From NCBI RefSeq assembly GCF_001659605.2, contig NC_035164.2:19686000-19749999 (forward strand): a stretch of 64,000 nucleotides of DNA. Reading direction: 5' to 3'. Position 1 is the stretch's first letter. Each line of letters begins with the position of its first letter. The notes under the pieces are model-generated. The model saw only the letters and a list, made by a program, of their open reading frames with translations, ran no database searches and was not told the origin of the DNA. Origin of the DNA: Manihot esculenta. Taxonomy: Eukaryota > Streptophyta > Magnoliopsida > Malpighiales > Euphorbiaceae. Positions 1 to 64,000 of the stretch are shown one piece after another. Position numbers and translations under genes: made by a program.

Positions 1-180
1 ATTGAGAATAGGCCTTTCCGAATAAACATTATGTAGACCATCTATATAAATTTTAGTTCTATAATAAGCTCTTTTATTATAAAAGAACAAGTATTGTTTT
101 TAATAATAAACTTGAATCTAATATTCAAGGCTAAAATGAAACTGAAATAATGTTTCTGCAGAGTGTTAGAACATAATAAC
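1..180 (-). pseudogene. Decayed Ty1-copia element D, fragment after the gag region
   Basis: Read on the minus strand, this stretch continues the copia polyprotein that stops at 9968. Short matches survive in shifting frames to the protease-to-integrase linker of plant copia elements, around the words NNCY, RNIISVS, FIIKNN and GLHN. Stops and frameshifts are frequent, so the copy is old and dead. Element A was inserted into it: ATAAC lies at 176-180 and again at 9968-9972. The rest of D lies outside the window to the left. The copia assignment rests on recognising the family by eye. Confidence 0.6.
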
Positions 181-354
181 TGTACTACCCGGCTGGAGTC
201 CGACATCGGAATTCTACTTTCCGGTGGAGTCCAGGAAGTCGGAAGTCTCGAGACGGGTTTGTTTATTGTTTTTTCTTCAGTATAAGCGATGTTGTGCGGT
301 TTTTCGTTGAATTGGTTTGAGGTTGGAAGAGAAAAAATCTATGGAGACTTGTGC

Positions 355-475
355 CAAGTTCGGCTGCCGAAGGTAAGTTCGGCCGCCGAAAGTGCCCAAT
401 GTTCGGCTTCCGCAGGTCAGGTTCGGCCCCCGAATGTTGCATGGTTTTGCATGCGATTCGGCAGCCGAAGCTGAG
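355..475. repeat. TTCGGC-N-GCCGAA palindrome cluster, upstream block
   Basis: Three perfect 13-bp palindromes (about 360, 380 and 459) and two imperfect ones lie within 120 bp. The same block, at the same offset from the LTR start, occurs in the other Tekay-type LTRs of the window. The long open frames seen on both strands here follow from the repeat and are not genes. Confidence 0.8.
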
Positions 476-999
476 TTGGCTAGCCACCTATTGAGCCTTC
501 CTTAGTCAGCATTTTGGACAGGTGTTGGCTCCAAACCTGGTCCAGAAGCTTGGCCACGTCTCCTATGTTGTACAGCTCCTGCAAAGTGGGTTGTTTTGTT
601 GGTTTTCACAAGGTGGTGAAGGGTTGAAGCAAAAAGCTTAGGCTTGAGCGTTTATGAGTTTGAAGAGAGTTGATCCATTTTCTTTGTTCAGAGCGTTCAT
701 CTTCTTGAATACAGGAGGTAAGTGAAGATCTTGAACATGTGTTACTGTTTTACAGAAGTTTTATGAAGGTTTGGGTAGAGATGCATGCTTAGGTGATAAA
801 GGGTGTTTTTTTGATGGTTTAGCTTGTAAGCATGATTATGTGTTATGTTTGCTGTGTTTGTTGGGGTTTTTAGGTAGTTTTGGACCCCTTTGTACATATA
901 CATGAGTATATGTGTGTTGAGGAGTTGAGTGTGCATGTTTTGAGAGATTGAAAGGATGGAGGAGCTTGTTTGCCGTCGGGGCTGAGTTCTGGATGAACT

Positions 1000-1290
1000 C
1001 AGGTTCGGCAGTCGAAGGTTCATTCGGCCGTCGAACCTCTTGCATGGTGGCTTAGGCTACCACAGCTTGCCCCCGCGAGTTTTGCATGTTCGGCTCTGTT
1101 TGGGGGATTCGGCCGCCGAAGGTGCCGCCGAAGGTTAGAGACTTTCGTCTCTGGAGTGCCTTTTGGCCCCCGAAACTTGCCCCCGAAAGGGTTCGGCCGC
1201 CGAAGCTTGAGATTCGGCCGTCGAAGGTGCTTGCGTTTTGTCTCTGGAGAAGACTTTCGGCCGCTGAACCTGCCGCCGAAAGTGTTCTGT
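1000..1290. repeat. TTCGGC-N-GCCGAA palindrome cluster, downstream block
   Basis: About ten perfect or near-perfect copies of the palindrome are spaced 15-45 bp apart, with half-sites of the type GCCGCCGAA and GCCCCCGAA between them. All Tekay-type LTRs here carry this block at about 0.8-1.1 kb from their start. GC content is far above the flanks. Confidence 0.8.
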
Positions 1291-1664
1291 CCAGCCTTCT
1301 TTTGCATGCTTTGCATGAGGTTTAGAGTGAGTTTAAGGGGAGTCTTGGGAAGTTTAATAGAGTTGGTCATAAGCTAGTTTGGTCCCTCATTTGAGTTTAT
1401 CTATACCTATACAGACCAGAGGAACCAGAGAGAGCAGCAGTGAGTACTGCCCAGCGTTTTCAGAGCCTGCAGAGTCAGTCAGTCCAGTTAGCCAGAGGTG
1501 AGTGGAACTAAACTTAACTCTTTTAATTGACTAATGGAATGTTTTAGCATATCTCATGCATCATGATTATGCCATAGGTTGATTGCATTAGTATCCACGA
1601 ATATGTTGCATTGCATCGTTATTTGTTGATGTGGGTGAATGCTGAATGATCCAATAGTCTCAGA

Positions 1665-1785
1665 CAGGAAGTCCAGGAGCCTTTGACTACGCCCTGGCAG
1701 GTATAGTAAAGACCAGGAGCCTTTGACTACGCCCTGGCAGTTATAGTAAAGACCAGGAGCCTTTGACTACGCCCTGGCAATGGTA
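1665..1785 (+). repeat. Triplicated CCAGG...CTACGCCCTGG repeat
   Basis: Three tandem units of about 37 bp, each containing CCAGGAGCCTTTGACTACG followed by CCCTGG. The CCAGG and CCTGG ends can pair, so each unit could form a small hairpin. A fourth, diverged unit (CCAGGTGCTCGATTCTACG then CCCTGG) lies at about 1829-1857. Equivalent triplets with different middles occur in the other LTR families. Confidence 0.8.
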
Positions 1786-2257
1786 AGTACAGAGGTGTTA
1801 TATACACATATACATATATGACAGGAAGACCAGGTGCTCGATTCTACGCCCTGGCACAGAGTTACTGGGACTATGTGGTGACAGGTTTACTCTTGTTGTG
1901 GTTTGTCTGTGTTATGACGCATTCCATGAGAGCATGTTTTACTGAGCTGTTTTACTGTTCTACTCACTGGGCTATAGAGCTCATCCCACTCCCTTAACCC
2001 CAGTTTTGCAGGTTCAGTGGACAGTGTACAGGGACAGTCCAGCAGAGTACGGAAAGAGTAAAGAGATTTGTAATAGCCTAGAGTGGACATGTAATAGTAA
2101 AGAGATGTAATAATTGTGTGTCTAAAGTTAGACATGTGCTTGACTTAGTGATGTATGTTGTGTACATGATCTGGATATGTATATATGTTTTTCTGTATGT
2201 GAAAAACCAGGCTTAACAGGTATGAGTTAACCCATCTAGAGCAAGCTCTAGTCAGGG

Positions 2258-2298
2258 GTACAGAGTACAGAGTACAGAGTACAGAGTACAGAGTACAG
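2258..2298 (+). repeat. ACAGAGT heptamer tandem repeat
   Basis: Five head-to-tail ACAGAGT units. The 3' LTR has four (about 9781-9816) and the solo LTR at 57205-59489 has more (about 59263-59310), so the number varies by slippage. Confidence 0.85.
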
Positions 2299-2487
2299 CG
2301 ATAGTGCATGCACAGGTTAAGCCTTGGTACAGAGAAAAGAAGTTTTATTTTTTCACAGAAAATGTATGATCATGTATGAGTTTTACAGGTACACAGAGAG
2401 TATAGCAGGCTTGCTACGGGTTCTGGCGGCCTTAAGCCGACCTGAATCCTAGCGCCGGTGACGGTCCATTTTGGGGTCGTTACAGAT

Positions 2488-2499
2488 TGGTATCAGAGC
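2488..2499 (+). other. Primer binding site, initiator-Met tRNA type
   Basis: TGGTATCAGAGC, three bases after the 5' LTR end, complementary to the 3' end of plant initiator methionine tRNA. The same site follows the LTR in Z (20198), X internal 1 (26536), X internal 2 (40224) and, on the minus strand, G (51240). Confidence 0.92.
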
Positions 2500-2698
2500 C
2501 CTAGGTTCACATGATCGGACCTATAGAGACAGTGTCGGGCTCATAGAGAGTGGTCAAGCACAATAGAAAATCATGTCCACTAGGATAGGGTGTTGCGTCC
2601 TATCTGTGATATGCCATGAGTTATGCATGTGCCTTATTGTTATGTGTTGTTTATGTGCTAAAGTGCTATGTTATATGTTGTGTTTCCAGAGAGTAAAG

Positions 2699-4030
2699 AT
2701 GAGAGGAACTCGTCGATCAGCTCGATTGACTGGAGTCCCACCAGAGAGTGAGAGACCAACTGCTCGTCCTCCTGCATTGCCGAGGGCAAGGTCTCAGAGA
2801 TCTAGCAGGGAAGGTACGTCAATAGACCCTAGAAGGTCTGTAGACGAGAGCAGAAGAGGAACAGTTAGGGGAGAAAGATCAGAGGAAAGGAGGGAAGCTA
2901 TGGAGATTGATCAGTCTAGAGATGACAGCATGGGTATAGGCAGATTTGAGGAAGGTATGGGAGAGTCGCAGGGAGGTACGCAGACCTCAGGTTTTGGCTA
3001 TCCAGAGTATCCGATGGGAGGTATGTCGGAGTACTCTAGTTTTGTGCCATATCCTTCTTACATGCCATATATGCCTTATCCTCCGTACTATCCACCATAT
3101 CCTATGTATCCATCTTCCCCTACCCATCCAAGTGCAGCACACCCAGAGCCAAATGAACCAGTAGCCCCTGTTGACAGACATCAACCTAGCTCATCTGGAG
3201 ATAAAGTGCAAATGACGGAGTACTTGAAATTGGATGCTCCTAAATACAACACGGGAGATGATCCATTTGATTACCTCAGAGCAGTTAGGATGATCACCAG
3301 TGAATTGGGAGCAGACGATAGGAGAGCCATTGAGATGGCAGGTTTCACATTCAAATGCAAGAAAGCCAGAGAATGGTTTAAGAACTATGTGGAACCCAGA
3401 ATGGACAGCATGTCATGGGGAGAGTTCGCCGATGCGTTTGCAGGGTGGGCTTTTCCTGACAGTTCTCGGGAGATGAAAGTGATAGAGTTCGAACAGTTGA
3501 GACAGACAGACGAAATGAGTGTTGATGAATTCACAGATAAGTTCCTGGATTTGCTTCAGTATGTGGGTCAAGCCTATGATACTGATCAGAAGAAGGCAAG
3601 GAGATATACTATGCGATTGCATCCCAGGTATGCTTCCTTGATTCTTCCAGCAGAAAAGGAGAGTTTCCACACCATAGTGGACGCAGCCAGGAAAATGGAA
3701 GCTAGTGCCAATATTCAGAAACAGTCAAAGGCACAGGCTTCGGGTTCTAAGGCCCCCAGTGCAGGCACGTCAGGCAGCAAGAGATGGGATAGAGTAAAAG
3801 GAACAAAGAATAAGTTCTGGAATAAAGTGAAGTCAGGTCTGGGAATAGGTAGTGGCTCAAGCTCTGGCACAGCTCCAGTCTGCAGAAGATGCGGAAGACC
3901 ACATGTAGGGACTTGTCGGATGGGATCTACTGCGTGTTTTAGATGTGGACAGGAAGGGCATATTGCTCGGGATTGTCCTCAAGTGACTTTTGCACCATCC
4001 CAGCAGATGAGTTCAGGCAGTGTGGTATAG
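2699..4030 (+). CDS. gag: Gag polyprotein of element A
   Basis: Gag forms the virus-like particle and packages the element RNA. I start it at the ATG at 2699 (MRGTRRSARLTG), because this start is conserved in the two X copies and follows a splice-acceptor-like TTTCCAG; a longer in-frame ATG at 2573 exists but is not conserved. The product is 443 residues. Order: basic start, proline/tyrosine-rich segment (about 110-165), capsid-like retrotransposon Gag domain (about 190-320, with EWFKNY and the FEQLRQT segment), basic linker, then C-x2-C-x3-H-x3-C (about 395-406) and a classical CCHC zinc knuckle (413-426). It ends at a TAG (4028) that is a Gln codon in the sister copies; pol continues in the same frame. 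Confidence 0.9.
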   Translation: MRGTRRSARLTGVPPESERPTARPPALPRARSQRSSREGTSIDPRRSVDESRRGTVRGERSEERREAMEIDQSRDDSMGIGRFEEGMGESQGGTQTSGFGYPEYPMGGMSEYSSFVPYPSYMPYMPYPPYYPPYPMYPSSPTHPSAAHPEPNEPVAPVDRHQPSSSGDKVQMTEYLKLDAPKYNTGDDPFDYLRAVRMITSELGADDRRAIEMAGFTFKCKKAREWFKNYVEPRMDSMSWGEFADAFAGWAFPDSSREMKVIEFEQLRQTDEMSVDEFTDKFLDLLQYVGQAYDTDQKKARRYTMRLHPRYASLILPAEKESFHTIVDAARKMEASANIQKQSKAQASGSKAPSAGTSGSKRWDRVKGTKNKFWNKVKSGLGIGSGSSSGTAPVCRRCGRPHVGTCRMGSTACFRCGQEGHIARDCPQVTFAPSQQMSSGSVV

Positions 4031-4057
4031 CCAGTTGTACGGCCAGCAGCTCCAGTC

Positions 4058-7000
4058 ATGCCTCAGAGTAGTGGCAGAGGTAGAGGGAGAGGGGCAGCCT
4101 CTACTTCAGCAGCAGGTTCCCGAGGTGGAAATCCGGTAGCCCCAGCACGGATTTTCACAGTGATACAGGAGGAGGCGAACATGTCGAACACAGTGGTGTC
4201 AGGTAATCTCATCATTGGGTGTTCAGATGTGTATGCTTTGATGGACCCCGGTGCTTCTCATTCCTTTATTGCTTCGAGAGCCATAGAGAGATTGGGGTTG
4301 ATCAGTTCTGAGTTAGAGTATCCTCTCTGGGTCAGTGGACCTAAATGTGACCCATCAGTGGCAGTGTCAGTCTGTCGTTTCAGTCCAGTGTTTATAGAGG
4401 GTAGATACCTTCCAGCTGACCTTGTGGTTCTAGATTTGACGGATTTTGATGTCATTCTAGGGATGGATTGGTTATCTACATATAGTGCTACTTTGGACTG
4501 TAGAGAGAAGCTAGTGAGTCTCAGAGACCAGGATGGGTCAGAGTGTGTCTTCAGAGGAGACAGGAGAGGTACACCCAGAGGTATGATTTCAGCCCTTCAG
4601 GCTCGTCGTTTGCTTAGGAGGGGTTGTCAGGGGTTTCTAGCTCATGTGAGAGAGCTAGACAGTCAGGTTAGGGAACCAGCCACAGTACCAGTAGTTCGAG
4701 AGTTTCTCGATGTGTTCCCAGACGATTTACCAGGACTCCCACCTGATAGGGAGATAGGGTTTGAAATTGAATTGCTGCCAGGTACTAGACCTATCTCTAT
4801 TCCTCCCTACAGGATGGCGCCAGCAGAGTTAAAAGAATTGAAAGAACAGTTACAGGACTTGGTAGATAAGGGTTTCATCCGCTCTAGTACCTCACCTTGG
4901 GGTGCTCCAGTGCTCTTTGTCAGAAAGAAGGATGGATCCCTCAGACTTTGTATCGACTACAGACAGTTGAACAAGGTCACTATCAAGAATAGATATCCGC
5001 TACCTCGGATTGATGATCTCTTTGACCAGCTAGCTGGAGCAGGTTGTTTTTCGAAAATAGATCTGAGATCCGGGTATCATCAGTTGAGAGTCAAAGAGGC
5101 AGATGTGCCTACGACAGCTTTCAGGACCAGATATGGGCATTATGAGTTCTTAGTGATGTCGTTCGGGTTGACTAACGCCCCTGCAGCATTCATGGATCTC
5201 ATGAACAGAGTTTTCAGTGAGTTTCTGGATCACTTTGTCATTGTTTTCATCGATGATATTTTAGTGTATTCCAGAGATGCAGAGGAGCATGCCCAACATC
5301 TGAGGATAGTTTTGCAGACACTGAGAGAGCATGGTTTATATGCCAAGTTCTCGAAGTGTGAGTTTTGGTTGAGGAGCATTTCCTTCTTGGGACATGTGGT
5401 ATCAGCAGAGGGTATTGAGGTAGACCCCAAGAAGATAGAAGCTGTAGCTAACTGGCCCAGACCCACTACAGTGACTGAGATTAAAAGCTTTCTGGGACTG
5501 GCAGGTTACTATAGGAGGTTCGTTCAGAACTTCTCAAAGATAGCGGCTCCTATGACCAAAATGACTCAGAAGAACCAGAAGTTTGTCTGGTCAGACCAAT
5601 GTGAAGAGAGCTTTGAAGAGCTCAAAAAGAGATTGACAACAGCACCAGTGCTAGCTCTGCCTGTGAGTAATGAGGATTTCACAGTGTTCTGTGATGCATC
5701 TCGAGTGGGATTGGGCTGTGTTTTGATGCAGAGTGATAGGGTGATAGCTTATGCTTCTAGACAGTTGAAGAAGCACGAGTTGAATTACCCTACCCATGAC
5801 CTAGAGATGGCAGCAGTTATCTTTGCACTTAAGATGTGGCGGCATTACCTCTACGGGGTGAAATGCGAGATCTTCACTGATCATAAGAGTTTACAGTACA
5901 TCTTGAGTCAAAGAGAGCTGAACTTGCGGCAGAGAAGATGGGTAGAATTGCTCAGTGATTATGATTGTAAGATCCAGTATCATCCGGGTAAGGCGAATGT
6001 TGTGGCAGACGCCCTAAGCCGGAAGTCACTAGGCAGTTTATCCCATATAGCAGCAGAGCGGAGACCAGTTGTGATGGAGCTGTACAAGCTCTTAGAAGAG
6101 GGGTTACAGTTAGAGTTGTCTGGTACAGGTGCATTGATAGCACAGATGAGAGTGACACCTGTGTTTCTGGAGCAGATAGCTCAGAGACAGCATGAGGACC
6201 CTGAGTTGATGAAACTTGCCAGGACTGTTCAGTCAGGCAACAGTGCAGAGTTTCGTTTTGACAGCAAAGGGATCCTCCGTTATGGGAGTCGCCTTTGTGT
6301 ACCAGATAGGAGCAATGTGAAGGAAGACATTATGAGGGAAGCTCATAATGCGCGGTATAGTGTTCACCCAGGAGCCACCAAGATGTATCAGGATCTGAAA
6401 AGGGTCTATTGGTGGCCAGCCATGAAGAAAGAAGTGGCGCAGTTTGTGATAGCTTGTGCAGTTTGCCAAAGGGTGAAACTAGAGCATCAGAAACCAGCAG
6501 GAATGCTTAACCCATTGCCGATTCCAGAGTGGAAATGGGAGAATATAGCCATGGATTTTGTAGTGGGTTTACCAGCAGCGTCCAACAGGATAGACTCTAT
6601 ATGGGTGATTGTGGACAGACTCACAAAATCTGCTTATTTTCTTCCAGTTCGGAGTACCTATTCTGTGGATAAGTTGGCACAGGTCTATCTGGATGAGATA
6701 GTGAGATTACATGGTGTTCCCGTGTCGATAGTTTCAGATAGAGGACCTCAGTTTACCTCTAGATTTTGGCGAAGTCTGCAGAGTGCGATGGGCACGAGAT
6801 TAGAGTTTAGCACTGCTTTCCACCCACAGACTGATGGACAGTCAGAGAGGACCATCCAGACCATCGAGGATATGCTTCGACTGTGTGTGTTAGACTTTGG
6901 CGGTTCTTGGCGGCAGCATCTACCTTTGGTGGAGTTTGCCTACAATAACAGCCATCATGCTAGCATTGGGATGGCTCCTTATGAAGCTTTGTATGGGAGA

Positions 7001-7588
7001 AAGTGCAGATCCCCTGTTTGTTGGGAAGAGATAGGAGAGAAGGCTCTTGCAGGGCCAGAGTTAGTAGAGATTACTAGTCGAGTAGTGCCCGTGATCAGAG
7101 ATAGAATCAGGACAGCACAGAGTAGACAGAAAAGTTATGCAGACGTTCGCAGAAAACAGTTAGAGTTTCAAGAAGGTAATTGGGTATTGCTAAAAGTGTC
7201 TCCAATGAAAGGAGTGGTTCGTTTTGGGAAGAAGGGTAAGTTAGCTCCACGATACATTGGACCCTTTGAGATTTTGCAAAGGATCGGAAATGTGTCGTAT
7301 AAGCTGGATTTACCTGCTTCTATGGAGAGAATTCACCCGGTATTTCATGTTTCTATGCTACGACAGTTTGTGTCAGATCCGAATCAGGTTCTGAGTGAGC
7401 CTGAGGTGGAGATGCAGACAGATCTCACCTATATAGAGCAGCCAGTGCGGATTCTGGACACGCAGATCAGACAGCTAAGAAACAAGGGGATTCCGATGGT
7501 GAAAGTTCTATGGAACCACCATAACCTAGAAGAGTGCACCTGGGAGACGCGGGAGTCTATGCTCCAGCAGTATCCATATTTGTTTTGA
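4058..7588 (+). CDS. pol: Pol polyprotein of element A: protease, RT, RNase H, integrase, chromodomain-like end
   Basis: This frame is the same as gag and is open from 4031 to the TGA at 7586; 4058 is simply its first ATG. The 1,176 residues read in order: protease with DPGASHSF at about 63-70; RT with the FIDDILVYS catalytic motif (D399, D400); RNase H starting at FCDAS (D546) with DALSRKS at its end; integrase with an HHCC zinc site and catalytic D, D (VSDRGPQF) and E (DGQSER); then a GPF/Y-type segment (RYIGPFEIL) and a C-terminal chromodomain-like region ending in QQYPYLF. All catalytic motifs look intact, so this is a plausible source of enzymes for Z and other relatives. Expression must either read through the UAG or start internally. 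Confidence 0.92.
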
Positions 7589-7628
7589 GGTTAGTTTCCT
7601 CCGGTTTATGTGTTATTTGTTTTAGAAT

Positions 7629-7662
7629 CATTCGAGGACGAATGTTTTTAAGGGGGGGAGAA
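7629..7662 (+). promoter_or_regulatory. Hairpin CATTCG-AGGA-CGAATG and polypurine tract
   Basis: A 6-bp stem with a 4-base loop (7629-7644) sits just before AAGGGGGGGAGAA, the polypurine tract that primes plus-strand DNA synthesis next to the 3' LTR. The hairpin occurs in front of every polypurine tract of the Tekay-type copies here, including deleted element Z. Confidence 0.8.
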
Positions 7663-9967
7663 TGTAATACCCGGCTGGAGTCCGACATCGGAATTCTACT
7701 TTCCGGTGGAGTCCAGGAAGTCGGAAGTCTCAAGACGGGTTTGTTTATTGTTTTTTCTTCAGTATAAGCGATGTTGTGCGGTTTTTCGTTGAATTGGTTT
7801 GAGGTTGGAAGAGAAAAGTCTATGGAGACTTGTGCCAAGTTCGGCTGCCGAAGGTAAGTTCGGCCGCCGAAAGTGCCCAATGTTCGGCTTCCGCAGGTCA
7901 GGTTCGGCCCCCGAATGTTGCATGGTTTTGCATGCGATTCGGCAGCCGAAGCTGAGTTGGCTAGCCACCTATTGAGCCTTCCTTAGTCAGCATTTTGGAC
8001 AGGTGTTGGCTCCAAACCTGGTCCAGAAGCTTGGCCACGTCTCCTATGTTGTACAGCTCCTGCAAAGTGGGTTGTTTTGTTGGTTTTCACAAGGTGGTGA
8101 AGGGTTGAAGCAAAAAGCTTAGGTTTGAGCGTTTATGAGTTTGAAGAGAGTTGATCCATTTTCTTTGTTCAGAGCGTTCATCTTCTTAAATACAGGAGGT
8201 AAGTGAAGATCTTGAACATGTGTTACTGTTTTACAGAAGTTTTATGAAGGTTTGGGTAGAGATGCATGCTTAGGTGACAAAGGGTGTTTTTTTGATGGTT
8301 TAGCTTGTAAGCATGATTATGTGTTATGTTTGCTGTGTTTGTTGGGGTTTTTAGGTAGTTTTGTACCCCTTTGTACATATACATGAGTATATGTGTGTTG
8401 AGGAGTTGAGTGTGCATGTTTTGAGAGATTGAAAGGATGGAGGAGCTTGTTTGCCGTCGGGGCTGAGTTCTGGATGAACTCAGGTTCGGCAGCCGAAGGT
8501 TCATTCGGCCGCCGAACCTCTTGCATGGTGGCTTAGGCTACCACAGCTTGCCCCCGCGAGTTTTGCATGTTCGGCTCTGTTTGGGGGATTCGGCCGCCGA
8601 AGGTGCCGCCGAAGGTTAGAGACTTTCATCTCTGGAGTGCCTTTTGGCCCCCGAAACTTGCCCCCGAAAGGGTTCGGCCGCCGAAGCTTGAGATTCGGCC
8701 GCCGAAGCTTGAGATTCGGCCGCCGAAGCTTGAGATTCGGCCGCCGAAGGTGCTTGCGTTTCGTCTCTGGAGAAGACTTTCGGCCGTCGAACCTGCCGCC
8801 GAAAGTGTTCTGTCCAGCCTTCTTTTGCATGCTTTGCATGAGGTTTAGAGTGAGTTTAAGGGGAGTCTTGGGAAGTTTAATAGAGTTGGTCATAAGCTAG
8901 TTTGGTCCCTCATTTGAGTTTATCTGTACCTATACAGACCAGAGGAACCAGAGAGAGCAGCAGTGAGTACTGCCCAGCGTTTTCAGAGCCTGCAGAGTCA
9001 GTCAGTCCAGTTAGCCAGAGGTGAGTGGAACTAAACTTAACTCTTTTAATTGACTAATGGAATGTTTTAGCATATCTCATGCATCATGATTATGCCATAG
9101 GTTGATTGCATTAGTATCCACGAATATGTTGCATTGCATCGTTATTTGTTGATGTGGGTGAATGCTGAATGATCCAATAGTCTCAGACAGGAAGTCCAGG
9201 AGCCTTTGACTACGCCCTGGCAGGTATAGTAAAGACCAGGAGCCTTTGACTACGCCCTGACAGTTATAGTAAAGACCAGGAGCCTTTGACTACGCCCTAG
9301 CAATGGTAAGTACAGAGGTGTTATATACACATATACATATATGACAGGAAGACCAGGTGCTCGATTCTACGCCCTGGCACAGAGTTACTGGGACTATGTG
9401 GTGACAGGTTTACTCTTGATGTGGTTTGTCTGTGTTATGACGCATTCCATGAGAGCATGTTTTACTGAGCTGTTTTACTGTTCTACTCACTGGGCTATAG
9501 AGCTCATCCCACTCCCTTAACCCCAGTTTTGCAGGTTCAGTGGACAGTGTACAGGGACAGTCCAGCAGAGTACGGAAAGAGTAAAGAGATTTGTAATAGC
9601 CTAGAGTGGACATGTAATAGTAAAGAGATGTAATAATTGTGTGTCTAAAGTTAGACATGTGCTTGACTTAGTGATGTATGTTGTGTACATGATCTGGATA
9701 TGTATATATGTTTTTCTGTATGTGAAAAACCAGGCTTAACAGGTATGAGTTAACCCATCTAGAGCAAGCTCTAGTCAGGGGTACAGAGTACAGAGTACAG
9801 AGTACAGAGTACAGCGATAGTGCATGCACAGGTTTTTACAGAAAATGTATGATCATGTATGAGTTTTACAGGTACACAGAGAGTATAGCAGGCTTGCTAC
9901 GGGTTCTGGCGGCCTTAAGCCGACCTGAATCCTAGCGCCGGTGACGGTCCATTTTGGGGTCGTTACA
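7663..9967 (+). repeat. 3' LTR of element A (family 1)
   Basis: Nearly identical to 181-2484. Visible differences are a 21-bp unit present three times instead of once (from about 8672), one ACAGAGT unit fewer, a deletion of about 34 bp after the GCACAGG near 9831, and scattered transitions. It ends GTCGTTACA followed by the duplication ATAAC. Confidence 0.93.
8672..8755. repeat. 21-bp palindrome unit amplified three-fold in one LTR
   Basis: The unit TTCGGCCGCCGAAGCTTGAG plus one base occurs three times in tandem and is followed by another palindrome. The 5' LTR of the same element has one unit, so the expansion arose after or during this insertion. Confidence 0.9.
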
Positions 9968-10330
9968 ATAACAATTATTCAATTCTAATAATAAGCCATA
10001 AGGTAAAGGCAGATAATAAGTTCCTACAGCTAATGCAGCAACCCTTGCTCCATTTGCCACTCATAGGTCCACCTCTCTTTCCTCAATCATAAATATACAT
10101 GAAACTCAGGACTCATGTTAGCTAACATCACACATGTAGCTTGTACATCATCATTAATATGATGATTCTACTTGTCCTTAACATCGAACATATAACCTCT
10201 TTTCTTGCTTGAGAACCATTCTCAAATTGTGATACCAGTCTTAGAAGTTCAATTTAGTTAATTTGTTAGTATTAAGTATGCTACACAGGGATAGATTATT
10301 ACTCATAGTGGAAAAAGATCTACAAATGCA
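9968..10330 (-). pseudogene. Decayed Ty1-copia element D, gag-region fragment
   Basis: On the minus strand, 10192-10240 encodes DWYHNLRMVLKQEKR, the hallmark of the plant copia Gag (UBN2-type) domain; upstream codons keep an ILN.NKLT-like start, and CVMLANMSPEF follows. The frame then jumps to a segment with ARVAALAVGTYYLPLP (about 9990-10060), which in intact elements lies far downstream, beyond the zinc knuckle and protease. So the middle of the element has been deleted as well as broken by stops. It continues in 1-180 beyond element A. Confidence 0.75.
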
Positions 10331-11750
10331 GAAATAATAATTATTAGTCTCATGTATTTTTTCTAATTATTAGATAAGGTCTTTAATATTTAATTAGTCT
10401 TCCACTATTTTATTTAAATTAATAGCCCTATCTATTAATTCGAAAAATTTAATAGTAGATCTTCGAGCAGGCTAGGATCCCATTTAATTTAAATAACCCT
10501 AGATTTTCCCAATAAATTATTATAAATTAAATTAAGTAGATAACATAATTTATCAATCACATCTCTTATGACTCCTACATCTGTTAGGTAACAACTCTTT
10601 ATCTTTATCATATCTTATATGTTATGCCTAACTCTTATCCTAACCTTACATGATCATGGATTTACTCATCCAAATCAAGTAATTTAGTTAAATAGAAACA
10701 TTGTTAAAAAATAAACATTATTAAAAAATATCAAATATTTCATAGCACTAAACATATTCGGATGAAATTAATATTAGGTTTGCCCAACAAGTTAATCAAA
10801 ATGGAACTCTAATTTTATGCTATAACAATTGGTAGTAAGCCATCATGTTCTTAACATGTATTTAAAATTTTAATTAGAGATTTTAATCCTAAGATTTATA
10901 TTAAGATCTCATGTATAGACATTGTTATTGTAAAGCATACATATCACATATATAAATATACACCTCTAATGGTTTAAAAATATAGGGTGCGACTTGTTTG
11001 ATTTTCAGAAGTCAAAAGAGCTCTTCCATTGCAACATGTTCGTAATCCATATAATTTTTAACATCTTCTTTTCTTTTGAGTTTAAAAAAATAATCCTATT
11101 TACATATTCTAATTATATAACTATTTCATAGTATGAATAAGAAATATTGAGTTACATTTAAGGATAGTTAGATGTGAGAAGAATTTTATAATCCAGAATA
11201 ATAAGAAAAGACATGACATGCCTGCCCTATTTTAAATTTATAAAAATTGAATTAATTATTCATCCAAACTAATTTTTAAAATTAGCCCATAACCATCCAT
11301 CAAGCAAATAAATCATATTAAGTGCATATAAATTAATCATTAATTTATTTTATATCTATTATTGATCTTGTGTGCTAAAATTAAATAATTTAATATCTTA
11401 ATTTTAGTGTTAACAAAAAATAATTTATGAATAAAATAATTTTATTCAGATTTTTAATCATATTAAAAAATTAATTTTTAACAGTAACTTATAAAATTAA
11501 ATTTAATGTTATTAATTTTCAAAAATTAATTTAATAAATAAAATAATTTTATTCATATCTCTAATCAAATTAAAAAATATATAAAATTAATTTTAATTTG
11601 TGTCAAAATATTTAAATGGCAGAAATTAATAAAAATGTTTTAAATTAAATAATCATTTAATTTATAGACAGAAAATAAGTTTAAATTAATTTTTCAGCCC
11701 AAATTGACCCATCAGAAGAATTTCAAAACTCATAAGGACGAAATTGTAAT
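10331..11750. other. AT-rich non-coding stretch, probably leader/LTR of copia D
   Basis: No supportable open frame and no RNA gene. Its position directly upstream of the D gag start (minus strand) suggests D's leader and 5' LTR. I could not find a clean primer binding site or LTR ends, so this is inference from position. Confidence 0.35.
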
Positions 11751-12300
11751 TTGGTCAAGAGTTCATCTTCTTCCTCAGAAGAAGCCCTAGCCGCCACACG
11801 CCTCTCCCAACGCATAACCGTCGACCAGTCCGGCCATCACCACCACCAGCACGAGACGCCGATCGCGCAACCCTTGCGCTTCCACCGGAGAGCCTGTAGC
11901 GACAAGATTGCCGGTGTCGAGGTGCCCTCTCCCAGGACAGATTCGAGAGAAGATAAAAAACGCGAGAGGATCTCAAACCGAGACTTTCTCGATTTTCTCC
12001 ACAGCGCGACAACCTCCATCTCTCGCCGTAGCTCGTTAATGCACAAATAGCGCAACGGTTGCGCGTCCACAGCCGACAAAAGCAATGTGAGAGACTCCTC
12101 CGTCTTCTTTGCCAACGAGAATCGAGAAAGAGAACGATTTCTCCTCTTGGTTCCACCGGTGACGAGAACGACCAGCACCACGGTTCTAGCTTCCCTGTGA
12201 TATCGAGGAGGCTCGGTCCCTCATACGGCCACTCAGCGCGGCGTTCGCGCATCTCCGGCGACCTTCAATTGTCGTCCGGCGTCCTCGAGACTTGTAGATA
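11751..12300. other. GC-rich island within AT-rich sequence; no gene supported
   Basis: Base composition changes sharply at both edges. Open frames of 80-165 codons occur on both strands, as expected of GC-rich sequence, and none shows a recognisable domain or conserved motif. Some plant copia LTRs contain such a GC-rich segment near their transcribed part, so it may belong to D's LTR. A fragment of a host exon cannot be excluded. Confidence 0.3.
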
Positions 12301-13683
12301 ATTTTCCAAAAAACTGGTCCACGATGACTTTTCATCGTGAATCAAAAAAGTTTTTTTTTTTTAATTATTTTAATTTTTATTAAAGTTGATTTAATTAAAA
12401 TTAAACTATTTTAATTTCTAGATTAAAACAATTTCAAAACAATAAATCTAAAATTTTTTGAAGAACACCAACTTTTATTAGTACACAAAATTTAATCTAA
12501 TTTATCCAATAATAAATATAATTTTCTATTACATTTTAATTCCTTAAAACTTAACTCTGACTATCACCAGTACAATTCAAGTGAATTAAACGAAGCGAAA
12601 AACATTTAAATAAAGGAAATAATAATAATTAAAAGGAAAAATAAAATCCTTTTATTTTTCTTGCACAAAGCATGAGATTATTTATTTTGATTGAATTGTT
12701 ATAAATTATAAATCATTTAAATGACTTTTTTTTTAACGATATCCACACATAATAACAATTAAAAAATTAACTTTAAAACTGTTTTAAAAACTTTAGATAG
12801 GGAGAAATTTTGAAAGCTAACTCTACCTTTATTACAAATTCTAGAGGATCTCAAAAGTAGTTTTCTTAGCCATAGACAGATTCTCATACTAGTTATTTTA
12901 TATTAAAATTCTAGAAATTTAATATAATAATATTTATTTATTTAATTAACTAAATAAATTACAACTATAATCCAAAACTTTAATAAACAAGTCATATAAA
13001 TCTTAGACAATTTTTATTTAATCTCTACTTAATTAATCTGATCAAAATCGTAATTCTTTCAAATTACAGTTTTATTCCAATGTCAATTTGTATATAATTA
13101 AATCCTACTTAATTCAATTTGTATACAATTAAATCCTACTTAATTTAACTTCTCGTGTTATTTTTTCACATAATTCTTTATGTGTGTGATCCACTAGATT
13201 TCAATTATGTTGACGAGAAATATAATTAATTAATTAATTAATTTGAAGATCAAGAATATTATTTAACAACGTGTCAAGACTATTCAAATATTCGAAATCT
13301 TAAAAGTGGTTTGAGTTAACCTTTCAATATATGGATTGTCAATATAATTAATACCCCTTCATCACAAATGTCTCGATTTAATATTCGATACATGAAACGT
13401 GTCTACAATGTTAAATCATATTAGTTTTCATTTATTAGCCATTGATCTATTGAATAAAATTTCAAATCTCATTTTCTAATTACATTCCACCTTGCGCAAG
13501 AATTTCATGAGAAAACAAATGGAATATTCTCTAATTTAATCTTGGGTGATGAATACTATTTCAATAACATAAACACTTTCATACAATTTCTAATATATTC
13601 AATTCATCCCCATTTATTACTCATGAACTAAGTAATGTGTAAGATAAATCAAAACATAAAAGTTCATATATAAGATTATTTAT
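12301..13683. other. AT-rich non-coding stretch
   Basis: Homopolymer and TTAA-rich sequence with simple repeats (ATTAATTAATTAATTAAT near 13222 and a duplicated TTGTATA-AATTAAATCCTACTTAATT segment at about 13088-13145). I see no coding frame. It may be the outer part of D's LTR or older intergenic sequence. Confidence 0.4.
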
Positions 13684-13892
13684 TGATTTTAATAACAGAA
13701 AAGGAATCGTGAAATGGAGAGAAGAATTAATTGCTTTCTCATTGCTAGAAGAGGCCTTATATACAAAGAGTTGACAGCTTACTTACTGAGCGGGAAAAAG
13801 GAAAAGAGAAGAAATTGAGCTATTCTAACCAATAGGATAAATACATTTGGAGTATTACAAGTTAACTACCCTTTCTCTTTTATTCTGTAACA
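13684..13892 (-). repeat. Probable 3' LTR of copia element C
   Basis: On the minus strand the RNase H frame is followed by a G-run polypurine tract (GCGGGGGGA) and then TGTTACAGAA, a plausible LTR start. It contains a TATA-like TATATAAGG and an AATAAA near its end. The outer end is placed at TG (13684) by guess. No second copy is available because C's 5' end is missing. Confidence 0.45.
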
Positions 13893-14832
13893 TCCCCCCG
13901 CAAGCTGGAGAGTGAATGTCTATCACTCCCAGCTTGGATAACAAGCCCTAGGAACTATACCAAGTGCTTTGGTATGCAGATCAGCAAGCTGATTAGAAGA
14001 TTGGACAGGCAAAAGCTTGATAATACCTTGTTGAATTTTGTCCCTAACAATATGACAATCCATTTCTATATGTTTTGTGCGCTCATAGAATGTTGGATTA
14101 GCTGTTATGTGAAGAGCGGATTGATTGTCACAATAAATTACTGCTAGTTAGCAAAGAGTAGTGACATGAAGATCCTGTAACAGATAAAAAATCCATTGAA
14201 GTTCACAGGTGGTATCAGTAAGTGCCCTATACTCTACCTCAGAAGAAGAACGAGAAACAACACTCAGTTTCTTAGATTTCCAACTAATTAGGGACTTTCT
14301 CAAGAAAGACATTATAACCAGTGATAGATCTTCTAGTATGCTCACATCCTCCCCAATCTGAATCACTAAAAGCTATAAGTTTGAGAGTAGAAGTAGAAGG
14401 AAAATATAATCCCTGTCCAAGAGAAGCTTTAATATATCTCAATACCCTTCGAAGAGCTTGTTGATGATCAGTGGTTGGAGATGAAATGAACTACCTTAAC
14501 TGATGGGTAGCATAGCATAAATCTGGTCTGGTGGTAGTTAGATAGATCAGTTTGCCAACAAGTTTGCGATAAGAGGAAGTATCTGGCAATGGATCACCTT
14601 TGTCTTTTGATAATTTCAAAGCTGGATCCATGGGACTCTTAGCAGGTTTGCTTGCAAGAAATCCAGTTTCTGAAAGAAGTTCTAGTGCATATTTTCTTTG
14701 ATAGAGGGATATGCTAGCCTTAGTCCTAGCAACTTCAAGTCCCAAATCTTTAATCTTGAAAGTAGAATCTAAAAAGGCTTTCATCGAGTCAATTTCAACT
14801 AAATCATTTCCAGCAAGAATTAAGTCATCAAC
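13893..14832 (-). pseudogene. Copia element C, 3' part of RT and RNase H
   Basis: The minus strand encodes the end of a copia reverse transcriptase and its RNase H. It begins at VDDLILAGND, the catalytic YVDD region, continues with MKAFLDSTFKIKDLG and the LVGKLIYLTTTRPDLCYA segment, and ends with the [10 protein letters not shown] motif of copia RNase H. Several stops and frameshifts are present. The start of this protein is not next to it: the matching upstream half ends at 60955 on the opposite strand. TCAAC (14828-14832) is the target duplication of composite X, and its mate is GTTGA at 60951-60955. Confidence 0.85.
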
Positions 14833-16633
14833 TGTAATACCCGGCTAGACTCCGATATCGGAATTCCTACCGTCCGGTGGAATCTCGGATGTCGAAAACC
14901 TCTAGAAGGGTAAAATCATGTATTTATAAAATGTTTTAATGTATTTTATGGTTTTAAGTAAGAAAGAAATTGAGTTTTGAATGAAAAAGACCATGGAGGG
15001 AAATCCAGGTTCGGCTGCCGAACCCCATGTTCGGCCGCCGAACTTGCATGAGTTTTGGAGGCACTTTAGGCTTCCGAAGGTGGCCTGACCAGCCCCTATA
15101 AGAAGCCCCATGGCCGAAAATGGGCGAGTTTCTTCCCCATTTCCGGCTAGAGATCAGTCCATACCCTCCCATGGTTGGTTTTAATGATTTTCCTCAAATC
15201 TTTCAAGTTTTAACAAGTGTTTACTGGTTTTTGAAGAGTTGTGAGCTTAGAACAAGTTTTTGGAGATTGGAGACCCAAGGAGCTAGATTTCTCTCATCTC
15301 CAAGTTAGGATCGTCTCTCCTCTCGATCTTCAAGAGGTAAGCTTAGATCCTACCTTTCTTGTATGTTTTAAACAAGTTTTGAGAGGTTGTGGGGTAGAAA
15401 TGCATGTTTAGGTTAATATTGAGTTTTTGGTTAATGTGTGTTGTATGAGTTGCCATTTGTGTTTAAATTGGGGTTTAGATTAGTTTGAGACCCCTATATG
15501 CTTGTTTGCTTGGGTTTACATGTTGTAGAATAGTTAAATGTGAGATTGGAAGGTTTGGGAGGCAAATAAGCATTGTATGGCTGAGTTCTGCCACTTTGGA
15601 AGAACTCAGGTTCGGCAGCCGAAGGGACTTTTGGCTGCCGAACCTGCCTGTGGAGGCAAGCCTTTGGCTGCTGAACCCTGCCCCCGAAAGTGGACTTCGG
15701 CTCTGGAAGGGAGTTTCGGCCACCGAAGGTGCCGCCGAACATGCATGAGTTTCGGATCTGGAAGCAACCTTCGGCCACCGAAAGTGCCGCCGAACATGCA
15801 TGAGTTTCGGATCTGGAAGCAACCTTCGGCCACCGAAAGTGCCGCCGAAGGTGCATGACTTTCGGCTCTGGAGGGACTTTCGGCCGCCGAACCTGCCGCC
15901 GAAAGTGCCCTATTCAGCCTTCCTTTGCATGATTTCTATGATTGTTTTAAGGTGTTTTAGGGGGTTTTTGGGGAATAAGTTAGAGTCATGTTCATATATG
16001 TTTGGTCCCTCATTTGAGTCCACCTGTGTAGGTTTGGACCCGAGGAACCGAGGACCCCAGTAGTGAGTTAGCTGCTTCAGTGTCTTTTTAGAGCTAGCCT
16101 GAGGTGAGTAGAATAACTCTTATGTTTCAAAGTAAATAAATCAGTTTTGAGCATGTTCATGCATCACGAATGCCATGAGATATATTAGGTTGTTTGCATT
16201 AGAATTCATGAATATGCTGCATTGCATAATATGATGATGATGTGGATGGGTATTGGATGATCCTTTAGTCCTCAATATGATATGACATGATATGGTATGG
16301 TATAGTATGGAAGTCCAGGTGTGGCTTGCACTACGCCCCTGGTATAATGTAAGAGAAAGTCCAGGTGTGGCCTGCACTACGCCCCCGGCATGAGTGGATA
16401 TGTATGATATGATATGTGTAAGAGAAAGACCAGGTGTGGCCTGCACTACGCCCCTGGCATGATTGGATTATGTAGAGGGCTATTGGTAACAAGTCCATCC
16501 TTGATGTGATTTGTTTGTGATGTGATGCATTCCATGAAAGCACGAATTTTAATATGATGTTTCACTATTCTGCTCACTGGACTCTAGTAGCTCACCCCTT
16601 TTCCTTAATTCCCCATATTTGCAGGTACGGGAT
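14833..16633 (+). repeat. LTR1 of X, first part
   Basis: Begins TGTAATACCCGGCTAG. It has the palindrome clusters and three GTGTGGCCTGCACTACGCCC-type repeats at about 16313-16460. A 62-bp segment with palindromes is duplicated at about 15738-15860 relative to LTR2. It is cut by solo LTR Y at GGGAT (16629-16633). Confidence 0.9.
15097..15104 (+). promoter_or_regulatory. TATA-like box of LTR1
   Basis: TATAAGAA about 265 bp into the LTR, after CAGCCCC. The same position in LTR2 (35129-35136) reads the same and in LTR3 reads TATATAAG. Confidence 0.5.
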
Positions 16634-17831
16634 TGTAATACCCGGCTAGACTCCGGTATCGAAATTTCTACCGTCCGGTGGAATCTCGGATGTCGAAAAT
16701 CTCTAGAAGGGTAAAATCATATTTTCATAAAATGTTTTAATGTATTTTATGATGTTATGTAAGAAAAAAGTTGAGTTTTGAATGAAAAAGACCATGGAGG
16801 CATTTTCAGGTTCGGCCGTCGAACCCCAAGTTCGGCCACCGAATGTGGGATAGTTTAGGGGGGCAAGTTAGGCTTCCGAAAGTGGCTCAGGTTCGGCTTC
16901 CGAAAGTGGCTCAGGTTCGGCTGCCGAACCCCATGTTCGGCCGCCGAACTTGCATGAGTTTTGGAGGCACTTTAGGCTTCCGAAGGTGGTCTGGCCAGCC
17001 CCTATAAAAGGGCTCCATGGCCGAAACGGGCGAGCTTTCTCCCCCATTTTCGGCCAACAGTGAGTCCATGCTCTTCCATGGTTGGTTTTGTTGATTTTCC
17101 TCAAATCTTTTGAGTTTTAACAAGTTTTATCTTGGTTTGAAGATATTTGAGCAAAAAGAGTGAAGTTGGTAACTTGGAGACCCCAGGAGCTCGATCTCCC
17201 CTATTTCCGAGTTGGATCGCCTCCCCTCTCGATCTCTAAGAGGTAAGAGTAGATCCTTAGCTCATTTCATGTTTTAAACAAGTTTTATAAACGTTTATGG
17301 GGTAGAAATGCATGTTTAGGTTTATGTTGAGTTTTTGGTTAATGTTGAGTATGTGGACAATGTGTGTTGTATAGGTATGTTTGATGTGTTTTAGTTGGGG
17401 TTTAGGATAGATTGAAGCCCCTATGAACTTATGTATGTGTGTATGCATGTTTTGGAAGTGTTGGTTTTGTGTTTGAATGATTTGGGAGGCAAATGTGCAT
17501 TGTGGAGGCTAAGTTCTGCCCTTTGGAAGAACTCAGGTTCGGCAGCCGAAGGGACTTTCGGCCGCCGAACCTGCCTGTGGAGGCAAGCCTTTGGCTGCCG
17601 AACCCTGCCCTTGAAAGTGGACTTTCGGCTCTAGAAAGGAGTTTCGACCGCCGAAGGTGCCGCCGAACATGCATGAGTTTTGTCTCTAGAAGGAACCTTC
17701 GGCCGCCGAAAGTGCCGCCGAAGGTGCATGACTTTCGGCTCTAGAGGGACTTTCGGCCGCCGAACCTGCCGCCAAAAGTGCCCTGTTCAGCTTTCCTTTG
17801 CATGATTTCTATGATTGTTTTAAGGTGTTTT

Positions 17832-20195
17832 TGTAATACCCGGCTAAATCAGACATCGGAATTCCTACCGTCCGGTGGAATTCAAGGATGTCAGAGGTTT
17901 CTAGACGGGTAGAGTGAAGGTTTTCTAAAAGATTTTTAAGAATGATTGTTATTTTAAGGATTTGACTAGAATAGGATTGAGTTTTGAAGAGAAAAGGTCA
18001 AAGGCCAGGTTCGGCCGCCGAAGGTAAGTTCGGCTGCCGAAAGTGCCCAATGTTCGGCCCCCGAAGGTTATGTTCGGCCCCCGAAAGTTGCATGGTTTTG
18101 CATGCAGTTTTGGCAGCCGAAGCTGAGGTGGTCGGTTAGTTGTGCACGCTCCTCAGTCCGTGGTTTGGCCAGGTGTTCGCCTCCAGATCATGACCAGAGA
18201 TTAGGCCACGTCTCCCATGACTCATCTGCAAGCTTTTATCAGCTCATGCAGAGGGTTTGGTCGTGTTTCAGTAGCTTTGAAAGGTTTTGAGAGAAAAGAG
18301 TGGTTTTGGTGGTTTGAAGCTTGTGAAGGGGATTTGCTGAGTTCAAGTTGTTCCTCTTCTGGTTTTAGGAGGTAAGGGAAGTCTGTACACTTGTTTTAAT
18401 GGTTTTTCACAGTTTTTAAAGAAGATAGGGAAGTTTATGCATGAGTTGCATGCTTAGGTTTTAAAGTGAGTTTTTGATGTATTTAATGGTTTATGCATGA
18501 TTATGTGTTATGTGTGCTGTTTGTTGGGGTTAATAGGTAGTTTTGGACCCCTTGGTGCATATACCAAAGTATGTGCAAGTTGAGGAGTTGAGTTATGCAT
18601 GTGGAGAGGAGTTTTTGGTTGGCAGAAGATGGTTGTGCACGAAGCTGAGTTCTGGATGAACTCAGGTTCGGCCGCCGAAGGGAGGATTCGGCCGCCGAAC
18701 CCCTTGCATGGTGGCTTAGGCTGCCACAGCTTGCCCCCGAGTGTTTTTTGAGGTTCGGCTCTGTTTGGGGGATTCGGCCGCCGAAGGTGCCGCCGAAGGT
18801 TAGAGACTTTCGTCTCTGGAGTGTGTTGTGGCCCCCGAAGCCTGCCCCCGAAAGGGTTCGGCCGCCGAAAGTGGAGATTCGGCCGCCGAAAGTATGCGAG
18901 TTTCGTCTCTGGACAGGGAATTCGGCCGCCGAACCTGCCGCCGAATGTGTTCTGTTTAGCTGTTCTTTTGCATGCTTTGTGTGCTTGTTTCAGGAGCTTT
19001 TAGAGGGATTTTGGGAAGTTGTTTGGGCGTTACTAAGAGTATGTTTGACACCTCATTCGAGTCCATTTGTGTAGGATTGGACCCGACAGTTCAGGGAGGT
19101 CGTCAGGATTAGCAGTTGCAGAGTCAGTACCGTTTCTGCCAGAGGAGCAGAGGTGAGTAGAACTAAACTTCATGTTTTATATTAAAGTACCAGAATGTTT
19201 TAGCATAGTTCATGCATCATGGATGCCATGATATGTATTAGGGTGATTGCATTAGAATCACGAATATGGTGCATTGCATTATCATTGTTTATGAGGATTG
19301 GACCAAGGCGACATCAATAGCCCGTCGAGGGAGTTTTGAGGTCATGTCTAATCCAAGATGTGGAATGTTTGAGTTGTGATGCATTTTCATACAAAATGCG
19401 TATGACTGAACTGTTTTCAGTGTTTCTACTCACTGGGCTTTATAGCTCATCCCTTTCCCGTAATCCCAGTTGTGCAGATACAGAGTTAGCTGGGGAGATA
19501 GAAGCATCAGAGTGTTGGCTCCAGTATTGCATGTGTAATAGAGTAGTGGACATGATGTAAATTAAAGAGATATTTATTACAGATGTATAAATGATCAATT
19601 AAGGTGCTTATGGATTAGTATGTGCTTTGCCTATAGTATGTTTTATCCCTTGTGTATGCATGTATCCTGTTTTCAGTTTCTTGATGAGAAATGAGTCAAA
19701 CCAGGCTTAATAGATGTTGTGTTTCAAAAACCCAGTGAATGATAACTGTGAGGGAAGATAGGGTTTAATTCCCTTGACCCAAGACCAGTGCAGAGGGAAG
19801 ATCAGGTTTGATTCCTGTGACCTATAGAGAGGCCATTAGAGAAGACCAGGTTTGATTCCTGTGACTCTATGGTAGCCAAGGTTAACTTATGATATGCTGA
19901 CCCTACAGCGTGGGTTCTATGTTTCGGAGCATAGTGCATGGAGGTTACTTGGTAGAGTATCACTGGTTTAGCCCTGAGGGCTATTTCAGATTGAGATGTC
20001 TGATGTTTTAAAGGTTAAGTCTGGTAATTTTTAAAGAAAAGTTAGGAGTCGAGTTGGATCATGTATGGGATTTTATCAGGTACACAGAGTTCATAGCAGG
20101 CTTACTACGGGTCCCGGCGGCCTTAAGCCGATCTGGATCCTAGTGCCGAACACTTTGGGCCGTTACAGAGAGGTACCGATTTCCGGGGTGTTACA
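17832..20195 (+). repeat. 5' LTR of Z (family 3)
   Basis: Starts TGTAATACCCGGCTAAATC. It ends with two nested LTR-like ends, GCCGTTACA and about 29 bp later GGGGTGTTACA, so the family-3 LTR carries an extension beyond the usual terminus. Compared with the 3' LTR it has an extra TTCGGCCCCCGAA unit near 18060 and lacks a 14-bp duplication (TTCGATTTGCTGAG) near 23039. Confidence 0.9.
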
Positions 20196-20197
20196 GA

Positions 20198-20209
20198 TGG
20201 TATCAGAGC
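20198..20209 (+). other. Primer binding site of Z
   Basis: TGGTATCAGAGC, two bases after the LTR end, initiator-Met type. Confidence 0.9.
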
Positions 20210-20503
20210 ATAGGGTCTCCTAAGTACGGTGTGTGAGCCTTTTTGTTCATTAGAGAGATCCCACATCGGAAGGAGATTGATTTGAAGTCGTAGGAAGGCA
20301 AGCACAATAAGTAAACTCATGTCCACTAGGCTAAGGAGGTTACGTTTTATTTTGAGGATGATGTGATATGCCATGAATATATGCATGTGCATAAGTGTTG
20401 TACTGTGTATGCATGTATACATTTTGTAGGTTCATGTGTTTTCATATGAACTATATGTGTGCTAATGCTTGTTTCTGGTGCATTGTTCTTCAGGAGAGCT
20501 AAG

Positions 20504-20929
20504 ATGAGTGATGCTGGTTACCTTGTGGAATCAGATCCGTCTGAAGAGTCTTTTGAGGAAATTAGAGAAGGAATAGATCTAGGAAGAATGGCAGGAAACA
20601 GGAGAGAGACAGGAGGAGATGTGCAAAGAAAGGATGTAGGTATACAGGTGAATTTGAATGAAGAGGTTTTAGCGAATGCTCAAACCAAGGACTCCAGGAT
20701 AGGAGAGAATGAACCCTCCACTTGGAGTACAGCTACCGCGAAAGGAGTGATGTGGGGGAGAACCATTAAGAAAAAGGTTAGAGGCTTGAGACGGTCAAAG
20801 AAAAATAAGAGTCTAGGTTATGATGTTGGTGCAAGTTCTGGTAGAGGCAGAGCAAAATGTTTGAGGTGTGGAAGGTTGCATAAGGGAGTTTGTCTTGTTG
20901 GTACGACAGGATGTTATAGGTGTGGATAG
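20504..20929 (+). pseudogene. Truncated gag of Z, lacking the capsid domain
   Basis: The ATG at 20504 follows the same kind of acceptor-like site (TTCTTCAG, 20486-20493) as in the full gags. The acidic start is unlike the other gags, and the EWFKNY capsid block is missing. The basic linker returns (KKKVRGLRRSKKNKSLG), then C-x2-C-x3-H-x3-C and a CCHC knuckle broken by TAG at 20927 where relatives have Gln (CGQEGH). The frame continues past the stop to about 21106. Keeping the nucleic-acid binding end while losing the capsid suggests any function is in cis, or none. Confidence 0.75.
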
Positions 20930-21059
20930 GAGGGACATGTGATGCGTGAGTGTCCTTTTGCGCCCCAGTTGGTTCAGTCTCAGGGAGCAGATACAGATAG
21001 AGCAGCTCAGGCTGATAGGCAAGGAGGAGAGGCTGACACATCTGACACCTCTGTGCCAG

Positions 21060-22440
21060 GTATGCTCATGATTGAGTGGTCTGATATGTGTTTGTGTGAA
21101 CGATAGTAGGATATCAGTTATGTGATAAAAGTAAGTAAGATCGAGCAGAAAAGAATACATAAGAGTAAGAATAAGTTCAGAAAGAGGTTAGAGCTAGTCT
21201 GAGATTGGGTGGTAGTTGAGGCAGAGAAAAGGGTCAGTCTTTTCTTGAAAGATTCCCGAGGGAAGTTCCATTAGGTTTAGCACCCTGACGTAATAGGAGA
21301 AACGTTAGGTACGTTCGTTTGTAAGTATTCGGATGTGTATGCTGTTTGTGTTGGACCCCAATGTTTCGCTTTCCTTGTTGTTGTGAGCTGTTGGTAGGAT
21401 GGGTTTGATGACTTCTGGGCTTAGAGTGTGTTTCTTGGGTCAGTGGACCTAAGTGTATGATCCATTTGAAGCAGAGTTAGTCAGTTCAGTTCAGAGTTTG
21501 TGGTGAGTAGATGCGATCCAGCTGACCTTATGGTTCTAGAGTTGACTGTGTGATGTCATTCTAGGGCGGATTGGCTAGTTACTCACAGTACTACCTGTGT
21601 CAGCAGCGACAAGGTAGGAGAGTTCAGGGTATAGGATGAATCGGTGGTAGTCCTTTAGAAGGACAGTGTATAGAGGTGCCTAGAAGTTGATGTCAGCCCT
21701 ACAGGCTCACAGTTATTCAGGAAAGGGTATCAGAGGGTTGGTTTAGCTCTTGTGAGTAAGTTTGTCAGGATAGGGAATCAACCTCAGTGCCATTGCTAGT
21801 GGGTACTAGCATACTGTCAGGTTTACCATCTGTTAGGAAATTTGAGATGGGAGTGAAAATGGTATCTGGACGCAGAACCAATTCTTTCTTTCCTTTCCCT
21901 ACAGAATGGCACGTGCAGAGAGAGCTAAGAGTTATCAGAATAGTGGAAAGTTGGGGTAGATAAGGTTCTATCTGACTTCGTACTTCACCCTGGAATGTTT
22001 CCAGTGTTGTTGTGGGAAACGAAGGATGATTCCTTAAGATTTGATTGTTACAGATTAGTATTCCTAGTTAAGGTTGATGATCTACTAACTGTTCTAATTA
22101 AGTTGATTGGATTTACAGATTGGTATGATCAGCGATTCAGGTAGAATCCGTTGAGAGTCAGCAGCAGTAGCCTGTTGAGAGTTAAAGATTAAGTTAGTTT
22201 AATAAAGAAGAAGAAAGGCGGGTAAGGATTAGGAGTACAGATTGGTGTCGAACCTACAGATTGGTGTCGAACCTACAGATTGGTCTCTGTTGAGAATTAA
22301 AGAGTGAGAGTTTCACAAAGAGATTAGTTTCGTTAAGATGAAAAGTGAAGAGTAAGGATCAGAGTAGCGCAGCGAAAGCTGTGGAGTTCAGAAAAAGATT
22401 AGGATACTAATTCTGGAGTATGGACTCAGATCAGGAAAGT
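21060..22440 (+). pseudogene. Decayed protease and early RT of Z
   Basis: Nucleotide similarity to the pol of A and X is visible in shifting frames: the WVSGPKC-like segment near 21440, the [18 protein letters not shown] segment near 21530, the RMAPAE-like segment near 21905 and the KDGSLR and RIDDLF-like segments near 22025-22085. Stops and frameshifts are many. The tail includes a repeated ACAGATTGGTGTCGAACCT near 22240-22275. RT catalytic motif, RNase H and integrase are absent. Confidence 0.65.
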
Positions 22441-22513
22441 AGAGTTTCAGAAATTCTCTTTTTGAAGAGAAGTGTTAGGCTTTACTTGCCTGTTATTTGT
22501 TTATTTTGTTTTT

Positions 22514-22549
22514 ACATTCGAGGACGAATGTTTTGAAAGGGGGGAAGAT
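22514..22549 (+). promoter_or_regulatory. Hairpin ACATTCG-AGGA-CGAATGT and polypurine tract of Z
   Basis: A 7-bp stem with a 4-base loop directly before AAAGGGGGGAAGAT. It is preserved while the pol around it is gone, which points to a cis requirement. Confidence 0.8.
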
Positions 22550-24907
22550 TGTAATACCCGGCTAAATCAGACATCGGAATTCCTACCGTCCGGTGGAATT
22601 CAAGGATGTCAGAGGTTTCTAGACGGGTAGAGTGAAGGTTTTCTAAAAGATTTTTAAGAATGATTGTTATTTTAAGGATTTGACTAGAATAGGATTGAGT
22701 TTTGAAGAGAAAAGGTCAAAGGCCAGGTTCGGCCGCCGAAGGTAAGTTCGGCTGCCGAAAGTGCCCAATGTTCGGCCCCCGAAAGTTGCATGGTTTTGCA
22801 TGCAGTTTCGGCAGCCGAAGCTGAGGTGGTCGTTTAGTTGTGCACGCTCCTCAGTCCGTGGTTTGGCCAGGTGTTCGCCTCCAGATCATGACCAGAGATT
22901 AGGCCACGTCTCCCATGACTCATCTGCAAGCTTTTATCAGCTCATGCAGAGGGTTTGGTCGTGTTTCAGTAGCTTTGAAAGGTTTTGAGAGAAAAGAGTG
23001 GTTTTGGTGGTTTGAAGCTTGTGAAGGGGATTTGCTGAGTTCGATTTGCTGAGTTCAAGTTGTTCCTCTTCTGGTTTCAGGAGGTAAGGGAAGTCTGTAC
23101 ACTTGTTTTAATGGTTTTTCACAGTTTTTAAAGAAGATAGGGAAGTTTATGCATGAGTTGCATGCTTAGGTTTTAAAGTGAGTTTTTGATGTATTTAATG
23201 GTTTATGCATGATTATGTGTTATGTGTGCTGTTTGTTGGGGTTAATAGGTAGTTTTGGACCCCTTGGTGCATATACCAAAGTATGTGCAAGTTGAGGAGT
23301 TGAGTTATGCATGTGGAGAGGAGTTGTTGGTTGGCAGAAGATGGTTGTGCACGAAGCTGAGTTCTGGATGAACTCAGGTTCGGCCGCCGAAGGGAGGATT
23401 CGGCCGCCGAACCCCTTGCATGGTGGCTTAGGCTGCCACAGCTTGCCCCCGAGTGTTTTTTGAGGTTCGGCTCTGTTTGGGGGATTCGGCCGCCGAAGGT
23501 GCCGCCGAAGGTTAGAGACTTTCGTCTCTGGAGTGTGTTGTGGCCCCCGAAGCCTGCCCCCGAAAGGGTTCGGCCGCCGAAAGTGGAGATTCGGCCGCCG
23601 AAAGTATGCGAGTTTCGTCTCTGGATAGGGAATTCGGCCGCCGAACCTGCCGCCGAATGTGTTCTGTTTAGCTGTTCTTTTGCATGCTTTGTGTGCTTGT
23701 TTCAGGAGCTTTTAGAGGGATTTTGGGAAGTTGTTTGGGCGTTACTAAGAGTATGTTTGACACCTCATTCGAGTCCATTTGTGTAGGATTGGACCCGACA
23801 GTTCAGGGAGGTCGTCAGGATTAGCAGTTGCAGAGTCAGTACCGTTTCTGCCAGAGGAGCAGAGGTGAGTAGAACTAAACTTCATGTTTTATATTAAAGT
23901 ACCAGAATGTTTTAGCATAGTTCATGCATCATGGATGCCATGATATGTATTAGGGTGATTGCATTAGAATCACGAATATGGTGCATTGCATTATCATTGT
24001 TTATGAGGATTGGACTAAGGCGACATCAATAGCCCGTCGAGGGAGTTTTGAGGTCATGTCTAATCCAAGATGTGGAATGTTTGAGTTGTGATGCATTTTC
24101 ATACAAAATGCGTATGACTGAACTGTTTTCAGTGTTTCTACTCACTGGGCTTTATAGCTCATCCCTTTCCCGTAATCCCAGTTGTGCAGATACAGAGTTA
24201 GCTGGGGAGATAGAAGCATCAGAGTGTTGGCTCCAGTATTGCATGTGTAATAGAGTAGTGGACATGATGTAAATTAAAGAGATATTTATTACAGATGTAT
24301 AAATGATCAATTAAGGTGCTTATGGATTAGTATGTGCTTTGCCTATAGTATGTTTTATCCCTTGTGTATGCATGTATCCTGTTTTCAGTTTCTTGATGAG
24401 AAATGAGTCAAACCAGGCTTAATAGATGTTGTGTTTCAAAAACCCAGTGAATGATAACTGTGAGGGAAGATAGGGTTTAATTCCCTTGACCCAAGACCAG
24501 TGCAGAGGGAAGATCAGGTTTGATTCCTGTGACCTATAGAGAGGCCATTAGAGAAGACCAGGTTTGATTCCTGTGACTCTATGGTAGCCAAGGTTAACTT
24601 ATGATATGCTGACCCTACAGCGTGGGTTCTATGTTTCGGAGCATAGTGCATGGAGGTTACTTGGTAGAGTATCACTGGTTTAGCTCTGAGGGCTATTTCA
24701 GATTGAGATGTCTGATGTTTTAAAGGTTAAGTCTGGTAATTTTTAAAGAAAAGTTAGGAGTCGAGTTGGATCATGTATGGGATTTTATCAGGTACACAGA
24801 GTTCATAGCAGGCTTACTACGGGTCCCGGCGGCCTTAAGCCGATCTGGATCCTAGTGCCGAACACTTTGGGCCGTTACAGAGAGGTACCGGTTTCCGGGG
24901 TGTTACA
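22550..24907 (+). repeat. 3' LTR of Z (family 3)
   Basis: Matches 17832-20195 with very few substitutions and two small indels. It ends GGGGTGTTACA followed by the duplication GTTTT. Confidence 0.92.
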
Positions 24908-26058
24908 GTTTTAGGGGGGGTTTTTGGGGAGTATTTTAGAGTCATGTTCATGTATGTTTGGTCCCTCATTTGAGTCCACCTGTGTAGGTTCGGACCCGAG
25001 GAATCAAGGACCCCAGCAGTGAGACAGCTGCTTTAGTGTCTTGTCAGAGCTAGCCTGAGGTGAGTAGAATGAATCTTTATGTTTCAAAGATAAATTAATT
25101 TTGAGCATGTTCATGCATCATAAATGCCATGTGATATGTATTAGGTTGTTCGCATTAGAACCCACGAATATGTTGCATTGCATATCTTGATGATGATGTG
25201 GATGGGTATCGGATGATCCTTTAGTCCTCAATATGATATGACATGATATGGTATAGTATAGTGAGAAAGTCCAGATGTGGCCTGCACTACACCCCTGACA
25301 CAATGTAAGAGAAAGTCCGGGTGTGGCCTGCACTACGCCCCCGGCACGATTGGATATGTATGATATGATATGTGTAAGAGAAAGACCAGGTGTGGCCTGC
25401 ACTACGCCCCTGGCATGATTGGATTATGTAGAGGACTATTGGTGACAAATCCATCCTTAATGTGATTTGTTTGTGATGTGATGCATTCCATGAAAGCATG
25501 AATTTTAATATAATGTTTTATTATTCTGCTCACTGGGCTCTAGTAACTCACCCCCTTTCCCTTAATCCCCCAGGTTTGCAGGTACGGGATAGATCAGGAA
25601 GTCAAGAGTAAAGACATGTTTTATGTAATAGCTAGAAGTGGACATGAGAATGATGTAATGTAAAGTATAGTGCAGTAATATAATGTAATGATGTTTATTG
25701 AGGTTTAGAGTTGTGCTTGACCCTAGTATGTTGGTTAATCCCTTTGCACATGGTTTATAAAATGTTTTTATCACTGTTTATATTAACCAAGCTTAATGTA
25801 TGATATGTTACCCCATTGGAGCATTTGATGAGGGCTCCAGTGTGGGGGTTTGATATTTACAATTATGAGTTGTGCATGCACAGGTTAAGTTTGGTAAATG
25901 AATGAGAAAGTTCAAAATTTTTATGTATATGTTTGATCATGTATGGGATTTAACAGGTGTACAGGATGTAAGTTAGGCTTGCTACGGGTCCCGGCGGCCT
26001 TATGCCGATCTGGATCCTAGTGCCCGTAGCGGTCCGGTTTTCGGGTCATTACAGGGAT

Positions 26059-26532
26059 AGACCAGGGAGTCAGCAAGAGTAAAGAAATCATGTTTTATAT
26101 AATAGCTAGTTGTGGACATGAAGATAATGTAATGTGAAGTATAGTACAGTAATATAATGTAATGATGGTTGTTGAGGTTTAGAGTTGTGCTTGACCCTAG
26201 TATGTTGGTTAATCCCTTTTTGGTACATGATCTTATTAATGAAATGTTTTATTTATGTTTATGTAAATAAAGCTTAATGTATGTTAGGTTACCCCATTGG
26301 AGCATTTGATGAGGGCTCCAGTGTGGGGTTTGATGTTTATGATTATGAGTTGTACATGCACAGGTTAAGCTTGGTGAATGAAAGAAAAAGTTTAAAATTT
26401 TATGTAAATGATTGATCATGTATGGAATTTAACAGGTGTACAGGATGTATGTTAGGCTTGCTACAGGTCCCGACGACCTTAAGTCGATCTGGATCCTAGC
26501 GCCGGTAGCGTTCCGATTTCCGGGTCGTTACA
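26059..26532 (+). repeat. LTR1 of X, last part (tail type A)
   Basis: Continues LTR1 after solo LTR Y and ends GGGTCGTTACA at the primer binding site. Its sequence is clearly closer to the tail of LTR X2 (60956-61350, reverse strand) than to the tails of LTR2 and LTR3. Confidence 0.9.
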
Positions 26533-26535
26533 GAT

Positions 26536-26547
26536 TGGTATCAGAGC
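26536..26547 (+). other. Primer binding site of X internal 1
   Basis: TGGTATCAGAGC, three bases after LTR1. Confidence 0.9.
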
Positions 26548-26655
26548 CCTAGGTTCATATGGTTGGACCTAGAAAGTGTCGGGCTCATAGATGTTATAGA
26601 AGGGCAAGCACAATAGGAAAAATCATGTCCACTAGGATAGGATATAGAGTCCTGT

Positions 26656-27229
26656 TGTAACAGCCCGGACGTGATCCCCGGCACTGTTACCGTTCACGGC
26701 CCAGGGCTATCCCTCGCCTGGCCCTCTCGCCACCTCGGGCTTTCCACTAGCGTTCGTGAACAGCTCTTAACATCCATTCACCCTCACGGGTTCCTGGCAG
26801 GATTTGTCCCCTTGGGTTCTCGCATCGAATGCATCCTTCCCCAAGTGGATTTGGTCCAAATTTCCCTTTGGAAATTAGGTCGCCTCCCCCACTACTCGAA
26901 CCCTTGACCTCCCACTTTAAGGGAATAGTCTGGTGAGAGTGAGTACCAATTGTTCCACTATTCCCTTAAAGTGGGAGGTCAAGGGTTCGAGTAGTGGGGG
27001 AGGCGACCTAATTTCCAAAGGGAAATTTGGGCCAAATCCACTTGGGGAAGGATGCATTCGATGCGAGAACCCAAGGGGACAAATCCTGCCAGGAACCCGT
27101 GAGGGTGAATGGATGTTAAGAGCTGTTCACGACGCCAGTGGAAAGCCTGAGGTGGCGAGAGGGCCAGGCGAGGGATAGCCCTGGGCCGTGAACGGTAACA
27201 GTGCCGGGGATCACGTCTGGGCTGTTACA
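26656..27229. mobile_element. Foldback (hairpin) element FB1 with LTR-like ends
   Basis: A 574-bp inverted repeat: arms of about 273 bp (26656-26928 and 26958-27229) around a 29-base loop. It starts TGTAACAGCCCGG and ends with the near-complement (CTGGGCTGTTACA), and it is flanked by the 5-bp duplication CCTGT (26651-26655, 27230-27234). The uninterrupted target is seen at the same place in internal 2 (about 40331). It has no coding capacity. The TGT...ACA ends and 5-bp duplication fit retroviral-type integration, not the common DNA transposon superfamilies. Arms differ by few bases. Confidence 0.88.
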
Positions 27230-27385
27230 CCTGTCTTGAATAATGATGTGAAATGCCATGATTTTATGCATGTTCATTAATGTTATGATATGTATGCTAT
27301 GTATGTGATGCGGGTTCATGTGTTTCCACATGAACCATATGATGCTAATGTTTTATGTGATGTGTGCTGTTTTTCAGTAAGCAAG

Positions 27386-28588
27386 ATGAGAGGAACTCGT
27401 CGATCTGCACGATTGACTGGAGTACCACCTCAGGATGAGGGCACGGATGCCTGTCCTCCTGCATTGCCTAGGGCAATGTCCTGCAGGTCTAGCAGGGAGA
27501 GAACGTCAAGGGACCCTAGAAGGTCTTTTGATGTGAGCAGAAGAGGAACAGTTCAAGGTGGAGTGTCAGAAGATGTGGGGGATGATATGGATGTGGATCA
27601 AAGGAGGGATGGTAGTCTTAGAGTGAGCATGTCTGAAGAGGGCATGGGAGAGTCTCAGGGAGGCACTCAGGCCTCGAGGTTTGTTCAACCACCCCAATAC
27701 CCACCCTTTTCACAGAATCCCGGGTATTCGATGGGAGGTACATCGGATTACCCCAGTTTTCACCCTTATCCTTCTCACATGCCATACCCACCTTTCTACC
27801 CACCATACCCACAGTACCCTATGTACCCACCCCCATCTTTCTATCTAGGTACAGCAAACCCTAACCCAGGGGATGTTGCACCTCCTCCACCACCAGCTGA
27901 ACCTGTAGTCCCAGAAGCCCAAGTACCTAAACCTAGCTCATCTGGAGGGAGCAAGGTCAAGATGACCGACTACTTGAAGTTGGATGCTCCTAAGTATGAA
28001 ACAGATGATGACCCGTTTGAGTACCTCAGGACGCTCAAGATGATTATAGATGAGTTAGGAGCTGATGATAGTAGAGCCATTCAGATGGCTGGGTTCACGC
28101 TGAAGTGTAAGAAGGCCCGTGAGTGGTTTAAAAATTATGTGAACCCGAGGGTGGATAGTCTATCATGGGAGGAGTTTGCTAATGAGTTTGCAGGATGGGT
28201 TTTCCCTGATAGCTCAAGGGAGCCGAAAATGATCGAGTTTGAGCAGTTGAGGCAGACGGAGGAGATGAGTGTGGATGAGTACACAGACAGGTTCTTGGAG
28301 CTTTTGCCGTTTGCTGGGCAAAATCTTGACACAGATCAGAAAAAGGCCAGGAGGTATATCATGAGGCTTCATTCCAGGTATTCATCCTTGATCCAGTCAG
28401 CAGAGAGGGAAAGTTTCCATGCCATAGTGGATATGGCCCGGAGAATGGAGGCTAGTGCTATCATTGAAGGGAAAGTAAAACAGTTTGTGGCACAGTCTTC
28501 GGGTTCCAAGACCCCCAGCGGGGGAAGGTTAGACTCCTCCTCCTCTCTGAATGCAGCAGCCTCAGGCAAAAAGAAAAAGTGGGACTGA
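27386..28588 (+). pseudogene. gag: Gag of X internal 1
   Basis: The start MRGTRRSARLTG at 27386 follows TTTTTCAG. The Gag domain order is as in element A: P/Y-rich segment, then a capsid-like block with EWFKNY and FEQLRQT. The frame ends at TGA (28586), where the surrounding basic linker simply continues in frame (KSKKNKFW...) to the zinc knuckles. The stop is thus a single nonsense change, consistent with CGA to TGA. Otherwise the 400 residues are well preserved. Confidence 0.88.
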
Positions 28589-31004
28589 GGCCTCAGAAAG
28601 TCCAAGAAGAACAAGTTCTGGAACAAGATCAAGTCAGGTCTGGGATTAGGAAGTGGCTCGAGCTCGGGTGCAGACACTGCAGTATGTCTGAAGTGTGGGA
28701 AGCCGCACAAGGGAGTATGTCGGTTTGGGATGACAGCCTGCTTCAAATGTGGGCAGGAGGGACACATGGCACGGGAGTGTCCTAGAGCAGCTTATATGGC
28801 ACAGTCCCAGCAGACAGCTTCTGGTAGTGTGGCTCAGCCAATAGCTTCAGCCTCGACTCAGGCCAGTGGCAGAGGCAGAGGGAGAGGGGCAGCCTCTTCT
28901 TCAGCGGGTTTCAGGGGTGAAGGTCCATCAGCTCCAGCGCGGATCTTCACGATGACACAGCAGGAGGCAAATGCATCAAACACCGTGGTGTCAGGTAATC
29001 TCATCATTGGTTGTTCAGATGTTTATGCCTTAATGGACCCTGGTGCATCTCATTCTTTTATTGCTCCAAGAGCCGTCGAGAGGTTGGGTTTGATGGTCTC
29101 TGGGTTAGAGTGTCCCCTATGGGTCAGTGGACCCAAGTGCGACCCATTAGTGGCAGAGTCAGTCTGCCAGTGTAGTCCAGTTTTTGTTGAGGGGAGATGC
29201 CTTTCAGCCGACCTTGTGGTTCTAGATTTGACAGATTTTGACGTCATTCTAGGGATAGATTGGCTATCTACCCATGGTGCTACCTTGGACTGCAGAGACA
29301 AGGTAGTCAGGTTCAGAAGTCAGGATGGGTCAGAGGTTGTCTTCAGAGGAGACAGGAGGGGTACACCTAGAGGTTTGATATCAGCCCTACAGGCTCGTAG
29401 GCTGCTTAGTAGGGGTTGTCAGGGTTTTCTAGCTCATATGAGAGAGCTGGATAGTCATGTTAGAGAGCCCGCCTCAGTGCCCGTGGTCAGGGAGTTTTTA
29501 GATGTCTTCCCAGACGAGCTGCCAGGTTTACCACCTGCTAGGGAGATAGAGTTTGAAATTGAATTGATGCTGGGAACCAGACCCATCTCTATCCCTCCCT
29601 ACAGGATGGCACCAGCAGAATTGAAGGAGCTTAAGGAGCAGTTGCAAGAGCTGGTAGATAAGGGCTTCATCCGACCAAGTACCTCACCTTGGGGTGCTCC
29701 AGTGCTATTTGTGAAAAAGAAGGATGGATCCCTTAGACTTTGTATCGACTACAGACAGTTGAACAAAGTCACTACCAAGAATAAGTACTCGTTGCCAAGG
29801 ATCGATGATCTATTCGACCAGCTAGCCGGAGCGAGTTGTTTCTTCAAGATAGATCTGAGATCCGGGTACCATCAATTGAGAATAAGAGAAGAAGATGTGC
29901 CAAAGACGGCGTTCAGGACTAGATATGGGCACTATGAGTTCCTTGTAATGCCGTTCGGGTTAACCAATGCCCCTGCAGCATTCATGGACCTCATGAACAG
30001 AGTTTTCAGTCAGTATCTGGATCACTTTGTTATTGTCTTCATAGATGATACCTTAGTGTATTCCAGGAATGCAGAGGAGCATGCCCATCATTTGAGGATA
30101 GTTCTGCAGACCTTGAGGGAACATGGATTGTATGCCAAGTTCTCCAAGTGTGAGTTCTGGTTGAGGAGCATTTCATTCTTGGGGCATGTTGTGTCAGAGA
30201 ATGGAATCGAAGTGGACCCCAAGAAGGTGGAAGCTATAGCTAACTGGTCTAGACCCACTACAGTGACAGAGATCAAGAGCTTCTTGGGTTTGGCAGGTTA
30301 CTACAGGAGGTTCGTTCAGGACTTCTCTAAGATTGCAGCTCCTATGACCAGACTGACTAAGAAGAACCAGAGGTTTGTGTGGACCGACCAGTGTGAAGAG
30401 AGCTTTGAAAAGCTGAAGAGAAGGTTGACTTCAACACCTGTGTTAGCTCTGCAGAGCAGTAATGAGGACTTCACAGTGTGTTGTGATGCGTCCCGTGTGG
30501 GATTGGGTTATGTGTTAATGCAGAATGAAAGGGTGATTGCTTATGCTTCTAGGCAGCTAAAGAAGCACGAGTTGAATTACCCTACACATGACCTAGAGAT
30601 GGCAGCAGTAATCTTTGCACTCAAGATGTGGAGGCATTACCTTTATGGGGTTAAATGTGAGATCTTCACAGATCATAAAAGCCTGCAGTACATCCTGAGT
30701 CAAAGAGAGTTGAACCTGAGATAGAGAAGATGAGTAGAACTACTTAGTGACTATGATTGCAAGATTCAGTACCATCCAGATAAGGCGAACGTTGTGGTAG
30801 ACGCCTTAAGCCAGAAATCACTTGGCAGTCTATCCCATATCACAGCAGAGAGGAGATCGGTGGTGAGAGAGTTCTATAGGCTCATTAATGAAGGTTTACA
30901 GTTAGAGTTGTTTGGTATAGGTGCTTTAATAGCCCAGATGAGAGTAACATCTGTGTTTCTGGAGCAGGTGGCTCAGAAACAGCATGAGGACCCAGAATTA
31001 GTGA
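28589..31004 (+). pseudogene. pol: Pol of X internal 1, first part (zinc knuckles, protease, RT, RNase H)
   Basis: In the same frame as gag. It carries C-x2-C-x3-H-x3-C and a CCHC knuckle, protease [10 protein letters not shown] with FIDDTLVYS (Asp pair kept) and RNase H with CCDAS. It is broken by TAG at 30722 and TGA at 30731, which are Gln and Trp codons in A. The frame is then open until the solo LTR at 31005 cuts it within the linker between RNase H and integrase, at AGTGA. Confidence 0.9.
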
Positions 31005-33385
31005 TGTAACAGCCCGGAAACCGGTACCTCTCTGTAACGGCCCAAACTGCTCGGCGCTAGGATCCAGATCGGCTTAAGGCCGCCAGGACCCGTAGCAAGC
31101 CTAACCTGAACTCCAAACATCCCATACATGATCCGACTCGACTACTAGTCTTTTAAACTTTTTCTGTAAAACTACCAAACTTAACCTTAAAAACAATCAG
31201 ATACACCAATCGGAAATAGCCCTCTGGGCTCACACCAGTAACTCTGTCCGTAGAGTCACGGGACTCACACCCGATCTTCTCTCACGGTCTAGTCTTGGGT
31301 CAAAGGAATCACACCCTGTCTTCCCTCACAGTTAACTTTTACTGGAGTTTTCGCAACACAACATTTATTAAGCCTGGTTTGCCTCATTTCTCATCAAGAA
31401 ACTGAAAAGAGGATACATGCATACACAAGGGATAAACAAACACTAGGCAAAGCACATTCTAGACCATATCATACTAACTTACGCGCTATGACATGCGTCT
31501 ACATATAACTCTTTAATTTACATCATGTCCACACTAAGCTATTACACATACAGTCCTTTAATCAACACTCTGCTGCTGCTGACTCTCCCCAGCTACTCTG
31601 AACCTGCAAAACTGGGATTAAGGGAGTGGGATGAGCTCTAAAGCCCAGTGAGTAGAACAGTAAATAAACCAAGTCATTAACACATGATCTTATGGAATGC
31701 ATCATATCACAGACAATCCACATCAAGGGTAAACCTGTCACCACATAGTCCCAGTAACTCTGTGCCAGGGCGTAGAATCGAGCACTTGGTCTTCCTGTCA
31801 TCGGTACTTACCATTTGCCAGGGCGTAGTCACAGGCTCCTGGACTTCACATATACCTGCCAGGGCGTAGTCAGAGGCTCCTGGACTTCCTGTCTGAGACT
31901 ATTGGATCATTCAGCATTTACCCACAACAAAAAGTACGTAATGCAATGCGGCATATTCGTGAACTCTAATGCAAGCAACCTACTATATACTCATGATGCA
32001 TGAACTATGCTGGAAGTAGTTTATTTCTTAATTAAAAGCATTAAGTTTAGTTCCACTCACCTCTGCTCCTTTCGCAGAAAACATAACTGACTCTGCAACA
32101 CCTACCACTGATGACCTCCTCGATCTCTCGGGTCCAATCCTACACAAATGGACTCGAATGAGGTGTCAAACATACGCTAAACAACTCTTTAAAATAACAG
32201 CCCAAAAACCCCTCAAAAGCTCTTAGAACACTCATCTAAAGCATGCAAAAGAAAAGCTAGACAGAACACATTCGGCAGCAGGTTCGGCGGCCGAATGCCC
32301 TGTCCAGAGCCGAAACTCGCATACTTTCGGCGGCCGAATGTCCACTTTCGGCTGCCGAACCCTTTCGGGGGCAAGGTTCGGGGGCCACAACATACTCCAG
32401 AGACGAAAGTCTCTAACCTTCGGCGGCACCTTCGGCGGCCGAATCCCCCTTCCAGAGCCGAACATCAAAACTCTCGGGGGTGAGCTATGGCAGCCAAAGC
32501 CACCTCTTCAGGGGTTCGGCGGCCGAATGAACCTTCGGCTGCCGAACCTGAGTTCATCCAGAACTCAGCTTCGGGCACCACCAAGCTCCTCAATCCATTC
32601 TAACACCCAAAACATGCATAACACAACTCCTTACCACACATATACTCAAGTATATGCACAAAGGGGTCCAACACTAACTTACAACCCCAACAAAAGCAAC
32701 AAACATAGCACATAAACATACTTTCATCATCAAAACGTCAAAAACATACGTTAAAACCTAAACATGCTTCTCTACCCAAAACTTCCATAAAACCTCTAGA
32801 AAAGCAGCAAAAGGAGCTCAAGATCTTCACTTACCTCTTGCTACAGGAAGCTGAACGATCTGAACTCAAACCTAGGCACCAACTTCGTCTTCACTTTTTC
32901 CAATCCACGAAACCTCTCTTTTTTCACTCAAACGCTTCACAACCACAAAACAACTCATTAAAATCTGTACATGCTTTACTCAAATTATACAAGTGACTCA
33001 TGGAGGACGTGGCCTCACCTCAGGAAGTGAAAGGAAATGAAATCTATCCATTTCACCGACTGGAGGCGCTGAAATAGAGGGCTGGACGACTCCCCTTCGG
33101 CTGCCAAACCTGCATGCAAAACCATGCAACGTTCGGGGGCCGAACGTGACCTTCGGAAGCCGAATCTATAGCACTTTCGGCGGCCGAACATTACCTTTGG
33201 CGGCCGAACAGGGCAAAAGTCCCCATAGTCTTTTCTCTTCAAAATTCAAGCCAAAACTCATTCAAAACCTTTAACCATGTAAAAACATTTAGAAACCCAT
33301 TCTCTTACCCTTCTAGACAACTCCGACATCCTCGAATTCCACCGAACGGTAAGAATTCCGATGCCCGATCTAGCCGGGTATTACA
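31005..33385 (-). mobile_element. Solo LTR, family 3, minus orientation
   Basis: A 2.38-kb LTR with AGTGA on both sides (31000-31004, 33386-33390). It is the reverse complement of the Z LTR type, including the double end. Its first bases, TGTAACAGCCCGG, are identical to the terminal bases of the foldback elements FB1-FB3. It contains minus-strand CCAGG-type repeats (about 31765-31885) and palindrome clusters (about 32270-32560, 33100-33215). Confidence 0.92.
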
Positions 33386-33390
33386 AGTGA

Positions 33391-34767
33391 AGATTGCCAG
33401 GACTGTTCAGTCAGGCAAAAACAAAGAGTTCAGATTTGACAGCAAAGGGATCCTCCACTATGGGAATAGATTGTGTGTACCAGTTGATGTGGGTCTGAAG
33501 GGAGACATTATGAGGGAAGCTCATAATGCCAGATACAGTGTTCACCCTGGAGCCACCAAAATGTATCAAGATCTGAAGAGAGTTTATTGGTGGCCAACCA
33601 TGAAAAGAGAAGTGGCACAGTTCGTGTCAGCCTGCGAAATATGTCAGAGGGTGAAGTTGGAACATCAGAAGCCGACTGGGATGCTTAACCCACTACCGAT
33701 TCTAGAGTGGAAATGAGAGAATATAGCTATGGACTTCGTGGTGGGGTTACCGGTGACGTCCAACAGATTGGACTCCATATGGGTGATTGTGGACAGACTG
33801 ACCAAATCTGCTCACTTCATCCCCGTCAGGAGTGGCTACTCTATGGATAAATTGGCGCAGGTGTTTGTTGATGAAGTGGTCAAGTTGCATGGGGCTCCTG
33901 TTTCAATAGTGTCTGATAGAGGACCCCAGTTCACCTCCAAGTTTTGGCGGAGTCTGCAGAGTGCTATTGGGTACCAGGCTAGATTTCAACACTGCTTTCC
34001 ATCCTCAGATGGACAGACAATCAGAAAGGACCATCCAGACAATAGAGGATATGCTCAGAATGTGTGTGTTAGATTTTGACGGTTCTTGGAGGCAGCATCT
34101 ACCTTTAGTGGAGTTCGCCTACAATAACAGCTATCATGCTAGCATAGGGATGGCTCCATATGAAGCTTTGTATGGAAGGAAGTGCCGGTCACCTGTCTGC
34201 TGGGAGGAAGTTGGAGAAAGGGCCTTGGCAGGGCCTGAGCTAGTAGAGATCACTAGCAGAGTGGTGCCCATAATCAGAGAAAGGATCAAGACTGCTGTGA
34301 GCAGGCAAAAGAGTTATGCAGATATCCGCAGAAGGTAAGTAGAGTTTCAGGAGCGGGATTTGGTATTGCTCAAGGTGTCTCCTATGAAAGGGGTGATTTG
34401 GTTTGGGAAGAAAGGTAAGCTAGCTCCACGGTACATCAGACCCTTTGAAATCTTGCAAAAGATTAGGAATGTATTGTATAAGCTGGATTTACCTGCTTCT
34501 ATGGAGAGAATCCATCCGGTTTTCCATGTTTCCATGTTACGGAAGTTCGTGTCAAATCCGAGCAAGGTTCTTAGCGAGCCTGCTGTGGAGATCCAAGAAG
34601 ATCTCACCTATGTTGAGCAGCCAGTACGGATCCTAGACACCCAGATCAGAAAGTTGAGAAACAAGGAAATCCCGATGGTGAAAGTCCTTTGGAATCACCA
34701 CAACATCGAGGAGTGTACCTGGGAGACACGGGAGTCTATGCTCCGGCAACATCCTCATCTCTTCTAA
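33391..34767 (+). pseudogene. pol: Pol of X internal 1, second part (integrase and chromodomain-like end)
   Basis: Resumes exactly where the first part was cut. The integrase zinc site (H...H...C..C), catalytic D, VSDRGPQF and the QSERT segment are recognisable, followed by the RYI(R)PFEIL segment and the C-terminal HHNIEECTWE region ending HPHLF. Damage: TGA at 33714 (Trp in A), a 1-bp insertion near 33967, and TAA at 34336. Non-functional. Confidence 0.9.
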
Positions 34768-34827
34768 GGTGAGTGTTATGTGTTTTGTATGTATGTTTAT
34801 GTTTGTGCTATGCATGTGCTAGTTGAG

Positions 34828-34864
34828 GAACATTCAGGGACGAATGTTCTTAAGGGGGGGAGAT
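34828..34864 (+). promoter_or_regulatory. Hairpin and polypurine tract of X internal 1
   Basis: AACATTCA-GGGA-CGAATGTT (one stem mismatch) followed by TTAAGGGGGGGAGAT next to LTR2. Confidence 0.8.
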
Positions 34865-37019
34865 TGTAATACCCGGCTAGACTCCGGTACCGGAATTCCT
34901 ACCGTCCGGTGGAATCTCGGATGTCAAAAACCTCTAGAAGGGCAAAATCATGTTTTTATAAAATGTTTTAATGTATTTTATGGTTTTAAGTAAGAAAGAA
35001 ATTGAGTTTTGAATGAAAAAGACCATGGAGGGAAATCCAGGTTCGGCCGCCGAACCCCATGTTCGGCCGCCGAACTTGCATGAGTTTTGGAGGCACTTTA
35101 GGCTTCCGAAGGTGGCCTGGCCAGCCCCTATAAGAAGCCCCATGGCCGAAAATGGGCGAGTTTCTTCCCCATTTCCAGCCAGAGGTGAGTCCATGCCCTC
35201 CCATGGTTGGTTTTAATGATTTTCCTCAAATCTTTCAAGTTTTAACAAGTGTTTACTGGTTTTTGAAGAGTTGTGAGCTTAGAACAAGTTTTTGGAGCTT
35301 GGAGACCCAAGGAGCTAGATTTCTCCCATCTCGAAGTTAGGATCATCTCTCCTCTCGATCTTCAAGAGGTAAGCTTAGATCCTACCTTTCTTGTATGTTT
35401 TAAACAAGTTTTGAGAGGTTGTGGGGTAGAAATGCATGTTTAGGTTAATATTGAGTTTTTGGTTAATGTGTGTCGTATGAGTTGCCATTTGTGTTTAAAT
35501 TGGGGTTTAGGTTAGTTTGAGACCCCTATATGCTTGTTTTCTTGGGTTTGCATGTTGTAGAATAGCTAAATATGAGATGGGAAGGTTTGGGAGGCAAATG
35601 TGCATTGTATGGCTGAGTTCTGCCACTTTGGAAGAACTCAGGTTCGGCAGCCGAAAAGACTTTCGGCAGCCGAGCCTGCCTATGGAAGCAAGCCTTTGGC
35701 TGCCGAACCCTGCCCCCGAAAGTGGACTTTCGGCTCTGAAAGGGAGTTTCGGCCGCCGAAGGTGCCACCGAACATGCATGAGTTTCGGATCTGGAAGCAA
35801 CCTTCGGCTACCGAAAGTGCCGCCGAAGGTGCATGACTTTCGGCTCTGGAGGGACTTTCGGCCGCCGAACCTGCCGGCGAAAGTGCCCTATTCAGCCTTC
35901 CTTTGCATGATTTCTATGATTGTTTTAAGGTGTTTTAGGGGGTTTTTGGGGAATAAGTTAGAGTCATGTTCATGTATGTTTGGTCCCTCATTTGAGTCCA
36001 CCTGTGTAGGTTCGGACCCGAGGAACCGAGGACCCCAGCAATGAGTTAGCTGCTTCAGTGTCTTTTCAGAGCTAGCCTGAGGTGAGTAGAATAACTCTTA
36101 TGTTTCAAAGTAAATAAATTAGTTTTGAGCATGTTCATGCATCACGAATGCCATGAGATATATTAGGTTGTTTGCATTAGAATTCACGAATATGCTGCAT
36201 TGCATAATATGATGATGATGTGGATGGGTATTGGATGATCCTTTAGTCCTCAATATGATATGACATGATATGGTATGGTATAGTGTGGAAGTCCAGATGT
36301 GGCCTGCACTACGCCCCTGGCATAATGTAAGAGAAAGTCCGGGTGTGGCCTGCACTACGCCCCCGGCATGAGTGGATATGTATGATATGATATGTGTAAG
36401 AGAAAGACCAGGTGTGGCCTGCACTACGCCCCTGGCATGATTGGATTATGTAGAGGGCTATTGGTGATAAGTCCATCCTTGATGTGATTTGTTTGTGATG
36501 TGATGCATTCCATGAAAGCACGAATTTTAATATGATGTTTCACTATTCTGCTCACTGGGCTCTAGTAGCTCACCCCTTTCCCTTAATTCCCCAGATTTGC
36601 AGGTACGGGATAGACTAGGGAGTCAGCAAGAGTAAAGAAGTCATGTTTTATGTAATAGCTAGTTGTGGATATGAAGATAATGTAATGTGAAGTGGATATG
36701 ATGTAATGTAAAAGTATGATATAGAAATGTTATGTAATGATGCTTATGAAAGTTTAGAGTTGTGCTTGACCATAGTATTATGTTAATCCCTTTCTAGTAC
36801 ATGATCTTAATGTTTATTGATGATTATTGTAAACCCAAACTTAATTTATGTTATGTCACCCCATTGGAGCATTGATGAGGACTCCAAGGTGGGGTTAATG
36901 TTTATGTTTATGAATAGTACATGCACTGGTTGAGTTTGGTGATTGAATGGAAAGAAAAGTTCAAAATTTTTATGTATGTTGTTGATCATGTATGGGATTA
37001 AACAGGTTCACAGGTTGAA
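34865..37019 (+). repeat. LTR2 of X, first part (shared middle LTR)
   Basis: Its head is nearly the same as LTR1's (14833 on), while its tail from about 36640 is of another type (B) shared with LTR3. It serves as 3' LTR of internal 1 and 5' LTR of internal 2. TATAAGAA at 35129-35136. It is cut at TTGAA (37015-37019). Confidence 0.9.
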
Positions 37020-37573
37020 TGTAACAGCCCGGCCCCGTACGACCGGCCCTGTTACCGCTCACAGCCCGTGACCTTCCTCTGGGCCCAGCCACTGTGAGCA
37101 GCTCTTAACATCCCTTCACCCTCACGGGTTCCGGGCAGGATTTGTCCCTCGGGGGAGCCATTACGGCCCGCCCTAGCCCGAGTGGATTTGGCCCAATTCC
37201 TTCCTCTGGGAATTAGGTCGCCTCCCCCACTGCTCGAACCCTTGACCTCCCACTTTAAGGGAATAGTCTGGTGAGAGTGAGTACCAATTGTTCCAATTGG
37301 AACAACTGGTACTCACTCTCACCAGACTATTCCCTTAAAGTGGGAGGTCAAGGGTTCGAGCAGTGGGGGAGGCGACCTAATTCCCAGAGGAAGGAATTGG
37401 GCCAAATCCACTCGGGCTAGGGCGGGCCGTAATGGCTCCCCCGAGGGACAAATCCTGCCCGGAACCCGTGAGGGTGAAGGGATGTTAAGAGCTGCTCACA
37501 GTGGCTGGGCCCAGAGGAAGGTCACGGGCTGTGAGCGGTAACAGGGCCGGTCGTACGGGGCCGGGCTGTTACA
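37020..37573. mobile_element. Foldback element FB2, near-perfect palindrome
   Basis: A 554-bp palindrome with exact symmetry about 37296/37297: arms 37020-37296 and 37297-37573, differing at about one visible base near the centre, with essentially no loop. Ends TGTAACAGCCCGG and CCGGGCTGTTACA. It is related to FB1 (same ends, same central segment GGTCAAGGGTTCGAG) but diverged in the outer arms. The near-identity of the arms implies recent formation or repair by copying. Confidence 0.9.
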
Positions 37574-37591
37574 TAAAAAGGCGCCTTTTTA
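37574..37591. repeat. 18-bp perfect palindrome linking FB2 and FB3
   Basis: TAAAAAGGCGCCTTTTTA. It makes the right arm of FB2 and the following FB3 arm into a second large inverted repeat centred here. Confidence 0.9.
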
Positions 37592-37873
37592 TGTAACAGC
37601 CCGGCCCCGTACGACCGGCCCTGTTACCGCTCACAGCCCGTGACCTTCCTCTGGGCCCAGCCACTGTGAGCAGCTCTTAACATCCCTTCACCCTCACGGG
37701 TTCCGGGCAGGATTTGTCCCTCGGGGGAGCCATTACGGCCCGCCCTAGCCCGAGTGGATTTGGCCCAATTCCTTCCTCTGGGAATTAGGTCGCCTCCCCC
37801 ACTGCTCGAACCCTTGACCTCCCACTTTAAGGGAATAGTCTGGTGAGAGTGAGTACCAATTGTGCCATTTCTC
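37592..37873. mobile_element. Single foldback arm FB3, truncated, plus 7-bp junction
   Basis: 37592-37866 repeats the left arm of FB2 almost exactly, then stops just short of the palindrome centre. The junction bases (37867-37873, ending TTCTC) lead straight into LTR W. No right arm follows. Confidence 0.85.
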
Positions 37874-40132
37874 TGTAACGCCCCGGAAATCCGGACCGCT
37901 ACCGGCGCTAGGATCCAGATCGGCGTAAGGCCGCCGGGACCCGTAGCAAGCCTGACATACAACCTGTATACCTGTATAGTCCCATACATGATCAACAGCA
38001 TACATAAAACTGTAAACATTTTTCTTTCTTTTCCAAGCTCAACCTGTGCATGCACATAACTATAGACATAAACCTCCACTGGAGCCCTCGTCAAATGCTC
38101 CCATGGGGTGTCTCATCATTACATAAAGCTTGGACTATCATAGATCATATCTCATAAACAATTCTATAGATCATGTGTATAAGAGGGACAACTATACATA
38201 TAGGGTCAAGCACATCTCTAATCCTCAATATCATACATAACATTACATAACTGTTCAATACTCTTACATTACATCAAAACATTTGTCATGTCCACATTCT
38301 AACTATTACATAACATCTCTTCAGTACTCTGGCTAACCTTCTGATCTACCCTGTACCTGCACATCTGGGGTTAGGGGAGAGGGGTGAGCTAGAAAGCCCA
38401 GTGAGCAGAATAGAGAAAAACATTATATTAGAGTTTCATGCTCACATGAAATGCAACACATCACAAACAAATCACATAAGGATGGTATTGTCACCTCTAG
38501 TCCTCTACAATCCAAAGTGCCGGGACGTAGAATGGGTCAACCGGTCTTTCTCTTACATAACATACATAACATAACATTCCAATATGCCAGGGACGTAGAA
38601 TGGGTCAACCTGGTCTTTCTCTTATTCTGGCCGGGACGTAGAATGGGTCAACCGGCAAACATACCATACCATGTCTCATCATAACATATCAAGGACTAAA
38701 GGATCATTCAATGCCCATCCACATCATCATCAAGTATGCAATGCAACATATTCGTGAACTAATGCAAGCAACCTATTATATTCACATGGCATTCATGATG
38801 CATGGGTCATGCTCAAAACTCACATTTCATTAATTAAAAATTTAGGTTAATTCCACTCACCTCTGGCTAGCTCTGACAATACTCTGAAGCAGCTATCACT
38901 GCTGGGGTCCTCGGTTCCTCGGGTCCGAACCTACACAGGTGGACTCGAATGAGGGACCAAACATACTTTATCAAGACTCTAACATACTCCCCAAAAACCC
39001 CCTAGAATATCATGAAAACATCACATAAAAATATGCATGAAATGGCTGAACAGGGCACTTTCGGCGGCAGGTTCGGCGGCCGAAAGTCCCAGACAGAGAC
39101 GAAAGTCAGGCAGGTTCGGCGGCACCTTCGGCGGCCGAAAGTGCCAGACAGAGACGAAAGTCTCTTTTCGGGGGCACCTTCGGCAGCCGAATGCTGCCTC
39201 CACAAGAGGGGTTCGGCGGCCGAAACTTCCTTCGGCTGCCGAACCTGGTTTCTGCCAAACGGGCAGAAACTTGGTTCAAATGAACCTCCTGCCTCCCAAA
39301 ACCATAAATCATGCATATAACTCAACCAAAACATGCATACAAGCTCCTAGGGGCCTCAAACAAACATATACCCCATCTACAACACTCCAAACACACACAA
39401 TCAAGCCACATTGTTCATTAAAGCATCAAAAACCCATAAGCTCAACATATACCCTAACATGCATTCTACCCCTTAAAACTTCATAAAACTTGTTTAAAAC
39501 GCATAATAAGGGTGGATCCGAGCTTACCTCTTGAAGAAACGAGAGGGAAGACGATCCTAGCTTGGAGATGAAGAGATTGAGCTCCTGGAACCTCCAAGCA
39601 CCCAAAACTTGCTCTTTGCTCACAAATCTTCAAAGTAGAAGTTAAAACTCGTGAAAACCATGAAAGATCTAGGGAAAACACTCAAGATTGAGGGAGGAGC
39701 GGCGGAGACTCACCTTGGCCGACAATGGGAGAGAAAAAAGCTCGCCCGTGCGGACCTAAGGGACCCTTTTATAGGTGGCTGGCCAGGCCACGTTCGGGGG
39801 CCGAATGTGCCTCCACAACTCATGCAATGTTCGGCGGCCGAACATGAGGTTCGGCGACCGAACCTGCACTCCCCTCACTCATGCTTTCGGGGGCCTAACG
39901 TGCCTCCAAAACGCATGCATGTTCGGCGGCCGAACTCGTCTTTCTGCGGCCGAACCTGGGTTTTCCTCCAAAGATTTTTCATGCAAAAACTCATTTAATT
40001 TCATACTTAAAAACATTAAAAACATGAAAACATTTCATAAAAACATGCTTTCACCCCTTCTAGAAGTTTCCGACATCTGAGATTCCACCGGACGGTAGGA
40101 ATTCCGATACCGGAGTCTAGCCGGGTGTTACA
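37874..40132 (-). mobile_element. LTR W (family 2), minus orientation, joined to the foldbacks
   Basis: A 2.26-kb complete LTR, TGTAACGCCCC to GGTGTTACA. Right flank is TTGAA (40133-40137), but its left flank is TTCTC. The mate TTGAA is at 37015-37019, left of FB2. So the duplication encloses FB2 + linker + FB3 + W as one unit. It contains three ACGTAGAATGGGTCAACC-type repeats (about 38520-38655). Confidence 0.85.
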
Positions 40133-40137
40133 TTGAA

Positions 40138-40220
40138 TGTTTGGCTTGCTACGGGTCCCGGCGGCCTTAAGCCGACCTGGATCCTAGCGCCGGTAGCGGT
40201 CCGATTTTCGAGTCGTTACA
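40138..40220 (+). repeat. LTR2 of X, last part
   Basis: Continues GTTTGGCTTGCTACGGG... after the TTGAA duplication and ends GAGTCGTTACA at the second primer binding site. Confidence 0.88.
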
Positions 40221-40223
40221 GAT

Positions 40224-40235
40224 TGGTATCAGAGC
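40224..40235 (+). other. Primer binding site of X internal 2
   Basis: TGGTATCAGAGC, three bases after LTR2. Confidence 0.9.
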
Positions 40236-40479
40236 CTGGTTCATATGGTCGGACCTAGAGTGTCGGGCTCATAGATGTTCTAGGAGGTCAAGCACAATAG
40301 GAAAATCATGTCCACTAGGATAGGATGAAGAGTCATGTCTTGAATGATGATGTGAAATGCCATGATTATATGCATGTTCATTAATGATATGTTATGTATG
40401 TGATGCGGGTTCATGTGTCTGCACATGAACCATTTGATGCTGATGTTTATGTGTTGTGTGTTGTTTTTCAGTAAACAGG

Positions 40480-41589
40480 ATGAGAGGAACTCGTCGATTT
40501 GCACGATTGACTGGAGTACCGCCCCAGGACGAGGGCATTGATGCCCATCCTCCTGCATTGCCAAGGGCAATGTCTAGCAGGTCTAGCAAGGAAAGAGCAG
40601 TGAGAGACCCTAGAAGGTCTTTGGATCTGGGTAGAAGCAGATCAGTGAGGGGAACAGTACAAGGGGATATGTCAGAGGATGTGGGAGATCAGATGGATGT
40701 GGATCAGAGGAGGGATGGCAGTTTCGGAGTAAGTATGTCGGAAGAGGGAATGGGAGAGTCCCAAGGAGGCACTCAGGCCTCGGGATTTGTTCAGCCACCT
40801 TACTACCCACCCTTTTCACATAATCCCGGGTATTCGATGGGAGGTACATCGGATTACCCCAGTTTTAACCCTTATCACTCTCAGATGCCATACCCACCTT
40901 TCTACCCACCGTACGCACAGTACCCTATGTATCCACCCCCACCCTACCATCCAGGTACAGCAAACCCTACCCCAGGGGATGTTGCACCTCCTCCACCACC
41001 AGCAGCACCAACTGTCCCAGAAACCCAAATGCCTAAACCTAGCTCATCTGGGGGGAGCAAGGTCAAGATGACCGATTACATGAAGCTGGGTGCTCCCCAG
41101 TTTGAAACCGGTGATGACCCTTTTGTGTACCTTGAGAGGGTCAAGACAATTACAGATGAGATAGGAGCTGATGACAGTAGAGCCATTCAGATGGCTGGGT
41201 TCACACTAAAATGCAAGAAGGCCCGAGAGTGGTTTAAGAACTATGTGAACCCGAGGTTGGACAGCCTATCATGGGAGGAGTTTGCAAATGAGTTTGCAGG
41301 ATGGGCTTTCCCTGACAGTTCAAGAGAATTGAAGATGATTGAGTTCGAGCAGCTGAGGCAGACGGATGAGATGAGTGTGGATGAGTATACAGACAGGTTT
41401 TTGGAGCTGTTGCCGTTTGCCGGGCAAAATCTGGATTCATATCAGAAAAAGTCAAGGAGGTATATCATGAAGCTCCATTCCAGGTATTCCTCCTTGATTC
41501 AGTCAGCAGAGAGGGAGAGTTTCCATGTCATAGTGGATATGGCTCGAAGAATGGAGGCTAGTGCAATCATCAAGGGGAAAGTCAGATAG
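40480..41589 (+). pseudogene. gag: Gag of X internal 2
   Basis: Start MRGTRRFARLTG at 40480 after TTTTTCAG. The P/Y-rich segment and capsid-like domain are intact. TAG at 41587 replaces the Gln found in internal 1 (VKQFVAQ), after which the same frame continues through the zinc knuckles. Close relative of internal 1. Confidence 0.88.
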
Positions 41590-44500
41590 TTAGTGGCACA
41601 GCCTTCTGGTTCCAAGACCCCAGGTAGGGAAAGAATAGACCCTTCTTCTCTGAGTTCAGGTAGTAAGAGGTGGAGCAGTACCACCAAGAAGCCAAAGAAG
41701 AACAAGTTCTGGAATAAGATCAAGTCTGGTCTGGGATTAGGAAGTGGTTCGAGCTCAGGTGCAGATAATGCAGTATGCAAGAAGTGTGGAAAGTCGCACA
41801 AAGGAGTATGTCTGGTTGGGACGACAGCCTGCTTCAAATGTGGGCAGGAGGGACACATGGCTCGGGAGTGTCCCAGAACAGCTTTTATGGCACAGTCTCA
41901 GCAGACAGCTTCTGGTAGTGTGGCTCAGCCAGCAGCTCCAGCCGCGACTCAGGCTAGTGGCAGAGGCAAAGGGAGAGGGGCAGCCTCTTCTTCAGCGAGT
42001 TTCAGAGGTGAAGGTCCATCAGCCCCAGTACGGATCTTCACCATGACTCAGCAGGAGGCAAATGCATCGAACACCGTGGTGGCAGGTAATCTCATCATTG
42101 GTTGCTCAGATGTTTATGCCTTAATGGACCCTAGTGCATCTCATTCTTTCATTGCTCCGAGGGCCGTCGAGAGGTTGGGATTGATGGTCTCTGGGTTAGA
42201 GTGTCCCCTATGGGTCAGTGGACCCAAGTGTGACCCGTCAGTGGTAGAGTCAGTCTGCCAGTGTAGTCCAATTTTTGTGGAGGGAAGATGCCTGTCCGCC
42301 GACCTTGTGGTTCTAGATTTGACAGATTTTGACGTCATTCTAGGGATGGATTGGCTATCTACCCATGGTGCTACCTTGGGTTGCAGAGACAAGGTAGTCA
42401 GGTTCAGATGTCAGGATAGGTCAGGGGTTGTCTTCAGAGGAGACAGGGGGAGTACACCTAGAGGTTTGATATCAGCCCTTCAAGCTCGTAGGCTACTCAG
42501 GAGAGGTTGTCAGGGTTTTCTGGCTCCTGTGAGGGAGCTGGATAGTCATGTTAGAGAGCCCGCCTCAGTGCCCGTGGTCAGTGAGTTCTTAGACGTTTTC
42601 CCAGACGAGCTGCCAGGTTTACCACCTGCTAGGGAGATAGAGTTTGAAATTGAATTGATGCCTGGAACTAGACCGATCTCTATCCCTCCCTACAGGATGG
42701 CACCAGCAGAATTAAAGGAGCTTAAGGAGCAGTTGCAAGAGTTGGTAGCTAGGGGTTTCATCCGACCGAGTACCTCACCTTGGGGTGCTCCAGTGCTATT
42801 TGTGAAAAAGAAGGATGGATCTCTCAGACTTTGTATCGACTACAGGCAATTGAACAAGGTCACTACCAAGAATAAGTACCCGTTGCCTAGGATCGACGAT
42901 CTATTCGACCAGCTAGCAGGAGCAGGTTGTTTCTCCAAGATAGATCTGAGATCAGGGTACCATCAGCTGAGGATAAGGGAAGAGGATGTACCGAAGACAG
43001 CATTCAGGACCAGATATGGGCATTATGAGTTTCTTGTGATGCCGTTCGGATTAACCAACGCCCCTGCAGCATTCATGGATCTCATGAATAGAGTGTTTAG
43101 CCAGTACCTGGATCACTTTGTTATTGTCTTCATAGATGATATCTTAGTGTATTCCAGGAATGCAGAGGAGCATGCCCATCATCTGAGGTTAGTTCTGCAG
43201 ACCTTAAGGGAACATGGCTTGTATGCCAAGTTCTCCAAGTGTGAGTTCTGGCTGAGGAGCATCTCTTTCTTGGGGCATGTGGTGTCAGAAAATGGAATTG
43301 AGGTAGACCCCAAGAAAGTAGAAGCTATAGCTAACTGGCCTAGACCCACTACAGTGACAGAGATCAAGAGCTTCTTGGGTTTGGCTGGTTACTACAGGAG
43401 GTTCGTTCAGGACTTCTCTAAGATTGCAGCTTCCATGACCAGATTGACTAAGAAGAACCAAAGGTTTGTGTGGACCGACCAGTGTGAAGAGAGCTTTGAG
43501 GAGCTCAAGAAGAGGTTGACTTCAGCACCAGTGTTAGCGCTGCCAACTGGTAATGAAGACTTCTCAGTGTATTGTGATGCGTCCCGTGTGGGACTGGGTT
43601 GTGTGCTAATGCAGAATGAAAGGGTGGTTGCTTATGCTTCTAGGCAGCTGAAGAAGCACGAGTTGAATTACCCTACACATGACCTAGAGATGGCAGCGGT
43701 AATCTTTGCACTCAAGATGTGGAGGCATTACCTTTATGGGGTAAAATGTGAGATCTTCACAGATCATAAAAGCCTGCAGTACATCCTGAGTCAGAGAGAT
43801 TTGAATTTGAGGCAGAGAAGATGGGTAGAACTGCTTAGTGACTATGATTGCAAGATCCAGTACCATCTGGGTAAGGCGAATGTTGTGACAGACACCTTAA
43901 GCCGGAAATCACTTGGCAGTTTGTCCCATATTTCAGCAGAGAGGAGGCCAGTGGTGAGGCAGTTCTTCGAGCTCATGAATGAAGGTCTATAGTTGGAGTT
44001 GTCTGGTACAGGTGCTTTAGTTGCCCAGATGAGAGTGGCACCCGTGTTTCTGGAGCAGGTGGCTCAGAAATAGCATGAGGACCCAGAGTTAGTGAAGATT
44101 GCCAGGACTGTTCAGTCAGGCAAGGATAGTGAGTTCAGATTCGACAATAAGGGGATCCTCCGCTATGGAAACAGATTGTGTGTACCAGATGATGTAGGGC
44201 TGAAGGGAGACATTATGAGAGAGGCTCATAATGCCAGATATAGCGTTCACCCCAAAGCCACCAAGATGTATCAAGATCTGAAGAAAGTGTATTGGTGGCC
44301 AGCTATGAAGAAAGAAGTGGCACAGTTTGTGTCAGCCTACAAAGTGTGTCAGAGGGTGAAGCTGGAACATCAGAAGTCGGCTGGAATGCTTAACCCACTA
44401 CCTATTCTAGAGTGGAAATGGGAGAATATAGCTATGGACTTCGTGTTGGGGTTACCGGCAACGTCCAACAGATTGGACTCCATATGGGTGATTGTGGACA

Positions 44501-45472
44501 GACTGACCAAATCTGCTCACTTCATCCCTGTCAGGAGTGGCTATTCTGTGGACAAGTTGGCGTAGGTGTATGTAGATGAGATCGTCAGGCTGCATGGGGT
44601 TCCTGTTTCAATAGTGTCTGATCGAGGGCCCCAATTCACTTCCAGGTTTTGGTGGAGTCTGCAGAACGCTATGGGTACCAGGTTGGATTTTAGCACTGCT
44701 TTCTATCCATAGACGGACGGACAGTCAGAGAGGACCATCCAAACAATAGAGGATATGCTCAGAATGTGTGTGCTGGATTTTGGCAGTTCTTGGAGGTAGC
44801 ATCTACCCTTGGTGGAGTTTGTCTATAATAACAGTCATCATGCTAGCATAGGGATGGCTCCATATGAAGCTTTATATGGAAGGAAGTGCAGATCGCCTGT
44901 TTGTTAGGAAGAAGTTGGAGAAAAGGCCTTGGCAGGGCCTGAGCTAGTAGAGATCACCAGCATAGTGGTGCCCATAATCAGAGAAAGGATCAAGACTGCT
45001 ACAAGCAGGCAGAAGAGTTATGCAGACATCCGCAGAAGGCTAGTAGAGTTTCAGGAGGGGGATTTGGTATTGCTCAAGGTGTCTCCAATGAAAGGGGTGA
45101 TTCGGTTTGGGAAGAAAGGTAAGCTAGCTCCACGGTATATCAGACCCTTTGAAGTCTTGCAAAAGATTGGGAATGTATCGTACAAGCTGGACTTGCCTGC
45201 TTCAATGGAAAGAATCCATCCGGTTTTCCATGTTTCCATGTTAAGAAAGTTTATTGTCAGATCCGAGTAAGGTTCTTAGTGAGCCTAATGTGGAGATCCA
45301 AGGAGATCTCACCTATGTTGAGCAGCCGGTGCGGATCATAGACACCCAGATCAGAAAGTTGAGAAACAAGGAAATCCCGATGGTGAAAGTCCTTTGGAAT
45401 CACCACAACATTGAAGAGTGTACCTGGGAGACACGGGAGTCCATGCTCCAGCAATATCCTCATCTCTTTTAA
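41590..45472 (+). pseudogene. pol: Pol of X internal 2 (zinc knuckles to chromodomain-like end)
   Basis: The frame 41590-43989 is open and covers the two zinc motifs, protease, RT (FIDDILVYS intact) and most of RNase H (YCDAS). The protease motif reads DPSASHSF, a Gly-to-Ser change at the active site. Downstream, TAG stops lie at 43990, 44071, 44563, 44710, 44797 (all Gln in A) and 44905 (Trp in A), and the last integrase zinc-site segment has Tyr for a Cys (SAYKVCQ). A 1-bp insertion near 45252 shifts the end, which closes with QQYPHLF at TAA 45470. Clearly dead, with a very uniform type of mutation. Confidence 0.9.
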
Positions 45473-45534
45473 AGTAAGTATTATGTGTTTTATGTGTATG
45501 TTCATGTTTTATGCCATGCTATGTTTGTTTGGTG

Positions 45535-45570
45535 AACATTCGGGGACGAATGTTCTTAAGGGGGGAAGAA
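45535..45570 (+). promoter_or_regulatory. Hairpin AACATTCG-GGGA-CGAATGTT and polypurine tract
   Basis: Perfect 8-bp stem with a 4-base loop (45535-45554), then TTAAGGGGGGAAGAA next to LTR3. This is the least damaged copy of the hairpin. Confidence 0.85.
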
Positions 45571-47860
45571 TGTAATACCCGGCTAGACTCCGGTATCAGA
45601 ATTCCTACCGTCCGGTGGAATCTCGGATGTCGGAAACCTCTAGAAGGGTAAAAGCATGTTTTTATAAAATGTTTTAATGTATCTTATGGTTTTAAGCAAA
45701 AAGGAAATTGAGTTTTAAATGAAAAAGACTAAGGAGACATTTCGAGGTTCGACCGTCGAACGTGGGATGGTTTAGGGGGGCAAGTTAGGCTTTCGAAAGT
45801 TTCAAAGATTCAGCCGACGAACCTCATGTTCGGCCGCCGAACTTGCATGAATATTGGAGGCACTGTAGGCTGCCGAAAGGTGGTCTGCCAGCCCCTATAT
45901 AAGAGCTCCATGGCCGAAACGGGCGAGTTTTCTCCCCATTTTCGGCCACGGTGAGTTCTTGATCTCCCATGGTTCGTTTTTGATGTTTTTCCTCCAATAT
46001 TTCACGTTTTAACAAGCTTTATGTTGATTTGAAGATATTTGAACAAAAGAGCGAGTTTTGGAAGCTTGGAGACCAAAGAGTCAAGATCTCTCCCATCTCC
46101 AAGTTGGATCGTCTCTCCTCTCGTTCTTCAAGAGGTAAGAGTAGATCCATGGTTCCTTTAATGTTTTAAGTAAGTTTTATGAAGTTTCTTGGGGTAGAAA
46201 TGCATGTGTAGGTTTATGTGGAGTTTATGGGTTTATTGTACGTTTATGGACAATGTATGTTGGATATGCATGTTTGATTGTTGTAGTTAGGGTTTAGGAT
46301 GGTTTGAAGCCCCTAGGAGCATGTATGCTTGAGTATGCATGTTGTAGAATAGGAAAATGCATGATGGAATGAGTTGGGAGGCGTTTATGCATGTTGAGCT
46401 GAGTTTCTGCCCTTTTGGGAAGAACTCAGGTTTGGCAGCCGAAGGCTCTTTTGGCCGCCGAACCTGCCTTTGGTAGCATGTATCGGCTACCGAACCCTGC
46501 CCCTGAAAGAGGACTTTCAGCTCTGGAAGGGAGTTTTGGCCGTCGAAGGTGCCGCCGAACATGCATGAGTTTCGTCTCTGGAGGGAACCTTCGGCCGCCG
46601 AAAGTGCCGCCGAAGGTGCATGACTTTCGGCTCTGAAGGGCCTTTCGGCCGCCGAACCTGCCGCCGAAAGTGCCCTATTCAGCCCTCCTTTGCATGATTT
46701 ATGTGATTTTTTTAAGGTGTTTTAGGGGGTTTTTGGGGGAGTATTTTAGAGTTATGTTTATGTATGTTAGGTCCCTCATTTGAGTCCACCTGTGTAGGTT
46801 CGGACCCGAGGAATCGAGGACCCCAACAGTGAGTTCAGCTGCTTCTGAGTCTGTTAGAGCTTCAGCCAGAGGTGAGTGGAATATCTTATTTCAATTCAAA
46901 GTAAATAAATAAATTCTGAGCATGATACACGCATCACAATTGCCATGAGATATAGTAGGGTGTTTGCATTAGAATTCACGAATATGTTGCATTGCATAAT
47001 ATGTTGTTGATGTGGGTGAATGTTGGATGATCCTTTAGCCGCACTACGTTATGATATGATGTGATACGGTATGGAAGACCAGTGAGGCCCATTCTACGCC
47101 CCTGGCACTATGTAAGAGAAAGACTAGTGAGGCCCATTCTACGCCCCTGGCATATTGGAATGTTATGTTATGAATATAATGTAAGAGAAAGACCAGTGAG
47201 GCCCAGTCTACGCCCCTGGCACTATTGGAATGAGTAGTGGGCTATTGGTGACAAGTTCACCCTTGATGTGGATTGTTTGTGATATGTTGCATTCCATGAA
47301 AGCATGAAATTTAAATTGAATGTTTAATTATTCTGCTCACTGGGCTTTATAGCTCACCCCTCTCCCTTAACTCCCAGGTTTGCAGGTACAGGGTAGGCCA
47401 GGAGGTCAGCAGGAGTAGAGTTATGTTATTGTAATAGCTAGATGTGGACATGGATATGATGTAATGTAAAAGTATGATATAGAAATGTTATATAATGATG
47501 CTTATGAAAGTTTAGAGTTGTGCTTGACCATAATATTATGTTAATCCCTTTCTAGTACATGATCTTAATATTTATTGATGATTATTGTAAACCCAAACTT
47601 AATTTATGTTATGTCACCCCATTGGAGCATTGATGAGGACTCCAAGGTGGGGTTAATGTTTATGTTTATGAATAGTACATGCACAGGTTGAGTTTGGTGA
47701 TTGAATGGAAAGAAAAGTTCAAAATTTTTATGTATGTTGTTGATCATGTATGGGATTAAACAGGTTCACAGGTTGAATGTTTGGCTTGCTACGGGTCCTG
47801 GCAGTCTTAAGCCGACCTAGATCCTGGCGCCGGTAGCGGTCCGATTTTCGGGTCGCTACA
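45571..47860 (+). repeat. LTR3 of X, recombinant LTR at an inversion breakpoint
   Basis: The head differs from LTR1 and LTR2 but matches X2 (60956-63235, opposite strand) closely up to about 47450; beyond that the tail is type B like LTR2, whereas X2's tail is type A like LTR1. It is followed by gypsy G (minus strand), not by copia C as the left flank of X predicts. Repeats ACCAGTGAGGCCCATTCTACG occur three times at about 47078-47222. Confidence 0.88.
45896..45903 (+). promoter_or_regulatory. TATA box of LTR3
   Basis: TATATAAG, 325 bp into the LTR after CAGCCCC. X2 has the same box on the minus strand at 62887-62894. Confidence 0.6.
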
Positions 47861-49106
47861 ACAAACTTCGACCCTAGTAAGTAATGTCTCCACATTCTTA
47901 GACAATGAATCACTGCTAACAACTCCTTCTCTTGAGCTGTGTATCGAACTTCCGCCTCCTTCAACTTTCGGCTCTCAAATGCTACCGGATGTCCTTCTTG
48001 CATGAGTACTCCCCCTAGTGCCATGTTGGAAGCATCTGTCTGCACCTCAAAAGGTTTGCTCATATCGGGAAGAGCTAATACTGGTTCGGCCATCATCGCG
48101 TTTTTCACCTCATCAAAAGCTGCTTGGCACTCGTTCGTCCACTGCCACTTGTTTCCCTTCTTTAGGAGCTCTGTGAGGGGGCACACTTTTTGGGAATATG
48201 CCTTCACAAATCGCCTGTAATAGTTTGCCAACCCCAAGAAGGATCTCAACTCTGTTACACCCCGGGGTACTTCCAATCTCGAATGGCTTTTACCTTACCC
48301 TGATCCATGCTTATTTTCCCCTGCTCGACCACATGACCCAAGAATTTAATTCTAGTTTGAGCAAACACACATTTCTCTTTCTTCATGAAGAGCTTATTCT
48401 CCCTTAATTTCTCGAATACCAAACTAAGATGTTCCCTGTGTTCTTTCAGCGAAGAGCTATATACCACAATATCATCAAGATAGACCACCACAAATTTATC
48501 AAGATATTCGTGAAAAACCTGGTTCATCAAAGTGCAAAAAGTAGCATGAGCATTTGTTAGTCCAAAAGGCATGACTAGAAACTCAAAAGCACCATACCGT
48601 GTTACACATGTTGTTTTGGGCTCGTCCCCCTCTTTAATTCGAACCTGATGATACCCTGATCGAAGATCAAACTTGGTAAAGAACTTTGCCTGACCCAACT
48701 GGTCGAACAAATCTGCTATCAAGGGGATAGGATACTTATTACGCACTGTCACCTTATTCAGAGCCCGATAATCCACACACAACCTTAGACTTCCGTCTTG
48801 TTTCTTTTGAAAAAGCACAGGAGCCCCAAAGGGCACTTTTGCTGGTCGTATAAACCCAGCTTCTAGTAACTCATCCAACTGTTTTCTCAATTCTGCCAGT
48901 TCTGGGGGTGCCATCTGGTAAGGCACTTTCGCTGGAGCCCTTGTGCCCGATAACAACTCTATTTCGTGATCAATACTTCGACGAGGTGGCAGAACAGACG
49001 GTAACTTTTCTGGCATAACATCTTTGTATCTCAGCATCACGTCCCTGATCTCAAGGGGGTATGTAGACACCTCCCCCTCTTTCTTCATAATTGGAACCAC
49101 CACAAT
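47861..49106 (-). pseudogene. pol: Gypsy G, RT and first part of RNase H
   Basis: The minus strand encodes an RT starting after [11 protein letters not shown], with the [13 protein letters not shown] and [12 protein letters not shown] segments, [13 protein letters not shown] with the catalytic Asp pair, FLGHVV and [11 protein letters not shown], then RNase H beginning FEVQTDAS and stopping at HYLLGSKF. A frameshift lies near 48265. This is a gypsy lineage different from the Tekay-type copies, resembling the Reina/Galadriel-type chromoviruses; lineage is by eye. The frame resumes at 63236 on the plus strand. Confidence 0.88.
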
Positions 49107-49600
49107 TTAGCATCATCAACCAAGTACAAGGGTAATATCAACAGCTTGTCCTCCTCGAACTCTCGCTTGGTAACTCTAAAGAACAATTCCATGTCAAAAA
49201 GAAAATTGTCTACTTCTTTTGCATCCCTTGCTCCGCCAAAAGCTTTCGGCTCCGGGACCTTTATCCTCTCTGCCCCACAAGTTTTCATGTCATTGCTCCC
49301 CGTAACTTTCATAATCGTGTTCACCCTTGCATCAAGCTCTTCCAGTTTACCTTGGAACGTGTTCATCATCTCTTTGACATTATCATTGATTGTATCGATG
49401 GTCTCTTTAGCACCATCTCTAATCTCTTCGACAACCCCTACCAAAGAGGTATGAGCATCAGAAATAGATTTGAGGCTTTCCATTATGCCTCCCACTTGAG
49501 AGGCCACTGCCTCCCATTCTGTCATTTTGGACTCCAGATCACCCCACCGGGTGTCCTTCGCTTGCAAAGGGTTTTGGTGGCTGATAGCGGTTGTCGAAGC
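49107..49600 (-). pseudogene. gag: Gypsy G, Gag fragment fused to RT by deletion
   Basis: The minus strand encodes a coiled, acidic segment (MESLKSISDAHTSLVGVVEE) and a Gag capsid start with VPEPKAFGGARDAKEVDNFL and DDAKLWW. Directly after DDAKLWW the sequence jumps to the region before RT (VPIMKKEGE), so the rest of Gag, the zinc knuckle and the protease are deleted. The copy cannot be autonomous. Confidence 0.8.
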
Positions 49601-50988
49601 CGTCAAAAATAAACCTATTAAACAATCAACAATTAACTTGTAGATAGTGGCAATAGGGTCGAACCACAGGGATTTGACACTACGGTTTTTCCTAATAATG
49701 ACTTGGACAAGTAAATAACAAGAAATTAAAAGAGAGGGGTTTTGTTTTGAAGATGTACTAAAGCTAATTAACAATAGAAAGCAAATAATTTAAAGATGAG
49801 TAAATCAATAAGAGAAAAGCTTCTAGTTGAAGTATGGATCTATTTTAGATTATTTAGAATTGATCATTGATTCTTTAACACTCCTATTTATTTCAATAAA
49901 TTAGTTTAGGATGTGGAAGACGCTTCTCACAATCCAAATCCTTCCTTAGTTCTAGTTTGATTAGGAAACGTTCACTAATCAAACACTAGTTAACAAGTTG
50001 CCAAGGAACGTCCTTGGGGCTTTTAGCATCGAACAACTGTTAACTGCATTAAGACTTAGAGAAACCTAATTCTAACCTTGCCAACCGCGTGGTCAAGTTT
50101 AGATTATGCAACTTGATTAAATGTGTGTTCAAATAATCTAAGCAATTACGGACCTAAATTATTCAAACAATTGTTACTCAAGCAATTAAAAGCAATAGGC
50201 CTAAATTGATTCTAAAAGCAAAGCAACAATTATAGAAAGATCAAATTGCATAAATATTGAAAATAAATAGAAGTTTAACAATGGAGATTTAAATCTCCCA
50301 ATTCATCACAAATCTGAATTTTCCAACTTCAACTAGAAAAGAAAAGTGTTTAGCCACTCATGGTGGACAAAAATACACAAAAGAATGAAGAAAGGAAGAG
50401 GAGAGGAGTCTGCTGGATTTCTGCAGGTTCGCCGAGAATGGCAGATGAAGAAGAGATGCCCCTTGCTGGTTTGGAGGCTGCCCTTTTATAACTGAAGAAT
50501 TCCATCCTTCTAGGGTTTTGAAATCCCTTTTTAATTTGGCTTGTGATTCCTCTTTTAATGTTGAATTTAATTGCAACTGGAATTCCTTAGGTGAGAAACT
50601 CGTTCGTGGCTCTTGGAATTGTGTTGGTAGTGATTGAGTTGGATTTGGACTTCTGAAAATTCGAAATTCGGTTTCTTGCTGTTTTCCTACCTCTGCTGTC
50701 AATTTCTGCTGTCAAGGTGATTTGGGTAGATCATTTGCTCGATCTGCCCCAATCGCTCTCTGGGATTCAGTCCAGTTTCTGTCTCTGTATCTGCGAGTGA
50801 TTTGGCCAGTTTCTGCGAGTGATTTGGCCAAATCACTCTGACCCAATCACTTTTCCAGCTTTTTCTTCACTTTTTCTCCAACTTTCCAATTTCTTCCTTT
50901 TCTGTAAAAACATAACAAAAACACAAATTAAGCTAGAAAAATGTGTAAATAAACAGTAATAAATATAATAAAAATGTGGCTAAATTAT
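49601..50988. mobile_element. 1,388-bp insertion of unknown class in gypsy G gag
   Basis: Gag codons before and after this stretch join as ...TCGAAGCTTGATC..., with at most a 2-bp duplication (GC). The insert starts CGTCAAAAATAAACC and ends GGCTAAATTAT. It has no terminal inverted repeats and no coding frame, is AT-rich, and contains a tandem TGCGAGTGATTTGGCC-type duplication near 50785-50835. I do not recognise its class. Confidence 0.6.
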
Positions 50989-51212
50989 GCTTGATCAGTG
51001 GCCTCAAGCTCTATTGGCCCACCCTCACCTCTAGGCGATTTAGCCCTCTTAGCCAATCGCCGTTCATTTTCTTTCTCTAGCGCCTCAATGCGCTTATAAG
51101 CATAATCAAATTCCAATACCATCCCCTCTTGGGTGGCATAGTCACTCAATAGAGCAACAATGTTCTCAACCCTTCTCTCAATGGCATCGATGCGTGTGGT
51201 AGATTTTTTCAT
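50989..51212 (-). pseudogene. gag: Gypsy G, Gag N-terminus
   Basis: ATG at 51212 (minus), MKKSTTRIDAIERRVENIV..., a helical, charged start typical of chromovirus Gag, with EKENERRLAKRAK. Cut after about 72 codons by the insertion at 49601-50988. The primer binding site lies 28 bp upstream, which supports this start. Confidence 0.75.
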
Positions 51213-51239
51213 ACCTCCACACTATTCTCGATCGTTTTG

Positions 51240-51251
51240 GCTCTGATACCA
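51240..51251 (-). other. Primer binding site of gypsy G
   Basis: Minus-strand TGGTATCAGAGC, two bases from the LTR end. Confidence 0.88.
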
Positions 51252-51253
51252 AT

Positions 51254-51742
51254 TGTCACGGTTTCAGATTTTGACACTGGCCTGGAACCGTGTGGCACTT
51301 GGTTTGAACTCTTTTCAAGCCAAGTCAGCCAAGCTCTCTACGCGTTCACCTGGACAAAGGAACGTAAAGGTTAGGACCTCCTGCCCCATTCTCGTAAAAA
51401 CGGGAAATACCACAGTTATCATATGAAAATATCATGATCAGATAATTATAGCAACACAAGCACATCAACAAGCAACCAAGCCCTGAGATTTATTGAATGG
51501 GCTACTTATTTTATTCCAGGGGCAAAATAGTCATTACGCAATCATATCAACGATCCATTCCCAGCTTGCAGACAGGGGGGAACGCCTGCAAGAAGAGAAG
51601 GCACAAACCAGGGACTCAACAAGCCTACGGTGGCTAGTCGGGCCCAGCCCTTGCTGGTGGCCAACTAGTCACTCCCCCCTAAAGAGTCTTAAGAACAAGT
51701 AGAAGTATGGTGGGAGGAGACATCAATATGTCTGAGATGACA
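51254..51742 (-). repeat. 5' LTR of gypsy G
   Basis: A 489-bp LTR on the minus strand, TGTCATCTCAGAC to CCGTGACA, with 5-bp terminal inverted repeats TGTCA/TGACA. Its outer edge abuts AAGGGGGGG (minus strand, 51743-51751). The 3' LTR lies beyond the window. Confidence 0.75.
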
Positions 51743-53120
51743 CCCCCCCTTAATAAATAAATAAAAAGGAATTACAAGAAACTGACACGGCTCTTTTCTT
51801 ACTACTAATTTCTACTAATTTATCCCATCATTATTTCCTGAAAATTCTAATATTGAAAAATTACAGTTTTGGTCCCTGAAACTCTATGACCCTGACAAGT
51901 AGCTTGTAGCATGAGTAGCTTGTAGCGGTACTTGAATGCTCTAAGGCATGACCTTGAACATCCTAACACAACAATGAGAGGAAAGCATCGCAGTATAAAT
52001 TAACTAGCCTTAGTTAAATGCACTGTTAGGGATAAAGCAAGGGCCTTTCTAACCAAAGGAGAAGGACAACATACCCTCTTAGCCAAACCATCCATAACTC
52101 GGCTTAAAGCATACCTTATAAGATTTGCCGCAACACAAAAAGGGGCATATGCTAGGACTAGGCAACATCACAATTCACCTTATACCATCCCATCGACGAA
52201 AGGAGCTAACTATGATCATGCTGAAGAGTTCTTGCAGCTTGAGAAGGTAAACAAAGTAGAATAGAAGGATTATACCCAACCAATGTCCACACATGAATGC
52301 TTAATATGCAGAATAGTAGTAGACGGATAAAGCTTCTGCAAATCAAATACTCCTTCGTTGCATTCTTTCTAAATATGCAACCAAGAATAGCCAACTGTAT
52401 TAAGAGTCTTTGATGGAAATGAATTATGATTACATTGCTCGACAAGAACAGACACCACATATTAAAGGACAGAAAAGCTAACCTATGATGATTTATATGT
52501 ACAGGAGCTAGAGAACCAAGAGACTCGAGCTTGTGCACACCAAAAAAAAGGTGTGTTCCATTGTTTCCTAATCATCATGACAAATGGGATAAGAAGCCTT
52601 AGTCTTAATAACTTTACCTATGAGATTACTTTTAACTACTAATATTGCACGCCAAAGAAAAACCTTAACCTTTAGCTGAATATGTAGTCTTCAGAGTTGT
52701 TTCCATGTTGACAGTACAATGACATAAGAGGTGGATGGCCGAGAAATCAAATTGTTCCAAAATGGTTTAAACAATAAGAAGTAGCATGACTTGATAGTAT
52801 ATTTGCTTAAAAACTCATAATTCCAAACAAGATCATGGTTACAGCCCTTAAGTGCCACATGAATCAATAAAATCAATGAAGCCTGATCATAAGGGAATAA
52901 GGAAGTAACCAAACCATATTGCCACTCCAAAGTGCCATGGTCGCTCAAATCTATCACAAGATTGATACTTGAAGAACAATAAAAAGATTTATCAAAGTGG
53001 AAATTATCAATGTGGAAACTATCCAGAAACAGAAGCCATAAATCTTCCTAAATAAGAGTGTCATGCCCATCGCTACCTCTAGCTTTAGCAGATTCCTTGT
53101 TAATAGTATACCCTACAGCC
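51743..53120 (-). pseudogene. LINE 3' region: RT zinc-binding and RNase H domains
   Basis: On the minus strand, LVWNYEFLSKYTIKSCYFLL (about 52800-52860) and KVKVFLWRA followed by PICHDD (about 52575-52672) match the zinc-binding domain that follows plant LINE reverse transcriptases. KECNE...LQKLYPSTTILHIKHS lies further on, and WYKVNCDVA (about 52165-52190) is the start of a plant LINE RNase H. Many stops and frameshifts. The RT itself is absent. It probably ends near the T/A-rich 51760. No target duplication identified. Confidence 0.7.
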
Positions 53121-53340
53121 AATCTGTTGGTTATAGTTGAATATTATTATTGATGTATTTTAAGTATCTAAATATAATTTTATAAAGTCAATTATTTATC
53201 TTTAGTGTTAATTTAATTGAACTTTGAGTAAAGATAAAATCTATGAGACTATATTACTGTGCGAAGGAAATTATAATATGGTTATAATTGTGAGATTCTT
53301 ATTGCATTTAAGTAATATCCCCAAATATTCCGATATTCTT
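53121..53340. other. AT-rich non-coding stretch between LINE and copia C
   Basis: No coding frame recognised. It occupies the place where C's leader and early gag should be. No match to C's presumed LTR (13684-13892) was seen, so C seems truncated at its 5' end. Confidence 0.4.
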
Positions 53341-53523
53341 ATCATGATTGGACATTTTTAGAAAGGTTTTCACAGGGAGACATTTTCAGAATTTCAGATC
53401 TGCAGGAAGAAATATATGCCTTCAAACAAGGTGATTGTATTGTCACTGAATATTTAACAGAACTCAAGATACTATATGATGAGTTAATGAATTTCAGACC
53501 TATACCTGTTTGCACATGTACTG
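53341..53523 (+). pseudogene. Copia element C, Gag fragment
   Basis: Plus strand; encodes LERFSQGDIFRISDLQEEIY and LTELKILYDELMNFRP, the central helices of the copia UBN2-type Gag domain. Cut by a solo LTR within the cysteine-rich CTCTDPCAC segment, at TACTG. Confidence 0.82.
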
Positions 53524-55800
53524 TGTAACGACCCGAAAATCGGACCGCTACCGGCGCTAGGATCCAGATCGGCTTAAGGCCGCCGGGACCCGTAGCAAGC
53601 CTGACATGTAACCTGTAAACCTGTTCAATCCCATACATGATCAACAATCATACGTAAAAATTAAAAACTTTTCTGGCATTCATTCCTCATACGCCAAACT
53701 CAACCTGTGCATGCACTAAACATAGCCATAATCATAAACTTGACCCCTCTGTGGGATCTCATCAATGCCCCAATGGGCGATACATCATAAGTTGAGTTGG
53801 TTAAACATAAACATCAATAGACATTAAGATCATGTATCAACAAGGGATTACAATGAACTATGGTCCAGCACACTTCTAAACCTCAATATCATTATACATA
53901 ACATAACTATCTAACTTTACATCATTATACAATTTACCATGTCCACTATCTATCTATTACAAACATAAGACTTTACTCTTCTTGACTTCTCTGTCTAGCC
54001 CGTACCTGCAATCCTGGGGGATTAGGGAAAAGGGGTGAGCTACTAGAGCCCAGTGAGCAGAATAATAGAAAACAATATTTAAAATCTCATGCCATCATGT
54101 AATGCAACACATCACAACTAATCACATCTCGGATGGTATTGTCACCAATAGTCCTCTACATTCCAAAGTGCCGAGACGTAGAATGGGTACAACCGGTCTT
54201 TCTCTTAACATAACATATCATACATACCAATGTGCCAGGGACGTAGAATGGGTACAACCTAGACTTTCTCTTACATAGCGCCAGGGATGTAGAATGGGTA
54301 CAACCTGGACTTCCATACCATATCATGCCGTAGCATCATCATACCATATGAGGACTAAAGGATCATTCAATAACCAATCCACATCAACATCATAAATGCA
54401 ATGCAACATATTCGTGAATTCTAATGCAAACAACCTAATTCATCACATGGCATTCATGATGCATGAACATGCTTAACTGTGTAATTCATTTGCTTTAAAA
54501 ACATAAAGGTTTATTCTACTCACCTCTAGCTAGCTCTGACAAAGACTGATGCAGCTAACTCACTGCTGGGGTCCTCGGTTCCTCGGGTCCGAACCTACAC
54601 AGGTGGACTCAAATGAGGGACCAAACAACTAGAACATAACTCTAAAAACATCCCCCAAAAACTCCCTAAAACACCTCAAAACAATCATGCAAAAACATAC
54701 AAAGGAAGGCAGAACAGGGCAGGTTCGGCGGCACCTTCGGCGGCCGAAAGTCCCTCCAGAGCCGAAACCCAGGCAGGTTCGGCGGCACCTTCGGCGGCCG
54801 AAAGTCCCAGACAGAGACGAAAGTCTCTTTCCGGGGGCAACTTCGGCAGCCGAAAGGCCTGCCTCCCCAACCATGTTCGGCGGCCGAAAGTTCCTTCGGC
54901 TGCCGAACCTGGTTTCTGCCAAAGGGCAGAAACTTGGCTCCTCTATGCACATTTGCCTCCAAAACTTCCAATCATGCATTTAGCTCAACCAAAACATGCA
55001 AATATACATACATTGGCTCCTAGGGGCTTCAAACTAACTTAAACCCCAACTACAACACACAACAACAACACAATCCAACATACATTGCTCAACACATAAC
55101 ATTAACTCAAAAACCTAACTATGAGCTAAACATGCATTCTACCCCATAGATCTTGCATAAAACTTACTTTAAACATGAAATGAGCTTAAGATCGGCTCTT
55201 ACCTCTTAAAGATCGAGAGAGAGACGTCCTAAACTCAGAGGTGGGAGATTTTTGAGTTCTTGAACCTCAAAGCTCCAAAACTTGCTTTAAACTCGAAAAT
55301 CTTCAAAACAAAGCAAAAACTTGTGAAAATCTTGAAAGATTTGAAGGAAAAACTCAAGGATTGGTGAGGAACGGCGAAGAGCTCACCTTGGCCGACAATG
55401 GGGAGAAAAACTCGCCCGTTTTCGGCTAAGGGACCCTTTTATAGTGGCTGGCCAGGCCACGTTCGGGGGCCGAACGTGCCTCCGCATGCATGCCATGTTC
55501 GGCGGCCGAACTTGAGGTTCGGCGGCCGAACCTGGACTTTCCTCAACCTATGCCTTCGGGGGCCTAAGGCACACCCGAAATGCCTGCATGTTCGGCGGCC
55601 GAACTTGAGGTTCGGCGGCCGAACCTGGGTTTTCCTCCAAGGTTGTTTTTATTCAAAAACTCATTTCCTCTTTACTTAAAACCATCAAAAACAATTAAAA
55701 CATTTTATGAAAACATGTTTCTACCCTACTAGAGGCTTCCGACATCCGAGATTCCACCGGACGGTAGGAATTCCGATACCGAGTCTAGCCGGGTATTACA
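53524..55800 (-). mobile_element. Solo LTR (family 2), minus orientation
   Basis: A 2.28-kb LTR, TGTAACGACCC to GGGTATTACA, with TACTG on both sides (53519-53523, 55801-55805). TATAAAAG (minus) at 55436-55443. Three GACGTAGAATGGGTACAACC-type repeats at about 54175-54315 and palindrome clusters at 54720-54910 and 55460-55625. Close to W in its repeat type. Confidence 0.93.
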
Positions 55801-57204
55801 TACTGATCCTTGTGCTTGTGGTGTTGTGGCAAAATTTACTACATATCAGAAGAATGACTATGCAATTCGCCTCCTTAAAGGACTGAATGATAGATTCACT
55901 CATGTTAGATCTCAAATTATGCTTATAGATCATTTGCCTTCCATAAATAAGGTTTTCTCACTACTTGTACAACAAGAGAGACAATTGGATCTTAGTGAAA
56001 ATGTGAAGGTATTTGTTAGTGTAAAGGCATCAAATCTTGAAATACTCTCAAAGAGCAATTAGTTTTAATCAGTCACAGAATAGAAATGCCTTCTACAAAA
56101 ATTCTTCTAGCAATGCAAAGGTGTGCACCTACTGTGGAAAGCATAGGCATACTGTAGATACATGCTATAGAAACACAAATTCCCTCATGGTTTTAAGTTT
56201 AGAAACTCATCTATCAATCAGATTGTAATGCATGATGCTACTAAAAAAGATGAGAGTGTACAATCGTATCGAATGCCGGCAACTGTAAATTCTGGTGGAT
56301 CATGTACTCCTTTTACTCAAGAGCAAATCCAGCAGTTATTAGCTTTAATTCAACCTTCAAATTTAGCAGTTTCACACACCATTAACCAAGTCAGTACTAG
56401 TAATGCTTCTGTCTCAATTCCCACAGGTAATTCAGTGTCATTGTCATGTTTTTCCAAGTCTCATTTTTTGCTCTTAGATACAGGGGCAACAGATCATATT
56501 TGTTTTTCTCTGTCTCCTTTCTCTTCTTACAAAAGAATACACCCTATTCATGTCAAGTTACTAAATGGTGAGCAGCTAATGTCACATTTTTCAGGCACAA
56601 TTAACCTCAATGATGATCTCTGCCTCACAAATGTCCTTTATATTCCTTCATTTTCTTTCAATCTAATCTCAGTCACTAAACTTACTATTGCTCTTAATTG
56701 CTGCTTGGTATTTGGCAACAATTATTATTTCATTCAGGCAATGAAACCCTGGAGGATGATTGGTACAACTAAGGTAGAGGAAGGCCTATATGTGCTGCAT
56801 CAAAAGAGCATTAACCAGGTTTCTCAAGCTGCCAACAGCATTGGTTCTCATCCCTTCTGTGTTTGGCATTACAAATTTGGTCATCCATCTACTTCTAGAC
56901 TCAAAGTTTTGCATTCCAAATGTCCATCTGTACTTGTGGATCATATATCAGATTCCTATGATATATGTCATTTAGCTAAACAAAAGAGAATACCTTTTTC
57001 CTGTTAGCTAATCCCAAACCATTAGACCCTTTGACATTGTACATGTGGACATTTGGGGTCCGGTTTCTACAGTTTCAATAAATAGAGATAAGTATTTCCT
57101 TACTTTGGTGGATGACTACAATAGATATACATGGATATATTTGATGCAAAATAAGTTCGAAGCAAGAAAATTATTGTAGAATTTCATTCAAATGGTGGAG
57201 GTTC
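55801..57204 (+). pseudogene. Copia element C: Gag end, zinc knuckle, protease, integrase start
   Basis: Continues Gag with AIRLLKGLNDRFTHVRSQIM, then a CCHC knuckle (CTYCGKHRHTVDTC, about 56120), protease with LLDTGATDHI (about 56472), the linker LYIPSFSFNLISVTKL, and the integrase zinc region WHYKFGHPS...DICHLAK, where the first Cys of the CxxC is Tyr. After TAG at 57005 the frame goes on through VHVDIWGP and LVDDYNRYTW, the first catalytic Asp and surroundings. Frameshifts near 56050 and 56220. Cut at GGTTC by the next solo LTR. Confidence 0.88.
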
Positions 57205-59489
57205 TATAATACCCGGCTAGAGTCCGGCATCGGAATTCTACTTTTCGGTGGAGTCCGGGATGTCGGAAGTCTCTAGAAGGGTTAGATTTATGTTTTTCTA
57301 TAATGTTTTGCTATGTTTATCAAGTTTTATGCATAAGGAAATGAGTTTTTGAGTGAAATGAACCAAGGCAGAAAAGCCAGGTTCGGCCGCCGAAGTTGAG
57401 GTTCGGCCGCCGAACATGCATGGCTTTCGGTTTCACGTGTGGCCGCCGAAGGTGGTCTGGCCAGCCACCTATAAATGGCCCTCAGTCGGTTGAAGCGGTG
57501 AGAACACCGTTTCTTTTGTCTTCTGAGGTGAGACCCTGTCCTTTGTGAGTCTTTCTTCATGTTTTCATTCAATCATGCAAAGATTTGATTAGTTTTCATG
57601 ATGATTTGAAGGTTTTAAGCTACACACTCCAAGTTTTGAAGTTTGGAGAGTTTGAAGGCAAGTTGCTCCAAAACTCCACGTTAGGATCGTTCATCTTCTT
57701 GATTTCAAGAGGTAAGTGAAGATCCTGAGCTTGTTTTTATGTTTTCTGAAGGTTTTATGGGGTTTATGGAGAGAGTTGCATGAATAGGGTTATTTGTGAG
57801 CTTTTGATGATTTTGTGCATAAAGCTTGTTTCTGTGTTGTTTTTGTTGTGTTTTTGGGGTTTTACGGTAGTTTCTGACCCCTTTGAGCATATACATGAGT
57901 GTATGCAAGTTGAGGAAGTGTGGTGTGAAGTTGGAGGGGAGTTTGGTGCATTTGGCGAGAGGCAGGGCAAGTTTCTGCCCTGCTGATGAACTCAGGTTCG
58001 GCCGCCGAAGGTACATTCGGCCGCCGAACCCCTGAGGAGATGAGAGGAGGTGGCTTCGGCTGCCCAAGCTTGCCCCCGAGCTTTTGGACTTTCGGCTCTG
58101 GAGGGAAGTTCGGCCGCCGAAGGTTAGAGACTTTCGTCTCTGGAGTGCCTTTTGGCCCCCGAAACTTGCCCCCGAAAGGGTTCGGCAGCCGAAAGTGGAA
58201 GTTCGGCAGCCGAAGGTGCTTGAGTTTCGTCTCTGGAGAGGACTTTTGGCCGCCGAACCTGCCGCCGAAAGTGTCCTGTCCAGCTTTCTTTTGCATGCTT
58301 TGCATGGATGTTAGAGTGAGTTTAAGGGGATTCTTGGGGGAGTTTAATAGAGTTGTTCATAAGTTAGTTTGGTCCCTCATTTGAGTTTATCTGTATCTAT
58401 ACAGACTAGAGGAACCAGAGAGAGCAGCAGTGAGTACTGCTCCAGAGTGTACAGAGCCTGCAGAGTCAGTCAGTCCTGATAGCCAGAGGTGAGTGGAACT
58501 AAACTTAATTCTTTAAATTGCACAATGGAATGTTTTAGCATATCTCATGCATCATCATTATACAATAGGTTGAATGCATTACTATCCACGAATATGTTGC
58601 ATTGCATAGTTATTGTTGATGTGGGTGAATGCTGAATGATCCAATAGTCTCAGACAGGAAGTCCAGGAGCCTTTGACTACGCCCTGGCAAGTATAGTAAA
58701 GACCAGGAGCCTTTGACTACGCCCTGGCAGGTATAGTAAAGACCAGGAGCCTTTGACTACGCCCTGGCAATGGTAAGTACAGAGGTGTTATATACACATA
58801 TACATATATGACAGGAAGACCAGGTGCTCGATTCTACGCCCTGGCACAGAGTTACTGGGACTATGTGGTGACAGGTTTACTCTTGATGTGGTTTGTCTGT
58901 GTTATGACGCATTCCATGAGATCATCTTTTAATGACTTGTTTTACTGTTCTACTCACTGGGCTATAGAGCTCATCCCACTCCCTTAACCCCAGTCTTGCA
59001 GGTTCGATGTACAGTGTACAGGAAAGGTTCAGCAAAGTGCAGAAAAAAGAAAAGAGAATTGTAATAGTGTAGAGTGGACATGTAATGTTAAAGAGATGTA
59101 ATAGTTATGTTTTCAGTTACAGATGTGCTTGACTTAGTAGTTTGTGTTGTAAATCGATTGTTATGTACATGATCTGTATATGTATATGTTTTACTGAGTA
59201 TGTGAAAAACCAGACTTAATAGGTATGAGTTAACCCATCTAGAGCAAGCTCTAGTCAGGGAAACAGAGTACAGAGTACAGAGTACAGAGTACAGAGTACA
59301 GAGTACAGAGATAGTGCATGCATAGGTTAAGCCTTGGTTCAGAAAAGAGTTTTTATTTTCACAGAAATGTATGATCACGTATGAGATTTACAGGTACACA
59401 GAGAGTATAGCAGGCTTGCTACGGGTTCTGGCGGCCTTAAGCCGACCTGAATCCTAGCGCCGGTGACGGTCCATTTTGGGGTCGTTACA
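57205..59489 (+). mobile_element. Solo LTR (family 1)
   Basis: A 2.29-kb LTR of the element A family with GGTTC on both sides (57200-57204, 59490-59494). The first bases are TATAATACCC, a G-to-A change from TGTAATACCC. It has a clear TATA box (TATAAATG, 57470-57477) where element A has none, three CCAGGAGCCTTTGACTACG repeats (about 58660-58765) and an extended ACAGAGT array. Confidence 0.93.
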
Positions 59490-60955
59490 GGTTCAGTTTG
59501 AAACAAGTTTGAAAAAGATAAGAAGTGATAATGGTCCTGAATTTAACATGCCTGAATTCTATCATAGTAAACGAATTATACATCAAACAACATGTGTAGA
59601 AACCCCTCAATAGAATGCAAAGTGGAAAGAAAGCACCAACACATCCTTAATGTGGCAAGAGCTCTTTTGTTTCAATCTCATCTCCCTAAATCCTTTTGGT
59701 CCTATTCTGTTCTTCATTCAGCTTTCCTTATCAATAGAATTCTAACTCCCATTTTACAAGATAATTCACCTTTTGAGACTTTATTTTTGAAACCTCCAGA
59801 TTACTTGCAACTGAAAGTCTTTGGCTCTTTGTGCTATGCATCTACTATTGTATCAGGGAGGACCAAATTTGATCCAAGAGCCAATAAATGAGTGTTTCTT
59901 GGTTATAAGGATGGCATTAAATGTTTTGTTGTGATGAATTTGAAGACCAGATAGATATTCTTGTCCATAAATGTTACTTTTCAAGAACATGTATTTCCAT
60001 ACTCAGACCTATGCAGAAATGAGGTTATTATCCACCATGAGCATTCTGATCTTGACTATTCTGATTCTCTTCAATTGCCTAGTTTTGTTGATATTCCTGA
60101 GTCTCCTTCTGCCACTGAGTCTTCTTCTACTATTAAGTCTCAGTTAGTTCCTGAGCTTCATAATGAATCTTCAATTCCTCTCACAAGAGTCTCTCAAAGG
60201 ATAAAGAAATCACCTACTTATTTACAAGACTATCATTACAATTTAACATCTTCAAACTTCAATACGTCTCAATCTCCTAGTGTCCTTTATCCTTTATCTT
60301 CTGTCATTTCATATGATTCTTTGTCATCATCACACTTGCACTTTACTCTAAGCATTTCTAGTACCACTGAACCTGAAAATTATACAGAAGCTATTAAATC
60401 TGAAGAGTGGAGAAAAGCTATGGCTGCTGAGATTTCTGCCTTGCAGCAAAATAAAACATGGTTGTTGGTAGATTTGCCTATGGATAAGAGTCCCATTGGC
60501 TATAAATGGGTGTACAAAATTAAACAAAAGGCAGATGGTAGCATTAAAAGGTACAAGGCTAGATTGGTAGCTAAAGACTACACACAAACTGAGGGCATAG
60601 ACTATTTTGACACTTTTAGTCCAATAGCTAAAATGACCACAGTAAGGATCTTATTGGCTTTGGCTTCTATTCATCAATGGCATTTATAGCAGTTAGATGT
60701 CAACAATGCCTTTTTACATGGAAATTTAAATGAAGAGGTTTACATGATTCTTCCACATGGTTTTAAAGCTGATAGTCCAAATAAGGTTTGCAAGTTACAA
60801 AAATCTTTATATGGACTTAAACAAGCTAGCAGGCAGTAGTTTTTCAAATTGTCTCAAGCCCTTACTACCTGTGGTTATTGTCAATCTAAAGTTGATTACT
60901 CTTTGTTTGTTAAATGGAATTCAGAATCATTTACAGCTATTCTGGTCTATGTTGA
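59490..60955 (+). pseudogene. Copia element C: integrase end and RT
   Basis: The integrase continues with KIRSDNGPEF and the TTCVETPQ-NA segment (catalytic Asp and Glu region; a stop replaces one Gln), NRILTPIL, and FGSLCYAST. A serine-rich linker follows, then copia RT from EWRKAMAAEISALQQNKTW through [39 protein letters not shown] and [11 protein letters not shown], to the bases before the catalytic YVDD. Stops at about 59611, 59889, 59952, 60687 and 60837. It breaks off at GTTGA (60951-60955); the rest of RT is at 14832-13893 on the other strand. Confidence 0.9.
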
Positions 60956-63235
60956 TGTAACGACCCGAAAACCGGACCGCTACCGGCACTAGGATCCAAA
61001 TCGACTTAAGGTCGCCGGGACCCGTAGCAAACCTAACATACATCCTGTACACCTGTTAAATCCCATACATGATCAATCATTTACATAAAATTTTAAACTT
61101 TTTCTTTCATTCACCAAGCTTAACCTGTGCATGCACAACTCATAATTATAAACATCAAACCCCACACTGGAGCCCTCATCAAATGCTCCAATGGGGTAAC
61201 CTAACATACATTAAACTTGGTTTACATAAACATAAATAAAACATTTCATTAATAAGATCATGTACCAAAAAGGGATTAACCAACATACTAGGGTCAAGCA
61301 CAACTCTAAACCTCAACAACCATCATTACATTATATTAAGTCCACATCTAGCTATTACAATAACATAACTCTACTCCTGTTGACCTCCTGGCCTACCCTG
61401 TACCTGCAAACCTGGGGGTTAAGGGAGAGGGGTGAGCTATAAAGCCCAGTGAGCAGAATAATTAAACATTCAATTTAAATTTCATGCTTTCATGGAATGC
61501 AACATATCACAAACAATCCACATCATGGGTGAACTTATCACCAATAGCCCACTACTCATTCCAATAGTGCTAGGGGCGTAGACTGGGCCTCACTGGTCTT
61601 TCTCTTACATTATATTCATAACATAACATTCCAATATGCCAGGGGCGTAGAATGGGCCTCACTGGTCTTTCTCTTACATAGTGCCAGGGGCGTACAATGG
61701 GCCTCACTGGTCTTCCATACCGTATCACATCATATCATAACGTAGTGCGGCTAAAGGATCATCCAACATTCACCCACATCAATAACATATTATGCTATGC
61801 AACATATTTGTGAATTCTAATGCAAACACCCTACTATATCTCATGGCAATTGTGATGCGTGTATCATGCTCAGAATTTATTTATTTACTTTGAATTGAAA
61901 TAAGATATTCCACTCACCTCTGGCTGAAGCTCTAACAGACTCAGAAGCAGCTGAACTCACTGCTAGGGTCCTCGGTTCCTCGGGTCCGAACCTACACAGG
62001 TGGACTCAAATGAGGGACCTAACATACATAAACATAACTCTAAAATACTCCCCTAAAAACTCCCTAAAACACCTTAAAACAATCACATAAATCATGCAAA
62101 GTAGGGCTGAACAGGGCACTTTCGGCGGTAGGTTCGGCGGCCGAAAGGCCCTCCAGAGTCGAAAGTCATGCACCTTCGGCGGCACTTTCAGCGGCCGAAG
62201 GTTCCCTCCAGAGACGAAACTCATGCATGTTCGGCGGCACCTTCGGCGGCCGAAACTCCCTTCCAGAGCTGAAAATCCTCTTTCGGGGGCAGGGTTCGGC
62301 AGCCGATACATGCTACCAAAGGCAGGTTCGGCGGCCGAAAGAGCCTTCGGCTGCCGAACCTGAGTTCTTCTCAAAAGGGCAGAAACTCAGCTCAACATGC
62401 ATAAACGCCTCCCAACTCATTCCATCATGCATTTTCCTATTCTACAACATGCATACTCAAGCATACAAGCTCCTAGGGGCTTCAAACCATCCTAAAGCCC
62501 AACTACAACACATCAAACATGCATATCCAACATACATTGTCCATGAACGCACAATAAACCCATAAACTCCACATAAACCTACACATGCATTTCTACCCCA
62601 AGAAACTTCATAAAACTTACTTAAAACATTAAAGGAACCATAGATCTACTCTTACCTCTTGAAGAACGAGAGGAGAGACGATCCAACTTGGAGATGGGAG
62701 AGATCTTGACTCTTTGGTCTCCAAGCTTCCAAAACTCGCTCTTTTGTTCAAATATCTTCAAATCAACATAAAGCTTGTTAAAACGTGAAAGATTGGAGGA
62801 AAAACATCAAAAATGAACCATGGGAGATCAAGAACTCATCGTGGCCGAAAATGGGGAGAAAACTCGCCCATTTCGGCCATGGAGCTCTTATATAGGGGCT
62901 GGCAGACCACCTTTCGGCAGCCTAAAGTGCCTCCAATACTCATGCAAGTTCGGCGGCCGAACATGAGGTTCGGCGGCCTAACCTTTGAAACTTTCGGAAG
63001 CCTAACTTGCCCCCCTAAACCATCCCACGTTCGGTCGCCAAACTTGGGGTTCGGCGGTCGAACCTAGAAATGTCTCCTCTTTTTCATTTCAAACTCAATT
63101 TCCTTTTTGCTTAAAACCATAAGATACATTAAAACATTTTATAAAAACATGCTTTTACCCTTCTAGAGGTTTTCGACATCCGAGATTCCACCGAACGGTA
63201 GGAATTCCGATACCGGAGTCTAGCCGGGTATTACA
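60956..63235 (-). repeat. LTR X2, recombinant LTR at the second inversion breakpoint
   Basis: A 2.28-kb LTR in minus orientation, TGTAACGACCC to GGGTATTACA. Flanks differ (GTTGA left, TTTAT right), so it is not an ordinary solo LTR. Its head and middle match LTR3, while its last 400 bp (60956-61350) match the tail of LTR1 (26130-26532). TATATAAG (minus) at 62887-62894, three GGGGCGTAGAATGGGCCTCA-type repeats at about 61570-61710, palindrome clusters at 62115-62360 and 62940-63065. Confidence 0.88.
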
Positions 63236-64000
63236 TTTATAGTTAAGACAGACAACACGGGTGTCAGACATTTCTTTTCTCAGCCGAGATTAATACTTAA
63301 GCAAGTAAGGTGGCACGAATGTTTATCTGAGTTTGATTTCCAATTTGTATACAACCCGGGAAGTTCTAATAGGGTGGCCGATGCTTTAAGCAGAAAACTT
63401 GAGATAGCAACCCTGAAGCAGATAGCTCAATTGTCCCAGAGCGTAGCAAAGTCAACGTTGAAAGAAAGGATTCGAGAAGAGTTACAAAAGGATCCCCAAG
63501 CCATGGTCTTGAGGAAACTAGTGGACAATGGCAAAACTAGGCAATTTTGGTTAGAAGCGAATTTGATCATGACAAGAGGGAACAGAATCTATGTTCCCAA
63601 AGCAAGGGGACTTAGAAGTTTGTTATTAAAGGAATGTCATGACACTAGGTGGGCTGGCCATTCAGGGTGGCAGCATACTTTAGCACTTCTGAAGCAAGGG
63701 TACTTTTGGCCAAAAATGGCAAATGACGTCCAAGAGTATACAAAGACTTGTTTGGTTTGTCAACAGGATAAGACGGACAGACAAAAACCAGCTGGGTTGT
63801 TACAGCCATTACCAGTGCCGAGTAGGCCATGGGAAAGTGTTTCCATTGACTTTATCGCTGGACTCCCACGGGTAGGGGAATTTGATCACATCCTGGTGAT
63901 TGTCAACAGGTTTTCCAAATATGCCACGTTCGTGCCGGTGTCAAAATATTGTTCGGCAGAGGAGACTGCTAAAGTATTTTTCAAGCATGTTGTAAAATAC
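63236..64000 (+). CDS. pol: Gypsy G: RNase H end and integrase, open to the window edge
   Basis: An uninterrupted frame from the first base after LTR X2 to the end of the window (255 codons, no stop). It begins FIVKTDNTGVRHFF, completing the RNase H that stops at HYLLGSKF at 47861 on the other strand, and has [12 protein letters not shown] at its end. The integrase zinc site follows (ECHDTRWAGHSG...CLVCQQDK), then the first catalytic Asp in SIDFIAGLP and the start of the core. The rest lies beyond the window. It is a fragment of an element, without its own start codon here. Confidence 0.88.

What the first reader, a model, noticed from the sequence alone, without database searches (positions are those of the whole stretch)
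47861..60955. A 13-kb inversion between two inverted LTRs, proved by two split retrotransposons
Copia C breaks inside its RT at 14832 (minus strand) and at 60955 (plus strand); the two ends share TCAAC/GTTGA and the reading frame joins through the catalytic YVDD site. Gypsy G breaks inside RNase H at 47861 (minus) and 63236 (plus); the ends share ACAAA/TTTAT (one mismatch) and the frame joins. Both breaks sit at the outer edges of LTR3 (45571-47860) and LTR X2 (60956-63235), which lie in opposite orientations. Flipping 47861-60955 repairs both elements and both target duplications at once. The likely event is recombination between LTR3 and a solo LTR in G. The alternative is an assembly mis-join inside the same repeats.
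Basis: partly seen in the sequence, partly recalled or inferred. Interest (0 to 1): 0.88.

Follow-up and report, generated by a model that had tools for sequence, protein, structure and literature searches.

The report
Inversion scar between two nested retrotransposons
Two related jumping genes lying in opposite directions in a plant chromosome most likely exchanged ends inside their terminal repeats and flipped about 25,000 bases between them, leaving a scar that looks like a tandem element plus a lone repeat; a known kind of event, recorded here at almost single-base detail.

Summary
The splits, flanking duplications and LTR coordinates in the finding are right, and an inversion is well supported. 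The partner LTR is probably another one, which changes the extent and the parents. Four LTR copies (LTR1 at 14833, LTR4 at 34865, LTR3 at 45571, X2 at 60956-63235) carry 338 two-against-two sites. One switch fits 335: LTR1=LTR4 / LTR3=X2 before it, LTR1=X2 / LTR3=LTR4 after it (0 of 20,000 shuffles). LTR4 and X2 are thus reciprocal hybrids, and one inversion of 36694-61339 (24.6 kb), not 47861-60955, returns two complete elements in opposite orientation: E_A in Copia C and E_B in Gypsy G. That single event explains both split elements, the swapped TSDs, the three-LTR/two-internal array and the apparent solo LTR. The joins are out of register (LTR4 21-22 bp long, X2 31-32 bp short) with about 1 bp shared, more like end joining of two breaks than a clean homologous crossover. 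Mis-assembly is unlikely but was not tested with reads. Known kind (Galileo in Drosophila, Cereba in einkorn); a new, finely resolved member.

The parts
13923..14832 (-). Copia C, 3' part: second part of RT from the YVDD site (14491-14832) and open frames beyond it
   Evidence: RVT_2 profile 165-242 for 14491-14841; no Pfam hit for 13923-14147; frame begins DDLILAGND
14828..14832 (.). TSD of E_A, left copy (TCAAC)
14833..16633 (+). LTR1, first part: 5' LTR of E_A (type A)
16634..26053 (.). later nested insertion in LTR1: LTR2, itself split by a young element (17832-24907); TSD GGGAT both sides
26059..26532 (+). LTR1, last part (type a' from 26150 on)
   Evidence: 26154-26532 is 96.3% identical to X2 60956-61334
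26533..34864 (+). internal region of E_A (INTa), interrupted by a palindromic insert (26656-27229) and an LTR insert (31005-33385, TSD AGTGA)
   Evidence: primer site TGGTATCAGAGC, polypurine tract
34865..36693 (+). LTR4, type A part = E_A's 3' LTR up to the break
   Evidence: 34865-36663 is 96.4% identical to LTR1; phase sites
36693..36694 (.). inversion junction 1 (A|B); 1 bp (T) shared; LTR4 is 22 bp (v A) or 21 bp (v B) long here
36694..37019 (+). LTR4, type b' part = E_B's 5' LTR beyond the break (continues 40138-40220 after a later insertion)
   Evidence: 97.1% identical to LTR3
37020..40132 (-). later insertion in LTR4 (palindromic units plus a reverse LTR), TSD TTGAA
40221..45570 (+). 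internal region of E_B (INTb): gag, protease, RT, RNase H, integrase C-terminal SH3-like domain, chromodomain
45571..47860 (+). LTR3 = 3' LTR of E_B (types B, b'), no switch of its own
47861..49106 (-). Gypsy G, 5' part, tested stretch (RT; RNase H to profile position 73; G may reach on to about 49789); TSD ACAAA at 47861-47865
   Evidence: 49088-49789 gave only weak coiled-coil hits
55801..60955 (+). Copia C, 5' part (Pol_BBD, pre-integrase, SH3-like, RT to YV|D); interrupted by a solo-like LTR at about 57205-59489; TSD copy at 60951-60955
   Evidence: 55736-56059 gave no Pfam hit
60956..61338 (-). X2, type a' part = tip of E_A's 3' LTR (383 bp)
   Evidence: 96.3% identical to LTR1
61338..61340 (.). 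inversion junction 2 (B|T|A); one T of unclear origin; X2 is 31 bp (v A) or 32 bp (v B) short here
61340..63235 (-). X2, type B part = most of E_B's 5' LTR
   Evidence: 61347-63235 is 97.2% identical to LTR3
63236..64000 (+). Gypsy G, 3' part (RNase H from profile position 73, integrase zinc binding); TSD copy TTTAT at 63236-63240
36694..61339 (.). the inverted segment (24,646 bp)

Best explanation
Two complete Ty3/gypsy elements of one family but different subfamilies sat in opposite orientation: E_A inside Copia C and E_B inside Gypsy G. The 3' LTR of E_A and the 5' LTR of E_B were each broken within the same AT-rich stretch, about 380-410 bp from the LTR's 3' end. The broken ends were joined crosswise, inverting everything between them (now 36694-61339). 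The products are (1) a hybrid LTR4 that fuses E_A to E_B into an LTR-INT-LTR-INT-LTR array and (2) a hybrid lone LTR, X2, each flanked by one target duplication of C and one of G. Shown by sequence: the mosaic LTRs, the single shared switch, the swapped TSDs, the complementary element halves. Inferred: that one event made all of this (parsimony), and that repair was by end joining of two breaks (about 0.6, given the inversion) rather than by an in-register homologous crossover (about 0.4). The confidence below is for the LTR4 x X2 inversion, whichever way it was joined.
For: Phase test: 335 of 338 informative sites fit one switch; 0 of 20,000 shuffles do as well. Trees of the two LTR parts, seven copies each, group LTR1+LTR4 and LTR3+X2 (both 100) before the switch, and LTR4+LTR3 (100) and LTR1+X2 (89) after it. 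Divergence within each parental pair is the same on both sides of the switch: E_A 64/1799 v 14/379, Fisher P=0.88; E_B 53/1868 v 11/374, P=0.87; the two types differ by K2P 0.20-0.23. TSDs 5/5 and 4/5 after the flip, 3/5 and 2/5 without it. RT and RNase H halves are complementary. For end joining: LTR4 keeps type A to the base matching LTR1 26140 and type B from 47451; X2 keeps B to 47449, one T, then A from 26150; so 9 bp of A and 1 bp of B are unrepresented and 1 bp is shared at one join. The five non-recombinant copies aligned have one copy of the local unit; LTR4 has both units and X2 neither.
Against: The ancestral letters at the break are known only through LTR1 and LTR3, now 3-4% diverged from their partners, so the small losses are approximate. 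Two uniform breaks within these LTRs would fall within 32 bp of matching positions in 2.9% of trials, so homology or a shared fragile tract probably had a part. One TSD pair has a mismatch. No LTR pair for Copia C was found between 9960-13925 and 49000-57300, so the unity of C rests on frame, profile and TSD. No reads, relatives or second genome were available.
Confidence: 0.87

Rival explanations
1. Same two elements and same inverted segment, but made by an in-register homologous crossover; the length changes at the joins are heteroduplex-repair or later slippage events in an AT-rich tract. (A sub-case of the best explanation: the confidence is its share, given that inversion.)
For: The breaks lie only about 23-32 bp from matching positions in LTRs that are homologous throughout; two uniform breaks would do so in 2.9% of trials. 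The tract is 27-32% GC against 43% for the LTR.
Against: Both products carry an indel at the switch itself, while only 2 gaps of 15 bp or more occur in 4,420 other aligned within-pair columns. The parental types are 80-82% identical, with no exact run over 20 bp within about 170 bp. LTR4's extra bases match type A, which an in-register product would not keep.
Confidence: 0.38
2. One reading: E_B in G became a solo LTR (B-b') and its excised one-LTR circle entered E_A's 3' LTR, giving a three-LTR array in C; then LTR3 recombined with that solo LTR within the type-B part and flipped about 13 kb.
For: It repairs the same C and G halves and TSDs and ends in the same four mosaics. LTR3 and X2 are 97.2% identical over the type-B part with an exact run of 153 bp, better substrates for homologous exchange than types A and B.
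Against: Needs three events where one suffices, and the circle would have to enter an LTR only 80-82% identical to its own.
Confidence: 0.05
3. Assembly mis-join inside the LTRs.
For: Cannot be excluded without reads; the junctions lie in repeats. A swap between LTR3 and X2 in their type-B part (97.2% identical, exact run 153 bp) is conceivable with short reads.
Against: At the LTR4/X2 switch the types are 80-82% identical with at most 20 identical bases in a row within about 170 bp, and the joins share about 1 bp and are out of register, unlike an overlap mis-join. A swap in the type-B part would leave the LTR4/X2 mosaics still to be explained by other events.
Confidence: 0.06
4. No inversion: unequal recombination made the three-LTR array, ordinary deletion made a solo LTR X2, and the C and G halves are separate elements.
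For: Such arrays and solo LTRs are common; einkorn has 61 Cereba and 620 Angela tandem elements (PMC10447253, passages).
Against: The array's outer flanks match 3/5 and X2's flanks 2/5. C and G breaks complement each other across the two loci. The mosaics are reciprocal.
Confidence: 0.01

Closest known systems
Galileo-mediated inversion 2z3 of Drosophila buzzatii (PMC2775673; passages seen)
   Same: Two copies of one transposon in opposite orientation, exchanged target duplications, both copies chimeric with one switch point, shown by split phylogenies.
   Different: There a DNA transposon in a polymorphic inversion, with non-inverted chromosomes for comparison; here LTR retrotransposons, 24.6 kb, one haplotype, joins out of register.
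RLG_Cereba inversion in the einkorn chromosome 2A centromere (PMC10447253; passages seen)
   Same: Plant LTR retrotransposons in opposite orientation recombined and inverted the DNA between them; 5-bp TSDs served as tags.
   Different: About 700 kb with borders partly deleted later, and modelled as purely homology-based; here both joins are intact and read at base level.
Retrotransposon recombination-mediated inversions between human and chimpanzee (PMC2603318; abstract and sections 7 and 14 seen)
   Same: Inversion by inverted retrotransposon pairs (49 loci); 12 of the 49 with deletions; breaks within elements also considered.
   Different: L1 and Alu rather than LTR elements; found by comparing two species.
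Three-LTR, two-internal tandem LTR elements from unequal LTR recombination (PMC10447253 passage; REANNOTATE, PMC2672092 passages)
   Same: Same outward anatomy, LTR-INT-LTR-INT-LTR.
   Different: Here the outer flanks do not form a TSD and the reciprocal product (X2) sits 13 kb away in reverse, so the array is best read as an inversion scar.

Membership tests
Inversion by exchange between inverted transposon copies (Galileo type) | two homologous copies in opposite orientation at the ends of the inverted segment | tested here: met
   LTR4 forward, X2 reverse
Inversion by exchange between inverted transposon copies (Galileo type) | target duplications exchanged between the two copies | tested here: met
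   5/5 and 4/5 after the flip
Inversion by exchange between inverted transposon copies (Galileo type) | both copies chimeric, reciprocal, one switch point | tested here: met
   335 of 338 sites; trees
Inversion by exchange between inverted transposon copies (Galileo type) | uninverted chromosome found for comparison | not testable with these tools
   no relative or second haplotype was at hand; the genome search 'own' did not complete
Homologous (in-register) ectopic crossover | switch inside an aligned identical tract, no gain or loss | tested here: not met
   LTR4 21-22 bp long, X2 31-32 bp short, about 1 bp shared
End joining of two breaks | small losses or fillers and little or no shared sequence at both joins | tested here: met
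   9 bp and 1 bp unrepresented, 1 bp shared, 1 bp extra; ancestral letters inferred from LTR1 and LTR3
End joining of two breaks | breaks unrelated to homologous position | tested here: inconclusive
   offset about 23-32 bp; P=0.029 under uniform breaks within the LTRs
Solo LTR (X2) | one LTR of one origin flanked by its own TSD | tested here: not met
   flanks match 2/5; LTR is a mosaic
Tandem array from one locus (14833-47860) | outer flanks form a TSD | tested here: not met
   TCAAC v ACAAA, 3/5
Chromodomain Ty3/gypsy (chromovirus) for E_B | gag, protease, RT, RNase H, integrase, then chromodomain before the 3' LTR | tested here: met
   Retrotrans_gag, RVP_2, RVT_1, RT_RNaseH, SH3_Tf2-1, Chromo E=4.9e-7 in that order; the integrase core frame (44074-44565) was not scanned
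Tekay (Del) lineage | placement in a reference RT tree | not tested
   lineage suspected from LTR length and ends (recalled); no tree made

The most novel reading that the evidence does not exclude
LTR pairing positions two breaks, but repair is by end joining, so diverged (about 80% identical) inverted LTRs can still invert DNA. A share of the three-LTR tandem elements and 'solo LTRs' counted in plant genomes as unequal-recombination products are then really the two halves of such inversions, recognisable by swapped TSDs and reciprocal LTR mosaics.
Probability: 0.25. Interest if true: 0.6.

Novelty: new member of a known kind. Interest (0 to 1): 0.42.

Why it matters
Inversions are hard to see in repeat-rich DNA. 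Here a single sequence, with no second genome, gives the parents, the partners and both joins, because nested insertions with their TSDs act as tags. It also shows that an array plus a lone LTR, which would be read as two ordinary events, can be one inversion. That bears on how solo LTRs and tandem elements are counted, and on dating elements by LTR divergence: pairing copies across the switch (for example LTR3 with X2 in its last 380 bp) would give a false age.

Tried and rejected
Disfavoured: LTR3 x X2 as exchange partners. Their overall identity of 92% or 94.7% (ungapped columns) looked like support, but it falls to about 82% towards the 3' end, where LTR3 matches LTR4 and X2 matches LTR1. 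Rejected by argument, no call: template switching during reverse transcription as source of the mosaics (it would give both LTRs of one element the same mosaic and would not swap TSDs); gene conversion alone (it would not split C and G). Led nowhere: search for the LTRs of Copia C between 9960-13925 and 49000-57300 (no match); the window's own genome. Papers: nine searches (two searches returned nothing); the parts of the listings I saw showed no plant LTR inversion with end-joined breakpoints, but I opened only seven papers, in passages or sections, and most subscription papers are not held. Passages of PMC7251063, PMC2774510 and PMC6696364 were seen and used only as background. An age is not claimed as a result: with the rice LTR rate of 1.3e-8 per site per year (recalled, no call) E_B would be about 1.1 and E_A about 1.4 million years old, and the inversion younger than both.
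Full report
WHAT WAS CLAIMED AND WHETHER IT IS THERE. The sequence facts hold. LTR3 (45571-47860) and X2 (60956-63235) are inverted copies. Copia C ends at 14832 and resumes at 60955 with TCAAC on both sides after the flip (5/5). Gypsy G ends at 47861 and resumes at 63236 with ACAAA/ATAAA (4/5). Random 5-mer pairs of the window match 5/5 with probability 0.00138 and at least 4/5 with 0.018. C-right ends in the frame ...AILVYV and C-left starts DDLILAGND. RVT_2 profile positions 1-77 and 80-128 lie on C-right, 165-242 on C-left. For G, RT_RNaseH positions 6-73 and 73-105 lie on the two sides; the second match is weak on its own, E=0.088. Against: C-right has two in-frame stops in 60591-60955, its last 38 residues gave no Pfam hit, and the outer part of C-left (13923-14147) gave none.

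A self-comparison shows many LTR copies of the same broad kind; I aligned seven full-length ones and left shorter or more distant relatives (for example 691-2485, 8715-9967, 57685-59490) aside. Besides LTR3 and X2, LTR1 starts at 14833 (interrupted 16634-26053, TSD GGGAT) and LTR4 at 34865 (interrupted 37020-40132, TSD TTGAA). So 14833-47860 is an LTR-INT-LTR-INT-LTR array, whose two internal regions are about 89% identical. Windowed identity showed a change of partners near the 3' end: up to about column 2000 LTR1/LTR4 are 92-98% and LTR3/X2 95-98% alike; beyond it LTR3/LTR4 are 92-99% and LTR1/X2 92-97% alike, while LTR3/X2 fall to 82-87%.

THE PHASE TEST. In a four-way alignment (2418 columns) I kept every column without gaps that splits the four copies two against two: 338 columns. 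285 group LTR1 with LTR4 and LTR3 with X2; 51 group LTR1 with X2 and LTR3 with LTR4; 2 group LTR1 with LTR3. A single switch fits 335 of 338: 285 of 288 sites before it and 50 of 50 after it. None of 20,000 shuffles of the site order did as well. Maximum-likelihood trees of the two parts, with three further copies, give LTR1+LTR4 and LTR3+X2 (100 and 100) for the first part, and LTR4+LTR3 (100) and LTR1+X2 (89) for the second.

WHAT THE TEST SAYS. LTR1 is A-a', LTR3 is B-b', LTR4 is A-b' and X2 is B-a'. The hybrids LTR4 and X2 are reciprocal. Undoing one inversion between the switch in LTR4 (36693/36694) and the switch in X2 (61338-61340) returns two ordinary elements in opposite orientation: E_A (LTR1, INTa, an A-a' LTR) inside C with TSD TCAAC, and E_B (a B-b' LTR, INTb, LTR3) inside G with TSD ACAAA/ATAAA. 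The inverted stretch is 36694-61339, 24,646 bp. This one event accounts for the split C, the split G, both exchanged TSDs, the array and the lone LTR.

Not formally. If LTR3 and X2 exchanged within their type-B part, the state before was an array A-a', A-b', B-a' in C and a B-b' solo LTR in G. That could come from a deletion in E_B that left a solo LTR and released a one-LTR circle, and from entry of that circle into E_A's 3' LTR by one exchange. The mosaics and divergences would be the same, and LTR3/X2 are better substrates there (97.2% identical; exact run of 153 bp). But it takes three events where one suffices. An uninverted relative would decide.

A CHECK BY DIVERGENCE. If the pairing is right, each parental LTR pair should show the same age on both sides of the switch although the partner now sits at another place. 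E_A: 64 of 1799 differences (K2P 0.0367) left of the switch against LTR4, 14 of 379 (0.0382) right of it against X2. E_B: 53 of 1868 (0.0290) against X2 and 11 of 374 (0.0302) against LTR4; Fisher P 0.88 and 0.87. Types A and B differ from each other by K2P 0.228 and 0.204. E_A and E_B do not differ significantly in age (78/2178 v 64/2242, P=0.17).

HOW THE ENDS WERE JOINED. The joins are not in register. LTR4 runs in type A to the T matching LTR1 26140, then continues in type B from 47451 (one T is shared), so it holds the local unit of A and the local unit of B one after the other: 78 bp between fixed anchors against 56 in LTR1 and 57 in LTR3. X2 runs in type B to 47449, has one T of no clear origin, and continues in type A from 26150; it has neither unit and measures 25 bp between the same anchors. 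Together 9 bp of A and 1 bp of B are missing. The five non-recombinant copies aligned (LTR1, LTR3, LTR2, Lr1, Lr2) have one unit. Away from the switch, two gaps of 15 bp or more (54 and 20 bp) occur in 4,420 aligned within-pair columns. Small losses, a 1-bp filler and about 1 bp of shared sequence are what end joining of two double-strand breaks leaves (established knowledge, recalled). Against pure chance: two independent breaks, uniform within these LTRs, would fall within 32 bp of matching positions in 2.9% of trials; the stretch is AT-rich (27-32% GC against 43%). So either the LTRs were paired or the stretch is fragile. I put end joining at about 0.6 and in-register homologous exchange with later or coincident indels at about 0.4, given the inversion.

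COULD IT BE AN ASSEMBLY ERROR? No reads were available. At the LTR4/X2 switch the parental types share at most 20 identical bases in a row within about 170 bp, and LTR4 and X2 as a whole at most 54; an overlap-based mis-join there would need far longer identity and would be in register. A mis-join between LTR3 and X2 in their type-B part (exact run 153 bp) is easier, but would leave the LTR4/X2 mosaics to be explained by other events. I give assembly error 0.06.

WHAT THE ELEMENTS ARE. E_B encodes Retrotrans_gag, RVP_2, RVT_1, RT_RNaseH, an SH3-like integrase end and a chromodomain (E=4.9e-7) before its 3' LTR; its integrase core frame was not scanned. Both elements carry the primer site TGGTATCAGAGC after the 5' LTR and a polypurine tract before the 3' LTR. 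This is a plant chromodomain Ty3/gypsy family; I suspect the Tekay/Del lineage (recalled, not tested). Of 7,975 protein hits (only those sharing most words were scored) 120 were listed; the highest identity there was to a Manihot esculenta protein (85% over 97% of the queried part). The host is therefore probably a relative of cassava; the species is not identified.

COMPARISON WITH WHAT IS KNOWN. Inversion by exchange between inverted transposon copies is established. The same diagnostic pair, exchanged TSDs and chimeric copies, was used for Galileo in Drosophila (PMC2775673, passages). Recombination between opposite Cereba elements inverted part of an einkorn centromere (PMC10447253, passages). 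L1 and Alu pairs did so in primates, with breaks within elements also considered (PMC2603318, abstract and sections 7 and 14). Three-LTR arrays are commonly put down to unequal recombination; the einkorn paper counts 61 Cereba and 620 Angela tandem elements. What is particular here is that both joins, all four flanks and both parents' other LTRs survive in one 64-kb stretch, that the joins are out of register between LTR types only about 80% alike, and that array and lone LTR are best read as the two halves of one inversion. The listed titles and abstract openings of my nine paper searches showed no such combination, but these were capped lists and the library lacks most subscription papers.

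VERDICT. New member of a known kind, interest 0.42.

Noticed in passing
26656-27229: A 574-bp palindrome (95.5% between arms) starts TGTAACAGCC and ends GGCTGTTACA and is flanked by CCTGT on both sides: an insertion with LTR-type ends and a 5-bp duplication but inverted, not direct, arms.
   Followed up: partly
37020-40132: One insertion (TSD TTGAA) made of three alternating copies of a 277-bp unit (over 99% alike; parts about 84-86% like the 26656 palindrome) followed by a reverse LTR (37874-40132); an odd composite element.
   Followed up: partly
17832-24907: The lowest LTR divergence measured here: K2P 0.0034, TSD GTTTT; nested in LTR2, which is nested in LTR1.
   Followed up: partly
53524-55800 and 57205-59489: Two solo-like LTRs nested in the 5' part of Copia C, with TSDs TACTG and GGTTC.
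   Followed up: partly
50817-50838: A perfect 22-bp palindrome between the G and C parts.
   Followed up: no
11755-12264: A 169-codon open frame on the minus strand beyond the Copia C 3' part, no Pfam match.
   Followed up: partly
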